64,000 nt of DNA from Subsaxibacter sp. CAU 1640 (GTDB lineage: Bacteria; Bacteroidota; Bacteroidia; Flavobacteriales; Flavobacteriaceae). Shown piece by piece: positions 1-64,000 of the stretch; the stretch's first letter is position 1, and every line of letters starts with the position of its first letter. The notes under the pieces are model-generated. The model ran no database searches and was not told the origin of the DNA. It saw only the letters and a program-made list of their open reading frames with translations. Location: NCBI RefSeq assembly GCF_023156585.1, contig NZ_JALNMI010000001.1, forward strand, positions 558,001 through 622,000. The letters run 5' to 3'. A program made the position numbers and the translations under genes.

Positions 1-397
1 AAAATGAACGCACGAATCCGCCAAAAAACACCAATGCATAAATACAATACAAAATGGTTTTTGTAGACCAATCTGATACAATCGCAGGCCAAGTCAACAA
101 GAATAGACCAAAACTAATCAGTGAGAAGGCAGCAATACAGATGGCCAATAGATTTCGTTTTTCACGTTGGTCAGCAATGTGGCCAGCAAATAGTGACATT
201 GACAATGCTGGAATGATTTCCATAAGTCCGATAACTCCTAACGACAAAGGGTCTTTAGTAAGCGAATAGACTTCCCACTCGATTACAATGAATTGCATTG
301 ACCAAGCAAAAACGAGTGCAAACCTTACTAATAAAAATATGTTGAATTCCCTAAAGCGAAGTGCTGCGTAAGGGTCTTTTTTGATGGGTTTTTCCAT
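1..397 (-). CDS. MFS transporter, N-terminal part only (runs off the window)
   Basis: The complement of this stretch reads as an open frame from an ATG at 397 to the window edge, about 132 residues, beginning MEKPIKKDPYAALRF. It shows hydrophobic segments and, between the second and third, the DQREKR motif expected of the cytoplasmic loop 2-3 signature of major facilitator proteins (family form GxxxDRxGRR). The overall look is that of the enterobactin-exporter (EntS/MFS_3) branch, but the substrate cannot be told. An upstream ATG is followed almost at once by a stop, which fixes the start at 397. The gene is divergent from nothing visible; recJ lies upstream on the same strand, 148 bases away. 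Confidence 0.8.
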   Translation of the reverse strand, partial: MEKPIKKDPYAALRFREFNIFLLVRFALVFAWSMQFIVIEWEVYSLTKDPLSLGVIGLMEIIPALSMSLFAGHIADQREKRNLLAICIAAFSLISFGLFLLTWPAIVSDWSTKTILYCIYALVFFGGFVRSF

Positions 398-545
398 ATG
401 GTTAGCTCATTTTAAACACAAAATCGTGAGTTTAAAATCTGATGCAAAAATAGGATATGCTTTCATGTTATGTTGTTTTTAACAAAAATTAACTTCGAGA
501 AAAAAGATTTTTATCAAATAGTGAAAAAGGAGGTTTGTTTTTGAA

Positions 546-2237
546 TTATTCTTTGATATCCCTCAACTTCAATTGCAAACTCGCAGTGCCTTGCCATTCA
601 TTTTCATCAATGGAATAGACAGCTTTAAATCGTTTTCTATCCGTTATCAAATCACATTTATCTCCGAGATTGAAACCAATGGCAACAATTTTATCGGCAT
701 CGGGTTGCGTAACTGTAACGCGCAAATGCTTATCATCTTCGCCTACACATTTGCCGTAACCAGTGTCTCTTAAATTTTCGGTCATAAAAACAGGTGTCAT
801 ATTTCCTGGTCCGAAAGGCGCGAATTGTTTCAGAATTCTATAAAACTTTGGAGTGATGTCTTTCAAATCAATTTGCATATCGATTTTGATTTCGGGAGTC
901 AACAAGGTTCTATCGATAGTTTTTGAAACCTCATCCTCAAACGCTTGCTTGAAGGCTTCATAGTTTTCTTCCTTCAAAGTCAAGCCTGCAGCATATTTAT
1001 GTCCGCCAAACTGTTCAATATATTGCGAACAAGCTTCAATGGCATTATAGACATCAAATCCACTGACTGAACGAGCTGAAGCTGCCAATTTATCGCCACT
1101 TTTGGTAAAGACCAATGTTGGACGATAATAAGTTTCCGTCAATCGTGAAGCCACAATACCAATGACGCCTTTATGCCAAGTTTCGTTATAAACAACCGAC
1201 GTAAAACGCTCTTGTTCTTTGCAGGTTTCTATTTGTTGCAATGCTTCATGAGTAATTTGTTGGTCAGCTTCTTTCCTATCAGAATTGAATTGCTCAATGT
1301 CAATCGCATAGCGCATTGCCAAATTAAAATCAGTTTCTGTTAAAAGCGTTACAGCGTGATTGCCATGTTTCATTCGACCAGCAGCGTTGATACGAGGAGC
1401 AATAATGAACACGACGTCTGTAATGGTCAATTCTTTTTTCTTCACTTGGGCAATCAAAGCTTTGATGCCAGGTCGTGGCTGTTGATTGATAATTTGCAGT
1501 CCAAAATAGGCAAGTGTTCTGTTTTCACCTGTAATAGGAACTATATCTGCACCAATTGCTGTTGCCACAAGATCTAGATACTCCACTAAATCTTCAACAG
1601 ACTTGCCTTCATTGATTGCCAATGCCTGAATCAGTTTAAAACCAATTCCACAACCACAGAGTTCATCATAAGGATATGAGCAATCATCTCGCTTTGGGTC
1701 CAAAACTGCAACAGCTTTTGGCAATTCGTTTCCAGGCCTGTGATGGTCACAGATGATGAAGTCGATGCCTTTTTCTTTTGCATACACTACTTTTTCTACG
1801 GCTTTGATACCACAATCCAGTGCAACAATCAACGTGAAATCATTATCGTGTGCAAAGTCAATTCCCATATAGGAAACTCCGTAACCCTCTTCATATCTAT
1901 CTGGAATGTAGGTAGCGACTGTTTCCGTCCGTGTTTTTAAATAGGAAGACATCAAAGCCACAGATGTTGTACCATCTACATCATAATCGCCGAAAACAAG
2001 TATATTTTCACCTTCTGCAATGGCTTTTTCAATTCTGTCCACTGCTTTGTCCATATCTTTCATCAAGAATGGGTCGTACAAATCATCAAGGCTTGGGCGA
2101 AAAAATTGTTTGGCTTCATCAAACGTTTCGATACCACGTTGAATCAATAATTTCGCTATTGATTCTTCGATCTGAAGCGCTTCTGACAAGGTCTTTATTT
2201 TGGAAGCTTCTGGTTTGGGTTTGATGGTCCAACGCAT
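546..2237 (-). CDS. recJ: Single-stranded-DNA-specific exonuclease RecJ
   Basis: 563 residues, the usual length of RecJ. It degrades single-stranded DNA 5' to 3' in recombinational and mismatch repair. The DHH-phosphoesterase signature is clear: motif I DYDVDGTTS near residue 85 and the DHH triad in ICDHHRPG near residue 163. A DHHA1 domain with FGGHKYAAGLTL lies near residue 420, followed by the C-terminal OB-like nucleic-acid-binding domain. All metal-binding aspartates and histidines visible in the motifs are intact, so I expect an active enzyme. It is followed 148 bases downstream by the MFS gene on the same strand and preceded by an AT-rich inverted repeat. Confidence 0.95.
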   Translation of the reverse strand: MRWTIKPKPEASKIKTLSEALQIEESIAKLLIQRGIETFDEAKQFFRPSLDDLYDPFLMKDMDKAVDRIEKAIAEGENILVFGDYDVDGTTSVALMSSYLKTRTETVATYIPDRYEEGYGVSYMGIDFAHDNDFTLIVALDCGIKAVEKVVYAKEKGIDFIICDHHRPGNELPKAVAVLDPKRDDCSYPYDELCGCGIGFKLIQALAINEGKSVEDLVEYLDLVATAIGADIVPITGENRTLAYFGLQIINQQPRPGIKALIAQVKKKELTITDVVFIIAPRINAAGRMKHGNHAVTLLTETDFNLAMRYAIDIEQFNSDRKEADQQITHEALQQIETCKEQERFTSVVYNETWHKGVIGIVASRLTETYYRPTLVFTKSGDKLAASARSVSGFDVYNAIEACSQYIEQFGGHKYAAGLTLKEENYEAFKQAFEDEVSKTIDRTLLTPEIKIDMQIDLKDITPKFYRILKQFAPFGPGNMTPVFMTENLRDTGYGKCVGEDDKHLRVTVTQPDADKIVAIGFNLGDKCDLITDRKRFKAVYSIDENEWQGTASLQLKLRDIKE

Positions 2238-2241
2238 AGAA

Positions 2242-2316
2242 AAGTTGTAAGTTAAAAGTGTCTAAAGTACTTAAAGTTTTGTGATTATAAACTTTAAGTA
2301 CTTCTAACTTTAGTTC
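2242..2316. repeat. AT-rich inverted repeat, left side of the OsmC gene
   Basis: A perfect 15-base inverted repeat (arms 2265-2279 and 2289-2303, 9-base loop) sits between recJ and the OsmC-family gene. The wider block is built of TAAAGT/ACTTTA-like units. The segment 2242-2279 reads as a diverged direct repeat of 2763-2793 on the other side of the OsmC gene (shared GTGTCT-AAGTA-TTAAAGT pattern). It may act as a terminator for the OsmC gene read on the minus strand, or be a copy of a flavobacterial intergenic repeat family. Confidence 0.6.
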
Positions 2317-2326
2317 ACTTTATACA

Positions 2327-2749
2327 CTAATTATCGTGATAATGGATAGACGTTTTCACAGTGGCAAATCGACGGAACATTTCCATAACACCGCAGTACT
2401 TTTCAATGGATAAATCAACGGCTTTTTTAATTTTGTCTTCCGGTAAATCTTCTCCATAGAAATGATATTCCACCGAAACAGTATGGTAATATTTAGGATG
2501 GTCTTCGGTCAATTCACCATAAGTGTCGATTCTGAAATCTGAAATCTTTACTTTCATTTTATCAAGAATCATAATAACATCCAGGCCCGAACAACCTGCC
2601 AAAGAACCCAACATCATCGCTTTTGGACTCAATCCCGAGCTATGGCCGCCGTGTTCAGGAGTCGTATCCATTAATACCGTTTTTCCATTAGGATTGTCCG
2701 CTTCAAACTGCAAATTGCCTTTCCAATGCGTGACTACTTTATGTGCCAT
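2327..2749 (-). CDS. OsmC family protein (hydroperoxide-reductase-like)
   Basis: 140 residues, typical of OsmC/Ohr-fold proteins, which reduce organic hydroperoxides with a pair of cysteines. The two expected cysteines are present in their family contexts: LAGCSGLDV on the central helix (near residue 54) and EKYCGVMEMF near residue 118. This closely matches the YhfA-like OsmC branch common in Bacteroidota. The true substrate is not evident from sequence. The gene stands alone between two AT-rich repeat blocks. Confidence 0.9.
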   Translation of the reverse strand: MAHKVVTHWKGNLQFEADNPNGKTVLMDTTPEHGGHSSGLSPKAMMLGSLAGCSGLDVIMILDKMKVKISDFRIDTYGELTEDHPKYYHTVSVEYHFYGEDLPEDKIKKAVDLSIEKYCGVMEMFRRFATVKTSIHYHDN

Positions 2750-2762
2750 TATTATAAGTTTT

Positions 2763-2890
2763 AAGTTGTAAGTGTCTTAAGTATTTAAAGTTAGTGTTTC
2801 TTATAAAAAACAAAGATATATCTAAAAGTATTCGTTTTTAAGTATTTTTAAACTTTAGTACACTTATAATTTTAGGCACTTTAAATACTT
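2763..2890. repeat. AT-rich repeat block, right side of the OsmC gene
   Basis: Holds a 13-base inverted repeat with distant arms (2779-2791 and 2878-2890). Its left part repeats, in the same orientation, the block at 2242-2279. It lies between the start of the OsmC gene and the start of the divergent AhpD-like gene, so the promoters of both must lie in or beside it. Confidence 0.5.
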
Positions 2891-2910
2891 TCATACTAAA
2901 AAACAACATT

Positions 2911-3501
2911 ATGCCTTTAGTAAAGCCTTTATCTGCAGACCACGATTTAGAGACGAAAAAACTAGCAGAATTCTTCAATGAAACCCTCGGGTTTTGTCCA
3001 AATTCAGTACTGACTATGCAAAGAAGGTCTGCCATTTCCAAAGCGTTTATCAACCTTAATAAAGCCGTGATGGCTAATGAAGGTAGAGTGACTTCTGCTT
3101 TAAAGCGAATGATTGCGTGGGTCAGCAGCAATGCCGCGGGTTGTCGCTATTGCCAGGCGCACGCCATTAGAGCCGCAGAGCGTTATGGTGCAGAACAGGA
3201 ACAATTGGACAATATTTGGGATTATCGTACCCATCCCTCTTTCAGTGAAGCCGAAAGGGCTGCACTTGATTTTAGTTTGGCTGCCAGTCAAGTGCCGAAT
3301 GCTGTTGATGACAACATCAAAAAACGTTTGTACCAACATTGGGATGAAGGCGAAATTGTGGAAATGTTAGGCGTGATTTCGCTTTTTGGTTATTTGAACC
3401 GTTGGAATGACTCAATGGGAACTTCAATAGAAGAAGGCGCTGTACAAAGCGGCAATCAGTATTTAGGTAAATATGGTTGGGATAAAGGGAAGCATAGTTG
3501 A
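2911..3501 (+). CDS. Carboxymuconolactone decarboxylase / AhpD-like peroxidase-related protein
   Basis: 196 residues. The AhpD-type redox motif CxxCxxxH appears here as CRYCQAH near residue 73, inside a helical region that also holds the second typical stretch (HPSFSEAERAALDF) and FGYLNRWNDSMG near the C terminus. Members of this all-helical family act as alkylhydroperoxidases or as decarboxylases; the cysteine pair favours a peroxidase-like role. It is divergent from the OsmC-family gene, also a peroxide-linked fold, which makes a shared oxidative-stress role plausible but unproven. ATG start at 2911. Confidence 0.88.
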   Translation: MPLVKPLSADHDLETKKLAEFFNETLGFCPNSVLTMQRRSAISKAFINLNKAVMANEGRVTSALKRMIAWVSSNAAGCRYCQAHAIRAAERYGAEQEQLDNIWDYRTHPSFSEAERAALDFSLAASQVPNAVDDNIKKRLYQHWDEGEIVEMLGVISLFGYLNRWNDSMGTSIEEGAVQSGNQYLGKYGWDKGKHS

Positions 3502-3502
3502 T

Positions 3503-3532
3503 AGTTGACAGTGTTCAGTCGCAGTTGGCAGA
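3503..3532. repeat. Short copy of a CAGT-rich simple repeat
   Basis: Just after the stop of the AhpD-like gene, the sequence is made of degenerate units of the type AGTTGACAGT / GTTCAGTC / GCAGTTGGCA. I have seen this kind of CAGTCGCAGTTGGCAG repeat as longer arrays in flavobacterial intergenic regions. Here only about three units remain. Confidence 0.35.
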
Positions 3533-3552
3533 AATTTGTGAGTTTAAAATTT

Positions 3553-3586
3553 AAGACCTCATCAGAAATGGTGGGGTTGTTTTTTT
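3553..3586 (+). terminator. Rho-independent terminator after the AhpD-like gene
   Basis: A stem with one G-U pair (ACCTCA with TGGGGT region) and a 10-base loop, followed by a long T run. Its core, ACCTCATCAGAAATGGTG, is identical to the terminator at 11061-11093 that closes the next two-gene unit. Confidence 0.7.
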
Positions 3587-3650
3587 ACCAGTTTACTCAT
3601 TCAAATAATGAGTTCACTAATTCTTGGTTTTAAAAAAAAGATGATTGGGC

Positions 3651-3658
3651 TAGGTTTG
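3651..3658 (+). promoter_or_regulatory. Candidate -7 box of the SusC-like / A2M unit
   Basis: TAGGTTTG fits the Bacteroidota -7 consensus TAnnTTTG and lies 20 bases before the ATG at 3679. A TTG at 3624-3626 could be the -33 element, but the spacing (24) is longer than usual, so this is a candidate only. Confidence 0.45.
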
Positions 3659-3678
3659 GATTTATAAAACATCCAACT

Positions 3679-6462
3679 ATGAGACATCAACTATCAAAAA
3701 CCATCTTTTTTATATTTCTCACTCTCACTTCTACATATGCTTTTTGTCAAGAGGGAATCGTTTCAGGAGTTTTAAATTCAGACACAGACGGATTCCCGCT
3801 TCCTGGTGTCAATGTCATCATTAAAGGTACAACCAAAGGCACGCAAACAGATTTTGATGGTTTTTACAGCATAAAATGTCAAGTAGGTGATGTTCTGGTA
3901 TTCAGCTTTGTAGGTATGCAAAACAAAGAAGTTAAGGTGACCAAAAATATGTTCAGTGAGATATCGAACAATTTTTCGGTTCAAAAAAATGCAGTAGAGC
4001 CTATCCAAAATGATGCCTACAAAAAAGCTTTGAAAACATACAAGGATACGCTTCATTTCATCCCAACTATGGAAGGTTCTGAACGCACTTACAACAAAAA
4101 AAATTATTTTGAATATAACCGGATTAAATCGATTAAAGTAAAACCGAATGAAGTGGTTTTGGACTATTTCAATCGCGACCTACATTATGAGGTTGGGTAT
4201 ATATCTACTACTGCGTTACAATTCATAAAAAACTCAAATCTACCAAAATTACAATCTACATTCAGTCAAGGGGCCTCTCAAAACGGAGAATTGACATTCC
4301 TCGGACCTGAAACAGGGAACGTTTTTTCATATGGTCCAAAAATAGCTTCGCTAGAATTTGACGATAGTGCTTATACTTTTGACAACAACATTCTCGAAAC
4401 GTCTTTAAAAACATTCAATACTATGTTTTTTAATGTCTCTACGGACAATCTGCTCGTTGGCCTGAATATATCTCACAAAACCAATGAAGATGTTTTTGGA
4501 AGGGAGCGCAGCAAGTCAAATGATATCACTCTCAACTTTAATAACAAAGACTACCAAACAAGTAAGTTAGAGTGGGATGCATTTTTAAAATATTCAAATA
4601 AAACTGATAATCAACCGAACATCAATGGCTTTCAAAACAATGTTTTACTCAACACGTGGATTACGCCACCTAGTTTTGAAAACAGCCAAGGCGCGGTTTT
4701 GGACAATGGTTCCCAACGTAGCTTTAGCCCTAACAATTATAACAATCCTCGATGGCTTTTGGAAAACAATCGTAATTCTGAAAGTTATGATTACCTTATC
4801 GGAAGTGTTCAAAATAAGATAGATTTAGGAGATTTCAATTTAGAAAGCAATCTTAATTATAATCATTCAAAAAATGAGCAACACTTTGGATTGGTAACTC
4901 AAACCGTTGGCTTTGAAGATGGCTATTTGAGCGAGAAGGATATTCAAAAAAACAATTTAAATGGTCTAATAAAATTTGACTTTGAAAACCGCAAGAATGA
5001 TTACGAACTAAAAATCAATTCAATAGTCAATTACACCTTTGAAGACTTAAGATATCGCTTGAAAGAATCATCTGGTTTTGAAGATTTCAGTTTTTCATCA
5101 CCAGAAAACAGTACTTCCGTTTCGCATCAAATGAATCGAAATACCTTTCGACTGTTGAATCAATTCAGTTTTGAATGGAATGATGTCAATTCTGAAATCA
5201 CCTTTGGCAATAACAGTTATCTGTCTTCGCTACAAAAAAATGAGTGGTTTCTACCGAGCATTCAGTTACGCTTGAATTTGGATGATATTTTCAATATGTA
5301 TGATATCAACCATTTCAATCTCACCACATCAACATCATTTGACATCAATGATATGCCGCTGTTCTATACCAACCAAAGCCATAACAGTCTTCTATTAACA
5401 CCTTCACAAAGTTTGACTTATACAGCCAACAATGACCTTTTTCTGTCGGATGCTTTGCAACTCGAGAAAAAACAAAGTTACTCCATTGGTGCGTCCATCG
5501 GATTCAGGCTGTTTGATACATATTTTGAGTTTGATGCCAACTATTTTGAAACCGAAACCAAAGGGAGCGTTTTCCCTATAAACAATGGAGAGCAATTTTC
5601 ATTGGAAAATGTTGCTAACATCAGAAATCGTGGTTTTGAGATGAGTTTAGAAAATTCATTTTACACATCAAATGAATTTCAAATATCCTCAAAAATTGTT
5701 TTTGCCACCAATAGAACCAAAGTTCTGAAGCTTCTTGTTCCAGAAGAAAGAGTCGCCATTGCAGGATTTGCAACCATTTCAAAGAATCTCATAGTTGGGC
5801 AACCGGCAGGAATTATTATGGGTTCATCTTATGCAAGAGATGCACAAAACAATATGATTATTGATGAAACTGGCTTTCCTATTGTTTCCAATGAGCAGCA
5901 AATCATTGGTGACCCAACGCCCAATTTCACTTTTGGATTTTCAAATCAGCTTAAATGGAAACGATTCAAACTAAATTTTGTATTGGATTACCAAAATGGT
6001 GGCGATGTCTGGAATGGCACTCAAAACGTGCTCAATTATTTTGGAACTTCCCAACAGTCAGCAGAACAAAGAACCATTACCAATTTTGTGTTTCAAGGCG
6101 TTAATCAACAAGGTGACACAAATACAACTTCCGTTGATTTTTATAATCCTTCAAACGGAATGGAGTCGAATCGTTTTGTTAAATACGGATTTGATGGCGT
6201 TGCTGAAGACGCTATAGAAGATGCCAGTTACCTCAACTTAAAAACCATTGATGTTTCTTACAGTTTTGTAGGCACAAATCCAAAAGGCTTCTTTAGACAA
6301 TTTGATGTTGGGATGTATGCTCACAATCTTTTTACAGTTTCACAATTCAGAGGTGCTTCGCCCTACAGCAGTTTATATGATTCCCATTCTGGGCAAGGAT
6401 TGAATTTTTTCAATGCGCCTATGGCGACGGAAATCGGATTAACCATCACATTAAAAATATAA
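3679..6462 (+). CDS. SusC/RagA-like TonB-dependent outer-membrane barrel lacking a plug domain
   Basis: 927 residues with an N-terminal signal peptide ending near AFCQ. Residues about 27-95 form a carboxypeptidase-regulatory-like beta domain (LPGVNVIIKGTTKGTQTDFDG). In ordinary SusC proteins a TonB-box-like EVVVVGYG and a plug of about 120 residues follow. Here neither is found: after a charged linker (about 96-170) the sequence goes straight into the barrel-start region (LPKLQSTFSQGASQNGE, then SYGPKI) and runs as beta-barrel to the C-terminal TITLKI. The frame is intact, so this is not a simple frameshift. The gene directly downstream (2-base gap) encodes an A2M-like protein holding the missing type of plug. 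No SusD gene is adjacent. Substrate unknown. Confidence 0.85.
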   Translation: MRHQLSKTIFFIFLTLTSTYAFCQEGIVSGVLNSDTDGFPLPGVNVIIKGTTKGTQTDFDGFYSIKCQVGDVLVFSFVGMQNKEVKVTKNMFSEISNNFSVQKNAVEPIQNDAYKKALKTYKDTLHFIPTMEGSERTYNKKNYFEYNRIKSIKVKPNEVVLDYFNRDLHYEVGYISTTALQFIKNSNLPKLQSTFSQGASQNGELTFLGPETGNVFSYGPKIASLEFDDSAYTFDNNILETSLKTFNTMFFNVSTDNLLVGLNISHKTNEDVFGRERSKSNDITLNFNNKDYQTSKLEWDAFLKYSNKTDNQPNINGFQNNVLLNTWITPPSFENSQGAVLDNGSQRSFSPNNYNNPRWLLENNRNSESYDYLIGSVQNKIDLGDFNLESNLNYNHSKNEQHFGLVTQTVGFEDGYLSEKDIQKNNLNGLIKFDFENRKNDYELKINSIVNYTFEDLRYRLKESSGFEDFSFSSPENSTSVSHQMNRNTFRLLNQFSFEWNDVNSEITFGNNSYLSSLQKNEWFLPSIQLRLNLDDIFNMYDINHFNLTTSTSFDINDMPLFYTNQSHNSLLLTPSQSLTYTANNDLFLSDALQLEKKQSYSIGASIGFRLFDTYFEFDANYFETETKGSVFPINNGEQFSLENVANIRNRGFEMSLENSFYTSNEFQISSKIVFATNRTKVLKLLVPEERVAIAGFATISKNLIVGQPAGIIMGSSYARDAQNNMIIDETGFPIVSNEQQIIGDPTPNFTFGFSNQLKWKRFKLNFVLDYQNGGDVWNGTQNVLNYFGTSQQSAEQRTITNFVFQGVNQQGDTNTTSVDFYNPSNGMESNRFVKYGFDGVAEDAIEDASYLNLKTIDVSYSFVGTNPKGFFRQFDVGMYAHNLFTVSQFRGASPYSSLYDSHSGQGLNFFNAPMATEIGLTITLKI

Positions 6463-6464
6463 TT

Positions 6465-9400
6465 ATGAAAACATTCAAACATTACCTTTCGCTTATATTA
6501 ATAGGAAGTTTTGTGCTCATTTCTCTTGTTTCATTCAAGATAATGAACGGGTTTAATACGCCTTCAGAAAGCATCTATACGCAGACTGACAGACCTTTCT
6601 ACTTTCCTGGAGAAACCATCTGGTTTAAATCATATGTTGTTGAGCAAGACAACACGGTTTCTAATTTGAGTGACATTATGCACGCCGAACTTATTTCTCC
6701 AAAAGGCTCTGTCGTTTCTTCCTTAAATCTGTCCATCAAAGAAGGCTATTCTTATGGCGATTTTTATATTGATGAAGATTGGGTAGGAGGCATTTACACA
6801 CTTAAAGTTTACACCAACTGGATGCGGAATTATGGTGAGGAGTCTTTTTTCACAAAGAAAATTACTGTTCAAAAAGTGGTGCAACCCAATCTGTTAATGA
6901 CATTGAAATTTGAAAAGGAAGGCTACGGGAAAGCGTCAGATGTTGTGGCGAATTTTGAAGTTAAAGACCTAAAGAATTTTCCTTTGGCTGATAAAGAAAT
7001 GACTTTTGAAGTAAGCATTAAAGGCAAACCATTTCTAACAAAAAGCTTTCGCACTGACGATGAAGGCAAGGCAAACCCAAGTTTCCGATTGCCTGATGAT
7101 TTACAGTCATCTGACGTGGTGCTAAATATTCTAATTCCTTATCAAGGCACCACAGAATCCATTTCTAGAGCTGTTCCTGTGGTTTTGGATACCATTGATT
7201 TGCAATTTTTCCCAGAAAGTGGAAACCTTGTTGCAGGTACTATAAACACTGTCGCTTTTAAGGCATTGAGCGAATTTGCAAAACCTGTTGATGTCAGCGG
7301 ACAGATACTTGATGAACAGATGAATGTGGTCAGCACATTTGATAGTTTTCACGATGGAATGGGAAGTTTTGAAATCAATATTCAACCTAACACCACCTAT
7401 TACGCCAGGATTTTGCAGCCATTTCGTTCTGAACGCAATATCAAACTTCCAACAGTTCAAACATCAGGCACAAGATTTTCTTTGAATACTGATAGCCTTA
7501 AAACCAAGTTATCTATATTTTCCACCGATAACGAACGCTTATTTCTTGAGGTATCGAATGCATCAAAAGTTCTTTTGGAGAAGTCCATAAAGCCGATGAA
7601 AGATGTTGTTTTGGAGACGGAAGCATTTCCGATGGGCATCACCAAATTCACTTTGAAAAACAAACAAGGAGCTATTGTGGCCGAACGATTGGCTTTCTTG
7701 AATGCAAACAAAACTTTAAAAGTTAAAATTCAATCAGATAAGGAAGTTTACAATACCCGAGAGAAGGTGAAACTTTCAATTACAACTACTGATGAAAACA
7801 ATAACCCAATTCCATCAAACCTATCTATTTCGGTTGCGGATAATAAATTACTGTCTTTTGCAGACGATAAACAAGACCATATTCTATCGTATTTATTGCT
7901 TTCTTCAGAGTTAAAGGGCTCCATTTACAAGCCAAGTTTTTACCTCAATCCGAAAGAACCAAAATCAATCACTGCCATTGATTATTTAATGTTGACCCAC
8001 GGCTGGAGAACGTATGTTTCCAGCCCAGAAATTACTTTGGATATCGCAGAATTCTTACCTGAAAGATATTCTGTTCAAAACGGTGTTGTTTTCGATAAAA
8101 AAGGTAATCCAACCAAGGCACATTTGCTTCTTTTTGACCAATATGGCAACAAAGTATTGGTCTTTGACACAAAAGATGATGGCACATTCTCTTTTAAATT
8201 TTCTGATGATAACAACTTGATACTTATGGCTTACAGGGATGATGGAACTTCGTTAAGCATTAGGCCAACCGACGTGCTTAAAGGTCGATATTCTCCCGCT
8301 AGTACAGCGATTTCAAAACCGAACAACGAGAAGGTGAAAGAATTCTCTAAAATGGAAATTCCCGTAAATCAGCCCATCAAACAAAAGGCGGTAGCATCTG
8401 TTGCTTTGACAGAAGACGCTTCGGCACTTGATGAGGTAGTCGTGGTAGGTTATGGTATTCAAAAAAAATCAAATCTTACTGGTGCCGTTAGCGTTGTAAC
8501 TGCAGAAGAGATAATGCAACAAGGAAAGTCCATTCCAAATACACTTCAAGGTATGGTTGCTGGCGTCCAAGTGACGCAAAACAATGGAAGGCCTGGAACT
8601 GATGCGACTGTAGTCATACGTGGAGTATCTTCAATTTCTGGTAACAATGAGCCACTGATAGTTGTTGATGGTGTTCCAGTTGACCAAAAAATGCTTTCAG
8701 ACCTTGATGCCAGTCAAGTGAATTCTGTATCGATTTTAAAGGATGCCGCCGCTACTTCACTTTATGGATGTATGGCTTCAAATGGCGTTATCATTGTAAG
8801 CACAAAAAACGCTCCATACATCTATAATTACGGAAAAAAAATATTGAACAAGGCAAAATACAATAATTACGCTGTTCATCAATTCTCTTACTACAGACAA
8901 ATAAACACTTACACAGCGCAAAAGTTTTATGTTCCACAATATGATGGTTCAAACTTGCCCGAAGAGCGAACTGATTTTCGCCAGACCATTTATTGGAATC
9001 CTGTTGTGCAAACTGATGAGCAAGGCAAAGCAGAGTTGGAATTTTATAATTCGGATGCCATAACCTCATTTAAAATTACTGCTGAAGGTGTTGGATACAA
9101 CGGTTTGGTTGGCAGGCAGGAAGAAACTTATGCGACAAAAAAACTGTTGAATCTTGACTTTAAAGCGCCGAATTATATGGCACTCAACGATGTTGTGCTA
9201 TTGCCAGTAACCATTTCGAATGAAACAGATTCAAACATAAATGCCGAATTGTCCATCGAGCTTCCAAAGCATCTGAAACTTGCTGAAACTCTCGATTCAA
9301 CTATAAAAATTGCTCCAAACAGCACTTTATTAAAAACGGTGAAAGTCATTCCCATTGAAAAAACCGAAAATGCGATAATATCGATGAGTCTTCAATCTAA

Positions 9401-11036
9401 AGATTATTCAGATGTTGTCAAAAAAGAGGTGACTATTTTAAGTCCCTATTTTCCAACGCAAATGTCTCTTTCTGGTTCAGAATCGAAATTCTACAATTTC
9501 GAAATCAATAATCCTGTTAAAGGAAGCATTGAAACTAGTTTTAATATCTATACCGATGTTGTCGGAGACGTTATGAACGGAATTGAATCCCTAATAAGTC
9601 AGCCTTATGGATGTTTTGAGCAAACATCTTCAACAACTTATCCAAATATTTTGGTTTTGAAATATTTGAAAGAATCAGGAAAAAACAATCCTGAAATTGA
9701 ACGCAAGGCTATGAACTTTATCAAACAAGGCTACAACAGATTGATAGGTTTTGAAACACGTGAAGGCGGTTTTGAATGGTTCGGACATACACCACCACAC
9801 GAAACTTTGACCGCTTACGGCATTTTGGAGTTCACTGAAATGAAAGAGATTTACAGTGGTGTGGACCAAGAGATGATAGACCGAACAGTCAAATGGTTGT
9901 TGAGTAGAAAGGATGGTAAAGGTGGCTTCAAAAAAAGCGAAAAGGGATATGACAGTTTTGCCAGCTCTCCTGTAGATGTTGCGAATGCTTACATTGTTTA
10001 CGCATTAAGTGAGGCAAAACTAAAGATTGACATCGATTTGGAATTCAACACTGCCTATAACGACGCCATTAACAGCAACGACACCTACATAATGGCACTT
10101 ATGACATTGGCAAGTTACAATCTCAACAAACAACAAAAGGCAACACTTCTCCTTCAAAAAATCAAGGCGAATATAGAACGTTATGGCTTTAAAGATTTGC
10201 CAGTTGAAAATACTATTACCAGGTCTTATGGAAATGCTAAAAACATTGAGACCAATGCATTGTCGCTTTTGGCATTGATGAAAGAAGGCTCGGAAAATGT
10301 AGCACTCGTAGCGCAAGGCATTGAATACTTGGTGGCTCAAAGACAACATAATCGTTTTGGTTCTACACAATCAACTGCGATGGCCTTAAAAGCCTTGATT
10401 GAATATACCAAACAGCAAAAGCAAGTCATTATCAACAGCAGTGATTCCGTAGAATTGTCGATTAATGGAACCGCTTTGAATAGAGCCTTAAAATTGAACA
10501 ATCTTGGCGTTATAACGATTGATGGAATCTCTGATTTATTAAACTCTGGAAAGCAAAATGTCAGTGTTAGATTTACCAACCCTAAAACATCATTTCCCTA
10601 TACCTTGAATGTTAAATGGGATAACTACGTTCCTGATTCTTCAAATGAATGTTTACTTAATCTGAAAACTACAATTACCGAAAAAGACCATCGAGTTGGA
10701 GACAATGTAAGTATGTCAATTGAAGTTTCGAATGTCAGAAATGAACGTTTGGGAATGGCTACGGCAATTATCGGCATTCCTTCTGGAACAACAGCTCAAC
10801 CTTGGCAATTAAAAGAGTTATTGGAACAGAACAAATTTGCTTATTATGAGGTCTTCGACAATTATTTGGTGTTCTACTGGAAAGAATTTGGGCCTTCTGA
10901 AACCAAAAATATCCGTCTAGACCTAAAAGCTGATATTGCAGGAACCTACAAAGCTCCTGCCAGCACTGTGTATCTATATTACGGAGACGAACACAAAACT
11001 TGGATTGAGGGTTCCGACTTGGAAATATTCAAATAA
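6465..11036 (+). CDS. Alpha-2-macroglobulin-like protein with an embedded SusC-type TonB plug domain
   Basis: 1523 residues with an N-terminal hydrophobic export signal and no lipobox cysteine. Order of parts: MG2-type domain (IYTQTDRPFYFPGETIWFK, about 37-130); further MG domains and an A2M_N_2-like domain (KIQSDKEVYNTREKVKLS, about 420-500); a TonB-dependent receptor plug (about 655-782) from LDEVVVVGYG through MVAGVQVTQNNGRPG, VIRGVSS, LIVVDGVPVDQ to GVIIVSTKNA; then the A2M domain (TDFRQTIYWNPVVQTDEQGK) and a thioester domain with C1050-F-E-Q1053, the canonical CxEQ thioester. The C-terminal MG8-like part is complete. The family traps proteases through a bait-region cleavage; here the plug occupies the bait position. 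Its 2-base spacing from the plug-less SusC gene indicates co-translation. Confidence 0.9.
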   Translation: MKTFKHYLSLILIGSFVLISLVSFKIMNGFNTPSESIYTQTDRPFYFPGETIWFKSYVVEQDNTVSNLSDIMHAELISPKGSVVSSLNLSIKEGYSYGDFYIDEDWVGGIYTLKVYTNWMRNYGEESFFTKKITVQKVVQPNLLMTLKFEKEGYGKASDVVANFEVKDLKNFPLADKEMTFEVSIKGKPFLTKSFRTDDEGKANPSFRLPDDLQSSDVVLNILIPYQGTTESISRAVPVVLDTIDLQFFPESGNLVAGTINTVAFKALSEFAKPVDVSGQILDEQMNVVSTFDSFHDGMGSFEINIQPNTTYYARILQPFRSERNIKLPTVQTSGTRFSLNTDSLKTKLSIFSTDNERLFLEVSNASKVLLEKSIKPMKDVVLETEAFPMGITKFTLKNKQGAIVAERLAFLNANKTLKVKIQSDKEVYNTREKVKLSITTTDENNNPIPSNLSISVADNKLLSFADDKQDHILSYLLLSSELKGSIYKPSFYLNPKEPKSITAIDYLMLTHGWRTYVSSPEITLDIAEFLPERYSVQNGVVFDKKGNPTKAHLLLFDQYGNKVLVFDTKDDGTFSFKFSDDNNLILMAYRDDGTSLSIRPTDVLKGRYSPASTAISKPNNEKVKEFSKMEIPVNQPIKQKAVASVALTEDASALDEVVVVGYGIQKKSNLTGAVSVVTAEEIMQQGKSIPNTLQGMVAGVQVTQNNGRPGTDATVVIRGVSSISGNNEPLIVVDGVPVDQKMLSDLDASQVNSVSILKDAAATSLYGCMASNGVIIVSTKNAPYIYNYGKKILNKAKYNNYAVHQFSYYRQINTYTAQKFYVPQYDGSNLPEERTDFRQTIYWNPVVQTDEQGKAELEFYNSDAITSFKITAEGVGYNGLVGRQEETYATKKLLNLDFKAPNYMALNDVVLLPVTISNETDSNINAELSIELPKHLKLAETLDSTIKIAPNSTLLKTVKVIPIEKTENAIISMSLQSKDYSDVVKKEVTILSPYFPTQMSLSGSESKFYNFEINNPVKGSIETSFNIYTDVVGDVMNGIESLISQPYGCFEQTSSTTYPNILVLKYLKESGKNNPEIERKAMNFIKQGYNRLIGFETREGGFEWFGHTPPHETLTAYGILEFTEMKEIYSGVDQEMIDRTVKWLLSRKDGKGGFKKSEKGYDSFASSPVDVANAYIVYALSEAKLKIDIDLEFNTAYNDAINSNDTYIMALMTLASYNLNKQQKATLLLQKIKANIERYGFKDLPVENTITRSYGNAKNIETNALSLLALMKEGSENVALVAQGIEYLVAQRQHNRFGSTQSTAMALKALIEYTKQQKQVIINSSDSVELSINGTALNRALKLNNLGVITIDGISDLLNSGKQNVSVRFTNPKTSFPYTLNVKWDNYVPDSSNECLLNLKTTITEKDHRVGDNVSMSIEVSNVRNERLGMATAIIGIPSGTTAQPWQLKELLEQNKFAYYEVFDNYLVFYWKEFGPSETKNIRLDLKADIAGTYKAPASTVYLYYGDEHKTWIEGSDLEIFK

Positions 11037-11060
11037 TTGAATGTCAAATTATTAAAATGC

Positions 11061-11093
11061 AAAACCTCATCAGAAATGGTGAGGTTTTTTTTT
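11061..11093 (+). terminator. Rho-independent terminator after the A2M-plug gene
   Basis: Stem AAACCTCA / TGAGGTTT (8 base pairs), 10-base loop, then nine T. The 18-base core is identical to that of the terminator at 3553-3586. Confidence 0.85.
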
Positions 11094-11219
11094 AGTGTCC
11101 TTTTTTTTAAACAACCCTTGGTATAGCTTTGGTTCATGCACGACAGCTAGATTGTTTGGTCATGTCACGACACAGCAAAACGTTTTAGACCGATTTAATT
11201 TAGCTAAAAAGACAAAACA

Positions 11220-11450
11220 ATGGAGAAGCTATATTATTCTGTAGGAATTTCAAGTATAATTTATTCAATCGCTTGGGTTTGGGTAACAATAATTAGAGAA
11301 AAAGAAAAAAGCAAGAGAATTAAACTTTTAAAGCACATTGATAATTCAAAAGTTGAAGCAATAGGCAATTATGAGAAGAAATCTAAATCACAAGTGAACA
11401 TTGTTAATCCATCAAAGATTAAAAAAGATTGTGAAGCAAGTTCTGAATGA
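11220..11450 (+). CDS. Small predicted membrane protein of unknown function
   Basis: 76 residues: one hydrophobic segment (about 6-26, SVGISSIIYSIAWVWVTII) followed by a lysine-rich, hydrophilic tail. I do not recognise the family. The preceding 126 bases after the terminator hold no other gene. It converges on rsmI with only four bases between the two stop codons. The composition is plausible for a real small membrane protein, but no homologue is known to me, so the call is tentative. Confidence 0.5.
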   Translation: MEKLYYSVGISSIIYSIAWVWVTIIREKEKSKRIKLLKHIDNSKVEAIGNYEKKSKSQVNIVNPSKIKKDCEASSE

Positions 11451-11454
11451 AAAT

Positions 11455-12123
11455 TTACTTCTTCCCACCAACACAAATCACAATCTCGCCTTTAGGCGGC
11501 TTGCTAGTGTAATGTTCCAAAACCTCTTTAGCTGTGCCTCTGATGGTTTCTTCATATAATTTTGTCAATTCCCGGGAAACTGAAATTGGTCTGTCTTCCC
11601 CAAAATAGTCGCAAAAATTGGTCAAGGTTTTAATCAATTTATGAGGCGATTCATAAAAAATCATCGTTCGAGTTTCTTCCGATAAAATAGTCAAACGTGT
11701 TTGTCTGCCTTTTTTTACCGGCAAAAATCCTTCAAAAACAAATTTGTCATTTGGCAAGCCACTATTGACCAACGCTGGTACAAAGGCGGTTGCTCCTGGT
11801 AAACAATCGACTTCAATTTCATTTTCTAGACAAGCTCGTGTCAATAAAAATCCTGGGTCGGAAATGGCTGGTGTTCCTGCATCACTGATTAAAGCCACAT
11901 TGGTTCCACTTTTTATCTTTTGGACGAGATTGGCAACCGTTTTATGCTCGTTATGCATATGGTGCGACTGCAAGGGTGTGTCAATTTCGAAATGCTTCAA
12001 CAATTTTCCGGAAGTGCGCGTGTCTTCTGCCAAAATCAAATCTACCGACTTCAAGACCTCAACAGCACGAAAGGTCATATCTTTTAGGTTTCCAATAGGT
12101 GTTGGCACGATGTAAAGTTTCAT
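11455..12123 (-). CDS. rsmI: 16S rRNA (cytidine-1402 2'-O)-methyltransferase
   Basis: 222 residues from the ATG at 12123. RsmI methylates the ribose of C1402 in the decoding centre of 16S rRNA using S-adenosylmethionine. Family marks: MKLYIVPTPIGNLKDMTFRA at the start, LAEDTRTSGKLLKHF, the SDAGTPAISDPG motif of the tetrapyrrole-methylase fold, LPGATAFVPALVNSGLP, and FYESPHKL. A longer frame to 12174 exists, but the conserved N-terminal motif begins at 12123, so that start is chosen. The short C-terminal form is usual in Bacteroidota. Confidence 0.95.
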   Translation of the reverse strand: MKLYIVPTPIGNLKDMTFRAVEVLKSVDLILAEDTRTSGKLLKHFEIDTPLQSHHMHNEHKTVANLVQKIKSGTNVALISDAGTPAISDPGFLLTRACLENEIEVDCLPGATAFVPALVNSGLPNDKFVFEGFLPVKKGRQTRLTILSEETRTMIFYESPHKLIKTLTNFCDYFGEDRPISVSRELTKLYEETIRGTAKEVLEHYTSKPPKGEIVICVGGKK

Positions 12124-12213
12124 TTGGCTAGATTTATTATCAAATTTACAATCTTTATAAGTAAATTCACGCAACCTTTTAAACTATTGTGCATCATCTA
12201 TTAAAGGCCGCTA

Positions 12214-15200
12214 ATGATTAAACAGATCTATCTGCTTGTACTTTTTTTTATGGCTTCGGCAGTTGTTAGTTCACAAACAACAGATTTGGCGGTGGTGGTT
12301 GAAGCACAGGATTTAAATGGCACAGGTGTTTCTCAAGTTCAAATTTATCAAGAATTTCAATATATAATCACCATTATAAATTCAGGAAATACCGTCACAA
12401 ACTCAACATTTTCACAAACATTAAACCAGAACGTCACTGTCATTTCCTACACCTCTCAAAACAACTCGGGAGGTGCAAGTGATGTGACCAACATTACTCT
12501 CAATGGAACAACTTTAACAGGGAATATTCAAAATTTGCCAAATACTTCAAGTGTTCAAGTAAAGGTTGTTGTGAAAGCGCCACAAGTTTTGGGAGGCATA
12601 GCGACTTCGGTGTCTGTCTCACCACCACAAGGCACTCAAGACGCCAATCCTTCCAACAATCAATCTATTATTTCTATTGATGTTGTAGATGTGATCATTG
12701 ATTTCACTGTAGAACATTCACAAATATCTCCAGTTCAGGGAACAGGAATCAGTGCCTGGAACGATTTGGTCACCTATGAATTCACAATAACCAATAATAG
12801 TATTATCACTTATCCATTAGCTGGTTTTTCAGGCAATTTGGAATTGGTCACCAGTGCTGATTATGGGAAACCTGTTGTGCAATTAGAAGCCATTCAATGC
12901 ATTGGTGGAACAAATGGGGTAAATTGCCCTGATGTTTCTGCAGTTACTGGCCCACAAGTTATCCTTACCTCTACCCAATCTGTATTCACGTTTGGCGCAC
13001 AAATAGATTTTCCACCTAATGCCAGTTTGACATTTCAGATAACTTATCGCTATTTGGAGCCTCGTTGCGGCATTGAACTACAACCCATGAGTGTGAACAG
13101 TTTTGTGAGCATTGATTTGCAGCACGACAACATTTCTTCAAATGACTCAAACTATGTTTTGACTAATTTGTTGATGGCAGAATTATGTGAATTCACAGAC
13201 ATTTGCATTCAGACCATTCAGACAAATCCATCTGTTGGAACATTCATAAATTGGAACGAGGAAGTGACTTTCGAAACTACAGTATGCAATAGTGGGCCAT
13301 TGGAAGCTCCTATTCGATTTTATTTGCAGAACCTTTCTCTCGGAATACCTTGGGATATCATATCCATAGAATGTATTGGAACAACAGGAGCTATTTCGTG
13401 CAACGATATTATATTGAATGATGAAGGTCAATTTTGGAATACAAATGATTTTACAATGCCTGTTGGAGCGACGATTACCATCAGGTCCGTAATTATTTTT
13501 CTTGAACCTGGTTGTTCTTCTACCCAAAACAACAATTCGGGACATGTAAGAAGTGGGACCAATATATTGACTACAAGTATCATTGACAGCAATCTCAACA
13601 ATAATTTTGAAAGTGATTATCTGACTTTACCTCCTGGCCAACCTTGTCCTTCAACTGATTTGTCGGTCAACAAAGTACAGATTGAACCCATTTTACCTGA
13701 AGGAGGAAGCGACCAAGAACCCACTGCTTGGGGTCCAGTTACTTATGAAATTACAGTCTACAACAATGGAGTGTTGGATACTGAAATACAATTGTATGAT
13801 TATATTCCGCAAGGCGCTAACCCATTGGTTGAAGGAGCTTTGGTCTCTGTAGAATGTGTTTCAACCACCGGAACTGCCCAATGTTTTTCGCTTGAACATT
13901 TATATGTTGGCGTATTATTGGATGGCGTCGTAGAAAATGGATTGTTGGATACGTTTTGGGAAATTTTGCCTGAGGACCATTGGCAGCTTCCAGCGCAAAG
14001 TTCAGTAACTTTTAGAGTTGTAGTTGATTGGTTTCCCGAATGTTCAGAGAGTGCGATTCCTGCAACAAATAGTGTGCGTGTTAATCATGCGAGTGCTTCT
14101 GTTACAGATCCAAATAGCACAAACAACCGCTCTACTGAAATAACTTATTTTGCTCCATGCGTCGATTTGGTTGTTCAAACTTATCCACAATTTACTGCAG
14201 TTTTTGTAGATCAAGCATTCGATTGGATTATTGATATTAGCAACAGCGCCACCAGTTCAAATGCAGTGAATATTGACCTTGAAAGTATTTTGGATCCTAA
14301 TTTTGTCATAACAGGAACACCTACTTGTCAAATAGTTACTGGAAATGCTACATGTGTCAATTCATTTACCGTTACAGGCACAACGGTTACGTCGACCATC
14401 CCGCATATGCAGGCAAACTCTAGTGTAAGAATCAGGATTCCAGTTACAGCACCAAATTTTGGAGGAGCTTTCAATAATACTGCCAATGCTTTTCCTAATA
14501 CCGAATACAATGAGGAGTTGACTCCCGAAACAAATACTTCCATAAGTAATGTGCAAGTCATTGCGCCAAGATTGATGAAAAGCTTTTCACCAGAAACTAT
14601 TTATGTTGGGGAAGAATCCACGTTGACTTTTACTATAAGTAATTTGGCATCAAATCCTTCTCAAAATAACATCTCATTTACAGATTATCTGCCTGCAGGA
14701 TTAACTCTTACTGGTCAACCAAATTGGGTAAATAGTAATGGTTGTACCGCAACGTTTCTGGGAGTTTCAGGTGATGATTTTGTTGGTGTCACCGATTTAG
14801 TCTTTCCTCAAGGAACAGCTACATGTTCGTTTTCAGTTACTGTGACTTCAAACAGTGTTGGCCAGTATATAAATGCTGATGAAAATTTTTCTGATCAAAT
14901 AAATATTGATACGTCTCAAGCTTTTGCAGTTTTGAATGTGATAGAAGACACAACCAACGTTGATATCGAGGTTATTAAAAATGTTTCTCCTGAAGAAGCG
15001 AATCTGGGAGACGAAGTAGAGTTCTCCATTACAATAACCAATATTGGTACTACCCAAGCAACAGATGTTATCATTTATGACAGCCTTCCGATGGGTTATG
15101 AATATGTAAATTCGATAGTTTCGAACGGGTTTTATAGTATTGTCAATAACGAATGGAGCATCCCACTATTAGATGCCAACCAATCAGAAACTCTTACTGT

Positions 15201-15600
15201 GACAGCCAAAATTATTTCTTCAAACAATTTGCTGAATTCTGCTTTTCTTCAAGATTTAAATGAAGTTGATCGCGATGAAACAAACAATGAAGATTCGGCC
15301 GAAGTAATGATTGGTAACTGTTTAAAAATCCCTCAAGGATTTTCTCCGACAAACGATGGTATGAATGACGTGTTTTTTATTCCATGCATTGAAAATTTTC
15401 CAAATAACAAATTGAAAATTTTCAATAGATTGGGTGTTCAAGTTTATGAAGCCCAAAATTATCAAAACACATGGGACGGCAAAGCTAATATGGGTTTTCC
15501 TAAAATTTCACAACGGCTTCCAGTAGGAACTTATTATTACATAATGGAAATTGCAGAATTTCCTGAAGCAATGGTAGGTTGGGTGTATCTCAACTATTAG
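12214..15600 (+). CDS. Large secreted surface protein with DUF11-like repeats and a T9SS type B C-terminal domain
   Basis: 1128 residues with a signal peptide (cleavage near VVSSQ). About seven diverged beta-sandwich repeats of the DUF11/CARDB type follow, each starting with a pattern such as TDLSVNKVQI or VDIEVIKNVSP and an internal YEFTITN / YEITVYN / FSITITN strand. The last about 90 residues form the gliding-motility-associated C-terminal domain (IPQGFSPTNDGMNDVFFIP, then LKIFNRLGVQVYE and NTWDGKA), the type B sorting signal of type IX secretion. The protein should therefore cross the outer membrane and be surface-bound or released. Its target is unknown; an adhesive or stalk-like role is a guess. 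Its stop codon overlaps that of the converging next gene. Confidence 0.88.
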   Translation: MIKQIYLLVLFFMASAVVSSQTTDLAVVVEAQDLNGTGVSQVQIYQEFQYIITIINSGNTVTNSTFSQTLNQNVTVISYTSQNNSGGASDVTNITLNGTTLTGNIQNLPNTSSVQVKVVVKAPQVLGGIATSVSVSPPQGTQDANPSNNQSIISIDVVDVIIDFTVEHSQISPVQGTGISAWNDLVTYEFTITNNSIITYPLAGFSGNLELVTSADYGKPVVQLEAIQCIGGTNGVNCPDVSAVTGPQVILTSTQSVFTFGAQIDFPPNASLTFQITYRYLEPRCGIELQPMSVNSFVSIDLQHDNISSNDSNYVLTNLLMAELCEFTDICIQTIQTNPSVGTFINWNEEVTFETTVCNSGPLEAPIRFYLQNLSLGIPWDIISIECIGTTGAISCNDIILNDEGQFWNTNDFTMPVGATITIRSVIIFLEPGCSSTQNNNSGHVRSGTNILTTSIIDSNLNNNFESDYLTLPPGQPCPSTDLSVNKVQIEPILPEGGSDQEPTAWGPVTYEITVYNNGVLDTEIQLYDYIPQGANPLVEGALVSVECVSTTGTAQCFSLEHLYVGVLLDGVVENGLLDTFWEILPEDHWQLPAQSSVTFRVVVDWFPECSESAIPATNSVRVNHASASVTDPNSTNNRSTEITYFAPCVDLVVQTYPQFTAVFVDQAFDWIIDISNSATSSNAVNIDLESILDPNFVITGTPTCQIVTGNATCVNSFTVTGTTVTSTIPHMQANSSVRIRIPVTAPNFGGAFNNTANAFPNTEYNEELTPETNTSISNVQVIAPRLMKSFSPETIYVGEESTLTFTISNLASNPSQNNISFTDYLPAGLTLTGQPNWVNSNGCTATFLGVSGDDFVGVTDLVFPQGTATCSFSVTVTSNSVGQYINADENFSDQINIDTSQAFAVLNVIEDTTNVDIEVIKNVSPEEANLGDEVEFSITITNIGTTQATDVIIYDSLPMGYEYVNSIVSNGFYSIVNNEWSIPLLDANQSETLTVTAKIISSNNLLNSAFLQDLNEVDRDETNNEDSAEVMIGNCLKIPQGFSPTNDGMNDVFFIPCIENFPNNKLKIFNRLGVQVYEAQNYQNTWDGKANMGFPKISQRLPVGTYYYIMEIAEFPEAMVGWVYLNY

Positions 15601-16346
15601 AATTTACTCTCAACTATTTCCATAAACCTCTCTTCAAACTCTTCTTTACCTTTCCAATTGTTGTAATCTGGTTTTATAATATTCTGAATAAGATTTTTAG
15701 CATCTTTGAAAGAATCCGAAGTGTTGATTTGTGACAAAACTCTATCATAATCTTCACGGCTTCCATCAAATAAATGTTTGATAAAGGCGATTTTATCATT
15801 CAAACCTATGTTCAAACCGCCTGTTTTGAGCTTATCATTGAGCGATTTTGACTTTTTGATTTCATCTCTCGTTGCATGCTGTGTTGTAGATACAGGATCA
15901 AAGACAGGAATATCCTTAAAGTCAGCAGTCAATTCTTCAAAATCTTGTTTCTTTGATTCTGTTTTGGGAATAGGCTGATTGAAAAAATCATCAATTTTTT
16001 GTGTTTCTTGTGGCATTTGGGCAACCATATCCTTAATCTTTTCCATAACGGGCTCCATAATGCCATCATCTTCTACCTCATCTAGATTGATATAGATTTT
16101 ACCTTCGCGCTCCACATTGTCACTTATTTTATTATTGAAAGCTTCATCAAGCATACCGAAAAAAGATGAATCACTTCCAATGGTTGGCATTCCCTGTTCA
16201 AAATTTTCGTGTGCAAACTTTAGGACTGATAGCTTTTCATAAAGCTGACTGACCTCGGTGTGCATCTTTAATACATCTTCCTTTCCTTTCAATTTCAAAA
16301 TTCTGTGAGCAATGCTCATCAATTCCGACTCCAACTTCTTCTTCAT
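15597..16346 (-). CDS. Conserved-looking hypothetical protein, cytoplasmic
   Basis: 249 residues, no signal peptide or membrane segment, acidic with helical segments. The N-terminal 60 residues look like a coiled coil (MKKKLESELMSIAHRILKLK). A proline- and acid-rich middle is followed by a more ordered C-terminal half (LNDKIAFIKHLFDGSREDYD). I recognise this arrangement from flavobacterial genomes, usually next to tdk, but no function is known to me. It is divergent from tdk (104-base gap) and its TAA overlaps the TAG of the converging DUF11 gene. Confidence 0.75.
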   Translation of the reverse strand: MKKKLESELMSIAHRILKLKGKEDVLKMHTEVSQLYEKLSVLKFAHENFEQGMPTIGSDSSFFGMLDEAFNNKISDNVEREGKIYINLDEVEDDGIMEPVMEKIKDMVAQMPQETQKIDDFFNQPIPKTESKKQDFEELTADFKDIPVFDPVSTTQHATRDEIKKSKSLNDKLKTGGLNIGLNDKIAFIKHLFDGSREDYDRVLSQINTSDSFKDAKNLIQNIIKPDYNNWKGKEEFEERFMEIVESKF

Positions 16347-16450
16347 AACTTTTTTACCTTTAAATCCGATTATTGCTTTTGATTTTTAATAAATTTACGC
16401 CACCTTTATAAAAACGTAGATAGACTTCGTTTTAGTGTTAAAATTACAAA

Positions 16451-17098
16451 ATGTTTCTTGAAAATACAGTAAATCCGAAAGAACAATTTGGATGGATTGA
16501 GGTTATTTGTGGCTCAATGTTTTCTGGCAAGACCGAAGAATTGATAAGACGTCTCAAACGAGCTCAATTTGCCAAACAGAAGGTTGAAATATTCAAACCA
16601 GCCGTTGATGTACGTTATGACGAGGAAATGGTAGTTTCGCACGATGCCAATGAAATCCGTTCAACTCCTGTTCCTGCTGCCGCAAACATTCCTATATTGG
16701 CCGATGGCTGTGACGTAGTTGGAATTGACGAAGCCCAGTTTTTTGATGACGAAATCATTAGGGTTTGTAACGATTTGGCCAACAAAGGTGTTAGAGTGAT
16801 TGTCGCTGGTCTCGATATGGATTTTAAGGGAAATCCTTTTGGCCCTATGCCTAATTTAATGGCAACTGCGGAATATGTTACAAAGGTTCATGCCATTTGC
16901 ACAAGAACGGGTAATTTGGCACAATACAGTTATCGAAAATCTAAAAGTGATGCACTTGTGTTGTTAGGGGAAGTTGATGAATATGAACCTTTAAGCAGGG
17001 CAGCATTCTATAAAGCCATGTTACGCGATAAGGTAAGAAACATGAAAGTAAATGATGCCGAAGAAATTGTTTCCAAACCAAAAGATTCCGATGCCTAA
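16451..17098 (+). CDS. tdk: Thymidine kinase (TK1 family)
   Basis: 215 residues. It phosphorylates thymidine in pyrimidine salvage. Visible parts: P-loop [14 protein letters not shown] (about 22-35), Walker B GIDEAQFF, the [13 protein letters not shown] segment, and the thymidine-binding lasso ending in YSYRKSKSD and [12 protein letters not shown]. In classical TK1 enzymes four cysteines bind zinc around the lasso. Here the first pair reads HAIC and the second pair is absent, so the zinc site seems degenerate; this form is, to my memory, common in Bacteroidota. The gene overlaps alr by 8 bases, suggesting translational coupling. Confidence 0.95.
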
Positions 17099-18197
17099 AG
17101 CACAAGAAACCGTTCTCGAGATTGACTTAAACGCAGTTAAGCACAATCTTGATTATCTTAAATCCAAAATTACTTCAAGTACAAAATTTTTGGCCGTTGT
17201 TAAAGCATTTGCTTATGGTAACGATGCCGAAGAAATTGCTCTGTATCTTCAAGAATTAAACGTAGATTATTTTGCTGTAGCTTACACCTCTGAAGGTATT
17301 CATCTTCGAAAAGCTGGTGTAACAAAGCCTATTTTAGTATTACATCCTCTACCAGTCAGTTTTAAAGCCTTAATTGAAAACTGCTTGGAACCCAACATTT
17401 ATAACCATAAAGTTTTAAGTGAGTTTATTGAAGTGGCCACGAACGAAGGACAGACCAATTATCCTATCCACTTAAAATTTAATACTGGTTTAAATCGCCT
17501 TGGTTTCAGTATTTCTGATTTGGAATCTATTCATTCCAAAATAGAAAACACGGCAACAGTAAAAATCAAGTCGATGTTTTCTCACTTGGCGGCTAGCGAA
17601 GATTTAAACGAGCGCAGTTTCACTTTAAATCAAATCTCTACCTTCAAAAGTATTATAGAAAATTTTGAATCGCTCTTTGGTTTTCTTCCCTTGATCCACA
17701 TGTGCAACACATCTGGCATTTTAAACTACCCAGAAGCACATTTTGATATGGTTAGAAGCGGCATCGGTCTTTATGGGTTTGGAAATTCTGAAGAAGAGGA
17801 TAAAAATTTCAAACCAATTGCATCATTAAAATCAGTCATTTCTCAAATTCACCACATAGAAAAAGGGGAATCGGTTGGTTATAATAGAGCATTTAAAAGT
17901 GATGCGGAGCAGAAGACAGCAACCATTCCTATAGGACACGCTGATGGCATCAGTCGAATATATGGAAACGGCAAAGGATATGTTATCATCAATGGTAGAA
18001 AGGCACCCCTTGTTGGCAATGTTTGCATGGATATGATTATGGTTAATGTGACAGGTATTGATTGCGAAGAAGGTGATGAGGTGATTGTATTTGATGCAGA
18101 TCATACAGCAAATGATTTAGCTCACAATGCCAATACAATTTCTTATGAATTAATCACTGCAGTGTCGCAGAGGGTAAAGCGAATTGTGAAAAAATAA
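17091..18197 (+). CDS. alr: Alanine racemase
   Basis: 368 residues from the ATG at 17091 (reading [20 protein letters not shown]), a PLP enzyme that makes D-alanine for peptidoglycan. The PLP lysine is K38 in [11 protein letters not shown]; the usual aspartate after the lysine-alanine pair is phenylalanine here. Downstream marks are the NTGLNRLGF segment, VRSGIGLYG, and SVGYNRAF with the catalytic tyrosine region, and [11 protein letters not shown] start at 17052 is possible on paper but would lengthen the overlap with tdk to 47 bases and add residues not seen in the family. In many Bacteroidota alr is fused to murF; here it is free-standing. Confidence 0.95.
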
Positions 18198-18273
18198 ATT
18201 TCAACAAGAATATTTTAACATTTATTTATTTTTCTTACATTAGATTTCTAATAACTAACTTAATACAACTATT

Positions 18274-18681
18274 ATGTGGAAAGAATTTAAAGAATTTATT
18301 ATGACCGGAAATGTTATTGATTTAGCGGTTGCGGTATTATTGGCTGGTGCTGTCGGAATGGTCGTTAATGGCTTCGTGACCGACATCATGATGCCAATTG
18401 TCGGATCCGTTTCTGGAGGCGTTGACTTTTCAGACATGAAGTACGTACTATCACCTGCAGTTGTTGCGGCTGACGGTACCGTTACCACTCCTGAAAATGC
18501 CATTATGTATGGAAAATGGATCAATTCGATCATCAATTTGATTATTGTTGGATTCGTATTGTTCATGATCGTAAAGGCTTATGGTAAGGTAAGAGCCAAA
18601 AAAGAAGAAGCTCCTGCACCACCTCCTGGTCCTACCGAAATTGATTTGTTGAAAGAAATCAGAGATGCACTAAAAAAATAA
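18274..18681 (+). CDS. mscL: Large-conductance mechanosensitive channel MscL
   Basis: 135 residues, the usual size. It forms the pentameric inner-membrane pore that opens under membrane tension. TM1 carries NVIDLAVAVLLAGAVGMVVN with the tight glycine/alanine packing of the gate, preceded by the amphipathic N-terminal helix (WKEFKEFIMTG). The periplasmic loop is followed by TM2 (IINLIIVGFVLFMIVKAYG) and a C-terminal helix (TEIDLLKEIRDALKK) after a proline-rich linker. A strong terminator follows. Confidence 0.96.
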   Translation: MWKEFKEFIMTGNVIDLAVAVLLAGAVGMVVNGFVTDIMMPIVGSVSGGVDFSDMKYVLSPAVVAADGTVTTPENAIMYGKWINSIINLIIVGFVLFMIVKAYGKVRAKKEEAPAPPPGPTEIDLLKEIRDALKK

Positions 18682-18707
18682 ATGCCGTTACACACATATT
18701 CTAACCT

Positions 18708-18741
18708 AAACCCGATTTCAAAAAAATCGGGTTCTTTTTTT
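18708..18741 (+). terminator. Rho-independent terminator after mscL
   Basis: Perfect 10-base stem AACCCGATTT / AAATCGGGTT with a short A-rich loop, followed by a run of T (one C interrupts it). Confidence 0.9.
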
Positions 18742-18776
18742 GTCTTTATTTTAAAACTTTGATTTGATGAATTCGT

Positions 18777-18784
18777 TATTTTTG
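18777..18784 (+). promoter_or_regulatory. Candidate -7 box of asd
   Basis: TATTTTTG matches TAnnTTTG and ends 20 bases before the asd ATG. TTTG at 18758-18761 is the nearest -33-like element (15-base spacing, shorter than usual). Confidence 0.45.
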
Positions 18785-18804
18785 CACCATCAAATTTCAA
18801 AAAA

Positions 18805-19794
18805 ATGAAAGTAGCAGTTGTAGGTGCCACAGGCATGGTTGGCGAAGTGATGTTGAAAGTTCTAGAAGAGCGTAATTTCCCATTGACCGAATTGTTTTTG
18901 GTAGCTTCAGAAAAATCTATTGGTAAAACTGTTTCTTTCAAAAACAAAGATTATAAGGTCATTGGTTTGAACGAAGCCATTTCATTGCGACCTGATATTG
19001 CATTGTTCTCTGCTGGTGGCGGAACATCCTTGGAATGGGCGCCTAAATTTGCTGAAGTAGGCACAACTGTTATTGACAACTCTTCCGCTTGGCGCATGGA
19101 TCAAACCAAAAAATTGGTTGTTCCTGAAATCAATGCCTCGCAGCTTACAAAGGATGATAAAATTATTGCAAACCCCAACTGTTCAACCATTCAAATGGTG
19201 ATGGTGATGGCTCCCTTGCACAAAAAATATAGAATTAAGCGAATTGTTGTCTCAACTTATCAGTCAATTACAGGAACCGGGCTAAAGGCCGTCAAACAAC
19301 TTGAAAACGAATTTGCTGGTATCAAAGGCGAAATGGCTTATCATTACCCAATTCACAAAAACGCTATACCTCATTGCGACGTTTTTGAGGAAAATGGATA
19401 CACCAAAGAGGAAATGAAATTAGTTCGTGAGACTCAAAAAATTCTAGACGACCGAACCATTGCCGTAACTGCAACCGCAGTAAGAATCCCAACTTCTGGA
19501 GGACATAGTGAAGCTGTAAATGTTGAATTTGAAAATGATTTTGACATAAGTGCAGTAAGACAATTATTGAGTAATACCGATGGCATTGTGGTTCAAGACA
19601 ATACAGACACTAATACATACCCCATGCCTTTATATGCCAACGGGAAAGACGAGGTTTTTGTGGGACGTATTCGTAGAGATGGCTCACAAGCCAATACCCT
19701 AAATCTATGGATAGTCAGTGACAATCTGCGCAAGGGCGCTGCTACAAATGCCGTTCAGATTGCAGAACATCTTTTGAAAAATAATTTGTTATAA
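18805..19794 (+). CDS. asd: Aspartate-semialdehyde dehydrogenase
   Basis: 329 residues. It reduces aspartyl phosphate to the semialdehyde on the way to lysine/diaminopimelate, threonine and methionine. N-terminal NADP-binding VGATGMVGEVML, catalytic C126 in NPNCSTIQMV, substrate-binding region YQSITGTGLKA, and the second active-site motif RIPTSGGHSEAVN with the general-base histidine are all present. It is a single gene between the mscL terminator and the cytochrome unit. Confidence 0.96.
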   Translation: MKVAVVGATGMVGEVMLKVLEERNFPLTELFLVASEKSIGKTVSFKNKDYKVIGLNEAISLRPDIALFSAGGGTSLEWAPKFAEVGTTVIDNSSAWRMDQTKKLVVPEINASQLTKDDKIIANPNCSTIQMVMVMAPLHKKYRIKRIVVSTYQSITGTGLKAVKQLENEFAGIKGEMAYHYPIHKNAIPHCDVFEENGYTKEEMKLVRETQKILDDRTIAVTATAVRIPTSGGHSEAVNVEFENDFDISAVRQLLSNTDGIVVQDNTDTNTYPMPLYANGKDEVFVGRIRRDGSQANTLNLWIVSDNLRKGAATNAVQIAEHLLKNNLL

Positions 19795-19871
19795 AACTTA
19801 ATATTTTTTCGTTTGGTTGCTGTAGATAGGCTCATCTAATCAGAAATTTGTGTCTTACACCTAATTAATTG

Positions 19872-19889
19872 ATTAACATTGCTGTTAAT
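19872..19889. promoter_or_regulatory. Palindrome upstream of the first cytochrome gene (candidate operator)
   Basis: ATTAACA-TTGC-TGTTAAT, a perfect 7-base dyad with a 4-base spacer, centred about 40 bases before the ATG at 19922. The geometry resembles binding sites of Crp/Fnr-type dimers, but no regulator gene is nearby and no equal site was found before the second copy of the unit. Confidence 0.35.
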
Positions 19890-19921
19890 TAGCTATATTA
19901 GTGCTCCAAATTTTACTATTA

Positions 19922-21022
19922 ATGTTCAAAAATTACGTACAATTTTTGTGCCTATTACTGATAGCGACAATTTATTCATGTGGCAACGATGATGGTTATG
20001 TGTCGGTCACAGATGATGACCCTACTCCTGTTTCTCCAGTAGTTTTTGAAATTGATCAAGTACCTTATCAAACCTTAACAGAATATAATTTTTTTGAAGG
20101 AGATATTAAAAACCTCATTCCTGTATATGGTGTGTTGCCTTATGATTTGATTTCTCCATTGTTCTCTGATTATGCACACAAAAAGCGTTTTATATGGATG
20201 CCCTCTGGGGTTAGTGCAGACTATGTTAATGATTTTTCGGTTTTAGATTTTCCTATTGGAACAGTTCTGATAAAGAATTTTTATTACGACAATGTTCAGC
20301 CAGAAGGAAACACTAGAATTCTTGAAACACGTTTACAGATAAAAAAGCAGGACGGTTGGGTATTTGCCAATTATAAATGGAATCCAGATCAAACACAGGC
20401 GACTTACGATTTGAACGGGAGCTATGTGCCATTGGATTTTATAGATAATGATACTCAAAGAAGTGTGAATTATTTCATACCTTCGGGTTCCCAATGTTTA
20501 ACTTGCCACAAATCTGAAAATGATATTGGGACTCCTATTGGAGTAAAGCCCCAAAATCTCAATAGATCTTTTTCTTATGTTGATGGCAGCATGAACCAAT
20601 TGGAAAAATGGGTGGAAATGGGATATTTATCAAATAGTTATCCATCAAATATTGAAACCGTTGTTGATTGGGAAGATGGTACAAAATCTCTAGAAATAAG
20701 AGCTCGCTCCTATTTAGATATTAACTGTGCCCATTGTCATTCCGATAATAGACATTGTGATTACAGACCCGTAAGATTTGCTTTTCATGAATCATCAGAT
20801 ATCACAAATTTAGGGGTGTGTGTACAAGCACATGAAATATTTGATCCTGCATTGACTTATATTGTAAATCCAGGAAATTCAGAAAGGTCAATCATGGCTG
20901 TACGATTGAATTCTGTTGCTCAAGAGCTTCGAATGCCTTTGATGGGAAGAACACTTAAACACGATGAAGGAGTATTACTGATTGAACAATGGATTAACTC
21001 TTTAACAGAAAACTGCAATTAA
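19922..21022 (+). CDS. SO2930-family diheme c-type cytochrome lipoprotein, copy 1
   Basis: 366 residues from the ATG at 19922. The signal peptide ends in a lipobox (IYSC, C20), so the protein should be a lipoprotein. Two haem-binding CxxCH motifs are present: C192-LTC-H196 and C269-AHC-H273. Between and before them are the conserved SDYAHKKRFIWMP, LIKNFYY, ILETRLQIKK and KPQNLNR segments, and MPLMGRTLKHDEG near the end. The second haem motif lies in SYLDINCAHCHS, typical of this family. A GTG at 19901 would give a longer start, but it adds nothing expected of a signal peptide. The FG-GAP/ASPIC secreted protein follows 16 bases downstream. Electron donor and acceptor are unknown. Confidence 0.85.
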   Translation: MFKNYVQFLCLLLIATIYSCGNDDGYVSVTDDDPTPVSPVVFEIDQVPYQTLTEYNFFEGDIKNLIPVYGVLPYDLISPLFSDYAHKKRFIWMPSGVSADYVNDFSVLDFPIGTVLIKNFYYDNVQPEGNTRILETRLQIKKQDGWVFANYKWNPDQTQATYDLNGSYVPLDFIDNDTQRSVNYFIPSGSQCLTCHKSENDIGTPIGVKPQNLNRSFSYVDGSMNQLEKWVEMGYLSNSYPSNIETVVDWEDGTKSLEIRARSYLDINCAHCHSDNRHCDYRPVRFAFHESSDITNLGVCVQAHEIFDPALTYIVNPGNSERSIMAVRLNSVAQELRMPLMGRTLKHDEGVLLIEQWINSLTENCN

Positions 21023-21038
21023 TATTATATTTTGAATT

Positions 21039-23084
21039 ATGAAGAAATTTTTACTCTCTACTGCTATTTGTTTAGCATCTTACGCTCTGAATGCACAGAG
21101 CTATGATTCGTGTTCAGACGCACTTGCGTCTACCACAATCACCGCCGGAACTTTTCATGTAGGAACTTTAAATGGTGATATGCCCCCAAGTTTTTGCGAT
21201 GGAGGGAATGGCAACAACGTTACTGCTGGCGAATGGATAAAATATATTCCAACGGATGATTTTTCTGTCACTGTTAGTTCAGACCTTTCCGTTAATGGCG
21301 ACAAAGACACAAGGTTTCACGTATTTACTGGAACCTGCGGTTCATTGACTTGTGTTTCAGGTGATGATGATTCAGGAACTTTCACCGGTAGCAATGGCAA
21401 CTCATATCTTTCAAGAGCCACTTTCGATGTTTTTTCTGGACAGACCTACTATATTGTGTGGGACAACAAATGGTCTAATAGCAGTGATTTTGACTTCACT
21501 CTGGTTGAGGATGAGTCCGTGGCTCCCGAAGATTCTCCTATAACATTTACTCAATCAAGTATTCCTGCCACTGGTTCTGATAGAGCTATTGTAGATATGA
21601 ATGGAGACTTTTTAGATGATTTGGTTTCAATTAGTCAAACAAACATCAATATTAATTATCAATTATCTACAGGAGGATTTAATAATGTAAATATCGCGAC
21701 TACAGCGGCCACCTATCAACCGTCATGGAGCCTGGCTGCCGGTGATTGGGATGGAAACGGTTATAATGACTTATTATATGGAGATGGAAATGGTGTGACA
21801 TTTATGAAAGCTAATTCTACTGGGACTGCTTTTACTCAAATATCTGGACCTGAAGATGTGTTTTCACAGCGCTCAAATTTTGTTGACATAAACAATGATG
21901 GTTTTTTAGATGCATTTGTATGCCATGATGTCGCCCCAAGCGTATCTTATGTCAATGATGGGTCCAATAATCTTATTTTTGAAAACACAAACGGATTAGG
22001 AAACTACGCTACAGGTGGAAATTATGGATCTGTTTGGATTGACTTTGACAATGACGGTGATATCGATATGTTTATGGCTAAATGTGGTGGTAATGAAGCT
22101 CGAAGAACAAATCAACTTTATAGAAACAACGGAAATGGAACCTACACTGAAATAGGAGCTTCTGCTGGATTAGCTGATATAATCCAGACATGGTCTTCGG
22201 CTTGGGGAGATTTTGATAACGATGGAGACATGGATGTCTATGTCGGCTCGAGTACTGGCTATGATCATAAACTTATGAGAAATAATGGTGACAATACGTT
22301 TACCAATGTCACCTCGACAGCTAATATTGGTACCGCTGAAATTGGTCATGAAAATGTACCTGGTGATTTTGATAACGATGGCAATCTCGACGTTTACTCC
22401 AACGGTTCGATTCTATTTGGAAACGGTGATTTAACGTTTACAGTAAATAATTCCCTTACCATTCCAGATATAGGCTGTACAGGAGATTTCAACAACGACG
22501 GCTTTTTAGACTTCTTTTATGGAAGTATTTTTACTAATAGTGGCAACAGTAATAATTGGATTAAAATTGCGACTGTAGGTCAAACTGGCCCAGGTTATAG
22601 CAATATTAATGGTATTGGTGCCCGTGTAGAAATAAGCACAGATTCTGGGATCCAAATTCGAGATGTAAGAAGCGGTGAAGGTTTCAGATTCATGCACAGC
22701 TTAAATACTCATTTTGGCATTGGCACTAATACGTCCATCAATTATGTAAAAGTTACTTGGCCTTCAGGTATTGTTGATAATATCATTAATCCTAATATCA
22801 ATGAACTTTTAGTAATTAATGAAGGTGCGACATTGAGTTTGAATGACACTTTAGTGGACGATTTGATTTTATATCCAAACCCGACAAAATCAGTTCTGAA
22901 TTTAAACTCTTCACAACTATTATCAGATGCCATTTATACTGTTTTTGATTTGAATGGAAGAAGAGTATTAAATTCTAAATTGACCAATAACGTTATTGAC
23001 GTTTCTGAATTGAGCTCTGGCAACTATATTTTGAGATTGATGTCTGGCAATTCTATAAAAACGCAGAAATTTATAAAGCAATAA
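21039..23084 (+). CDS. Secreted FG-GAP repeat / ASPIC-UnbV protein with T9SS type A signal, copy 1
   Basis: 681 residues. After the signal peptide (SYALNAQ) a beta domain of about 140 residues is followed by repeats holding calcium-loop motifs DxDxDG: DWDGNGYND, DINNDGFLD, DFDNDGDID, DFDNDGDMD, DFDNDGNLD, DFNNDGFLD. These suggest a beta-propeller. An ASPIC/UnbV-type domain follows (GIGARVEI, IRDVRSGEGFRFMHS, VTWPSGIVD). The last about 75 residues are a T9SS type A sorting domain (LYPNPTKSVLNL, VFDLNGRRV, LRLMSG..KTQKFIKQ). The protein should be surface-exposed or released. It is paired with the diheme cytochrome upstream and closed by a terminator. Confidence 0.87.
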   Translation: MKKFLLSTAICLASYALNAQSYDSCSDALASTTITAGTFHVGTLNGDMPPSFCDGGNGNNVTAGEWIKYIPTDDFSVTVSSDLSVNGDKDTRFHVFTGTCGSLTCVSGDDDSGTFTGSNGNSYLSRATFDVFSGQTYYIVWDNKWSNSSDFDFTLVEDESVAPEDSPITFTQSSIPATGSDRAIVDMNGDFLDDLVSISQTNININYQLSTGGFNNVNIATTAATYQPSWSLAAGDWDGNGYNDLLYGDGNGVTFMKANSTGTAFTQISGPEDVFSQRSNFVDINNDGFLDAFVCHDVAPSVSYVNDGSNNLIFENTNGLGNYATGGNYGSVWIDFDNDGDIDMFMAKCGGNEARRTNQLYRNNGNGTYTEIGASAGLADIIQTWSSAWGDFDNDGDMDVYVGSSTGYDHKLMRNNGDNTFTNVTSTANIGTAEIGHENVPGDFDNDGNLDVYSNGSILFGNGDLTFTVNNSLTIPDIGCTGDFNNDGFLDFFYGSIFTNSGNSNNWIKIATVGQTGPGYSNINGIGARVEISTDSGIQIRDVRSGEGFRFMHSLNTHFGIGTNTSINYVKVTWPSGIVDNIINPNINELLVINEGATLSLNDTLVDDLILYPNPTKSVLNLNSSQLLSDAIYTVFDLNGRRVLNSKLTNNVIDVSELSSGNYILRLMSGNSIKTQKFIKQ

Positions 23085-23103
23085 ATAGTTTTACATTTAT
23101 ATT

Positions 23104-23137
23104 AAAAAACCCACCAGATCATGGTGGGTTTTTTTTA
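23104..23137 (+). terminator. Rho-independent terminator after the first cytochrome/FG-GAP unit
   Basis: Nine-base stem AACCCACCA / TGGTGGGTT with loop GATCA, followed by a run of T. Confidence 0.92.
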
Positions 23138-23288
23138 CATAATCTTAATATTTGGTAGGAACTTTAACGATTAAGTTGTTATATGAGGAAAAACAACATG
23201 AAAAACGCTTGTTTTATTGTCAAATTTTCATAAATTTCCATCCCCTAAAATCTTCTGAACTAAAATTCTATACAAAGAATAAAACATT

Positions 23289-24374
23289 TTGACGGTTAGA
23301 AAAGTTTTACATCTAGTTGCTTTCATAGCTCTTTTTAACATGATGAGCTCATGTAATTCCGGAGACGATTCGTATGTTGAAGAACCTTCATCTCCAGTTA
23401 ACTTTGAATTGAATGAAGTGCCTTATGATTCTCTGTCTAAATATGGTTTTTTTAACGGTCAATTGAAAGATTTAGAACCCGCTGTTGGCGTTCTGCCTTA
23501 TGATTTGAATTCTTCCCTTTTCAGTGATTATGCGCACAAAAAGCGCTTTGTCTGGATGCCCAATGATGTGAAGGCAACCTACGATAATGATTACAGTCCA
23601 CTTAATTTTCCAACCGGAGCTGTATTGATTAAAAATTTTTATTACGAAAATATTCAGCCATCCAATACCACCAAAATTTTGGAAACTAGACTCATGTACA
23701 AAAAGGATGATGGCTGGCATTTTGCAAAATATGTTTGGAATGAAGAACAAACGGAAGCCACGTTCACAAACGCCGGTTCTTTCGTAAATTTGACATGGAT
23801 TGAAGGCAACCAAACGAAAACCACCAATTACCGCATTCCGTCACAAGCAGAATGCTTTACTTGCCACAATAAATTTGGAACTCCCCTCCCGATTGGTCCT
23901 AAGCCTCAAAATTTAAATAGAAATTATTCTTACACAGAAGGCGCAAGGAATCAATTAAGCAAGTGGATTAGTGAAGGTTACCTTGATGCTAACATCCCTC
24001 AATCCATTGCATCTACTGTTGCTTGGAACGATGAATCTCAGCCTTTAGAAATGCGCGTTAGATCATATTTAGATATTAACTGTGGGCATTGTCATTCTGA
24101 AGAAAGTTATTGTGAGTATAGGCCAATGCGGTTTGCATTTCATGAAAATTCAGACGACACCAATAAAGGCATTTGTGTAGATCCTGAAACGCAGATTGCT
24201 CCATATACAAAAATTATCGTTCCACATAATTCTGATCTTTCCCTTCTCCATTTTCGAATAAGTACAACTGAAGAACAGTATAGAATGCCACTTCTGGGCA
24301 GAACCATCAAACATGATGAAGGAGTCCGTTTAATCGAGGAATGGATTAACTCTTTAACTAATGAATGTAATTAA
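23289..24374 (+). CDS. SO2930-family diheme c-type cytochrome lipoprotein, copy 2
   Basis: 361 residues. A TTG at 23289 is taken as start because it gives a complete lipoprotein signal (VAFIALFNMMSSC, C22); the first in-frame ATG is too close to the cysteine. Haem motifs are C189-FTC-H193 and C265-GHC-H269. It matches copy 1 along its length (SDYAHKKRFVWMP, VLIKNFYYENIQP, KPQNLNRNYSY, SYLDINCGHCHS, GRTIKHDEGV). The two copies are clearly paralogues, and each precedes an FG-GAP/ASPIC gene. Confidence 0.85.
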   Translation: MTVRKVLHLVAFIALFNMMSSCNSGDDSYVEEPSSPVNFELNEVPYDSLSKYGFFNGQLKDLEPAVGVLPYDLNSSLFSDYAHKKRFVWMPNDVKATYDNDYSPLNFPTGAVLIKNFYYENIQPSNTTKILETRLMYKKDDGWHFAKYVWNEEQTEATFTNAGSFVNLTWIEGNQTKTTNYRIPSQAECFTCHNKFGTPLPIGPKPQNLNRNYSYTEGARNQLSKWISEGYLDANIPQSIASTVAWNDESQPLEMRVRSYLDINCGHCHSEESYCEYRPMRFAFHENSDDTNKGICVDPETQIAPYTKIIVPHNSDLSLLHFRISTTEEQYRMPLLGRTIKHDEGVRLIEEWINSLTNECN

Positions 24375-24388
24375 TTAACTATACTCCT

Positions 24389-26788
24389 ATGAAAAAAATT
24401 ACCTTACTACTATTTTTTGTATTCGCCTTAAAAAGCCTGAATGCGCAGGTCTTGAATCAACCGGCTAACTGGCCTAATTCCAATTGGTCGATAACAGGAA
24501 GTTATCTAACAGACACAAATGTTTTTGAAGCAAACCCTACTACATCTTCGAATTTTGCATATGATGATGACGATGCAGGAAATGGGCATTCTGACCTAAT
24601 TGCGGCAGAATCCCCCGTAATCGATTTGACGGCAGCGCACACAGCTGGTGAAACTTGGATATCTTTCAACAGTCTATATGTTTATAATAGAGTCAGTGAA
24701 ATATTGATAGTTCAGTATTGGGATACATCAACTGGTAGTTGGCTGAATTGGGGTGCTGAACTATCTGGAACTACTGGTGCTCCAAATAATAATTATTGTA
24801 GTGGGAATAAGGTTAGTGCTGTTGTAGCGCCTTTGAATATTGCTCCTTTCAATGCCTCTCAATTAAGTGGTTTTAGGTATCGAATTTTATATGATGATGA
24901 TGGCAACTGGGGTTGGGGGTTTTGTTTAGATTCTCCAACAGTTACCTCTCAAACACCACCTGCCTGTCCCAATATTACCGGTTTAAGCGTCTCCAATGTA
25001 AATGTTAATACCGCAGATGTCTCTTGGCAAGCAGGTAGCGACGAGAGCTTATGGGAAGTGGTTGTTCAGTCTCCTGGTGGCGGTATACCAACAGGTTCAG
25101 GTGAAGAAACCTTTGACAATAATCCTCATCAACTTACTGGTCTGGCACAAAATACACCATATGAGGTATATGTAAGAGGAAATTGTGGTGGTGGAGATTT
25201 TAGCAATTGGATTGGCCCCGTAAATTTTACAACACTCGCACCTTCGAGGGTAAATTTTATAAGACAAAATATATCGGTCGCTGGAAGTTATGATCTTACC
25301 GTAGTAGATATGAACGGAGACTTTTTAGATGACATTGTTTCGGCCTCATCCAATAATGTCAACGTTTACTATCAACAAGATGGTGGCGGTTTTACCCATG
25401 TTTCATTGCCAACTCCAAGTGCCAACTATTTACCAACCTGGAGCATGGCTGCGGCAGATTTTGATCGAAACGGATATACAGATTTATTATACGGGAGTGG
25501 AAGTGGGGTGACTTTTATGAAAGCCAATGCAACTGGAACAGGATTTACTCAAGTATCGAGTAGTGAGTATGTTTTTTCTCAAAGGTCAAACTTTGCTGAC
25601 ATCAACAATGATGGCCATTTAGATGCTTTTGTATGCCATGATGTTCAACCAAATGTTTATTATATCAATGACGGTAATGGTAATTTCACTTTCAATCAAG
25701 GCGGATTAGGTGATTACCCTTCAGGAGGCAACTACGGCTCTATTTGGATTGATTACGACAATGATAGAGATTTAGATATGTTCATTGCAAAATGTGGTGG
25801 AGAAACAGCCAGAAGAACCAATGTCATGCTAACAAACAATGGAAACGGAACTTTTACCGAAAATGCAGCTGCTTTAGGTTTAGCCGACCCTATGCAAACT
25901 TGGTCATCTACATGGGGAGATTATGACAACGATGGAGATATGGATGTTTTCATCGGTGGTAGTTCAGATCCTCACAAGCTCATGAGAAATAATGGCGACA
26001 ACACATTTACAAACGTCACTTCGACTTCTGGAATTAGTGTTGTTACAACTTTAGGCCATGAAAGTGTAAGCTACGATTTTGATAATGATGGAAACCTTGA
26101 CGTTGCTTGTAATGGTGTGATTCTCTATGGAAACGGTGATTTGACTTTTACAGAAGTTGATTCAGATGAATTGAACTATAAAAATGGTTCTTTCGGAGAC
26201 CTAAATAATGATGGTTTTGTAGATGCCTATTACAATGGTGTTATTTATATGAATGGTACAACTCCAAATAATTGGGTGAAAATCAATACTGTCGGTGTGC
26301 AAAGCAACGTCAATGGTATAGGTGCTAGAGTTGAACTTTACACGTCAGCAGGTGTTCAAATTAGGGACGTAAGAAGTGGTGAAGGATTCGAGTTCATGAG
26401 TTCATTAAATACTCACTTTGGAATCGGAACACAAACAGCGATCAACAACATAATCATTTATTGGCCTTCAGGTATCGTTGATAATGTTATTGATCCTGAC
26501 ATCAATACCACCCATACAATCGTGGAAGGTGCAACTTTAAATGTTTCCGACCCGTCATTGGAAGGCGTTATTATTCATCCAAACCCTGTAAAGAACATCT
26601 TGCAAATTTCAACTCCTGCTAGTTTATCAGGTAAAATTGCAACCATTTTTGATGTGAATGGAAAACGTGTATTGAATTTGAAATTAGAGAATGATTCCAT
26701 AGATGTATCGTCACTTCAAAGTGGAATTTATTTCTTAAGATTGGAATCAAACGGAACATCAGTTCAAAAGAAGTTCATCAAAAATTAA
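24389..26788 (+). CDS. Secreted FG-GAP repeat / ASPIC-UnbV protein with fibronectin III domain and T9SS type A signal, copy 2
   Basis: 799 residues. Signal peptide (LKSLNAQ), then an about 160-residue beta domain different from that of copy 1, a fibronectin type III-like domain (about 193-285, NITGLSVSNVNVNTADVSW to PVNFTT), then the same repeat/ASPIC/T9SS arrangement as copy 1: DFDRNGYTD, DINNDGHLD, DYDNDRDLD, DYDNDGDMD, DFDNDGNLD, DLNNDGFVD; IRDVRSGEGFEFMSS; WPSGIVDNV; and HPNPVKNIL to KKFIKN. The N terminus has diverged by domain swap while the C-terminal 500 residues stay close to copy 1. Its own terminator follows. Confidence 0.87.
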   Translation: MKKITLLLFFVFALKSLNAQVLNQPANWPNSNWSITGSYLTDTNVFEANPTTSSNFAYDDDDAGNGHSDLIAAESPVIDLTAAHTAGETWISFNSLYVYNRVSEILIVQYWDTSTGSWLNWGAELSGTTGAPNNNYCSGNKVSAVVAPLNIAPFNASQLSGFRYRILYDDDGNWGWGFCLDSPTVTSQTPPACPNITGLSVSNVNVNTADVSWQAGSDESLWEVVVQSPGGGIPTGSGEETFDNNPHQLTGLAQNTPYEVYVRGNCGGGDFSNWIGPVNFTTLAPSRVNFIRQNISVAGSYDLTVVDMNGDFLDDIVSASSNNVNVYYQQDGGGFTHVSLPTPSANYLPTWSMAAADFDRNGYTDLLYGSGSGVTFMKANATGTGFTQVSSSEYVFSQRSNFADINNDGHLDAFVCHDVQPNVYYINDGNGNFTFNQGGLGDYPSGGNYGSIWIDYDNDRDLDMFIAKCGGETARRTNVMLTNNGNGTFTENAAALGLADPMQTWSSTWGDYDNDGDMDVFIGGSSDPHKLMRNNGDNTFTNVTSTSGISVVTTLGHESVSYDFDNDGNLDVACNGVILYGNGDLTFTEVDSDELNYKNGSFGDLNNDGFVDAYYNGVIYMNGTTPNNWVKINTVGVQSNVNGIGARVELYTSAGVQIRDVRSGEGFEFMSSLNTHFGIGTQTAINNIIIYWPSGIVDNVIDPDINTTHTIVEGATLNVSDPSLEGVIIHPNPVKNILQISTPASLSGKIATIFDVNGKRVLNLKLENDSIDVSSLQSGIYFLRLESNGTSVQKKFIKN

Positions 26789-26810
26789 TCTTCACATATT
26801 ACATAATAAA

Positions 26811-26841
26811 AAAGTCGTTCACATTTTGAGCGACTTTTTTT
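26811..26841 (+). terminator. Rho-independent terminator after the second cytochrome/FG-GAP unit
   Basis: Ten-base stem AAAGTCGTTC / GAGCGACTTT with one G-T pair, loop ACATTTT, then a T run. The A run before the stem also permits weak function on the other strand. Confidence 0.88.
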
Positions 26842-26853
26842 ATGGTATTTTTG
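26825..26853 (+). promoter_or_regulatory. Candidate promoter of the ABC ATPase gene, inside the preceding terminator
   Basis: TTTG at 26825-26828 and TATTTTTG at 26846-26853 (17-base spacing) match the Bacteroidota -33/-7 pattern. The -33 box lies in the loop of the terminator hairpin. A start site about six bases past the -7 box would fall on the ATG at 26858, so the transcript would be nearly leaderless. Confidence 0.5.
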
Positions 26854-26857
26854 CTCT

Positions 26858-27769
26858 ATGTTAAGCGTACAAAATCTTTCATTTAAATATGATGGTGCGC
26901 CTGTTTTACAACGGGTCAGTTTTAATGTTCAATCTGGCGAGCATATTTCGGTGATTGGCGAAAGCGGCTCTGGAAAGTCTACATTGCTCAAGCTCATTTA
27001 TGGCGAATATGATCTAGATGAAGGGCAGATATTTTGGAAGGACACCGAAATTTTAGGCCCAAAATTCAACCTTGTTGTTGGCTATGAGTTCATGAAGTAT
27101 GTGGCACAAGAGTTTGATTTAATGCCGTTCATCACTGTTGGCGATAATGTGGGAAAACATTTGTCAAATTTCTTTCCAGAAGAAAAAAAACAACGCGTAC
27201 AAGAGCTTTTAAAGGTGGTAGAGCTTGAAGATTTTGCGAATGTTAAGGTGAAAACGTTAAGTGGTGGTCAAAACCAACGCGTGGCACTGGCAAGAGCACT
27301 TGCAAAAAAGCCCGAAATATTGCTTTTGGATGAGCCTTTTAGCCATATTGATAACTTTAAGAAACAATCTCTTCGAAGGAATGTGTTCAATTATTTGAAA
27401 GAGCAACAAATAGCCTGCATTGTCGCCACACATGATTCTGAAGACGTCCTTGGTTATGCTGATAGAATGATTGTGTTGGATAATGCTTCAATTGTTGCCA
27501 ATGATTCTTCTGAAAATCTATACAACAATCCAAATACTCCTTTGATTGCCTCCTTTTTTGGTGAATTCAATTCAATAAATGGAGAATTGATCTACGCACA
27601 TCAACTAAAACTTGTCGAAAAATCTGATTTGAAAGTTACAATCAATCATTCCTACTTTAAAGGCGACTATTATTTGATTGAGGCATTTTTGAATGATGAA
27701 AAAGTGTTTTTTAAACATTATGAAGCTCTAACAAAAGGTAACATCGTGTTTTTGGAAAAACAGTTATAG
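26858..27769 (+). CDS. ABC transporter ATP-binding protein
   Basis: 303 residues. Walker A GESGSGKST (about 33-41), Q-loop region with YVAQEFDLMPF, signature LSGGQNQRVALARAL, Walker B ILLLDEPFSH and the H-loop ATHDSED are all complete. The last about 80 residues form an extra domain (INGELIYAHQ to FLEKQL) that recalls a substrate- or regulator-binding C-terminal domain. No permease or binding protein is next to it, so the partner is elsewhere and the cargo unknown. Its end overlaps by 6 bases the converging Gre-like gene. Confidence 0.9.
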   Translation: MLSVQNLSFKYDGAPVLQRVSFNVQSGEHISVIGESGSGKSTLLKLIYGEYDLDEGQIFWKDTEILGPKFNLVVGYEFMKYVAQEFDLMPFITVGDNVGKHLSNFFPEEKKQRVQELLKVVELEDFANVKVKTLSGGQNQRVALARALAKKPEILLLDEPFSHIDNFKKQSLRRNVFNYLKEQQIACIVATHDSEDVLGYADRMIVLDNASIVANDSSENLYNNPNTPLIASFFGEFNSINGELIYAHQLKLVEKSDLKVTINHSYFKGDYYLIEAFLNDEKVFFKHYEALTKGNIVFLEKQL

Positions 27770-28207
27770 AACTTCTAAAATTGTAAATTCTTCTTTAAAA
27801 GTAATGATGTCTCCTTTCTGCTTTCCCATCAATAACAATCCAATAGGTGTGGTAGAAGAAATAGCATAATACATCTTGGAGTTGACTTTCAGAATTCCCG
27901 CGCTAATGACTATAAAATAGTTCGCTTGGGTTGTATGTACTATGCTTCCGAAACCGATGGTTTTTGAAGAAGTAGAGCTGTCCAATTTAGACAATATCTC
28001 CTGTAGTTTTTCGATCTCGAGCAATTGTTTGCCCAATTTTTCCCGTTCTAGCTGAAGCATGGCACGTCCGGTTTCGTGCTTATCTCCAGCGGTACTTTTG
28101 GTTTCTGACATCAATGCCGATTGAACTTCATCAATCGAATTGTTAATTGTCCTGAAACGATTTTCAACAAATTCCGAGCATTGTTTATGTAAAATCTCTT
28201 TTAGCAA
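27764..28207 (-). CDS. GreA/GreB-family transcription factor (short Bacteroidota form)
   Basis: 147 residues: an N-terminal antiparallel coiled coil (about 1-75) with a tip rich in charged residues (TKSTAGDKHETGRA), followed by the FKBP-like C-terminal domain of Gre factors (VHTTQANYFIVISAGI, STTPIGLLLMGKQKGDII). Gre proteins reach into the RNA polymerase secondary channel and trigger cleavage of backtracked RNA. The tip here differs from canonical GreA but keeps acidic residues, so cleavage stimulation is possible but not certain. It lies just upstream of mtgA's stop on the same strand (3-base gap). Confidence 0.75.
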   Translation of the reverse strand: MLKEILHKQCSEFVENRFRTINNSIDEVQSALMSETKSTAGDKHETGRAMLQLEREKLGKQLLEIEKLQEILSKLDSSTSSKTIGFGSIVHTTQANYFIVISAGILKVNSKMYYAISSTTPIGLLLMGKQKGDIITFKEEFTILEVL

Positions 28208-28210
28208 AAA

Positions 28211-28912
28211 TCAATCTTTATAAACTTTGTCGTAATCCAGTTTTCCTCCATGAAAACCCATTTGTCTAATCACCCAAGCCTTACGCCCAGAAATATACGA
28301 CGTAGCAGGATTAGCCCTGTATTTTCTTGGATTTGGAAGTATGACAGCTATTGCAGCTGCCTCGCTTTTATTGAGCTTGATAGCTGATTTTTTGAACCAT
28401 CGTTGTGAGGCTGCTTCTGCTCCATAAATGCCATCTCCCATTTCAATACTATTGAGATAGACTTCCATAATACGCTCTTTTGACCAAAACACCTCAATCA
28501 AAAAGGTTACATATGTTTCTAGGCCTTTGCGCACCCAACTTCTGCCTGGCCATAAAAATACATTCTTTGCTGTTTGCTGGCTTATCGTACTTGCACCTCT
28601 TTTTTTCTTCGATTTTTCATTGTGCTTTAAAGCTTTTTCAATCGCTCCCATATCAAAGCCATTGTGCTTTAGAAAATTTTGGTCTTCTGTACACACTACT
28701 GCCAACTCTAAATGGTTTGAAATTTCTTCAAGAGATACCCAATCGTGTTCCCACACAATCGGTTTGTCTTCTTGCCATTGTTCATAGCTTCTTATGACCA
28801 TTAATGGTGTAACAGGCACGGGAACCCATTTGAAGACAATCACCGCAATCAATGGAATGGCCAAAAACCATAAAAATGCCTTCAATAAAAATTTAAATAT
28901 TCGTTTTACCAT
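28211..28912 (-). CDS. mtgA: Monofunctional peptidoglycan glycosyltransferase
   Basis: 233 residues: one N-terminal membrane anchor (FLLKAFLWFLAIPLIAVIVF) followed by a GT51 domain that polymerises lipid II into glycan strands. Motifs include TEDQNFLKHNGFD with the catalytic glutamate, STISQQTAKNVFLWPGRSWVRKGLE, and IMEVYLNSIEMGDGIYGAEAA. There is no transpeptidase domain, as expected of MtgA. It lies 1 base after the oxidoreductase gene on the same strand. Confidence 0.95.
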   Translation of the reverse strand: MVKRIFKFLLKAFLWFLAIPLIAVIVFKWVPVPVTPLMVIRSYEQWQEDKPIVWEHDWVSLEEISNHLELAVVCTEDQNFLKHNGFDMGAIEKALKHNEKSKKKRGASTISQQTAKNVFLWPGRSWVRKGLETYVTFLIEVFWSKERIMEVYLNSIEMGDGIYGAEAASQRWFKKSAIKLNKSEAAAIAVILPNPRKYRANPATSYISGRKAWVIRQMGFHGGKLDYDKVYKD

Positions 28913-28913
28913 A

Positions 28914-30029
28914 TCAATTCAAAAGTTCTGCTAATTCTTTTCCTATTAAACTCCCGATGGCAACTCCCATACCTCCTAGTCTTACACCACAATACACATT
29001 GCCTGACAATTGTTTGACAATCGGTTTTTTTTGATTTCCCACACCCATTATACCGCTCCATCGATGTTCAATCTCGAAAGGCGTCTTCGGCAAAATGGTT
29101 GTCTTCAGTAATTCTTCCAATTTATCTTGAATGAGTCTGGTCTGTTCCATCACTGTCGTTTCTTCCGTTTTGAAGTCCAGATTCCTTCCGCCTCCAAACA
29201 AAATTCGGTTGTCAATATTACGAAAATAATAAAACCCTTTATCGAGATGAAATGTTCCTTTGATATGAAGATTTTCAATGGGCTTTGTAATCAAAACCTG
29301 TGCTCTTGCTGGCTTTACTTCTTCATCCATCAATTGTTTTGCAAAACCGTTGGTGGCAATCAACAATTTATTGGTCTTAAGTTCGAAATGATTCGTTTTA
29401 ACGTGAATTGATCCGCCTAAATCCTGAAAACTTTCCACAGAAACGGAATTCAGGATTTTTACACCTTTACTCAATACCAAATTGGTCAAGGCAACCATCA
29501 TTTTCCCAGTATCTAATTGGCCTTCAAAAGGACTGAAACTATAATATTCTTTTACATTCTTAAATTGAAAGACATTTTCCTTCAAGATAAATGCTTCAGA
29601 TTTGAAGAACGGAAATAATAATTTATTAATGACTTCTCGTTTGGAAAGACACGTGTCATAAAACTCATCATCGTTTGAATCAAAAAGTTCGCAACCACCA
29701 TATTGATAATATTCTATTGTTTTATCAGAGAGTGTTTGTCGTAATAATTTCAGCCCATCCAATCGTTTTTTGACAAGGTCGAATACCTCTTCTTCCGAAT
29801 GAGAATCAAGGTCATCTATGATTTCGCTTAAACTTCCAAAACAGGCGAAGCCAGCATTTTTGGTGCTTGCGCCTTGCGGCAACATACCTCTTTCTAGAAC
29901 AAGTATATTGGCTTCTGGAAATCGTTCCTTAAGATTCAATGCACAATTAAGGCCAACTATTCCACTTCCAATAATCGTGAAGTCGATATTGGATAGATAT
30001 GATTTGATTTCCCAATAAGAAAGGTTCAT
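28914..30029 (-). CDS. FAD-dependent oxidoreductase (DAO/DadA family)
   Basis: 371 residues. N-terminal FAD-binding Rossmann motif GSGIVGLNCALNL (about 22-34) followed by LVLERGMLPQGAST and NAGFACFGS, the typical start of D-amino-acid-oxidase-like flavoproteins; the second FAD contact is GVRLGGMGVAIGSLIG near the C terminus. Substrate not evident; the family oxidises amino acids, glycine or related amines. It sits first in a short minus-strand run with mtgA and the Gre-like gene, with an unusual structured stretch just upstream. Confidence 0.85.
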   Translation of the reverse strand: MNLSYWEIKSYLSNIDFTIIGSGIVGLNCALNLKERFPEANILVLERGMLPQGASTKNAGFACFGSLSEIIDDLDSHSEEEVFDLVKKRLDGLKLLRQTLSDKTIEYYQYGGCELFDSNDDEFYDTCLSKREVINKLLFPFFKSEAFILKENVFQFKNVKEYYSFSPFEGQLDTGKMMVALTNLVLSKGVKILNSVSVESFQDLGGSIHVKTNHFELKTNKLLIATNGFAKQLMDEEVKPARAQVLITKPIENLHIKGTFHLDKGFYYFRNIDNRILFGGGRNLDFKTEETTVMEQTRLIQDKLEELLKTTILPKTPFEIEHRWSGIMGVGNQKKPIVKQLSGNVYCGVRLGGMGVAIGSLIGKELAELLN

Positions 30030-30081
30030 CTTCAGTGGTTGTTAGTTGTTGGTAATAGTAAAATTAGTGATTTTGTGTTAA

Positions 30082-30164
30082 GGATAGTAGTGGCATCCTT
30101 TTTTGTTCCACAAAAAAGATAGAACGGATAGCCTGACACTTGCTTTTGGTTAGAAAAGCAAGTG
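30082..30164 (-). other. Structured intergenic element with two strong hairpins (possible repeat family or RNA)
   Basis: Between accC's terminator and the oxidoreductase start lie a GGAT/ATCC-flanked segment (30082-30098), a 9-base perfect hairpin (30098-30118, loop TCC), and an 11-base perfect hairpin (arms 30137-30147 and 30154-30164). Read on the minus strand, the order CTATCCGTTCTATC, hairpin, GGATGCCACTACTATCC resembles a motif I remember from many flavobacterial intergenic regions. There is no open frame of note. Function unknown. Confidence 0.45.
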
Positions 30165-30172
30165 AACACCAT

Positions 30173-30202
30173 AAAAAAACTCCGAAATTGCTTTCGGAGT
30201 TC
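30173..30202 (-). terminator. Rho-independent terminator after accC
   Basis: Ten-base perfect stem AACTCCGAAA / TTTCGGAGTT with loop TTGC; on the minus strand a run of T follows. It closes the fatty-acid operon. Confidence 0.92.
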
Positions 30203-30206
30203 TCTA

Positions 30207-31559
30207 TTATTCTTCAGATGGTTCTTCCATTTTGAAGGTTTCCATAAATTTGGTGGTGTAATTTCCTGCCAAATAATCTGGATGGTCCATCAACTGTCTA
30301 TGGAATGGAATGGTTGTTTTGATACCTTCAATGACGAATTCGTCCAACGCACGTTTCATTTTATTGATTGCTTCTTCACGCGTTTGGGCTGTGGTTATCA
30401 GTTTTGCAATCATAGAATCGTAATTGGGCGGAATCGTGTAACCTGCATACACGTGTGTGTCCAAACGCACACCGTGACCTCCGGGAGCGTGCAAGGTTGT
30501 GATTTTTCCTGGTGAAGGCCTAAAGTCATTATAAGGATCTTCAGCATTGATACGACACTCTATGGAATGCAAGTTTGGTGTATAGTTTTTACCTGAAATT
30601 GGCACACCTGCCGCCACTAAAATCTGCTCGCGAATCAAATCAAAGTCAATCACTTGTTCAGTAATTGGATGCTCAACTTGAATACGCGTGTTCATTTCCA
30701 TAAAATAGAAATTGCGGTGTTTATCTACCAAAAACTCAATGGTTCCTGCCCCTTCATAATTGATGAATTCTGCAGCTTTTACGGCTGCAAGACCCATTTT
30801 ATCGCGAAGTTCGTCAGTCATAAATGGAGAAGGTGTTTCCTCTGTCAATTTTTGATGACGACGTTGCACAGAACAATCACGTTCTGACAAATGGCAGGCT
30901 CTTCCTGTAGAATCACCTACAATCTGTATTTCGATATGTCTAGGCTCTTCAATGAGCTTTTCCATATACATATCATCATTACCAAAAGCAGCTTTAGATT
31001 CTTGACGTGCTGAATCCCATGCTGCTTTTAAATTTTCTGGTTTCCAAACAGCTCGCATACCTTTTCCTCCACCACCAGCCGTGGCTTTCAACATCACAGG
31101 ATATCCGGTCTCTTTGGCTATTTTTTCGCACTCTTCAAAATCTTTGATAATTCCATCGCTACCAGGAACACACGGCACACCAGCAGCTTTCATCGTTGCT
31201 TTTGCTGTGGCCTTATCTCCCATTTTAGAAATCATTTCTGGAGATGCTCCGATGAACTTGATACCGTGTTCTTCACAGATTTTTGAAAATTTAGCGTTTT
31301 CTGATAGAAAACCGTATCCTGGATGAATGGCATCTGCATTGGTAATCTCTGCAGCAGAAATTATGTTTGACATCTTGAGATAAGAAGCGCTACTTGCTGG
31401 TGGTCCGATACAAACGGCTTCATCAGCAAACTTTACGTGTAAACTATCGGCATCAGCCGTTGAGTAAACTGCCACGGTTTTGATGCCCATTTCTTTACAA
31501 GTCCTAATGACTCGAAGTGCAATCTCACCTCTATTGGCTATTAATACTTTCTTAAACAT
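30207..31559 (-). CDS. accC: Acetyl-CoA carboxylase, biotin carboxylase subunit
   Basis: 450 residues. It carboxylates the biotin of AccB with ATP and bicarbonate, the first step of malonyl-CoA formation. Marks: [20 protein letters not shown] at the N terminus, [13 protein letters not shown], the ATP-grasp glycine loop [37 protein letters not shown] with the catalytic residues, and the C-terminal [18 protein letters not shown]. Last gene of the YceD-rpmF-fabH-accB-accC run; a hairpin lies in the gap to accB. Confidence 0.97.
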
Positions 31560-31570
31560 ACCTTTATAAA

Positions 31571-31627
31571 TTTAAAATCTCAAATTCCAAATTCCCTGTA
31601 ATGGGATTTGTTTTTTGGAATTTTAAA
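31571..31627 (-). repeat. Imperfect long hairpin between accB and accC
   Basis: Nested pairs TTTAAAAT/ATTTTAAA (31571-31578 with 31620-31627), AATTCC/GGAATT and an inner CAAATTCCC/GGGATTTG with one bulge around TGTAAT. It has no T run of terminator quality. It could tune accC relative to accB by RNA processing or weak attenuation, or be an intergenic repeat copy. Confidence 0.4.
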
Positions 31628-31632
31628 ATTGA

Positions 31633-32115
31633 TTAGGATGGATCTACTAAAAATAATGGTTGGTCGTATTCAACTGGAGAAGAATCATCTACTAAAATCT
31701 TGACGATTTTACCTGAAATTTCGGATTCGATTTCGTTGAATAATTTCATTGCTTCAATTACACACAGCACATCTCCTTCTTTGATCGTTTTTCCAACCTC
31801 AACAAAAACTGGTTTGTCCGGTGATGGCTTACGGTAGAATGTACCAATAATTGGAGATTTGATGGTGACATATTTAGAATTGTCATCTGTAGCTGCCGCA
31901 GGCGTTGCTGGCGCTTGAGGAGCCGCTGCTGGTGCTTGCGCTGCTTGAGGGGCTGGCGCATTCATAGGTATTTGCTGAACATAGGTCATGGTTTCACCTT
32001 TATCCTCACCACCGGTCTTGATGGTGATCTTGATATCGTCCATCTCCAGTTTAACCTCGCTTGCACCAGATTTGGCTACAAACTTGATCAAATTTTGAAT
32101 CTCTTTTATATCCAT
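31633..32115 (-). CDS. accB: Acetyl-CoA carboxylase biotin carboxyl carrier protein
   Basis: 160 residues: an N-terminal segment (about 1-50), an alanine/proline-rich flexible linker (about 51-77) and the biotinyl domain with the acceptor lysine K124 in EAMKLFNEIE. The linker is the typical mobile tether that moves biotin between the carboxylase and transferase sites. It lies 40 bases after fabH and 73 bases before accC on the minus strand. Confidence 0.97.
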   Translation of the reverse strand: MDIKEIQNLIKFVAKSGASEVKLEMDDIKITIKTGGEDKGETMTYVQQIPMNAPAPQAAQAPAAAPQAPATPAAATDDNSKYVTIKSPIIGTFYRKPSPDKPVFVEVGKTIKEGDVLCVIEAMKLFNEIESEISGKIVKILVDDSSPVEYDQPLFLVDPS

Positions 32116-32155
32116 AATACTTAATTTGTTTGATTATTTATAGTTAGTTGGTTAG

Positions 32156-33151
32156 TTATGAGTTATAGGCCCATGTCAAATAGATAGAGCCCCAAGTAAA
32201 GCCACCACCAAAAGCAGCAAAAATCAGTTTTTGTCCTTTTTTAAGTTGAGTTTCATAATCATTTAACAATAAAGGCAACGTTGCTGAAGTTGTATTTCCA
32301 TATTTATGGATGTTCATCATTACCTTATCTTCATCCAGTTCAATTCGATTTGCAGTCGCTTCCACAATACGTTTATTTGCTTGGTGAGCTACTAGCCAAT
32401 CAATATCTTCCTTGTTTAAATGATTACGCTCTAATATTCTCACCGTAACATCAGCCATATTAAAAACTGCATTTTTAAATACTGTTTTTCCCTCTTGAAA
32501 AACATAATGCTTTCCTTCGGCTACAGCTTCTGGAGTTGAAGGATAAGATGAACCTCCATAAGTTGCTTGTAAAAATTCTCTGCCTGAACCGTCGCTTCTT
32601 AACAATTCATCCTGAAGACCGAAACCTTCATGATTTGGCTCAAATAACGCGGCTCCTGCACCATCTCCAAAGATGATACAAGTGGCTCTATCTTTATAAT
32701 TAATCATGGAAGAATTTTTATCTGCACCTACCAAAAGTACTTTTTTATAACGCCCAGAAACGATATAACTAGACGCAACAGACATTCCATACAAGAAACT
32801 TGAGCAAGCTGCTTCCAAATCGAAGGAAAATGCATTTGTTGCACCAATGTGAGTTGCGGTGTAAGCTGAAGTTGAAGCCGCTTTCATGTCTGGTGTTGCA
32901 GTTGCAACAATGACCAAATCGATTTCTTTCGGATCAATCCCTGATTTATCTATTAAATTTTGAGCTGCTTTAATGGCCAAATATGAAGTGCCTTTGCCAT
33001 CTTCTTTTAGAATTCTTCGTTCCTTAATTCCCGTACGTGTGGTGATCCATTCGTCATTAGTTTCTACCAAAGTTTCCAAAATTTGGTTTGTCAATACATA
33101 TTCTGGAACGTATCCTCCAATGGCAGTAATTGCAGCAGTGATTTTACTCAT
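32156..33151 (-). CDS. fabH: Beta-ketoacyl-ACP synthase III
   Basis: 331 residues. It condenses acetyl-CoA (or a branched acyl-CoA) with malonyl-ACP to start fatty-acid synthesis. Catalytic C116 lies in DLEAACSSFLYG, the histidine in LVAHQANKRI and the asparagine in YGNTTSATLPLL. The last residues (GGGFTWGSIYL) are typical. It follows rpmF on the minus strand after a terminator-like hairpin, so it may be transcribed both by read-through and from its own promoter in the 180-base gap. Confidence 0.96.
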   Translation of the reverse strand: MSKITAAITAIGGYVPEYVLTNQILETLVETNDEWITTRTGIKERRILKEDGKGTSYLAIKAAQNLIDKSGIDPKEIDLVIVATATPDMKAASTSAYTATHIGATNAFSFDLEAACSSFLYGMSVASSYIVSGRYKKVLLVGADKNSSMINYKDRATCIIFGDGAGAALFEPNHEGFGLQDELLRSDGSGREFLQATYGGSSYPSTPEAVAEGKHYVFQEGKTVFKNAVFNMADVTVRILERNHLNKEDIDWLVAHQANKRIVEATANRIELDEDKVMMNIHKYGNTTSATLPLLLNDYETQLKKGQKLIFAAFGGGFTWGSIYLTWAYNS

Positions 33152-33283
33152 TATAGTGTATTAAAATGACCTCAAAAATGACCAAAAAGCGTAAAAAAAA
33201 GGGAATTATCCTTCAATTTAGTGAAAATTCGACCAAAGATGATGCAAATTAAGTTGTTTTTAAGACTTTCGAAAATTAATCAT

Positions 33284-33310
33284 AAAAAAAACGCTCAAGG
33301 TTGAGCGTTT
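33284..33310 (-). terminator. Terminator-like hairpin between rpmF and fabH
   Basis: Stem AAACGCTC / GAGCGTTT around AAGGTT, followed on the minus strand by a run of T. It is placed 22 bases after the rpmF stop and could end or attenuate transcription of YceD-rpmF before fabH. Confidence 0.8.
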
Positions 33311-33331
33311 TATTGTATGCGTGCATAATAG

Positions 33332-33535
33332 TTATGCTAAATTCTCTTCTTTTTCAGAGTTATCGATAAGCACTTGTCCTCTGTAATAGAGTTTTCCTTC
33401 ATGCCAATGAGCCCTGTGGAATAGATGTGCTTCTCCTGTAGCAGGACACGTTGCAATTGTTGGAACAGATGCTTTGTAATGTGTTCTTCTCTTATCTCTC
33501 CTGGTTTTCGAGGTTTTTCTTTTAGGATGTGCCAT
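33332..33535 (-). CDS. rpmF: 50S ribosomal protein L32
   Basis: 67 residues with the L32 start [20 protein letters not shown] and the later [17 protein letters not shown]. The zinc-binding cysteines of many L32 proteins are reduced here to one ([15 protein letters not shown]), the cysteine-poor form. It lies 9 bases after the YceD-like gene, the classic YceD-rpmF-fab arrangement. Confidence 0.97.
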
Positions 33536-33544
33536 TTTATATAA

Positions 33545-34084
33545 TTATTTATCCGTTAATAGTTTTTTTAATGTATTCCAACGAGGATCGGTCTCCTCCG
33601 TCTTATCTTTTTCTTGTGGTCCTTTTGGACTCAACTCTTCAAGTTTTTTAAGTATGTCTGATTTCAAGGTTCCGTCTGCGATGCCTGGATGAACTCTTTT
33701 TGTGGGCATTGACAATACAATCAACTCATAAATATATTGTGCCACGTTGATTTCATATTCCCCATGAGGTATAATCAAAATATCTTCATTTTCATCATTA
33801 TATTCCTCACCAAACTTCACAACCAAATCAAAAGAACCTTTAGTTTTTTGATCGTAAGGTTCATTGGTAGTATCACAATTAACGTTTATAGTACCCGACA
33901 CCTTAAAGTTTAACTCTAGAAGGGTTGTCTTTTTTTCAAAAAACAAGTCTACCTTAACATTGATATCGTTAAACTCATCAAACTCAAAATGCTCAAAGAA
34001 CTTATTATCAATCTGATATTCAAAATGATGCTTTCCTGTTTTTAAACCAACAAATTGTATGGTATATTCCTTTAAGGGCTTCAT
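33545..34084 (-). CDS. YceD/DUF177 family protein (23S rRNA accumulation protein)
   Basis: 179 residues from the ATG at 34084 (MKPLKEYTIQFVGLKTGKHH). YceD proteins are linked to 23S rRNA accumulation and are encoded next to rpmF, as here. The conserved centre has a cysteine in the NVNCDTTNEP motif (the second family cysteine is absent) followed by the acidic ENEDILIIPHGEYEINVAQYIYELI. Upstream in-frame ATGs at 34096 and 34117 exist, but the -7 box at 34107-34114 and family length favour 34084. It heads the fatty-acid operon. Confidence 0.88.
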   Translation of the reverse strand: MKPLKEYTIQFVGLKTGKHHFEYQIDNKFFEHFEFDEFNDINVKVDLFFEKKTTLLELNFKVSGTINVNCDTTNEPYDQKTKGSFDLVVKFGEEYNDENEDILIIPHGEYEINVAQYIYELIVLSMPTKRVHPGIADGTLKSDILKKLEELSPKGPQEKDKTEETDPRWNTLKKLLTDK

Positions 34085-34106
34085 TCTCACATTCATTTTG
34101 AGCCCG

Positions 34107-34114
34107 CAAATATA
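34107..34114 (-). promoter_or_regulatory. Candidate -7 box of the YceD-rpmF-fabH-accBC operon
   Basis: TATATTTG on the minus strand, a full match to TAnnTTTG, 22 bases before the chosen ATG at 34084. No clear TTTG is found at the expected -33 distance. Confidence 0.5.
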
Positions 34115-34156
34115 CAAATATTTTCTATATTGAAAAGTGATATGAACAAAAATTGT

Positions 34157-35203
34157 TTATATCTTTTTTGGCGAACGCTTTAAAGGGTTTTTGGAAAGTT
34201 TTTTATATTCTTTTCTGTTGTTGAAAATTTTTATTGCCATAAAAACCGCCTCCTTAAACGAACTTTCATCAGCTTCTCCTTTGCCTGCAATTTCAAATGC
34301 CGTTCCGTGGTCTGGAGAAGTTCTAATCCTATTAAGGCCGGCTGTAAAGTTGACACCACTCCCAAAAGTAATTGTTTTAAAAGGAATTAAGCCTTGATCA
34401 TGGTATGTGGCAATTATAGCGTCAAAATTTTTATAATTTTTAGACCCGAAGAAACTGTCTGCAGAATATGGTCCGTAAACCAATTTGCCTTTTTCTCTTA
34501 TCTTTTCAAGAGTAGGCCTCATAACTTCATCATCTTCTGCGCCAATAACTCCACTATCACCTGCATGAGGGTTGATTCCCAAAATGGCGATTCGAGGCTT
34601 ATTAATCCCAAAATCCTGTACTAAAGAAGTATAAACAGCAACGACCTTATCCATTATCAATTTTGAAGTAATATTGCTGGAAACATCTTTCACTGGAACG
34701 TGATCGGTAAGCAAGCCCACTTTTAATTCTTCCGTCACCATAAACATGAGACTTGTTCCGCCTAATTCCTTTGCAAGATAATTAGTATGCCCAGGGAACT
34801 TAAAATTATCTGATTGAACGGTCAGTTTGTTTATAGGTGCCGTGACTAGGACATCGATCGTCTCGTTTTTTAATGCTTCGGTGGCTTTCTCTAGAGATTT
34901 AACTGCATATAATCCTGCATCATTATCTTCTTTCCCGAATTCAATAGTTGGATTTTCCTTCCAAACATTCAGAACATTCACCTTGCCTTCAACTATTTGA
35001 TTGACATCATTTATACCATGAAAATTGATGGCGCTATCAAAATGTTTCTTATAAAATGACATGGTTTTGATAGACGCAAAAATGACAGGTGTACAAAACT
35101 CAAGCATTCTAGAGTCTTCAAAGGTTTTGAGAATAATCTCTGAACCAATCCCGTTCAAATCACCAATTGAAATACCAACTTTTATAAGTTCTGCCTTCTT
35201 CAT
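34157..35203 (-). CDS. pdxA: 4-hydroxythreonine-4-phosphate dehydrogenase
   Basis: 348 residues. It oxidises 4-phosphohydroxythreonine in the DXP-dependent pyridoxal phosphate pathway. Family marks: VGISIGDLNGIGSEIILK at the N terminus, VTAPINKLTVQ, FPGHTNYLAKELGG with a metal-binding histidine, GINPHAGDSGVIGAED, and ATYHDQGLIPFK. The C terminus has a lysine-rich tail (LSKNPLKRSPKKI). Divergent from ribE across a 75-base gap. Confidence 0.95.
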   Translation of the reverse strand: MKKAELIKVGISIGDLNGIGSEIILKTFEDSRMLEFCTPVIFASIKTMSFYKKHFDSAINFHGINDVNQIVEGKVNVLNVWKENPTIEFGKEDNDAGLYAVKSLEKATEALKNETIDVLVTAPINKLTVQSDNFKFPGHTNYLAKELGGTSLMFMVTEELKVGLLTDHVPVKDVSSNITSKLIMDKVVAVYTSLVQDFGINKPRIAILGINPHAGDSGVIGAEDDEVMRPTLEKIREKGKLVYGPYSADSFFGSKNYKNFDAIIATYHDQGLIPFKTITFGSGVNFTAGLNRIRTSPDHGTAFEIAGKGEADESSFKEAVFMAIKIFNNRKEYKKLSKNPLKRSPKKI

Positions 35204-35222
35204 TATTATATACTATCTTTGT

Positions 35223-35242
35223 ATCACGCTAAAAATCGTGAT
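35223..35242. promoter_or_regulatory. Dyad ATCACG / CGTGAT between pdxA and ribE
   Basis: Six-base inverted repeat with an 8-base AT-rich spacer in the divergent promoter region. On the plus strand TATCTTTG (35214-35221) and on the minus strand TAAATTTG (35254-35261) fit the -7 consensus and flank the dyad, so it could be an operator or simply chance symmetry. No FMN riboswitch fold is apparent. Confidence 0.3.
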
Positions 35243-35278
35243 GATTAAGCATGCAAATTTAACCATTTATTCGACATT

Positions 35279-35869
35279 ATGTTTACAGGTATTATTGAAG
35301 ATTTAGGCACTGTGACCGATCTGAAAAATGAAAATGACAATCTTCACCTTACTTTAAAATGCAATTTTACTTCAGAGCTAAAAATCGACCAAAGCGTTTC
35401 CCATAATGGTGTTTGCCTCACTGTCGTTGCAATTTATGGTAATAAATATACCGTGACTGCGATTAAAGAAACCCTTGATAAAACCAATTTAAGCGGTCTT
35501 GAAATTAATGACATCGTCAATCTTGAAAGAGCCATGAAGCTTGGCGATCGGCTAGATGGCCATATAGTTCAGGGACATGTTGATCAAACTGCGGAGTGCA
35601 TCTCCATCGAATCCCAAAATGGCAGCTGGATTTTCACTTTTAAATATGATAGCTCGTTGAATAATATTACTATAGAAAAAGGTTCAATTACTGTAAACGG
35701 AATAAGTTTAACCGTTGTCAACTCTCGCAAAGATGAGTTTAGTGTCGCAATTATTCCTTATACATTTGAGAATACAAACCTAAAGCAGTTGAAAAAAGGT
35801 TCAACAGTTAATCTTGAATTTGATGTTTTAGGAAAATATGTACAACGAATTATATCGCTTCAAAGATGA
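35279..35869 (+). CDS. ribE: Riboflavin synthase, alpha subunit
   Basis: 196 residues made of two lumazine-binding repeats: MFTGIIEDLGTV to SLEIND (repeat 1) and GHIVQGHVDQTAECI onward (repeat 2). It dismutates two 6,7-dimethyl-8-ribityllumazine molecules into riboflavin. N-terminal MFTGII and SHNGVCLTV and the second-repeat IEKGSITVNGISLTV are canonical. ATG start at 35279. Confidence 0.96.
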   Translation: MFTGIIEDLGTVTDLKNENDNLHLTLKCNFTSELKIDQSVSHNGVCLTVVAIYGNKYTVTAIKETLDKTNLSGLEINDIVNLERAMKLGDRLDGHIVQGHVDQTAECISIESQNGSWIFTFKYDSSLNNITIEKGSITVNGISLTVVNSRKDEFSVAIIPYTFENTNLKQLKKGSTVNLEFDVLGKYVQRIISLQR

Positions 35870-35873
35870 ATCG

Positions 35874-36077
35874 TTATTTCTTTGCTAACTTTATTTTTCT
35901 GCTTATACCAAATACTAAAGCAGCTATAAAAAGAATATAGATAGAGTTATCAATAGGTAACCCAGGAGGTGGTGGAGGCATTGGCGGCGGCGGATTGACA
36001 CCACCTTGCGCTTCACATACAAAACTTATTAGTACAAATAAGATCGAGGCTAAAAATTGCTTGTTTTGTATTCTCAT
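35874..36077 (-). CDS. Small exported proline-rich protein with a PID-type C-terminal membrane anchor
   Basis: 67 residues from the ATG at 36077: signal peptide (LASILFVLISFVCEAQ), a proline stretch (PPPPMPPPPPGL), then PIDNSIYILFIAALVFGI and a basic tail RKIKLAKK. The tripartite end (P-ID, hydrophobic segment, basic residues) resembles the PID-CTERM type sorting signal I know from Bacteroidota. After export the protein would be almost entirely anchor plus a proline linker, so its role is obscure. It converges on ribE with a 4-base gap. A longer frame to 36176 lacks a sensible signal peptide. Confidence 0.65.
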   Translation of the reverse strand: MRIQNKQFLASILFVLISFVCEAQGGVNPPPPMPPPPPGLPIDNSIYILFIAALVFGISRKIKLAKK

Positions 36078-36525
36078 TGCGAAATTTATGCTGTAAATGT
36101 ATAAAAAAAAGCGAGTTAACAAAATATATTTCAAAAAAAACATCCATGAAATGCAAAAAACATCGGTTAAATGCACTTAATGAATTTCTTGTTAGTCTGC
36201 TTAATTTCTCCAAATATATGTTTTTTCTAACACTCTACACGCTTTGGCCACGGTTTTTTTTGAATTTATCAATTTGTTAATCTTGGCCATAAATATTTAT
36301 GGATTAGAGATTTATTAATAGTGATATTAAGTCGATCAACCTTAATATTTACGAATTTTTAGTACAATCAGTTTTTCAGTTAAATAAGTTTCTATAAAAG
36401 TTAAAAAGCTAATATCACACATCATACATTAGCTGCTTTGATTATTTCATTATTTGAACTATTTTTTGTTCTAAATGAATGTTATATTCTATATAATAAT
36501 TCAAATAAAGCATAAACCTTAAATT
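36078..36525. other. 448-base AT-rich intergenic stretch without a clear gene
   Basis: Only short frames of low-complexity, hydrophobic composition occur on either strand, none with recognisable similarity. No terminator-quality hairpin or repeat copy was found. It must hold the promoters of the small PID-type gene (minus) and of the SLC13 transporter (plus). Confidence 0.6.
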
Positions 36526-38337
36526 TTGAGTCTAGAAATCATTTTGGTCTTTGTTATAATAGGTGTGACGATTTTGTTGTTTGCTACCGAGTTTCTTCCT
36601 ATCGACAAAATCGCATTTCTCATCATTGTGTCTTTGGTTTTACTTGGTCTTACAACACCAGAGGAAGCCATAAGCGGTTTTTCCAGCCCAGCCACGATTA
36701 CCATTCTAATGCTAATGATTTTATCCATCGGTTTGGAAGACAATGGTGTTATAGATTTGCTGACGCAGTCCATCAAGCGTTTAAAAATTTTGCCTATGCT
36801 GTTAATGGTGCCAGCTTTCATGCTTGTAGCGGCATCCATATCATCATTTATTAGTACGACAGCAGTTGTCGTCATTTTTATTAAAATAATTGCGCAACTT
36901 TCCGAAAAATACAATTTTTCCGCACCCAAGCTTTTAATGCCAATATCCTTTGCCGGTATTCTTGGGGGAAGCTGTACATTAATGGGAACATCAACCAATC
37001 TTTTGGTGAATTCGGTTTCAAAAAAGCTAGGTGCGGAAGCCTTCACATTTTTTGAATTTACAATGTACGGATTGGTTCTTCTTGCTGTTGGTATCATATT
37101 CATGACTTTTGCCAGCAGATGGCTACCAAAATCTAGCAATGATGAACTTGTAGAAAATTATGTTGATAATAATTTCGTTTTTACACTGACCGTAAAGGAC
37201 GATTCCAGATGGATTGGCAAACCGATGTCGGAAGTGAAATTTTTCAAAAATCCCGACATCAAAATTCTAAAACTCATTAGAGAAGATATTGTAAACACTT
37301 CTCCAGGACCGAATACAACACTTCGAGCTAATGATCAATTGGTGCTCTTGAGCGACGTTAAGGCCTATGCCGGTATTTCTAAGGAAGATTTTAGATTATC
37401 CGCCGAAAATGAAGTGTTTTTTTCTGAAGAGCCAGCAGATGAAGATGAAAAAAAAGAAAAAAATGCATTCAGCTATATTGAACTGCTGATACTTCCAGGC
37501 TCAGAATTTATTGATAAGTCCTTTGCTGAAATCAAAATATTGCTCTACAACATAGCGACACCACTGGGCATACAAAATACGCAAGAGTTTAAGAAGGGAA
37601 TGCGCTTCAAGCTTCCCAAACTGATCAAAAACACAAACCTTCAAGCTGGGGACAAGCTTTTATTGAAGGCCAATAAAAATGAAATAAGTCACTTATACTC
37701 ATTGGACAACACTATTGTTTTGAGACATCATGAAGAAGATTACCACATCAATCCGTACAAGCGTGCCATCAGTCTCTTTGCCCTGATCGCTGTTGTCGGT
37801 CTTGCTGCAAGCGGAGTTTTATCGATTTTAACCAGCGCACTTACTGGAGTTGCGATTCTGCTCATAACCGATTGTATCAATCTGTCCAAAATTTATAAAA
37901 AAGTCAATTGGCAAATCATTTTTTTATTGGCAGGTATGATTCCGCTTGGCATAGCAATGAACAACTCTGGTACAGACATGTGGATATCAGAACATCTATT
38001 GGATTTATTAATGGGGCAAAATCATATCATCATTCTTGGAGTCTTGTTCGCAATCACAATGTTGATGAGTGGGTTTATTTCGAATAATGCCACTGCCGTA
38101 ATTGTAACGCCCATAGCCATTACTTTAGCTGCGGGATTGGATTTGCCTGCCAAACCTTTTATACTTGCAGTAATGTTCGCTGCCAATTTCAGTTTCTTTA
38201 CGCCAATGGGTTATCAAACTAATACACTGATTTATGGTACGGGCGCATATCGTTTCAGACACTTTGTCATTATTGGTGGAATGTTGTCGATAATCTTACT
38301 GGTTGTTGGGACACTTTTACTGTCGACAATGCTATAA
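36526..38337 (+). CDS. SLC13-family permease with two RCK-C (TrkA-C) domains
   Basis: 603 residues with a TTG start at 36526. N-terminal membrane half (about 1-200) includes GFSSPATITILMLMILSIGLE and LMGTSTNLLVNS; the middle (about 210-400) is soluble with two TrkA-C-like domains (WIGKPMSEVKFF, DQLVLLSDVKAY, and ELLILPGSEFIDKSFAEIK); the C-terminal membrane half includes FLLAGMIPLGIAM and SNNATAVIVTPIAI. This is the DASS/SLC13 fold of sodium-coupled sulfate or dicarboxylate uptake. The substrate cannot be told. No partner gene adjoins. Confidence 0.9.
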   Translation: MSLEIILVFVIIGVTILLFATEFLPIDKIAFLIIVSLVLLGLTTPEEAISGFSSPATITILMLMILSIGLEDNGVIDLLTQSIKRLKILPMLLMVPAFMLVAASISSFISTTAVVVIFIKIIAQLSEKYNFSAPKLLMPISFAGILGGSCTLMGTSTNLLVNSVSKKLGAEAFTFFEFTMYGLVLLAVGIIFMTFASRWLPKSSNDELVENYVDNNFVFTLTVKDDSRWIGKPMSEVKFFKNPDIKILKLIREDIVNTSPGPNTTLRANDQLVLLSDVKAYAGISKEDFRLSAENEVFFSEEPADEDEKKEKNAFSYIELLILPGSEFIDKSFAEIKILLYNIATPLGIQNTQEFKKGMRFKLPKLIKNTNLQAGDKLLLKANKNEISHLYSLDNTIVLRHHEEDYHINPYKRAISLFALIAVVGLAASGVLSILTSALTGVAILLITDCINLSKIYKKVNWQIIFLLAGMIPLGIAMNNSGTDMWISEHLLDLLMGQNHIIILGVLFAITMLMSGFISNNATAVIVTPIAITLAAGLDLPAKPFILAVMFAANFSFFTPMGYQTNTLIYGTGAYRFRHFVIIGGMLSIILLVVGTLLLSTML

Positions 38338-39582
38338 TTAGGAGACGGGTTTATTTTCTAGCTTAATGACTTCTGCGAGGGTTTTTACAAGTCGATTATG
38401 ATGTTTCACAAATGGATTGTTCTTGTCCCAAACATATCCAGCAAGCACTGAACAAATTTGCTTTTTGATTTCGGGATTCATTTTGCTTTCAAAAAATATA
38501 GCTTGTAGGTTTCCTGTATACCATTCCTTTACATAGGTGGCAAACACATTGACGCCTTCTTTCATATAATTGGAATAATCATTTTCCCAATCTACAGTCT
38601 TGTTGTTTAATTCTTCAGAAATCAATTTCGCAGCCTTCAATCCAGATTCTGTTGCGAATGTAACACCTGATGAAAATACTGGATCTAAAAATTCAGCGCT
38701 ATTTCCTGTGAGTGCATAGCCTTTCCCATATAATTGTTTAACAGAGGTCGAATAATTTTGAATGATTTTAGGTTCAAATAAAAATTCGACATCTCGAAAT
38801 CGCTCTGAATAATAATCCGAAGTTTTTATCATCTGCATTAATCTTTCAGAAGGAGAACCTTCAAAAGAATTGATATAATCCGTTTTCCCCACAAAACCCA
38901 AACTGGTATTTCCATTTGAAAAAGGAATAACCCAAAACCAGGTATCTTTATCCAAAACATCAAATGTTATTAGAGTGCCCTCTCTTCCATCTGGTCTATT
39001 TAAATCTTCGACGTGAGCAAATATGGAAGAATGTTCTGGAATTTCTGAAGGCTTGTCTAATTCCAATAATCTCGAAAGAACGCGTCCATAACCACTTGAA
39101 TCGATGATAAACTTTGCCGAAATAGTGTAATTTTCTCCATTTGAGGGCTTAACAGTAGTTGTTGAAGTGCCATTTTCTGAAAATTTGACGTCAATTACTT
39201 CCTGCTCAAAAGCGATTTCGACGCCCTTTTTGATTAATTCTTGGGCTAGGACATTATCAAAATCAGCCCGAGGAATTTGCCAAGTCCAATCATAACCATC
39301 AGAAAACTTTTCACTAAAATCAAACTCACAAATGACATCTTCCCTTATGAATCGAGCACCACGTTTGATTTCAAAACCTTGTCTATTCAGGCAGTCCAAC
39401 AAACCGACTTCCTCAAAATGGTCCATACAGCGAGGCAACAAGCTTTCGCCAATTACAAAACGAGGAAATCTACTTTTTTCAACCACTTTAATAGAAAAAC
39501 CTTGCTTTTGCAAATAGGCAGCCGCTACACAACCTGATGGCCCAGCTCCAATGATCAAAACGTCAACTTCAAAGTTGTTCAT
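38338..39582 (-). CDS. FAD-dependent halogenase-like / hydroxylase flavoenzyme of the flexirubin cluster
   Basis: 414 residues. FAD-binding IGAGPSGCVAAAYL (about 11-24), GESLLP (45-50), a lysine at 73 in GFEIKRGARF, and W215-F-W-V-I-P220, which matches the WxWxIP motif of flavin-dependent halogenases; a second WTWQIP occurs at 99-104. The family also includes geranylgeranyl-reductase-like and hydroxylating members. In flexirubin clusters an enzyme of this kind is expected to chlorinate or hydroxylate the aryl ring; which of the two applies cannot be read from sequence. It is divergent from the tyrosine ammonia-lyase gene (106-base gap) and starts next to the SLC13 stop. Confidence 0.85.
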   Translation of the reverse strand: MNNFEVDVLIIGAGPSGCVAAAYLQKQGFSIKVVEKSRFPRFVIGESLLPRCMDHFEEVGLLDCLNRQGFEIKRGARFIREDVICEFDFSEKFSDGYDWTWQIPRADFDNVLAQELIKKGVEIAFEQEVIDVKFSENGTSTTTVKPSNGENYTISAKFIIDSSGYGRVLSRLLELDKPSEIPEHSSIFAHVEDLNRPDGREGTLITFDVLDKDTWFWVIPFSNGNTSLGFVGKTDYINSFEGSPSERLMQMIKTSDYYSERFRDVEFLFEPKIIQNYSTSVKQLYGKGYALTGNSAEFLDPVFSSGVTFATESGLKAAKLISEELNNKTVDWENDYSNYMKEGVNVFATYVKEWYTGNLQAIFFESKMNPEIKKQICSVLAGYVWDKNNPFVKHHNRLVKTLAEVIKLENKPVS

Positions 39583-39614
39583 AGCATCTCACTATATTAA
39601 ACCATTAAATATTC

Positions 39615-39622
39615 TAAATTTG
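39615..39622 (+). promoter_or_regulatory. Candidate -7 box of the flexirubin operon
   Basis: TAAATTTG on the plus strand, 66 bases before the ammonia-lyase ATG. A good -33 element is not seen, so this is weak. Confidence 0.3.
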
Positions 39623-39688
39623 CCACCAAAGTAACTACTTTACTTTTTGTTTTTGTAAATTATTCAAAATATTGTGAACAGACAATAA

Positions 39689-41227
39689 ATGGTATCAATA
39701 AAAGGCACATTGGACATCGAATCGTTTCGTCAAGTGGTATTTGATGGACAATCAATTGAAATAGATGAGAAAACTAATATCGTTGTTCAAAAAAGCTTTG
39801 ATTTTTTAAAATCTTTTTCAGAAAACAAGGTTATCTATGGAGTGAATACTGGTTTTGGCCCAATGGCGCAGTACAAAATCAAGGATTCTGAACGTATTCA
39901 ACTTCAATACAATCTAATTCGTAGCCACTCTTCTGGAACGGGAAACATCATTCCTCCACTATATGTTAAGGCTGCAATGTTGGCTCGCCTCAATACATTG
40001 TCACTGGGAAAATCTGGGGTTCATAGTTCCGTTATTGAGTTGATGGCTCAACTTATCAATAAAAATATAACTCCTGTCATTTATGAACACGGAGGCGTTG
40101 GTGCGAGTGGCGATTTGGTGCAGTTGGCGCATTTGGCATTAACACTCATTGGCGAAGGAGAGGTTTTTTATAAAGGTGAAAGGCGAGTGACAAAAAAGGT
40201 TTTTGAAGCCGAAGGTTTACAGCCCATCAAAGTTGAGCTTCGTGAAGGTTTGGCGTTGATGAATGGCACTTCGGTAATGACTGGAATAGGAATTGTAAAT
40301 ACCATACAAACCAGACGTCTTCTAGATTGGATGATTGTTTGTTCATCGGCCATCAGCGAAATTGTGCAAGCTTTTGACGACCATTTATCTTTTGAATTGA
40401 ATGAATCCAAGCAACATTTAGGACAGCGAAAAATTGCTGAACAAATGCGAGAACATCTTAACGATAGTGCTCGCACTCGAAAACGCGAACATCATCTGTA
40501 TGCAGACACTAAAAATGTATCGGTTTTTGAGGATAAAGTACAAGAATATTATTCATTGCGCTGTGTGCCTCAAATTTTAGGGCCGATTTTGGACACTTTG
40601 AATACTGTCGAAAGGATTTTGGTAGAGGAAATCAATTCTGCCAATGACAATCCGATTGTAGATGTCGAGAATAAAAATGTCTATCACGGCGGAAATTTTC
40701 ACGGTGATTATGTATCCCTTGAAATGGATAAGTTGAAATTGGTGGTGACAAAAATGAGTATGCTTGCCGAACGACAACTCAATTATTTATTGAATCCGAA
40801 GTTGAATAACGTATTGCCTGCCTTTGTAAATCTTGGCAAATTGGGCCTAAATTTTGGAATGCAAGGTGTGCAATTTACTGCCACCTCAACAACGGCAGAA
40901 AACCAGATGCTTTCAAATTCGATGTACGTGCACAGCATTCCCAACAACAATGACAATCAGGATATTGTGAGTATGGGAACCAATGCGGCATTGATTACCA
41001 AAAAAGTGATTGAAAATTGTTTTGAAGTAGTCGCCATCGAGTTGATGACTATTGTTCAAGCTATTGACTATTTGGATGACAATGAAAGTTTATCTTCTAA
41101 AACGAGAAAGGTTTATGAAGATATCCGTGAGTTATTTCCAAAATTCAAAGAGGATGAAGTGATGTATCCTTATGTCAACAAAATCAAGGAATTTTTGATG
41201 TCAAACGAAAACAAGAAAGTCCGATGA
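39689..41227 (+). CDS. Tyrosine ammonia-lyase (HAL/PAL superfamily)
   Basis: 512 residues. Eliminates ammonia from tyrosine to give 4-coumarate, the aryl starter of flexirubins. The MIO prosthetic group forms from A139-S140-G141 in HGGVGASGDLVQLAHL. VIYGVNTGFGPMAQYKIKDS (tyrosine loop), RSHSSGTG (78-85), LREGLALMNGTS and TATSTTAENQMLSN are all typical. The whole sequence is strikingly like the characterised Flavobacterium johnsoniae TAL as I remember it, which favours tyrosine over histidine, as does the pigment context. First gene of an 18-gene plus-strand run; its end overlaps the next gene by 4 bases. Confidence 0.93.
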   Translation: MVSIKGTLDIESFRQVVFDGQSIEIDEKTNIVVQKSFDFLKSFSENKVIYGVNTGFGPMAQYKIKDSERIQLQYNLIRSHSSGTGNIIPPLYVKAAMLARLNTLSLGKSGVHSSVIELMAQLINKNITPVIYEHGGVGASGDLVQLAHLALTLIGEGEVFYKGERRVTKKVFEAEGLQPIKVELREGLALMNGTSVMTGIGIVNTIQTRRLLDWMIVCSSAISEIVQAFDDHLSFELNESKQHLGQRKIAEQMREHLNDSARTRKREHHLYADTKNVSVFEDKVQEYYSLRCVPQILGPILDTLNTVERILVEEINSANDNPIVDVENKNVYHGGNFHGDYVSLEMDKLKLVVTKMSMLAERQLNYLLNPKLNNVLPAFVNLGKLGLNFGMQGVQFTATSTTAENQMLSNSMYVHSIPNNNDNQDIVSMGTNAALITKKVIENCFEVVAIELMTIVQAIDYLDDNESLSSKTRKVYEDIRELFPKFKEDEVMYPYVNKIKEFLMSNENKKVR

Positions 41228-41958
41228 AACAAAAATGTGCATTGGTAACTGGTGGTTCTCGAGGTATCGGAAGGGCAATTTGCGTTCAATTGGCAAAGGA
41301 TTTTGACTATCATATTCTCATCAACTATAATTCAAACGAAAAAGAAGCCAATATCACTTTAGAAAATATCAAAAACACTGGTGGTTCTGGTGAAATTATT
41401 CAATTTGATGTGAGTGATTCAGAACAAGTTAAGACCGCTTTGGATGATTGGAAAAAAAATAATAATACATCCATTATTGAAGTAATTGTTAACAATGCAG
41501 GCATCACAAAAGACAATCTGTTTCTTTGGATGGAATCCTCTGAATGGCACGATGTCATCAACGCAAGTCTTCACGGTTTTTTCAACGTTACCAATCATTT
41601 GATTAAGGATATGTTGTTGAATAAATATGGTAGAATCATCAATATTGTTTCCGTTTCTGGTTTGAAAGGTGTTTCTGGGCAAACCAATTACTCTGCCGCC
41701 AAAGGCGCCGTGATTGCAGCCACAAAATCATTGGCGCAAGAAGTCGCTAAAAAAAATGTTACGGTCAATGCGGTGGCTCCAGGTTTTATCCAAAGTGATA
41801 TGACCAAGGATTTTGATGAAAAGGAACTGAAAAAACTAATTCCAGTAAATCGATTTGGTAAGCCAGAAGAGGTGGCACACGTTGTCTCGTTTCTCGCTTC
41901 GGAAAAAGCGTCTTACATAACCGGCGAGATCATCAACATCAATGGCGGAATTAATTGA
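41224..41958 (+). CDS. 3-oxoacyl-ACP reductase (SDR family, FabG-like)
   Basis: 244 residues. Cofactor motif TGGSRGIGRA at the N terminus, NNAG in VNNAGITKDN, catalytic serine-tyrosine-lysine in SVSG, TNYSAAKGAVIA, and the C-terminal YITGEIININGG. It should reduce the ketoacyl intermediate in each polyene extension round. ATGA overlap with the ammonia-lyase gene indicates translational coupling. It is distinct from any housekeeping fabG, which is not in the window. Confidence 0.93.
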   Translation: MKQKCALVTGGSRGIGRAICVQLAKDFDYHILINYNSNEKEANITLENIKNTGGSGEIIQFDVSDSEQVKTALDDWKKNNNTSIIEVIVNNAGITKDNLFLWMESSEWHDVINASLHGFFNVTNHLIKDMLLNKYGRIINIVSVSGLKGVSGQTNYSAAKGAVIAATKSLAQEVAKKNVTVNAVAPGFIQSDMTKDFDEKELKKLIPVNRFGKPEEVAHVVSFLASEKASYITGEIININGGIN

Positions 41959-42030
41959 TAGATTTACCTTAAATTTACCCTTACATTTTAGTTAATCGCT
42001 TACCTAATAAGCATAATTTCAATCGCATCA

Positions 42031-42912
42031 ATGGCAACAGAATGGGACGGGAAATCTCGAGGAACAGTTTTCGGGTTTAAGGTCTTTATCTTTTTCATCA
42101 AGAATTTTGGTATTCAAGCAGCTTACAACTTGATGCATTTGCCTGTTCCCTATTTTTGTTTTTTCTCACGTAAAAATGTGCGAGGGCTTCGCTTTTATTT
42201 CAGAAAGCGCTTGAATTATTCTTGGTTCAAAACGGCTGTCAGCATCTACAAAACCTACTATGTATTTGGGCAAACCCTTGTTGACAAAGTCGCCATTTCC
42301 TCTGGCCTGCGAAGTAATTACACCTATGAATTTGATGGTGAACATCTTATTCATGAAGTCTTAAAGTTGAACAAAGGAGGTATTTTGATTTCGGCTCACG
42401 TTGGCAATTTTGAATTAGCGCAATATTTTTTCAAAGGTCGATTGAATGAAGCGTCCATCAGTATTGTCATTACGGACCAAGACCATCAACACATCAAGGA
42501 CTATCTCAATCAATATTTGAAAAAAGACGAGATGCAATTCATCATCGTCAAAGAAGATTTGTCACATATTTTTGAAATCAATACGGCTTTGTCTCAAAAT
42601 AGAATCATTTGCATTGCTGGCGACCGATATATGCACAACACCAAATATATGGAGGCTGAACTTTTGGGCAAAACAGCCAAATTCCCAATGGGACCTTTTC
42701 ATTTGGGAAGTCGCTTGAATGTGCCTGTGCTGTTTGTTTGTGTGATGCGCGAGCCGAAACGTCATTATCATTTATATGCAAGACGTGTCGAAATCAAATC
42801 GCGAAACGCACAGGATTTATTGGAAAAATATACACGTAATTTAGAATTGTTGTTGAAACGATATCCGCTACAATGGTTTAATTTTTATGATTTTTGGGAA
42901 GATGCCAAATAA
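42031..42912 (+). CDS. Lysophospholipid/LpxL-like acyltransferase
   Basis: 293 residues. The acyltransferase active-site block is GGILISAHVGNFELA (HxxxxE form, as in lauroyl acyltransferases), followed by the substrate segment ICIAGDRYMHN and FPMGPFHLGSRLNVPV. The N terminus has a membrane-associated stretch. In aryl-polyene and flexirubin clusters such an enzyme is expected to transfer the polyene acyl chain to a lipid or resorcinol-like acceptor. The 72-base gap before it is the largest inside the operon. Confidence 0.88.
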   Translation: MATEWDGKSRGTVFGFKVFIFFIKNFGIQAAYNLMHLPVPYFCFFSRKNVRGLRFYFRKRLNYSWFKTAVSIYKTYYVFGQTLVDKVAISSGLRSNYTYEFDGEHLIHEVLKLNKGGILISAHVGNFELAQYFFKGRLNEASISIVITDQDHQHIKDYLNQYLKKDEMQFIIVKEDLSHIFEINTALSQNRIICIAGDRYMHNTKYMEAELLGKTAKFPMGPFHLGSRLNVPVLFVCVMREPKRHYHLYARRVEIKSRNAQDLLEKYTRNLELLLKRYPLQWFNFYDFWEDAK

Positions 42913-43354
42913 GAATTTACTTGAAAACCCAATTTTGGAACTTGAAACCATCAAGCAGTTCTTGCCTCATCGTGAGCCGATGCTAATGGTAGATGGTTTG
43001 CTATATTTTGATGGTACCAAAGCGATTTCTAAATTGACTATATTGGATTCAAATATATTCGTTGAAGACAATTTGTTTCTTGAAGCCGGATTGATTGAGA
43101 ATATGGCGCAAACCGCTGCTTTGTTGACGGGCTACAAACATCAATCCGAAAACCTGCCTGTCAAAGAAGGTTTTATTGCAGCCATAAAGAATTTAAAGAT
43201 TGAAGCCTTGCCAAACGTCAATGATATTGTTGAAACGGAAGTTACTGTTACATACAAAGTGGCAACCATGACGATGGTCAATCTTTCATCAAAAGTGAAA
43301 GGTGAAATTGTAGCAACCGCCGAAATGACCTTGGTTTTAAAAGAAGATGAATGA
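42902..43354 (+). CDS. Hot-dog dehydratase (ApeP/FabZ-like 3-hydroxyacyl-ACP dehydratase)
   Basis: 150 residues from the ATG at 42902, overlapping the acyltransferase by 11 bases. The hot-dog core FLPHREPMLMVDGLL with the catalytic histidine region, then EAGLIENMAQTAALLTG with the expected glutamate, is the ApeP/FabZ pattern. It should dehydrate 3-hydroxyacyl intermediates to build the conjugated polyene. An ATG at 42887 gives five more residues, but they lie deeper in the acyltransferase frame. Confidence 0.85.
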   Translation: MPNKNLLENPILELETIKQFLPHREPMLMVDGLLYFDGTKAISKLTILDSNIFVEDNLFLEAGLIENMAQTAALLTGYKHQSENLPVKEGFIAAIKNLKIEALPNVNDIVETEVTVTYKVATMTMVNLSSKVKGEIVATAEMTLVLKEDE

Positions 43355-43776
43355 AAGAATTAAAGGAAATACACCAAATTACTATCCGATTCAATGAAGT
43401 GGATTCCTTGGGCATTGTTTGGCACGGACATTATATTTCTTATTTTGAAGAAGGGCGTGAAGCATTCGGAAAAACCTTTGGTATCTCATATTTGGACATC
43501 AAAAAACAGGGCTTTGCGGTGCCTATTGTCAAAACCTCAACCGATCATATGTTGCCTTTAAAATATGGCGATGTAGCTATCATAGAAACCGCTTTCAAGA
43601 ATACACAAGCAGCAAAAATAATTTTTGAATATGTCATCAAGAATCATCAAAATCAAGTGGTTTGTAAAGGTGAAACAGTTCAAGTCTTTACGTCAATAGA
43701 AACTGGTGAAATGGCATTGACCAATCCGGAATTTTTCAAGAAGTGGAAGCAGAAATATAACTTACTGGATGACTAA
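43351..43776 (+). CDS. Acyl-CoA/ACP thioesterase (4HBT family)
   Basis: 141 residues with the 4HBT-type signature VDSLGIVWHGHYISYFEEGREAF near the N terminus (aspartate of the active site at DS, and HGHY helix) and KTSTDHMLPLKYGD. It may release or edit acyl chains in flexirubin synthesis. It overlaps the dehydratase by 4 bases and the next KS gene by 8. Confidence 0.88.
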   Translation: MKELKEIHQITIRFNEVDSLGIVWHGHYISYFEEGREAFGKTFGISYLDIKKQGFAVPIVKTSTDHMLPLKYGDVAIIETAFKNTQAAKIIFEYVIKNHQNQVVCKGETVQVFTSIETGEMALTNPEFFKKWKQKYNLLDD

Positions 43777-44917
43777 CGTTTACCTTTCATACAACAATAG
43801 TGTGTCTTCGCTCGGTTTTAGTTCTGAAGACGTCATTGATGCCATTGTATCAGGGAAAACTGGGGTTAAAAAAGTAAATGATTCTTCTAGATTTATGAAT
43901 TCGTTTTATGGTTCCTTGATAGATTCAGCAGACCTGGAGCGTGCCATAAAAAATTTAAAGGTAGAGGGCAATTTCACTACGTTGGAAAAAATGATGATAG
44001 TGTCTTTAACCAACGTCATCCATTCTGCCAATATTCCCTTGACGGAAAAAGTTGGACTCATCATTTCCACAACCAAAGGAAATATTGATGTGCTTGAAAA
44101 AGGCAGTCCTTTTCCAGCAGAACGTGCCTATTTAAGTGTTTTAGGAAAAACCATTCGAGATGTTTTCGGGTTTAAAAACGAACCCATCATTGTCTCCAAT
44201 GCTTGTGTATCTGGGCTTTTGTCAATTTCCGTCGCAAAAAGATATCTTGTCCAAGGAATTTATGATAATGTGTTCGTCGTTAGTGGTGATTTAATTTCAG
44301 AATTTGTAGTGTCTGGTTTCAATTCATTTCAAGCTTTATCCAATGAACCTTGCAAGCCTTATTCCATCAAGCGTTCCGGAATCAATTTAGGCGAAGTTGC
44401 AGCATCCGTTTTGGTGACTTCAGATAAAGAAAAACTTACAAAAGAATCCGTAGAATTGTTGGGCGACGCCACAAGAAATGATGCCAATCATATTTCCGGA
44501 CCTTCGCGAACAGGTGAAGGTTTATATCAAAGTGTGAAAAAAGCGATGGAAGAAGCCAAGGTTTCGGCGAATGAACTTGACTATATCTCCGCACACGGTA
44601 CAGCAACACCATTTAATGACGAAATGGAAGCCATTGCATTTGACCGATTGCGTTTAAACCACATACCAACCAATAGCCTAAAAGGCTATTTCGGGCACAC
44701 TCTTGGGGCATCGGGTTTATTGGAAACCATCGTCGGAATGCATTCATTGCATCGAAACACCTTATTTGCCTCGTCAGGATTTGACACTTTAGGGGTTTCA
44801 AAACCTATCAATATCATTGACAGGACAAGAGAAAGCGACTTAAACATATTTCTTAAAACAGCCTCTGGTTTTGGTGGATGTAACACCGCTGCCATATTCA
44901 AAAAAGTAAACGTATGA
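43769..44917 (+). CDS. Beta-ketoacyl-ACP synthase with complete active site (polyene KS 1)
   Basis: 382 residues. C146 in VSNACVSGLLS, H276 in ISAHGTATPFND and H310 in GYFGHTLGAS make the Cys-His-His triad of elongating (FabF-type) condensing enzymes. It is shorter than standard FabF and diverged, as polyene-specific synthases often are. Probably one of two active elongation enzymes of the cluster. Confidence 0.9.
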   Translation: MTNVYLSYNNSVSSLGFSSEDVIDAIVSGKTGVKKVNDSSRFMNSFYGSLIDSADLERAIKNLKVEGNFTTLEKMMIVSLTNVIHSANIPLTEKVGLIISTTKGNIDVLEKGSPFPAERAYLSVLGKTIRDVFGFKNEPIIVSNACVSGLLSISVAKRYLVQGIYDNVFVVSGDLISEFVVSGFNSFQALSNEPCKPYSIKRSGINLGEVAASVLVTSDKEKLTKESVELLGDATRNDANHISGPSRTGEGLYQSVKKAMEEAKVSANELDYISAHGTATPFNDEMEAIAFDRLRLNHIPTNSLKGYFGHTLGASGLLETIVGMHSLHRNTLFASSGFDTLGVSKPINIIDRTRESDLNIFLKTASGFGGCNTAAIFKKVNV

Positions 44918-45972
44918 CAAAAAAGACTATTCGAGCTGTTGATGCTTTACAAGATGCCCAAAAAATCGCCTTTGCGCCTTTTATTTTTCAGACAACAATG
45001 TCGTTGCGGAAATTGGGAGTTTTTGACTTGATATTTAACGAGCGTTCCAATGGCGGCATTTCCATTGAAGATGTTTCAAAAAAACTCTCCATCAGCGAAT
45101 ATGGTCTTGGTGTATTGTTGGAAATTGCCGAGAGTTATGGTATTGTCTCGAAAGATACCGACAACAGATTTGAACTGACCAAAACGGGCTACTTTTTGAA
45201 TTACAACAGAACGGTTGAAGTCAATTTAAATTTCACAAATGATGTCTGTTATCAAGGATTATTTCATTTGAATGATGCCATAAAAAATGGCAAGCCAGAA
45301 GGGTTGAAAGAACTTGGTGATTGGGACACAATTTATGATGGCTTGTCACAGCTTACGCCAGACGTACAAAAATCGTGGTTTGAATTTGACCATCACTATT
45401 CTGATGGCATTTTTGAAGAAGCGCTCACTCGAGTTTTTAAAAATCATCCGAAAACACTTTTCGACATTGGAGGCAACACAGGCAAATTTGCCCAGCATTG
45501 TTTGAATTATAACAACGAGGTAAACATTTCTATTTTCGACCTGCCTGGCCAACTTAAAAAAGCCTTGGCAAACATCAAAAAAGCAGGATTTGAGCATCGT
45601 GCCAAAGGTTATGAAATCAACTGGCTTCACGACAATCTGTCGATTCCGAAAGGTGCTGATGTCATTTGGATGAGCCAGTTTTTGGATTGTTTTTCTGAAG
45701 CAGAAATCATAAAAATACTCAAAACCTGTGTCGCTTCAATGAATTCGGAAACGGAACTCATCATCATAGAAACCTTCACAGACAGACAAAAGTTTGATAA
45801 TGCCAAGTTCGTTTTGGAAGCAACATCTCTTTATTTTACGGTAATGGCCAACGGCAATAGCAAAATGTATAATTCCGAAGTGTTTAAAAATCTTGTCGCA
45901 AAAGCTGGTCTGACAATTGTTGAGGACACTGCTGTTGGAGAATTTCACACGATGTTGGTTTGTAAAAAATAG
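44914..45972 (+). CDS. SAM-dependent O-methyltransferase-like protein
   Basis: 352 residues. N-terminal winged-helix/dimerisation region (KKLSISEYGLGVLLEIAESYG), then a class I Rossmann methyltransferase fold with the SAM motif LFDIGGNTGKFAQHC and later VIWMSQFLDCFS. The arrangement matches small-molecule O-methyltransferases. Methylation of the aryl ring or polyene end is a plausible role; flexirubins carry ring methyl groups. ATGA overlap with KS 1. Confidence 0.86.
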   Translation: MTKKTIRAVDALQDAQKIAFAPFIFQTTMSLRKLGVFDLIFNERSNGGISIEDVSKKLSISEYGLGVLLEIAESYGIVSKDTDNRFELTKTGYFLNYNRTVEVNLNFTNDVCYQGLFHLNDAIKNGKPEGLKELGDWDTIYDGLSQLTPDVQKSWFEFDHHYSDGIFEEALTRVFKNHPKTLFDIGGNTGKFAQHCLNYNNEVNISIFDLPGQLKKALANIKKAGFEHRAKGYEINWLHDNLSIPKGADVIWMSQFLDCFSEAEIIKILKTCVASMNSETELIIIETFTDRQKFDNAKFVLEATSLYFTVMANGNSKMYNSEVFKNLVAKAGLTIVEDTAVGEFHTMLVCKK

Positions 45973-45974
45973 TA

Positions 45975-46589
45975 TTGTTGAGCAAAAACCTTTTCATATC
46001 ATCCTATTGTCACGTTAAGAACAATACCATTTCATTCAATGGAAATGTATTGTTTTCAGATGACTCACAGGATTTTTCGGGTTTTGTAAAATCCGCAGCT
46101 AAACATCTGAATACGAGTTATCCCAAATTGTATAAAATGGATAATTTGAGCAAACTGGCCTCTTTGGCAGCTGATGCGATATTATCTGAACAAAAAGCCC
46201 AATCTGATACAGCACTTGTTTTTTCAAACAGAGCTTCAAGTTTGGACACCGACAGGAAGCACCAAGCATCTATTTCAGATACCAACAACTACTATCCAAG
46301 CCCTTCTATTTTTGTGTATACGTTGCCAAATATTTGCTTGGGAGAAATCAGCATCAAGCATCAATTGCATTCTGAAAATTGTTTTTTTGTTTTTGATAAA
46401 TTCAACCCAGAGCATTTACACGGCAATACGGAATATCTTTTGCATCATAAAAAGGCAGAAACTGTTCTTTGTGGTTGGGTAGATTTTGATGATAAAAATT
46501 ATGAAGCTTTCTTATATTTGGTTTCAGAAAATGGTAATATTGCACACACGGTTGATGAAATTTCAAGACGATACCGTTCAAAATTGTAG
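45975..46589 (+). CDS. Truncated ketosynthase-like protein without active-site residues
   Basis: 204 residues with an assigned TTG start (45975). The pattern TSYPKLYKMDNLSKLASLAAD, then SNRASSLDTD and SIFVYTLPNICLGEISIKH, resembles the N-terminal half of ketosynthases. Where the catalytic cysteine helix should be there is SENCFFVFDKFN, and the C-terminal half with both histidines is missing. I recall similar proteins in flexirubin clusters labelled 3-oxoacyl-ACP synthase. A structural partner role is possible. Exact start is uncertain. Confidence 0.65.
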   Translation: MLSKNLFISSYCHVKNNTISFNGNVLFSDDSQDFSGFVKSAAKHLNTSYPKLYKMDNLSKLASLAADAILSEQKAQSDTALVFSNRASSLDTDRKHQASISDTNNYYPSPSIFVYTLPNICLGEISIKHQLHSENCFFVFDKFNPEHLHGNTEYLLHHKKAETVLCGWVDFDDKNYEAFLYLVSENGNIAHTVDEISRRYRSKL

Positions 46590-46594
46590 GCACA

Positions 46595-46852
46595 ATGAGC
46601 GAATTAAAGCAAGAGTTAAAAGAAAAAATCATAGATATTTTGAATTTGGAAGACCTTTCACCTTCCGATATAAATAATAATGATGCCCTATTTGGGGACG
46701 GATTAGGTTTGGATTCCATCGATGCACTGGAATTGATTGTGATGTTGGACAAAGACTTTGGGATCCAACTGACAGACCCGAAGCAAGGCAAGGAAATCTT
46801 TAAATCCATTTCAGTTTTAGCGGATTATATTGCCGAACATAGAAAAAAATAA
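46595..46852 (+). CDS. Acyl carrier protein of the flexirubin cluster
   Basis: 85 residues, acidic four-helix type. The phosphopantetheine serine is S41 in GLGLDSIDALELIV. It carries the growing polyene. It overlaps the next KS gene by 23 bases, a strong sign of coupled translation. Confidence 0.93.
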   Translation: MSELKQELKEKIIDILNLEDLSPSDINNNDALFGDGLGLDSIDALELIVMLDKDFGIQLTDPKQGKEIFKSISVLADYIAEHRKK

Positions 46853-48044
46853 GGCCCGTAAAGGTGTTGCCATCACTGGAATAGGAATCATTTCAGCCAT
46901 TGGTAACACGCTTGAAGAGAACAGAATATCCTTGTTGTCTTCACAATCCGGAATTGGCGATGTCACACAAATAAAAACCAAACAAGCTTCGCAAATTAAA
47001 GTTGGAGAGGTCAAATTGACCAATGACGAGTTGATTGACCAACTCAATCTCCCTAAAGACAACAATTTTACGCGAACCGCTTTGTTGGGTTTGGTCGCTG
47101 CCAAAGAAGCCGTCAAAAATTCGGGTATTTCGATAGATGCTTCTATCGAAACGGGTTTTATCTCTGCAACGTCTGTTGGCGGAATGGATAAAACCGAAAT
47201 TCACCTGAAAGATTTCCCGTCAAAAAGAGAAACCCAAAAATACGTATCGAGTCACCACGCAGGTGACAGCACACAAAAAATCGCAGATGCACTTGGAATC
47301 AATGGCTTTGTGACGACAATTAGTACCGCTTGTTCATCTGCAGCTAACGCAATTATGCTAGGCGCGAGGATGATTACATCCGGACAATTAGACCGCGTTA
47401 TTGTTGGTGGAACGGATGCTTTGTCCAAATTCACCATCAACGGTTTTAAAACCCTGATGATTTTGTCTGATGACGTTTGCACGCCTTTTGATGAGGATAG
47501 AAAAGGTTTAAATCTCGGTGAAGCTGCCGCATATTTGGTTTTGGAATCGGATGAAATGACTAAAAACAAAAACGTATTGGCCTACCTCACAGGCTATGGA
47601 AATGCCAACGACGCATTTCACCAAACTGCGTCATCAGAAACTGGTGAAGGTGCTTTTCTCGCTATGCAAAAAGCTTTACAGATTGCTGATTTAAAATCTT
47701 CTGACATCAATTACGTAAACGCACACGGCACTGCAACACCTAACAATGATTTGTCCGAAAGTATGGCCCTAACCAGAATATTCGGAGAACCTATGCCTGA
47801 TTTTAGTTCGACGAAATCTTTTACGGGACACACCCTGGCTGCTGCCGGAGCCATTGAAGCTGTGTTTTCGGTAATGGCGCTTCAAGAACAGACCGTTTGG
47901 CCAAATCTTAATTTTAGAACAAAAATAGAGGAAACAGGATTGGAGCCAACGAGCGTTCTAAAAACAAAAAACATCCAAAATGTATTGTCCAATTCATTTG
48001 GGTTTGGGGGAAATTGCTCCACCTTGATTTTTTCAAAACGATGA
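46830..48044 (+). CDS. Beta-ketoacyl-ACP synthase II-like, complete active site (polyene KS 2)
   Basis: 404 residues. VAITGIGIISAIGN at the N terminus; catalytic C168 in TISTACSSAANA, H299 in VNAHGTATPNND and H334 in FTGHTLAAAG. FabF-like elongating enzyme, likely the main polyene KS. The next gene encodes a KS-like partner that lacks these residues, recalling KS/chain-length-factor pairs of type II systems. Confidence 0.93.
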   Translation: MPNIEKNKARKGVAITGIGIISAIGNTLEENRISLLSSQSGIGDVTQIKTKQASQIKVGEVKLTNDELIDQLNLPKDNNFTRTALLGLVAAKEAVKNSGISIDASIETGFISATSVGGMDKTEIHLKDFPSKRETQKYVSSHHAGDSTQKIADALGINGFVTTISTACSSAANAIMLGARMITSGQLDRVIVGGTDALSKFTINGFKTLMILSDDVCTPFDEDRKGLNLGEAAAYLVLESDEMTKNKNVLAYLTGYGNANDAFHQTASSETGEGAFLAMQKALQIADLKSSDINYVNAHGTATPNNDLSESMALTRIFGEPMPDFSSTKSFTGHTLAAAGAIEAVFSVMALQEQTVWPNLNFRTKIEETGLEPTSVLKTKNIQNVLSNSFGFGGNCSTLIFSKR

Positions 48045-49060
48045 ATTCCTGTTACATTCATAGTGCCGTTTCTATTTCAGCTCAAAATAGCTTTGAGTTG
48101 GAATTCTTGGAACTTTTTGAAATTTCAGGCAAAAACGTAGAAGCCATTGCTCCCAATTATAAAGAGTATATTTCGCCGATGGTATTGCGTCGTATGGCAA
48201 CTGGAGTTAAAATGGGTGTTGCAGCTGCTTCAAAAGCGCTTCAAAATGCTAATATCGATAAGCCAAACGCGATTTTGACAGGTACAGGAATGGGCTGCAT
48301 TGAAGACACGGAAAAATTCCTGAACAGTATCATTGCCAATGATGAAGAGTTCTTGACACCAACGTCTTTTATTCAATCCACGCATAATACCGTTGGTGCC
48401 CAAATCGCATTGGGATTGCAATGCAAAGCCTATAACAACACTTATGTACACGGAGCCTTGTCTTTTGAGTCAGCATTGTTGGATGGTCTTTTGATGGTTC
48501 AAAATGAAGAGACAAAAAATGTATTGGTAGGTGGCGTTGACGAATTGGGGACTGAATTTGTTGATTACGTTCGGATGCTGGAAGACCAAAATCCAAATGG
48601 AATTAAAGTGCCAATTGGCGAAGGAGCGAGCTTTTTTGTGCTGTCTTCCGAAAAGAAACATAATGTTGTTGAATTATTGGGAATAAAAACCTCTAGCAAA
48701 CTGTCCATCCATTCTTTACAAAATGAATTGATAGCTTTTTTGAGTCATCATCATTTGAAACCTGACAGTATCGACGTTCTCATTTTAGGAAACAATGGCG
48801 ATAGTTTCGACGATTACTATGATGAAGCCTCCAAAGCATTTCCACAGGAAACCATAAACTTATCTTACAAGCAATTCTGCGGAGAATTTTATACGGCATC
48901 CGCTTTCGGATTGTTTTTAGGTTGTGAAATTTTAAAATCACAGCAAATCCCCGAAACATTATTACAACATAAAGCACAAAAAACATCCTTAAAAACAATA
49001 CTTTTATACAATCAGTTTAAAGGTCGCGACCATAGTTTTATTCTTTTGAGACAATGCTAA
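48041..49060 (+). CDS. Catalytically dead ketosynthase partner (chain-length-factor-like)
   Basis: 339 residues from the ATG at 48041, sharing ATGA with KS 2. The KS fold is recognisable (MVLRRMATGVKMGVAAASKAL, LTPTSFIQSTHNTVGAQIAL, ALLDGLLMVQNEE, LVGGVDELG). At the position of the catalytic cysteine the sequence reads HGALSFESALLDG, so the cysteine is replaced (alanine by my alignment), and the two histidine motifs are not found. Such inactive partners set chain length in type II polyketide and aryl-polyene systems. Confidence 0.82.
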   Translation: MNSCYIHSAVSISAQNSFELEFLELFEISGKNVEAIAPNYKEYISPMVLRRMATGVKMGVAAASKALQNANIDKPNAILTGTGMGCIEDTEKFLNSIIANDEEFLTPTSFIQSTHNTVGAQIALGLQCKAYNNTYVHGALSFESALLDGLLMVQNEETKNVLVGGVDELGTEFVDYVRMLEDQNPNGIKVPIGEGASFFVLSSEKKHNVVELLGIKTSSKLSIHSLQNELIAFLSHHHLKPDSIDVLILGNNGDSFDDYYDEASKAFPQETINLSYKQFCGEFYTASAFGLFLGCEILKSQQIPETLLQHKAQKTSLKTILLYNQFKGRDHSFILLRQC

Positions 49061-49821
49061 AATTCAAATTCATTCTTGGAACAGCTTTTGGCATCTTGGG
49101 AATTCTTCTCATTTGCGAACCGTTTGTATATGTCTCCGTTTGGTGGTATGTGCTATTGTTTTTAGCGCTTTTTTGGGTGATTCTTATTGGAAGTTTTTCG
49201 ATGAGTTGGGGTTTGTTTTTAAAAGCATTCACGCACAATTCATCCATCAAAGAAAAAAAAATTGCCATCACTTTTGATGATGGTCCGAATGATATATTTA
49301 CTCCGAAAGTGTTGCAATTATTGAAAGATTATAATGCAAAGACCACTTTTTTTTGTGTTGGAAAACAGATCAATAAACATCCGGAACTTTTAAAAAACAT
49401 ATACGCGGAAGGTCACGTCATCGGCAACCACTCCTCTACGCACAGCACCACCATTGGTTTTAAATCGACGGAAGAATGGCTCGACGAAATCAAAAAAACG
49501 GACCAAGCAATTTTCAAGGTGTTGAATCATAAGCCCGACTTGTTTCGCCCACCTTATGGTGTGACCACGCCACATTTGGCAAAGGCTATCAAAGTTACTG
49601 GACATAAAGTTATAGGATGGAACATTCGACCGTATGATATGGCTATCAAAAACCAAAAAAACGTTCTAAATCGAATTACTAAACAAATCAAACCTGGAGC
49701 TGTTATTCTATTGCACGACAAACACGAACGCATCGAAATCGTTTTGGAACAGTTGTTGCAATTTCTGAAAAAACAAGACTATCAAATGGTTACCATAAAT
49801 GAACTTATGAATGAAAAATAA
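49054..49821 (+). CDS. Polysaccharide deacetylase-family protein (NodB homology)
   Basis: 255 residues. Two hydrophobic segments at the N terminus (about 5-25 and 30-50) anchor it to the membrane; the NodB domain begins with AITFDDGPND (D75, D76) and carries the metal-binding H126 and H130 in GNHSSTHS, then RPPYGVTTPH and LLHDKHER. A deacetylase with all metal ligands visible. Its substrate in a pigment cluster is not obvious; similar genes are recurrent in flexirubin clusters. 7-base overlap with the KS partner. Confidence 0.87.
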   Translation: MLKFKFILGTAFGILGILLICEPFVYVSVWWYVLLFLALFWVILIGSFSMSWGLFLKAFTHNSSIKEKKIAITFDDGPNDIFTPKVLQLLKDYNAKTTFFCVGKQINKHPELLKNIYAEGHVIGNHSSTHSTTIGFKSTEEWLDEIKKTDQAIFKVLNHKPDLFRPPYGVTTPHLAKAIKVTGHKVIGWNIRPYDMAIKNQKNVLNRITKQIKPGAVILLHDKHERIEIVLEQLLQFLKKQDYQMVTINELMNEK

Positions 49822-50437
49822 GGCGTTTTTTATATTGATTTTTATGCTCGGTTTGGTTGGATATTCACAAACAAAGTTATCCGACAGCGAACAAAAAGCC
49901 TTTAAACAAAAGGTGTTGAAGGCTGCTCAATCCACCAAAAGCATCCAAAGCGATTTCATTCAAACCAAACACTTAAGCGTATTGGAAAATGAATTGGTTT
50001 CTGAAGGCAAATTGTATTTCAAATCACCAAATCTGGTCAAATGGGAATACATCAAGCCTTTTCAAAATGTTGCTGTTTTCAAAAATGATAAACTTCTCGT
50101 AAATAATGAGGGTAAAAAAGACGAAATGGATTTAAGCGCCAACCGTCTCTTTAGAAGTTTGAATACTTTGATTGTCAATAGTATCAAAGGAGATATGTTT
50201 GATGAGACACAATTTGACATTTCCTATTTCGGAATTTCCGATGGATATATGGTAAATTTTGTTCCAAAAGACAAGCGTTTGAAAAAATTTATTGCTGCGT
50301 TTGAGTTGAAATTTGAAAAGTCTTCAGCTCAAGTTTCTGAAGTGAAATTGATGGAACCCAACAAAGATTTTACAACGATAATTTTCAAAAACAAACAGAC
50401 AAATGTTTCAATTTCTGACTCCGTTTTTAATAATTAG
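49811..50437 (+). CDS. LolA-like outer-membrane lipoprotein carrier protein
   Basis: 208 residues with a signal peptide (FILIFMLGLVGYSQ). LolA-type beta-sheet pattern: SIQSDFIQTKHLSVLENELVS, GKLYFKSPNLVKWEY, KFIAAFELKF. In aryl-polyene clusters a LolA-like protein and an MMPL exporter work together to move the lipid-linked pigment to the outer membrane; the same arrangement occurs here. Overlaps the deacetylase gene by 11 bases. Confidence 0.87.
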   Translation: MKNKAFFILIFMLGLVGYSQTKLSDSEQKAFKQKVLKAAQSTKSIQSDFIQTKHLSVLENELVSEGKLYFKSPNLVKWEYIKPFQNVAVFKNDKLLVNNEGKKDEMDLSANRLFRSLNTLIVNSIKGDMFDETQFDISYFGISDGYMVNFVPKDKRLKKFIAAFELKFEKSSAQVSEVKLMEPNKDFTTIIFKNKQTNVSISDSVFNN

Positions 50438-50439
50438 CA

Positions 50440-50811
50440 ATGGTTCTTGAGGATTTTTACAAAATTTTGGACTTGAAAACTAGCGAGCATCACACGCTGG
50501 ATGTTACTGTAGACATCCATAAAAATCATTCTATTTTCAAAGGCCATTTCCCAAATTATCCCATCACGCCTGGTGTAGCGATGTTGCAAATCATCAAAAA
50601 CTGTCTGGAAATACACCTCAACCAATCCTTACTGCTCCAGTCATCTTCAAACATCAAATTTTTGCAATTGGTGAATCCTAATGAGCAAACTATGTTGATA
50701 TTCACTATAAATTATTCCGTTGAAAACGAAAGCATCAAAATCAAAAACAATACTTCTTTCAAAGACGGAAGCTCGGTATTGAAATGTAATGCTACCTTTG
50801 TAAAAAAATAA
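50440..50811 (+). CDS. Hot-dog 3-hydroxyacyl-ACP dehydratase (ApeI-like)
   Basis: 123 residues. IFKGHFPNYPITPGVAMLQI is the FabZ/ApeI-type active-site block with the catalytic histidine (GHFP), followed by SNIKFLQLVNPNEQTML. It is the second dehydratase of the cluster; two dehydratases are typical for aryl-polyene systems. Confidence 0.88.
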   Translation: MVLEDFYKILDLKTSEHHTLDVTVDIHKNHSIFKGHFPNYPITPGVAMLQIIKNCLEIHLNQSLLLQSSSNIKFLQLVNPNEQTMLIFTINYSVENESIKIKNNTSFKDGSSVLKCNATFVKK

Positions 50812-50829
50812 ATCCCACGAACTGCTGCA

Positions 50830-52029
50830 ATGGAGCTTACCGACATCAAATCCAAACTGAAAGCCTATCATTGCTGCGTTGTTCTTCCCACATATAACAA
50901 CCCAAAAACGCTAAAAAAAGTTCTTGACGGCGTTCTCGTTTACACTTCTGAAATAATCGTAGTTAACGATGGTTCTACAGATACAACGACAGATATTTTA
51001 AAAGAATATTCTCAAATCATAACGTTACACCAGCCGAAAAATGTTGGAAAGGGTCACGCGCTAAAAACAGGATTTCGTTATGCGGTGTCGTTAGGCTATG
51101 AATATGCCATTACGTTGGATACAGATGGGCAGCATTTTCCGGAAGACATTCCCAATTTCATTGCTGCGCTTGATGCTTCCGACAACAAAAATATCCTAAT
51201 TATTGGCGACCGCAATATGAATGAGGCTGATGTTTTGGCAAGAAGCGCCAAAGGTAATCGTGTTTCCACGTATTGGATGAAAGCTGCAACAGGCTTGAAA
51301 TTGAACGATTCCCAATCGGGATTTAGGCTTTACCCTATCAAACAAATGAATCGTATTCACTTTATGAATGCGACCAAAAAGTTTGAGTTTGAGATTGAAG
51401 CGATTGTAAAATCGTATTGGGCAGGCATTGATGTAGTGCACGTGCCCATTCAGGTGCTGTACGATATGAAAGAGCGCGTGTCGCATTTTAGGCCATTTAT
51501 GGACATCGCTCGTATGGTCATTCTTTATATTTGGTTTCTGTTGGTGCGTTTGTTCGTCATTATGCCTCGAGATGCCTATCGGAGTTTTAGGAAAAAGGGA
51601 CTGAAACGTTTTTTAGTGGAGGACATCTTAAGAAATCACGATTCGCCAAAAAAGAAAGCGCTATCCGTTGCCTTGGGAGTTTTTATTGGTCTTTCGCCGC
51701 TTTGGGGATTTCATACTGTGATTGTACTGTTCTGTGCATTGGCAATGAATCTCAATAAAGTGATTGCTTTTACGTGCTCAAACATCAGTTTACCACCATT
51801 TATACCTTTTGTACTGCTGATAAGTCTACAAACGGGAAATTGGGTGTTGGGTATTGAAACGCATTATGAACTGGATACAATCTTGAAAAACTTTGATATT
51901 CTTGAAAATTTAAAGGCCTATCTTATTGGCAGCATCACATTGTCGACCTCTAGTGCGCTGGTTTTTGGAGTGTTGAGTTATATGCTATTTTCTATATTTG
52001 ATAAAAAAACAAGGGTCATTTATGGCTAA
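50830..52029 (+). CDS. Glycosyltransferase family 2 fused to a DUF2062 membrane domain
   Basis: 399 residues. GT2 domain: VVLPTYNNPKTLKKVLDG, VVNDGSTDTTTDIL, TLDTDGQHFPED with the DxD-type metal site, and SQSGFRLYP. From about residue 260 a DUF2062 domain follows (SPKKKALSVALGVFIGLSPLWGFH), with three or four membrane segments. It looks like a dolichol-phosphate-mannose-synthase-type transferase, but here probably glycosylates or handles a pigment or lipid intermediate. It overlaps the MMPL gene by 8 bases. Confidence 0.88.
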   Translation: MELTDIKSKLKAYHCCVVLPTYNNPKTLKKVLDGVLVYTSEIIVVNDGSTDTTTDILKEYSQIITLHQPKNVGKGHALKTGFRYAVSLGYEYAITLDTDGQHFPEDIPNFIAALDASDNKNILIIGDRNMNEADVLARSAKGNRVSTYWMKAATGLKLNDSQSGFRLYPIKQMNRIHFMNATKKFEFEIEAIVKSYWAGIDVVHVPIQVLYDMKERVSHFRPFMDIARMVILYIWFLLVRLFVIMPRDAYRSFRKKGLKRFLVEDILRNHDSPKKKALSVALGVFIGLSPLWGFHTVIVLFCALAMNLNKVIAFTCSNISLPPFIPFVLLISLQTGNWVLGIETHYELDTILKNFDILENLKAYLIGSITLSTSSALVFGVLSYMLFSIFDKKTRVIYG

Positions 52030-54463
52030 TTTGTTCGACTCAATATTTCATTCCATTCGAAAAAATAAGAAGGCTTACCTCATAGGCTTATTGCTCTTGC
52101 TTTCTGGATTGATATGGGTGGCTTCAAAAATTCAATTTGATGAGGATATTTCCAAATTGATTCCTTCAAATGAAGACAATGCGCAACTTCAAAAAGTGCT
52201 AAACACGGCACAATTCAGCGACAAAATCATCATCAATATCAAAAAAGAGAAGGATGCTGATTTGGTTGACCTAACGGATTACGCACAGCAATTATTGGAT
52301 AGTTTAAATGAGCATTCAAATAATTATATTAAAAATATTCAGGGTAAAGTTGAAGACGAAACCATTTTTGAGACTTTGGATTTTGCATTCGAAAATGCAC
52401 CTCTGTTTTTGACGGATAGTGATTATCAAACCCTTGTCCGCAAAACACAAAAAGATTCCATTGATGCCACAATTGAAGCGAATTACAAACTCTTGGCATC
52501 ACCATCAGGAATCGTTGCAAAACAAACTATCATCAAGGACCCTCTTGGTGTTTCGATTTTGGCGGTTCAGAATTTGAAACAATTGGGTTTTAATGAGGAT
52601 TTTGAGTTAAAAGATGGTTTTTTGGTCAGCAAGGATGGCAACCATATTCTCTTGTTCATCACGCCAAAATTCAAATCGAGTGAAACCAATCAGAATGAAC
52701 TATTTGCTGAACAATTATATCAATTTCAAGAACATCTGAATCAGGAATATAAGGGCAAAATCAGTAGTGAGGCTTTTGGCGGAAGCTTGATTGCTGTGGC
52801 GAATGCCCAACAAATTAAAAAGGACATCCAATGGACCGTGACGATAGCAATGATTGCGTTATTGGTGTTGTTCATCACTTTTTATAAAAAGCTGACGATT
52901 CCCTTGATTTTATTGGTTCCGACAATTTTTGGTGGATTGTTATCGGTTGCTATTTTGTATTTGATTCGAACGGAAATTTCAGCCATTTCTTTAGGAATAG
53001 GAGCTGTTTTGTTGGGAGTTACTTTGGACTATTCCTTGCATATTTTGACGCACATCCGCAACAATGAGACCATCGAACGTTTGTATGCTGATGTCGCAAA
53101 ACCCATCTTAATGAGCAGCCTAACGACTGCGCTTGCCTTTCTTTGTCTGCTTTTTATTGATTCCCAAGCCTTGCAAGATTTGGGAATATTTGCAGCTATT
53201 AGTGTTTTGGGAGCGTCTCTTTTTGCATTGGTGTTCATTCCACAGGTTTATAAAGGAAAAGCTGCGAAGGCTTTAGGCAAAAGGTCTTTTATTGATAGTT
53301 CTTCCAATTATGCCTTTCATAAAAATAAATGGTTGATAGGTGGTTTGGTTCTGCTACTTATAGTAAGTGCATTTACCTACAACAAAGTCGGTTTCAATAA
53401 TGATTTGTCCAATCTAAATTATGAATCGCAACAACTGAAGGATGCCGAGCAACATTTGGACGAATTGACCAATGAAACCTCAAAATCATTGTATGTGATT
53501 GCCAATGGAAATGAGATTCAAAACGTTTTGGAAACCAATGATGAGTTATTCGAGCAGTTAAAAGAATTGGAAACTAGCAAGGACATCATCAGTTTTAATT
53601 CCATTGCAGCTCTTGTGCCTTCCCAAAAGTCCCAAAAAGAAAAAATCAATCGCTGGCAGAATTTTTGGACATCTGAAAAAATTCAACAAACCGAAAGCGA
53701 TTTGCGAGCTAGCGGACAAACTCAAGGGTTCAAACAGAACAGTTTTGAAGAATTTCATAGGTTATTGAACAAAGAATTTCAACCGCTCGATTTGGAAGAG
53801 TTTAAGAAGGTTTCGAATATCCCATTGGAAGATTTTGTGGCGTCTTCAGGCGATTTTCATACGATTACTTCCATTTTGAAAGTTGATGATGATAACATTC
53901 AAGCAGTCAAAAAAACTTTTCAAAACCAAGATAATGTAATAGTCATCGACCGACAAAACCTCAACGAGACCTTACTTGGACATTTAAAAACCGATTTCAA
54001 CCATTTGATCATCTATTGTTTTATGGTGGTGCTTGTGTTATTGCTGCTGTTCTACCGAAATATCAAATTGACGCTTGTGACTGTGATTCCCATCATCATC
54101 ACTTGGTTTATTACTATTGGTGTGATTGGTTTATTGGGAATAGAATTCAACATTTTCAGCATCTTGATATCCTCTTTCATTTTTGGACTCGGCGTTGACT
54201 ATAGTATTTTTATGACCAATGGATTACTAAAACAACAGCAAGAAGCAAATGAAAATACACTAGCGACACATAAAACGTCCGTGTTACTATCGGTATTGAC
54301 AACTATTTTAGGCATTGGAGTGCTTATTTTTGCCAAGCATCCTGCGCTACATTCCATATCGGTAGTTTCTATGATAGGAATCATCATCGCTATGTTAATT
54401 GCGTTTACAATTCAGCCATTATTGTTTAAACTTCTTATTTTTGACAGGAAGCGTCATCAGTAA
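52022..54463 (+). CDS. MMPL/RND-family exporter
   Basis: 813 residues from the ATG at 52022. Two RND-type halves, each with a membrane segment, a soluble domain and five further membrane segments: GLLLLLSGLIWVASKI, then LLGVTLDYSLHILTHIRN in half 1 and FIFGLGVDYSIFMTNGLL in half 2. The conserved aspartates in the two DYS motifs of TM4 suggest proton-driven function. Aryl-polyene and flexirubin clusters carry such exporters to load the outer membrane together with a LolA-like protein. Confidence 0.9.
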   Translation: MANLFDSIFHSIRKNKKAYLIGLLLLLSGLIWVASKIQFDEDISKLIPSNEDNAQLQKVLNTAQFSDKIIINIKKEKDADLVDLTDYAQQLLDSLNEHSNNYIKNIQGKVEDETIFETLDFAFENAPLFLTDSDYQTLVRKTQKDSIDATIEANYKLLASPSGIVAKQTIIKDPLGVSILAVQNLKQLGFNEDFELKDGFLVSKDGNHILLFITPKFKSSETNQNELFAEQLYQFQEHLNQEYKGKISSEAFGGSLIAVANAQQIKKDIQWTVTIAMIALLVLFITFYKKLTIPLILLVPTIFGGLLSVAILYLIRTEISAISLGIGAVLLGVTLDYSLHILTHIRNNETIERLYADVAKPILMSSLTTALAFLCLLFIDSQALQDLGIFAAISVLGASLFALVFIPQVYKGKAAKALGKRSFIDSSSNYAFHKNKWLIGGLVLLLIVSAFTYNKVGFNNDLSNLNYESQQLKDAEQHLDELTNETSKSLYVIANGNEIQNVLETNDELFEQLKELETSKDIISFNSIAALVPSQKSQKEKINRWQNFWTSEKIQQTESDLRASGQTQGFKQNSFEEFHRLLNKEFQPLDLEEFKKVSNIPLEDFVASSGDFHTITSILKVDDDNIQAVKKTFQNQDNVIVIDRQNLNETLLGHLKTDFNHLIIYCFMVVLVLLLLFYRNIKLTLVTVIPIIITWFITIGVIGLLGIEFNIFSILISSFIFGLGVDYSIFMTNGLLKQQQEANENTLATHKTSVLLSVLTTILGIGVLIFAKHPALHSISVVSMIGIIIAMLIAFTIQPLLFKLLIFDRKRHQ

Positions 54464-54466
54464 CTT

Positions 54467-55351
54467 ATGGGAACGATTAAAACCATACCGATTGAGCGGA
54501 TTAAATCTATCAGCAAACAGGAATTCATCGAGCGCTATTATAAGCCTCAAAAACCTGTATTGATTGAAGATTTAACGAAGGATTGGCCAGCGTATGAAAA
54601 GTGGAATCTTGACTACATTCAAAGTTTGTCTGGCGACCAAATCGTGCCGCTTTACAACAATGAGCCCACGAAAGGACGACAAAACTCTGTAGTGCCTGCA
54701 AAAAAAATGAAGCTCTACGACTATATCGACATTCTAAAAACGCAACCTACCGATTTACGAATGTTTTTCTTCAACGTGCTTCAAAAAATGCCAGAACTGA
54801 CAAAGGATTTTTCTTACCCAGACATTGGTTTGAATTTCTTTAAAAAACTGCCTGTAATGTTTTTTGGCGGAAAAGGTTCAAAAGTATTGGCTCATTACGA
54901 TATGGATTTGGCCGATTTGGTCCACGTACATTTTCACGGCAATAAACACGTTACATTATTCGCTCCAGAACAGGCCAAACATCTTTACAAAGTGCCTTTT
55001 ACGGTTCATAATCTGGAAACGATTGATATGGACAATCCTGATTTTGAGAAATATCCTGCGCTTCAATCGGCAGAAGGTATTTCGGTGAAGATGAAACACG
55101 GCGATGCATTGTATATGCCAAGCGGTTATTGGCATTACATTACCTATGACGATGGTGGATTTTCCATAACGCTTCGTGCGTTTCCAAGAAAACCGCTTCG
55201 ATTGGCAAAACTGTTCAAAAATATCATCTTTATGCGAACGTTTGAAAATATGATGCGTCGTATTGTTGGGCAAGGTTGGGTCGATTACAAAGAGGAAAAG
55301 ATGGTGCAACGTATGAACAAAAACTATCACAAAAAGCATCCAAGTGCTTAA
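54467..55351 (+). CDS. Cupin-like / JmjC-type protein
   Basis: 294 residues. The HxD...H iron-binding pattern of the JmjC/FIH cupin family is visible: LAHYDMDLADLVHVHFHGN (H-x-D) and the later GDALYMPSGYWHYITYDD. Such enzymes are 2-oxoglutarate-dependent oxygenases. The target within flexirubin synthesis is unknown; hydroxylation of an intermediate or a protein is possible. It follows MMPL after 3 bases and overlaps the next gene by 8. Confidence 0.83.
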   Translation: MGTIKTIPIERIKSISKQEFIERYYKPQKPVLIEDLTKDWPAYEKWNLDYIQSLSGDQIVPLYNNEPTKGRQNSVVPAKKMKLYDYIDILKTQPTDLRMFFFNVLQKMPELTKDFSYPDIGLNFFKKLPVMFFGGKGSKVLAHYDMDLADLVHVHFHGNKHVTLFAPEQAKHLYKVPFTVHNLETIDMDNPDFEKYPALQSAEGISVKMKHGDALYMPSGYWHYITYDDGGFSITLRAFPRKPLRLAKLFKNIIFMRTFENMMRRIVGQGWVDYKEEKMVQRMNKNYHKKHPSA

Positions 55352-57023
55352 AAAACGATACATAGTCTGTTTTTCACATCTTTTTGTTGCCCTTTTTTTA
55401 TTCAATTCCTGCGGCATCAAGAAGTCCATCAACAACCTTCCGGATATTTCAGGCTATAATGCCAACATTCCAGAGCGCATCAAAATCAATGATTCGACTT
55501 ATACTGCTGGCAATAGTTTTTTGACCAAAAACAAACAAGGGCAATGGGAACTGTACGTAGAAGGTGACCCGTTAGAAATTGGATTGCTGACCGGAAGCTT
55601 GACCCAAGAATTGATGTACACCCAAGAAAAGGTTTTTTTTGACAAAATCAACGAGTTGGTGCCTTCGGAAGGCAAACAGAAGTTCCTTCGCAAATTTCTG
55701 TCTTGGTACAATCGCAAAATGTACCGGCACGTTCAAGAAGAATATAAATCTGAAATTTATGGCGTATCTAGATATGCGTCGGATGATTTTAACACTATTT
55801 CGACGCCCTATTTACGCTCTTTGTACCTTCACGGTGCGCACGACATTGGGCACGCCTTGCAGGATTTGGCGTTGGTAGGTTGTACATCGTTCGCGGCTTG
55901 GGATGAAAAAACAGAAGATGGCGAATTGCTTCTGGGTAGAAATTTTGATTTTTATGCAGGTGATGCTTTTGCGGAAAATAAAATTATCGCCTTTGTAAAT
56001 CCTGATGAAGGCTATGATTTTATGTCCGTTACTTGGGGCGGATTTATTGGTGTGGTGTCTGGTATGAATGAGAAAGGTTTGACAGTTACCATTAATGCTG
56101 GAAAATCCAAAATTCCTTTGGTAGCAAAAACGCCTATTTCAATCGTAGCAAGGGAAATTTTACAATATGCGTCGAATATTGACGAAGCCGTCGCCATTGC
56201 AAAAAAGCGTGAGGTTTTTGTTTCTGAAGCGATTATGATAGGAAGTGCCGCAGACCATAAAGCCATTCTGATTGAAGTGTCGCCGAACAACTTTGGAGTG
56301 TATGAAGTCGAAAACAGTGATGAATTGATTTGCTCTAACCATTTTCAGAGTGAAGCGTTTGAAGACGAACGTCGCAATCAAAAAGCTATTGAAAATAGCC
56401 ATTCCGAATATCGATATGAGCGTATGGAAGAATTGCTATCCAAAGAACAAAAACTCACGCCTAAAAAAGCTGTAGAGATTTTAAGAAACAAAAATGGATT
56501 GAATGATAAAGTGCTTGGCTATGGCAACGAAAAGGCCATCAATCAATTGTTGGCACATCACGGCATTGTTTTCAAACCAGAGGAATTGAAGGTTTGGGTA
56601 TCCTCAAATCCCTATCAATTGGGAGAATTTGTAGCATATAATTTGAATGTTGTTTTTAAGAACAGAGAAAATAATCCGTCAATCAAAAGTCTGTCAATAT
56701 CCGAAATGAATATTCCTGAAGATGGATTCGTTCAAACAAAAGCGTTTCAAGATTATGAGCAATATCGTCTATTGGAGCATAAAGTGGAACTGGCAATCGA
56801 AAACAAATCGCATATTAATGAAGATGACTTGAGGGTTTTGATTAAATTAAATCCAGATTATTGGAAAGCCTACAATTTGGTTGGTCAGTATCACTATCAA
56901 AATAAAAACTTTAAAGAAGCATTGAAAAACTTTGAAATGGCAAATTCCAAGGTCGTTACTACGGCTGTAGATGAAAAAGAATTGCGTAAATTCATCAAGA
57001 AATCAAAACGAAAAGCAAACTGA
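55344..57023 (+). CDS. C45-family acyltransferase/peptidase-like lipoprotein
   Basis: 559 residues with a GTG start at 55344. The signal peptide ends in a lipobox (FLFNSC, C23). A putative nucleophile C180 stands in LALVGCTSFAAWD, followed by LLLGRNFDFYAGD and WGGFIGVVSGMNEKGLTVTINA, the Ntn-hydrolase pattern of the acyl-CoA:6-APA acyltransferase family. The C terminus (about 485-559) is TPR-like (PDYWKAYNLVGQYHYQNKNF). A lipoprotein acyltransferase at the outer membrane could attach the pigment acyl group to its final acceptor. This is an inference. Confidence 0.8.
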   Translation: MLKKRYIVCFSHLFVALFLFNSCGIKKSINNLPDISGYNANIPERIKINDSTYTAGNSFLTKNKQGQWELYVEGDPLEIGLLTGSLTQELMYTQEKVFFDKINELVPSEGKQKFLRKFLSWYNRKMYRHVQEEYKSEIYGVSRYASDDFNTISTPYLRSLYLHGAHDIGHALQDLALVGCTSFAAWDEKTEDGELLLGRNFDFYAGDAFAENKIIAFVNPDEGYDFMSVTWGGFIGVVSGMNEKGLTVTINAGKSKIPLVAKTPISIVAREILQYASNIDEAVAIAKKREVFVSEAIMIGSAADHKAILIEVSPNNFGVYEVENSDELICSNHFQSEAFEDERRNQKAIENSHSEYRYERMEELLSKEQKLTPKKAVEILRNKNGLNDKVLGYGNEKAINQLLAHHGIVFKPEELKVWVSSNPYQLGEFVAYNLNVVFKNRENNPSIKSLSISEMNIPEDGFVQTKAFQDYEQYRLLEHKVELAIENKSHINEDDLRVLIKLNPDYWKAYNLVGQYHYQNKNFKEALKNFEMANSKVVTTAVDEKELRKFIKKSKRKAN

Positions 57024-58324
57024 TGAATCCCGATATCGAAAGACAATCCATCCAAGACATCAAAAGTTATCAGGAAGAGCAGTTAACAATCGCGTTACGA
57101 TATCTGCAGGAGAATTCTCCATTTTATCAAAAGCTTTTTAAAAAACATAACATTGATTTATCTGAAATCAAGACTTTGGAGGATTTGGTAAAAATCCCAA
57201 CAACGACCAAGGATGATTTACAACAGTTCAACGATGACTTTTTGTGCGTGCCAAAGAAAGACATCATCGATTATGTCACCACTTCAGGAACTTTGGGAGA
57301 ACCCGTAACGTTTGCTTTGACAGACAAAGATTTGAACCGTTTGGCATACAACGAATCGAGGTCGTTCACTTGTGCGGGAGTCGATTCCAATGACATTCTT
57401 CAATTGATGACAACAATGGACCGTCGATTTATGGCAGGATTGGCATATTTTTTAGGCGCACGTAAATTGGGAGCAAGCATCATTCGAGTTGGCGCAGGTG
57501 TGCCAGAATTGCAATGGGATTCAATTTTAAAGTTTAATCCGACCTATTTGATTGGAGTGCCTTCATTTTTATTGAAATTGATTGACCACGCCAAAAAACA
57601 CGCCATCTCTCTAAAAGATAACTCGATTAAAGCAGCCATTTGCATCGGTGAACCCATTCGAAATGAGGATTTTTCACTGAACGCCTTGGGCCAAAAAATA
57701 ACCAAAGATTGGAACATTGAATTATTCTCCACCTATGCGTCTACTGAAATGAGCACGGCATTCACAGAATGTTCAGCGCAACAAGGCGGTCATTTGATTC
57801 CTGAATTGATCATCGCTGAAGTGCTTGACGAGAACTTCCAACCTGTTTTGGAAGGTGAATTGGGAGAACTCACAATAACTACGTTGGCGGTTGAAGGGTT
57901 GCCTTTGCTTCGTTTCCAAACAGGAGATATGGTTCGTGCATATCAAAAACCTTGTGGCTGCGGAAGAAATACGCTGCGCTTAAGCTCAGTCATAGGCCGA
58001 AAACAACAGATGATTAAGTATAAAGGTACAACCCTCTATCCACCAGCGCTTTTGAACGCATTAAATCAATTTGAAGCTATAGAATCTTTTGTCATCGAGT
58101 TAAAACACACAGATCTCGGAACCGATGACCTCATCATCAAGATTGCTACACACGAACCTACCGAAGCTTTTCTTCAGGAAGTCCAAGACCATTTTAGGGC
58201 AAAATTACGTGTAAAACCTACCATTGAATTCCACGACATCGCTGCGATTCAAAAATTACAATTTCCGGCAAGGAGTCGCAAACCTGTATTGGTGATTGAC
58301 CATAGAAACAAATTGCATGAATGA
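57023..58324 (+). CDS. PaaK-like AMP-dependent acyl-CoA ligase
   Basis: 433 residues. Adenylation motif TTSGTLGEPVTFALT (family SSGTTGxPT), YASTEMSTAFTEC, LRFQTGDMVRAYQKPCGCGRN, and VIGRKQQMIKYKGT. It resembles phenylacetate-CoA ligase and should activate an aryl acid; 4-coumarate from the ammonia-lyase is the natural candidate. Last gene of the pigment operon, coupled to the C45 gene by TGATG. Confidence 0.87.
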   Translation: MNPDIERQSIQDIKSYQEEQLTIALRYLQENSPFYQKLFKKHNIDLSEIKTLEDLVKIPTTTKDDLQQFNDDFLCVPKKDIIDYVTTSGTLGEPVTFALTDKDLNRLAYNESRSFTCAGVDSNDILQLMTTMDRRFMAGLAYFLGARKLGASIIRVGAGVPELQWDSILKFNPTYLIGVPSFLLKLIDHAKKHAISLKDNSIKAAICIGEPIRNEDFSLNALGQKITKDWNIELFSTYASTEMSTAFTECSAQQGGHLIPELIIAEVLDENFQPVLEGELGELTITTLAVEGLPLLRFQTGDMVRAYQKPCGCGRNTLRLSSVIGRKQQMIKYKGTTLYPPALLNALNQFEAIESFVIELKHTDLGTDDLIIKIATHEPTEAFLQEVQDHFRAKLRVKPTIEFHDIAAIQKLQFPARSRKPVLVIDHRNKLHE

Positions 58325-58342
58325 TAATTTGCAGTAAAACAA

Positions 58343-58367
58343 AAAACCCTTCTAAAAGAAGGGCTTA
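58343..58367 (-). terminator. Terminator between the flexirubin operon and the tRNA gene
   Basis: Seven-base stem CCCTTCT / AGAAGGG with loop AAA. On the minus strand it is followed by a T run, so it mainly ends the tRNA transcript. On the plus strand the following sequence is only modestly T-rich. Confidence 0.8.
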
Positions 58368-58377
58368 AATTTTGTTG

Positions 58378-58451
58378 TGGTCCCACCTGGGCTCGAACCA
58401 GGGACCACCTGATTATGAGTCAGGTGCTCTAACCAACTGAGCTATAGGACC
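58378..58451 (-). tRNA. tRNA with CAT anticodon (tRNA-Ile2 or elongator tRNA-Met)
   Basis: A full cloverleaf of 74 bases: acceptor GGTCCTA / TGGGACC with discriminator A, D-arm AGCTCAGTTGGTTAGAGC, anticodon arm CCTGA-CTCATAA-TCAGG, T-arm CCTGGTTCGAGCCCAGG. CCA is not encoded. The G1-C72 pair rules out the initiator. C4-G69 and C5-G68 recall the determinants of tRNA-Ile2 (lysidine-modified), but an elongator tRNA-Met cannot be excluded from this sequence alone. Confidence 0.93.
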
Positions 58452-58500
58452 AGTTAAGAGGATGCAAATCTAATATATATTTTAATATGCCACAACAATT

Positions 58501-58905
58501 TTATGGCTTTATGTCTTGGCATAATTCTATCAAAACGCCATTGGTCGTTTTTGGATGAAGAAACGCCACAAGTTTGTTGTCTGCTCCCTTTTTTGGAGTT
58601 CTATTTAAAACTACAAACCCTTCCTCGGATAGCCGTTCTATTTCGGCCTCAATGTCATCCACAGCAAAGGCGATGTGGTGAATCCCCTCGCCTTTTTTCT
58701 CTATGAACTTTGCAATAGGACTTTCAGGGTTGGTTGCTTCAAGCAACTCTATTTTATTGGGTCCTGACTTAAAGAAAGACGTTTTGACACCTTCGCTCGC
58801 AACTTTCTCTATTTTATAATGGGATTCGCCAAACAACTTGGCAAACAATTGATTTGATTCATCTAGATTCTTTACCGCAATCCCTATGTGTTCTATTTTT
58901 TTCAT
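58501..58905 (-). CDS. mce: Methylmalonyl-CoA epimerase
   Basis: 134 residues from the ATG at 58905. Glyoxalase/VOC fold with KKIEHIGIAVKNLDESNQLF at the N terminus, the metal-binding histidine, glutamine/histidine and glutamate motifs (HHIAFAVDDIEAEIE, VLIELCQ). It interconverts (2R)- and (2S)-methylmalonyl-CoA in propionate metabolism. The mutase genes are not in the window. A longer frame to 58947 would run through the hairpin at 58912-58929 and is disfavoured. Confidence 0.93.
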   Translation of the reverse strand: MKKIEHIGIAVKNLDESNQLFAKLFGESHYKIEKVASEGVKTSFFKSGPNKIELLEATNPESPIAKFIEKKGEGIHHIAFAVDDIEAEIERLSEEGFVVLNRTPKKGADNKLVAFLHPKTTNGVLIELCQDIKP

Positions 58906-58911
58906 TCCAAC

Positions 58912-58929
58912 TTCCCGTGAAAACGGGAA
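58912..58929 (-). repeat. Hairpin with short loop just upstream of mce
   Basis: TTCCCGT / ACGGGAA perfect 7-base stem around a 4-base loop, six bases before the mce ATG on the minus strand. The palindrome TTCCCGT-TTTC-ACGGGAA resembles short palindromic repeats I remember as scattered in flavobacterial genomes. It could cover the translation start region. Confidence 0.45.
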
Positions 58930-59029
58930 TCTCATTAAATTAAACAAAATCTCCGGTTCAAATAAACACTCTTAATGAAGAGCTTGTCAACTTTGTTCTT
59001 CAAAAATACGATAATCCTCAAATATGCTC

Positions 59030-59037
59030 TATTTTTG
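59030..59037 (+). promoter_or_regulatory. Candidate -7 box upstream of rbfA
   Basis: TATTTTTG matches TAnnTTTG, 78 bases before the rbfA start; no TTTG at the expected -33 distance. Confidence 0.3.
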
Positions 59038-59115
59038 TGACGAACAATCAATTATTGATGTTTATTTTTTAAATTGAAACATCTGATGGATTGGTTTGAT
59101 TAAAATTGGAATATT

Positions 59116-59511
59116 TTGGAAGAAAGTCAAAGACAGAAGAAAATAGGAGGCATACTGCAACAAGATTTGGTAGAAGTGCTTCAAGGCGCTGCCACCAAAG
59201 GCGGTCTGAAAGGGGTCATCATTTCGGTGAGCAAGGTGAATGTCACGGCAGATTTGTCGATTGCAAAAGTATATTTGAGTATTTTCCCTAATAAAGAGGC
59301 TGGAGAATTGCTCAAAGGAATTCGTTCAAACACGCCTTTGATTCGTCACGAATTGGCGCAGCGTACTAAAAATCAATTGCGGCGTATGCCGAACTTGGAA
59401 TTTTTTATTGATGATTCCCTTGAATATATTGACAGAATTGAGAAATCCTTAAAAAGGGAGGAAGATCCTATTAAGGACAACGACCTGCTCGAAAAACGCA
59501 AAAAGTCTTAA
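59116..59511 (+). CDS. rbfA: Ribosome-binding factor A
   Basis: 131 residues with a TTG start (MEESQRQKKIGGILQQDL). A KH-like cold-shock maturation factor of the 30S subunit. The body VEVLQGAATKGGLKGVIISVSKVNVTADLS and RIPxLEFFIDDSLE pattern (here RRMPNLEFFIDDSLEYIDRI) fits the family. Its TAA is followed directly by the GTG of the permease gene, so the two are probably co-transcribed. Confidence 0.92.
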   Translation: MEESQRQKKIGGILQQDLVEVLQGAATKGGLKGVIISVSKVNVTADLSIAKVYLSIFPNKEAGELLKGIRSNTPLIRHELAQRTKNQLRRMPNLEFFIDDSLEYIDRIEKSLKREEDPIKDNDLLEKRKKS

Positions 59512-60714
59512 GTGAACTTCGCTCTCTACATCGCCAAGCGCTATTTATTCACAAAAAGCAGCAGCAATGCCATCAACATTATGACCATCATTGCCGCTTT
59601 TGGAGTGGTAGTGGCTGCCGCGGCCTTGTTCATCGTATTGTCTGGTTTTGGTGGCTTGAAAGAGTTTAGCCTAGGATTTTCATCCGTTGTCGATCCTGAT
59701 ATTAAAATCCTTCCTGCAAAAGGCAAATCTTTTGTGCTTACGGAAAAAGATTCTGCTTCATTAGCCAATATCAAGGGTATTTCAACCTTTTCAAAAATAA
59801 TTGAGGAAAGAGTCATTGTAGAATTTGACAATAAAAACCTCTTGGTGACACTAAAAGGCGTCGACGCCAATTATCTAGATGTGACTAAAATAGATTCAAT
59901 GATAATTCAGGGGAATTGGTTTGAATCTGGTTCGGGTCAAATGGTAAGTGGATGGGGAATAGCCCATAATTTATCAATGGGAATTTTGGATTATGGCAAA
60001 AACCCTCGCATCTATGTGCCCAAGCCAGGAAAAGGGCAAATCAGTTCTGTAAAAGGGGCTTTCAACTCATTAACAGCTTTAAATATTGGTGTGTTTCAAA
60101 TAAATGAAGATTTGGATAACACCTACGTATTCACTGATATTGTGAACGCGCGTTATTTGATGAATTACAATAAAGACCAGGTAAGCGCCATAGAATTAAA
60201 ATTGATGCCCAATAGCGACGAATCAGAAGTCATCGCTGCAATTGAAAATAGTCTTGGTGACAAAGTCATTGTTAAAAACAGAGCGCAACTCAATGATGCG
60301 TTGTATAAAATGTTGAATACCGAAAATCTTGCGGTGTATTTGATATTCACTTTAGTGATAATCATTGCGTTATTCAATGTTATTGGAGCTTTAATAATGA
60401 TGATTTTAGACAAAAAACAGTCGCTTCACACACTGTTTAATTTGGGAGCAACAACCAAGGACATCAAAAAAATCTTCTTCCTTCAAGGTAGTTTGATGAC
60501 TATTCTGGGCGGAATCATTGGTGTGGTGTTGGGAATCATCGTTGTATTTCTTCAACAGAAATTTTCATTGTTAATGCTCACAACCTCTCTTCCCTATCCT
60601 GTAACATTAGAGTTGGTGAATGCAGCAATTGTATTGATAACAATTGTCGTTTTAGGTGTATTGGCTTCTAAAATCGCATCTAGCAGAATTAGTGAAACTT
60701 TGGTTAGAAGTTGA
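59512..60714 (+). CDS. LolC/E-like ABC transporter permease (lipoprotein release type)
   Basis: 400 residues with a GTG start immediately after the rbfA stop. N-terminal membrane segment (about 18-45, IMTIIAAFGVVVAAAALFIVLSG), a periplasmic MacB-like domain, then a C-terminal FtsX domain with three segments (YLIFTLVIIIALFNVIGALIMMI, LQGSLMTILGGIIGVVLGIIVVF, LVNAAIVLITIVVLGVLASKIA). LolC/LolE hand lipoproteins to LolA. The partner ATPase is not adjacent. Converges on dusB with 2 bases between the stops. Confidence 0.88.
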   Translation: MNFALYIAKRYLFTKSSSNAINIMTIIAAFGVVVAAAALFIVLSGFGGLKEFSLGFSSVVDPDIKILPAKGKSFVLTEKDSASLANIKGISTFSKIIEERVIVEFDNKNLLVTLKGVDANYLDVTKIDSMIIQGNWFESGSGQMVSGWGIAHNLSMGILDYGKNPRIYVPKPGKGQISSVKGAFNSLTALNIGVFQINEDLDNTYVFTDIVNARYLMNYNKDQVSAIELKLMPNSDESEVIAAIENSLGDKVIVKNRAQLNDALYKMLNTENLAVYLIFTLVIIIALFNVIGALIMMILDKKQSLHTLFNLGATTKDIKKIFFLQGSLMTILGGIIGVVLGIIVVFLQQKFSLLMLTTSLPYPVTLELVNAAIVLITIVVLGVLASKIASSRISETLVRS

Positions 60715-60716
60715 TT

Positions 60717-61709
60717 TTACGCAAATTCATATCCTGAAAACGCCTCAAGCACCTCATCGAAAGCAGCAAAAACATCAACAGAATCATCACTGGTCACCAT
60801 TTTCATTCGATATTCCTTGAAGTTTGGAATGCCTTTGAAGTAATTGGTATAATGACGTCTGGTTTCAAAAACACCAAGCTTCTCCCCTTTCCAGTCAATA
60901 GACATTTGTAAATGCCTTCTTGCGGCATCTACGCGTTCTTCCAAAGTAATCGGCCTAAAGTGCTCTCCTGTTTTGAAAAAATGTTTGACTTGCCTAAAAA
61001 ACCAAGGATTCCCGATGCTGGCACGCCCTATCATACAGCCATCCAAACCATAAACGTCGCGCATCTCCATCGCTCTTTCTGGCGAATCCACATCGCCATT
61101 GCCAAAGACAGGAATATGCATACGTTGATTGTTCTTCACTTCTGCAATCGGCTTCCAGTCAGCATTGCCTTTATACATTTGGGCTCTTGTTCTGCCGTGT
61201 ATCGAGATGGCTTGGCAGCCTACATCCTGAAGTCGCTCGGCAACCTCTACAATTCTAATGGAATCGTGATCCCAACCCAATCGGGTTTTAACAGTGATTG
61301 GTAGTTTGGTGCGCTTTACCATTTCTTCAGTAAGCTTCACCATCAAATCGATATCTTTAAGAATTCCTGCGCCAGCGCCTTTGCAAACTACCTTTTTTAC
61401 AGGACAACCAAAGTTGATATCAATGATGTCTGGATTGGATTTTTCAACAATATCAACCGTTTGAAGCATACTATCCAATTCGGCACCAAAAATTTGAATA
61501 CCCACAGGACGTTCCTTTTCATAGATATCGAGCTTCATAACGCTCTTGGCAGCATCACGAATCAATCCTTCACTCGAGATAAATTCCGTGTATACTACGT
61601 CAGCGCCTTGCTCCTTGCATAACGCTCGAAACGGTGGGTCGCTCACATCTTCCATTGGCGCTAAAAGCAATGGAAAATCAGGAAGTTGTATGTCACCTAT
61701 TTTTGGCAT
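60717..61709 (-). CDS. dusB: tRNA-dihydrouridine synthase B-type
   Basis: 330 residues. FMN-dependent reduction of uridines in tRNA D-loops. LLLAPMEDVSDPPFRALCKEQGAD at the N terminus, catalytic cysteine in INFGCPVKKVVCKGAGAG (cysteine of the CPxKKV motif), VKTRLGWD, HGRTRAQMYKGNADW, and GDVDSPERA with GCMIGRASIGNPWF. It is clearly of the DusB type. Confidence 0.95.
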   Translation of the reverse strand: MPKIGDIQLPDFPLLLAPMEDVSDPPFRALCKEQGADVVYTEFISSEGLIRDAAKSVMKLDIYEKERPVGIQIFGAELDSMLQTVDIVEKSNPDIIDINFGCPVKKVVCKGAGAGILKDIDLMVKLTEEMVKRTKLPITVKTRLGWDHDSIRIVEVAERLQDVGCQAISIHGRTRAQMYKGNADWKPIAEVKNNQRMHIPVFGNGDVDSPERAMEMRDVYGLDGCMIGRASIGNPWFFRQVKHFFKTGEHFRPITLEERVDAARRHLQMSIDWKGEKLGVFETRRHYTNYFKGIPNFKEYRMKMVTSDDSVDVFAAFDEVLEAFSGYEFA

Positions 61710-61788
61710 CGATTCTATTTTGAGGCAAAATTACATTATTTTGTCTAATTGTGTATCTTCATCAAACTTAAACTCAAATTGATACTCT

Positions 61789-62532
61789 TTGAATATTCCT
61801 TTTGAACCGAGCGCATTTGGTGTCCCCATAAATACTCATTTGATACTCGAATATTTGGCATTTTTCGTGGCTTTTAGATATTATATGTATTTGAGAAAGA
61901 AAAGCCAAGATCCAATCAACACAATGAATCGTCTGTCAATCATTCTTGGCGCAGTCATTGGCGCACTTATTGGCTCTCGACTCATTGGGTATTTGGAAAA
62001 TCCTTTGATTCAAATTAGCAAGGAAAACATTATTCAAGTGTTGAACACAAAAACCATAATGGGAGGCTTGTTCGGAGGTTTGCTTGGGGTAGAAATTTCC
62101 AAAAAGATTATAGGCGAAAAACAATCTTCAGGAGATTTGTTCACTTTTCCGATTATTCTCGGGATTTTCATTGGCAGAATTGGTTGTTTCCTTCAAGGAA
62201 TCAATGAATTTACCTACGGGAAAGCCACTTCTTTTTTTATGGGAATGGATTTGGGCGATGGTTTAAAACGACATCCTATTGCGTTTTATGAATTGATATT
62301 TTTATTACTCCTTTTTGGGTTTTTGAAATGGCTTCAAAAGGTAAAAACACTTGAGAATGGAATGATTTTCAAATATTTTATGATACTGTATTTCGGCTTC
62401 AGGTTTTTAATTGAATTTTTAAAACCAAATACTTTTTTTGTAATCGGATTGAGCACCATTCAAATTCTTTGCCTAATTTGTCTACTATATTATCAAACAA
62501 CAATTTTAAATCTATTGAAACGTGCCAGTTAG
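61789..62532 (+). CDS. Lgt-like (prolipoprotein diacylglyceryl transferase family) membrane enzyme, diverged
   Basis: 247 residues with a TTG start. Seven or so membrane segments. Family marks: INTHLILEYLAFFVAFRYYMYLR, GALIGSRLIGYLEN, GRIGCFLQGINEFTYGKAT where classic Lgt has GRxGNFxNxE, HPIAFYELIF (HPSQLYE type), and YFGFRFLIEFLKPN with the conserved arginine and glutamate. The asparagine of the signature is cysteine here. Classic Lgt moves diacylglycerol from phosphatidylglycerol to the lipobox cysteine; this gene is likely a paralogue with another acceptor. It overlaps by 11 bases a tetraether-synthase-like radical SAM gene. Confidence 0.82.
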   Translation: MNIPFEPSAFGVPINTHLILEYLAFFVAFRYYMYLRKKSQDPINTMNRLSIILGAVIGALIGSRLIGYLENPLIQISKENIIQVLNTKTIMGGLFGGLLGVEISKKIIGEKQSSGDLFTFPIILGIFIGRIGCFLQGINEFTYGKATSFFMGMDLGDGLKRHPIAFYELIFLLLLFGFLKWLQKVKTLENGMIFKYFMILYFGFRFLIEFLKPNTFFVIGLSTIQILCLICLLYYQTTILNLLKRAS

Positions 62533-63913
62533 AAAATACACATACTATGATTTTACCTTAAGTCTATGCCACGAATGCCTGAAACGTGTAGATGCAAAAA
62601 TTGTTTTTGAAAATGAAAAGGTTTATATGTTGAAGCGTTGTAATGAACACGGAAACAGTAAGATTTTGATTGCTGATGATATCGACTATTATAAAAACAT
62701 CCGCAATTACAACAAACCATCGGAAACGCCTTATACATTCAATACCAAAACGCATTATGGTTGTCCTTATGATTGTGGTTTGTGTCCAGACCACGAGCAG
62801 CATTCTTGTTTGAGCATTGTGGAAGTGACCGACCGTTGCAACTTGACGTGTCCAACCTGTTATGCTGGTTCGTCGCCAACCTATGGAAGGCATCGCACGT
62901 TGGACGAAATCAAAAAGATGTTGGATACGATTGTAAAAAATGAAAAGGAACCCGACGTGGTTCAAATTTCAGGTGGCGAACCCACTATTCATCCCGAGTT
63001 TTTTGAAATTTTGGACTATGTCAAAACATTGCCCATTCGGCATTTGATGCTCAATACCAACGGCGTCAAAATCGCAAAGGACAAAACATTTGCCGCAAAA
63101 TTGAAAACATATACGCCTGACTTTGAAATCTATCTTCAGTTTGATTCTTTTGAAGACAATGTTCTCCGGGAATTGCGTGGCGCAGATTTGGCAAACATAC
63201 GTCAGCAAGCACTTGATAATTTAAACGAGTTGAACCTTTCCACAACACTTGTGGTAACACTTCAAAAAGGTTTGAATGACCACGAAATAGGAAAAATCAT
63301 CGATTTTGCCTTAAAGCAAAAATGTGTGAGAGGTGTCACCTTTCAACCCACACAAATTGCTGGTCGCTTGGACCATTTCAACCCTGAAACCGACCGTATC
63401 ACTTTAACTGAAGTGAGGCGAAAAATTTTAGAGCAAACCTCTGTTTTCAATAGTGATGATTTATTGCCTGTGCCTTGCAATCCAGATGCTTTGGTAATGG
63501 GTTATGCCTTGAAACTAGATGGAGAGGTTTATCCTTTGACACGCTACATTAACCCTAACGACTTATTGGACAACAGCAAAAACACAATTGTTTATGAGCA
63601 GGATGAAGTACTACACGGTAAAATGATTGAGCTTTTCAGTACAGGAAACTCGGTAGAAGTTGCTGAAGAAAACCTGAAATCGATTATGTGCTGTTTGCCA
63701 AACATCGATGCGCCAAACTTGGGTTATGATAACCTGTTTAGGGTGATTATTATGCAGTTTATTGATGCCTACAATTTTGATGTGCGAGCCATCAAAAAAT
63801 CTTGTGTGCATATTGTGGATAAGGATTATAAAATCATACCTTTTGAAACGATGAACCTCTTTTATCGAGATGACAAAAAAGAGTTTCTTCATAAACTTCA
63901 AAATCAAGTTTAG
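62522..63913 (+). CDS. Radical SAM protein of the tetraether-lipid-synthase (Tes/MJ0619-like) type
   Basis: 463 residues with a GTG start. Radical SAM cluster C106-NLT-C110-PT-C113 in VTDRCNLTCPTCYAG. Before it stand further cysteines: C16 and C19 (CHEC), C40 (KRCNEHG), and C81, C85, C88 (GCPYDCGLCPD), C96. This spacing, with GCPYDCGLCP then CLSIVEVTDRCNLTCP, closely matches archaeal Tes, which joins lipid tails to form membrane-spanning lipids. Also SGGEPTIHPEF and LMLNTNGVKIAKD. Pairing with an Lgt-like membrane enzyme supports a lipid substrate. The exact reaction here is unknown. Confidence 0.85.
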   Translation: MPVRKYTYYDFTLSLCHECLKRVDAKIVFENEKVYMLKRCNEHGNSKILIADDIDYYKNIRNYNKPSETPYTFNTKTHYGCPYDCGLCPDHEQHSCLSIVEVTDRCNLTCPTCYAGSSPTYGRHRTLDEIKKMLDTIVKNEKEPDVVQISGGEPTIHPEFFEILDYVKTLPIRHLMLNTNGVKIAKDKTFAAKLKTYTPDFEIYLQFDSFEDNVLRELRGADLANIRQQALDNLNELNLSTTLVVTLQKGLNDHEIGKIIDFALKQKCVRGVTFQPTQIAGRLDHFNPETDRITLTEVRRKILEQTSVFNSDDLLPVPCNPDALVMGYALKLDGEVYPLTRYINPNDLLDNSKNTIVYEQDEVLHGKMIELFSTGNSVEVAEENLKSIMCCLPNIDAPNLGYDNLFRVIIMQFIDAYNFDVRAIKKSCVHIVDKDYKIIPFETMNLFYRDDKKEFLHKLQNQV

Positions 63914-64000
63914 ATGGATTTAATTGCAATCATTTTACTTGTAATGTTCGGGCCACCTATTGTATTGACGGTTATTGGCAACAATCAAACCGATAAAAAA
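63914..64000 (+). CDS. Small membrane protein, start only (runs off the window)
   Basis: An ATG directly after the radical SAM stop opens a frame to the window end: 29 residues starting MDLIAIILLVMFGPPIVLTV, one hydrophobic segment, then NNQTDKK. It lies in the same transcription unit as the Lgt-like and radical SAM genes and may encode a short membrane partner. The C terminus is not visible. Confidence 0.6.
   Translation, partial: MDLIAIILLVMFGPPIVLTVIGNNQTDKK

Follow-up and report, generated by a model that had tools for sequence, protein, structure and literature searches.

The window, a 64,000-nt stretch of the genome of Subsaxibacter sp. CAU 1640, carries two open reading frames on the same strand, at 3679-6462 (927 aa) and 6465-11036 (1523 aa), which encode an outer-membrane barrel protein of SusC type and an alpha-2-macroglobulin (A2M)-like protein (Table 1). 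The spacing of only 2 nt between the barrel gene and the A2M gene is consistent with translational coupling.

Table 1. Features of the barrel/A2M-plug locus, with positions in the window and the basis of each assignment.
Feature	Position	Strand	Basis
Plug-less SusC-type outer-membrane barrel protein, 927 aa	3679..6462	+	TIGR04056 profile 274-980, no Plug; AF2 22 strands; 5fq6 chain 164-984
CarboxypepD_reg-like domain, N-terminal extension, residues 28-106	3760..3996	+	PF13715 1.3e-14
Linker, residues 107-168, replacing Ton box and plug; characteristic of the plugless family	3997..4182	+	AF2 confidence low at 94-130
22-strand barrel, residues 169-926	4183..6459	+	DSSP on AF2 model; polar/apolar face alternation; Foldseek best matches SusC 5fq6/5t3r
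Intergenic gap, 2 nt	6463..6464	+	Relatives typically 2-6 nt
A2M-like protein with inserted SusC plug, 1523 aa	6465..11036	+	Profile and structure searches
N-terminal export signal of the A2M, without lipobox	6465..6554	+	No T9SS C-terminal sorting domain at the opposite end
MG-domain ring including MG2, residues 35-605	6567..8279	+	PF01835; AF2 pLDDT mostly 75-95; Foldseek to C3/A2M/CD109
Ton box DEVVVVG, residues 656-662, at the head of the plug	8430..8450	+	Consensus of 73 A2M plugs; cf. Bt1763 Ton box DEVVVTG (PMC7782687)
SusC-type plug domain, residues 655-785, at the bait-region position	8427..8819	+	PF07715 3.8e-18; profile match to BT_2264 5-172, BT1763 88-238
Post-plug linker, residues 786-836, basic	8820..8972	+	Conserved in Flavobacteriaceae
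A2M domain, residues 841-930	8985..9254	+	PF00207
Thioester domain, residues 1028-1314	9546..10406	+	PF07678 8.6e-36
Thioester motif CFEQ, residues 1050-1053	9612..9623	+	Invariant among the homologues listed
C-terminal A2M receptor-type MG domain, residues 1430-1511, weak match	10752..10997	+	PF07677 0.0016, just under cut-off

Profile searches of the 927-aa protein identified an export signal, the CarboxypepD_reg domain and a SusC barrel, with the main match to TIGR04056 (SusC/RagA) restricted to profile positions 274-980, and Pfam returned no Plug domain in this protein even at E=10. Its TIGR04056 score of 164 bits lies below the curated cut-off of 368, the other half of the match being held by the A2M (189.6 bits). 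In the AlphaFold2 (AF2) model, which was computed from an alignment of 64 rows and has a mean pLDDT of 88.5, DSSP assigned 22 long strands from residue 169 onwards with alternating polar and apolar faces, and strand 1 is preceded only by the regulatory domain and a linker of low confidence. The Pfam search and the model together rule out a degenerate or hidden plug in the linker of the barrel. Foldseek returned SusC proteins as the best matches of the model (5fq6, E about 1e-46), and the target-normalised score was higher for the plug-missing SusC structures 5t3r and 6zlu (0.67-0.68) than for 6zlt, the open plugged state of the same protein as the plug-missing comparison structure (0.58), although the targets also differ in length. 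Conservation was nearly equal on the lumen and lipid faces of the barrel (0.44 vs 0.46) and is uninformative on plug contact. The model is a confident prediction of an empty 22-strand SusC barrel, as the earlier note had read from the letters when it described a regulatory domain and a barrel in one protein with no plug; the normal plug that would have spoken against its proposal appears neither in Pfam nor in the model.

Barrels of this kind vary somewhat among relatives. Those of Dokdonia and one Aquimarina (loci L213, L214, L216, L232, and L236) are about 130 residues shorter (780-817 aa) and their first strands match weakly, and a barrel protein from Chitinophaga gave no Pfam domain match at all, the regulatory domain being gone as well, with the pairing nevertheless kept.

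The claim that a full SusC plug with its Ton box resides in the A2M protein 2 nt downstream was likewise borne out. Besides MG2, the A2M domain, the thioester domain (8.6e-36), and a CFEQ thioester, the 1523-aa protein contains Plug PF07715 at residues 668-775 (3.8e-18), between the MG ring and the A2M domain, and its residues 635-830 match TIGR04056 positions 58-248 (1e-55). Mapped with family profiles onto a single solved chain, that of BT_2264 (5fq6), the A2M plug and the 927-aa barrel tile it with nearly no overlap, covering 5-172 and 164-984, respectively. The plug core and the Ton box are conserved across 73 A2M plugs as they are in SusC proteins, where the Ton box lies ahead of the plug, transport depends on TonB, the plug is able to exit the barrel, and plug-free structures exist; the Ton box of Bt1763, DEVVVTG, was established by mutation (PMC7782687). 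AF2 modelling of A2M residues 1-1012 produced confident MG domains, which Foldseek matched to C3, A2M and CD109, and low confidence in the plug region (below 50 at residues 620-727 and about 46-65 at 730-800), so that the model gives no positive evidence for a plug fold. The low values may stem from the small alignment, of 61 rows, or from a plug that needs a surrounding barrel to fold.

Linkers of about 50 residues flank the plug on each side, and at the same interval the plugless A2M homologues carry a long low-complexity linker rich in Ala, Lys and Glu. The bait region of E. coli A2M (ECAM) sits in a disordered stretch of MG8 (PMC4498604) and, by an alignment offset that is approximate, maps within the linkers around the A2M plug. 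Judged from these alignments, the plug is located at the A2M bait position, a point on which the earlier note had not remarked. The A2M has no lipobox, and a T9SS C-terminal sorting domain was not matched in any of six A2Ms, while the 1128-aa neighbour in the window does match. In known receptors both plug ends face the periplasm. Because of these three features the A2M is most likely periplasmic, and its body should hang below the barrel. Of the placements that the earlier note had offered, the periplasmic one is thus favoured and outward threading of the A2M into the barrel has become less likely. A related possibility is that the pair serves export or surface assembly, with the barrel as an exit route or anchor for the A2M and the plug as its docking part, and with the A2M ending at or through the outer membrane. 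The operon pairing of the two genes would suit such a role, as would the finding that the plug-bearing Oar is needed for protease secretion in Myxococcus (PMC6434023). We consider it improbable, as the A2M body would remain inside once the plug is seated and the protein lacks a T9SS tail and a lipobox.

We scanned GTDB genome contigs for A2M-plug genes and retained 80 loci. Six of them begin at a contig end. In each of the other 74, where the contig covers the upstream side, the A2M-plug gene directly follows a plugless barrel gene (780-1062 aa), usually at a gap of 2-6 nt; none of these 74 barrel proteins has a Plug domain. The carriers belong to Flavobacteriaceae, Chitinophagaceae, and Saprospiraceae and include Winogradskyella, Psychroserpens, Aquimarina, Dokdonia, Leeuwenhoekiella, Chitinophaga, Niastella, and one Saprospiraceae MAG; the pair is present in many marine and soil Bacteroidota. 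In one of the 74 loci (L198, an Algicola MAG) the A2M-plug gene is in two frames (882 and 701 aa) beside an intact barrel gene. An annotation or frameshift artefact is ruled out because the split recurs at 74 loci whose reading frames lie a few nt apart, and a recent mobile insertion or chance fusion in a single strain because it occurs in several families with a single barrel clade.

In the genome surveys, the barrel adjoins 11 of 12 A2M-plug genes (nine in the family, G551, and G750), the exception being G558. The barrel-specific linker occurs among 199 family genomes in exactly the nine that carry an A2M-plug gene, plus a fragment, truncated where its contig stops, in one genome of 81% completeness. 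At the syntenic site of a sister species, a congeneric genome, the flanking genes are kept and both genes of the pair are absent. In the vicinity of the 60 related A2Ms that have no plug, neither a plugless nor a full barrel was found within the loci retrieved. Plug presence and barrel neighbourhood are associated at a Fisher p of about 2e-12; the counts include another three plugless A2Ms, of which two are distant, and the loci are related and hence not independent. The pairing is not due to chance, and it is not unique to this genome, the two outcomes of a genome survey that would have weighed against the proposal of the earlier note.

The two genes are the only unit conserved across all loci. 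No SusD-like lipoprotein lies beside the pair, the two weak matches in two of the 80 loci not adjoining it, and neither a third conserved partner nor conserved degradative or uptake genes were found across the loci. These results bear on the possibility that the pair is an import receptor, which takes in a peptide or protein and in which the A2M-plug protein acts mainly as a periplasmic receiving or holding protein with no role as a defence trap, the plug still closing the barrel in trans. The nearest full-length SusC relatives do adjoin genes for SusD-like importer lipoproteins, and the closest solved barrel, BT_2264, comes from a SusCD complex that was reported to bind oligopeptides (PMC7782687). 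Nevertheless, neither a SusD-type lid nor conserved degradative or uptake genes accompany the pair, and an invariant thioester would be odd for a reusable carrier, so that we regard this possibility as rather unlikely.

Additional genes were noticed upstream of the pair. In G157 (L104:2677-4093) these encode a 170-aa sigma factor of ECF type, a membrane protein of 144 aa, and a small secreted protein (156 aa) that is formed by two copies of a SusC plug's C-terminal half (VDG...YG..GVV.ITTK). In G750 (L276), the plugless barrel gene and the A2M-plug gene are immediately preceded by a gene for a 771-aa protein with a TonB plug.

Plugs also occur in A2M-like proteins outside the pair. The earlier note had mentioned MG2-plug fusions from Bacteroidota, and these are indeed widespread, as shorter proteins (about 800-1350 aa) in which MG2, a plug-like segment, and the start of the A2M domain follow in the same order as here; unlike the A2M-plug protein, they lack a thioester domain, and their plug is often partial or diverged. 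No plugless barrel was seen near them in 20 loci (L140-L159), one of which has a barrel gene cut by the edge, which implies that a plug can serve without a plugless barrel. Moreover, G558 (L097:3-4403) encodes an A2M with intact plug and Ton box that has no barrel gene next to it on the upstream side, and its short contig ends downstream; elsewhere in this assembly of 1,670 contigs, only ordinary SusC-like matches were found. Together with the low AF2 confidence of the plug, these cases would agree with a pair in which no trans plugging takes place, the barrel acting as a porin, either open or closed by loops, and the A2M plug serving just to bind TonB or to dock, perhaps with other SusC proteins. 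However, this leaves unexplained why a plug-free barrel accompanies the A2M plug in 74/74 readable loci and is absent beside 60 plugless A2Ms, and also the high correlation between barrel and MG ring described below, and we deem it very improbable.

In a quick tree against 16 full-length SusC proteins, the only outgroup rows, the plugless barrels form one clade. A tree of the A2Ms computed without the plug columns requires two changes in plug presence and places the plug-bearing A2M of G558 as sister to the plugless A2M clade, at its base. It is therefore possible that plug and barrel were lost in the ancestor of the plugless group, a gain being the alternative. Pairwise distances of barrel and MG ring correlate at 0.91 (partial correlation 0.60), as would be expected for partners that are inherited and change together. 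The correlation between plug and barrel distances is lower, at 0.53, and lends no support to specific plug-barrel co-evolution. The weaker value could point to A2M plugs having been converted by other SusC genes, but binned distances suggest saturation of a conserved domain.

To the best of our knowledge, plug and barrel are part of one chain in every known TonB-dependent receptor. The pair shares with the SusC/RagA transporters of SusCD systems (BT_2264, BT1763, RagA) the 22-strand barrel, the CarboxypepD_reg extension, and a plug with the Ton box DEVVV(V)G, and differs from them in that plug and Ton box are carried by a separate polypeptide and no SusD partner adjoins. From thioester A2Ms of the E. 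coli YfhM/ECAM type, with which it has in common the MG ring, the A2M domain, the CxEQ thioester domain, and a bait position before the A2M domain, the A2M-plug protein is distinguished by the SusC plug at that position and by an outer-membrane barrel, not PBP1c, as the product of the partner gene. The plugless Bacteroidota relatives (about 1450-1500 aa, mostly 35-42% identity) are full-length members of the family with the same thioester, but have a low-complexity linker for the plug and no barrel neighbour in 60 loci. The Oar transporter of Myxococcus resembles the pair as a Ton-driven barrel tied to a protease-related partner, whereas its plug is in cis and its partner is a secreted protease rather than a trap; a plug-free Oar variant reaches the outer membrane at a lower level and is functionless (PMC6434023). 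Of other TonB-dependent barrels, FhuA is stable without its plug (PMC9581862), and plugs can be force-opened by TonB (PMC5413942).

Conserved pairing, reciprocal absence, co-evolution of the partners, Ton box conservation, and the empty-barrel model strongly support the reciprocal split, the plug in trans, and the two-piece gate that the earlier note had proposed. We infer, at a probability of about 0.62, that the pair constitutes an outer-membrane channel of two components, which is gated by TonB and receives its plug in trans from a periplasmic thioester trap; the supply of the plug in trans, the core of this reading, is well supported by the inferences above. The 927-aa protein would sit in the outer membrane as an empty SusC barrel, and the A2M in the periplasm would insert its plug domain from below, so that the pore is closed by the plug of another polypeptide. 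Such physical docking appears probable to us. Since the Ton box is part of the A2M plug, TonB would then most likely pull on this plug as it does in ordinary SusC proteins, and we consider this action of TonB fairly likely. Withdrawal, unfolding, or cleavage of the plug may in turn be sensed by the A2M body, which seems plausible because the plug is spliced in at the bait position; the body would then swing its thioester domain onto the incoming molecule, giving a guarded gate backed by a covalent trap. A coupling of plug movement or cleavage to the firing of the trap is speculative, and the fuller proposition that the plug is gate and trigger at once, with an attack or a TonB pull on it opening the pore and firing the thioester at the entering molecule, is more doubtful still.

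A2Ms are triggered when the continuity of the bait region is lost, upon which the bait retracts from a channel, and a paper on human A2M asks if the family can also be fired by something besides proteolysis or reduction (PMC9352918); the pair would be a natural candidate. If the proposed mechanism holds, it would represent a naturally evolved A2M trigger besides cleavage of a free bait loop, and at the same time a natural TonB-type receptor plugged in trans. The extent to which plugs leave the barrel during transport is debated, and a plug that is naturally a separate protein would make plug exchange, exit, and re-entry directly testable. The pair also ties a nutrient-receptor fold to a protease trap of the innate-immunity type in bacteria, and hints at how a periplasmic A2M is stationed at a pore. 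Each half is a recognisable homologue, of a TonB receptor and of an A2M; their combined mode of action, if demonstrated, would be of a new kind. A search of open-licence PMC papers, in which absence is weak evidence, returned no description of such a barrel/A2M-plug pair, which points to the two-part gate of an empty pore and a plug-bearing A2M being undescribed in that literature.

Further genes in the window surround the pair. The 1128-aa neighbour (12214-15600) is a DUF11-repeat protein with a T9SS type B sorting domain, and a similar protein is found downstream of the pair in several relatives. Two FG-GAP/ASPIC-UnbV proteins that end in T9SS sorting tails are encoded at 21039-26788, and the region 39689-57023 contains genes for an aromatic amino acid lyase, ketoacyl synthases, an MMPL transporter, and acyltransferase-like proteins, a set which we take to resemble a flexirubin/aryl-polyene pigment cluster.
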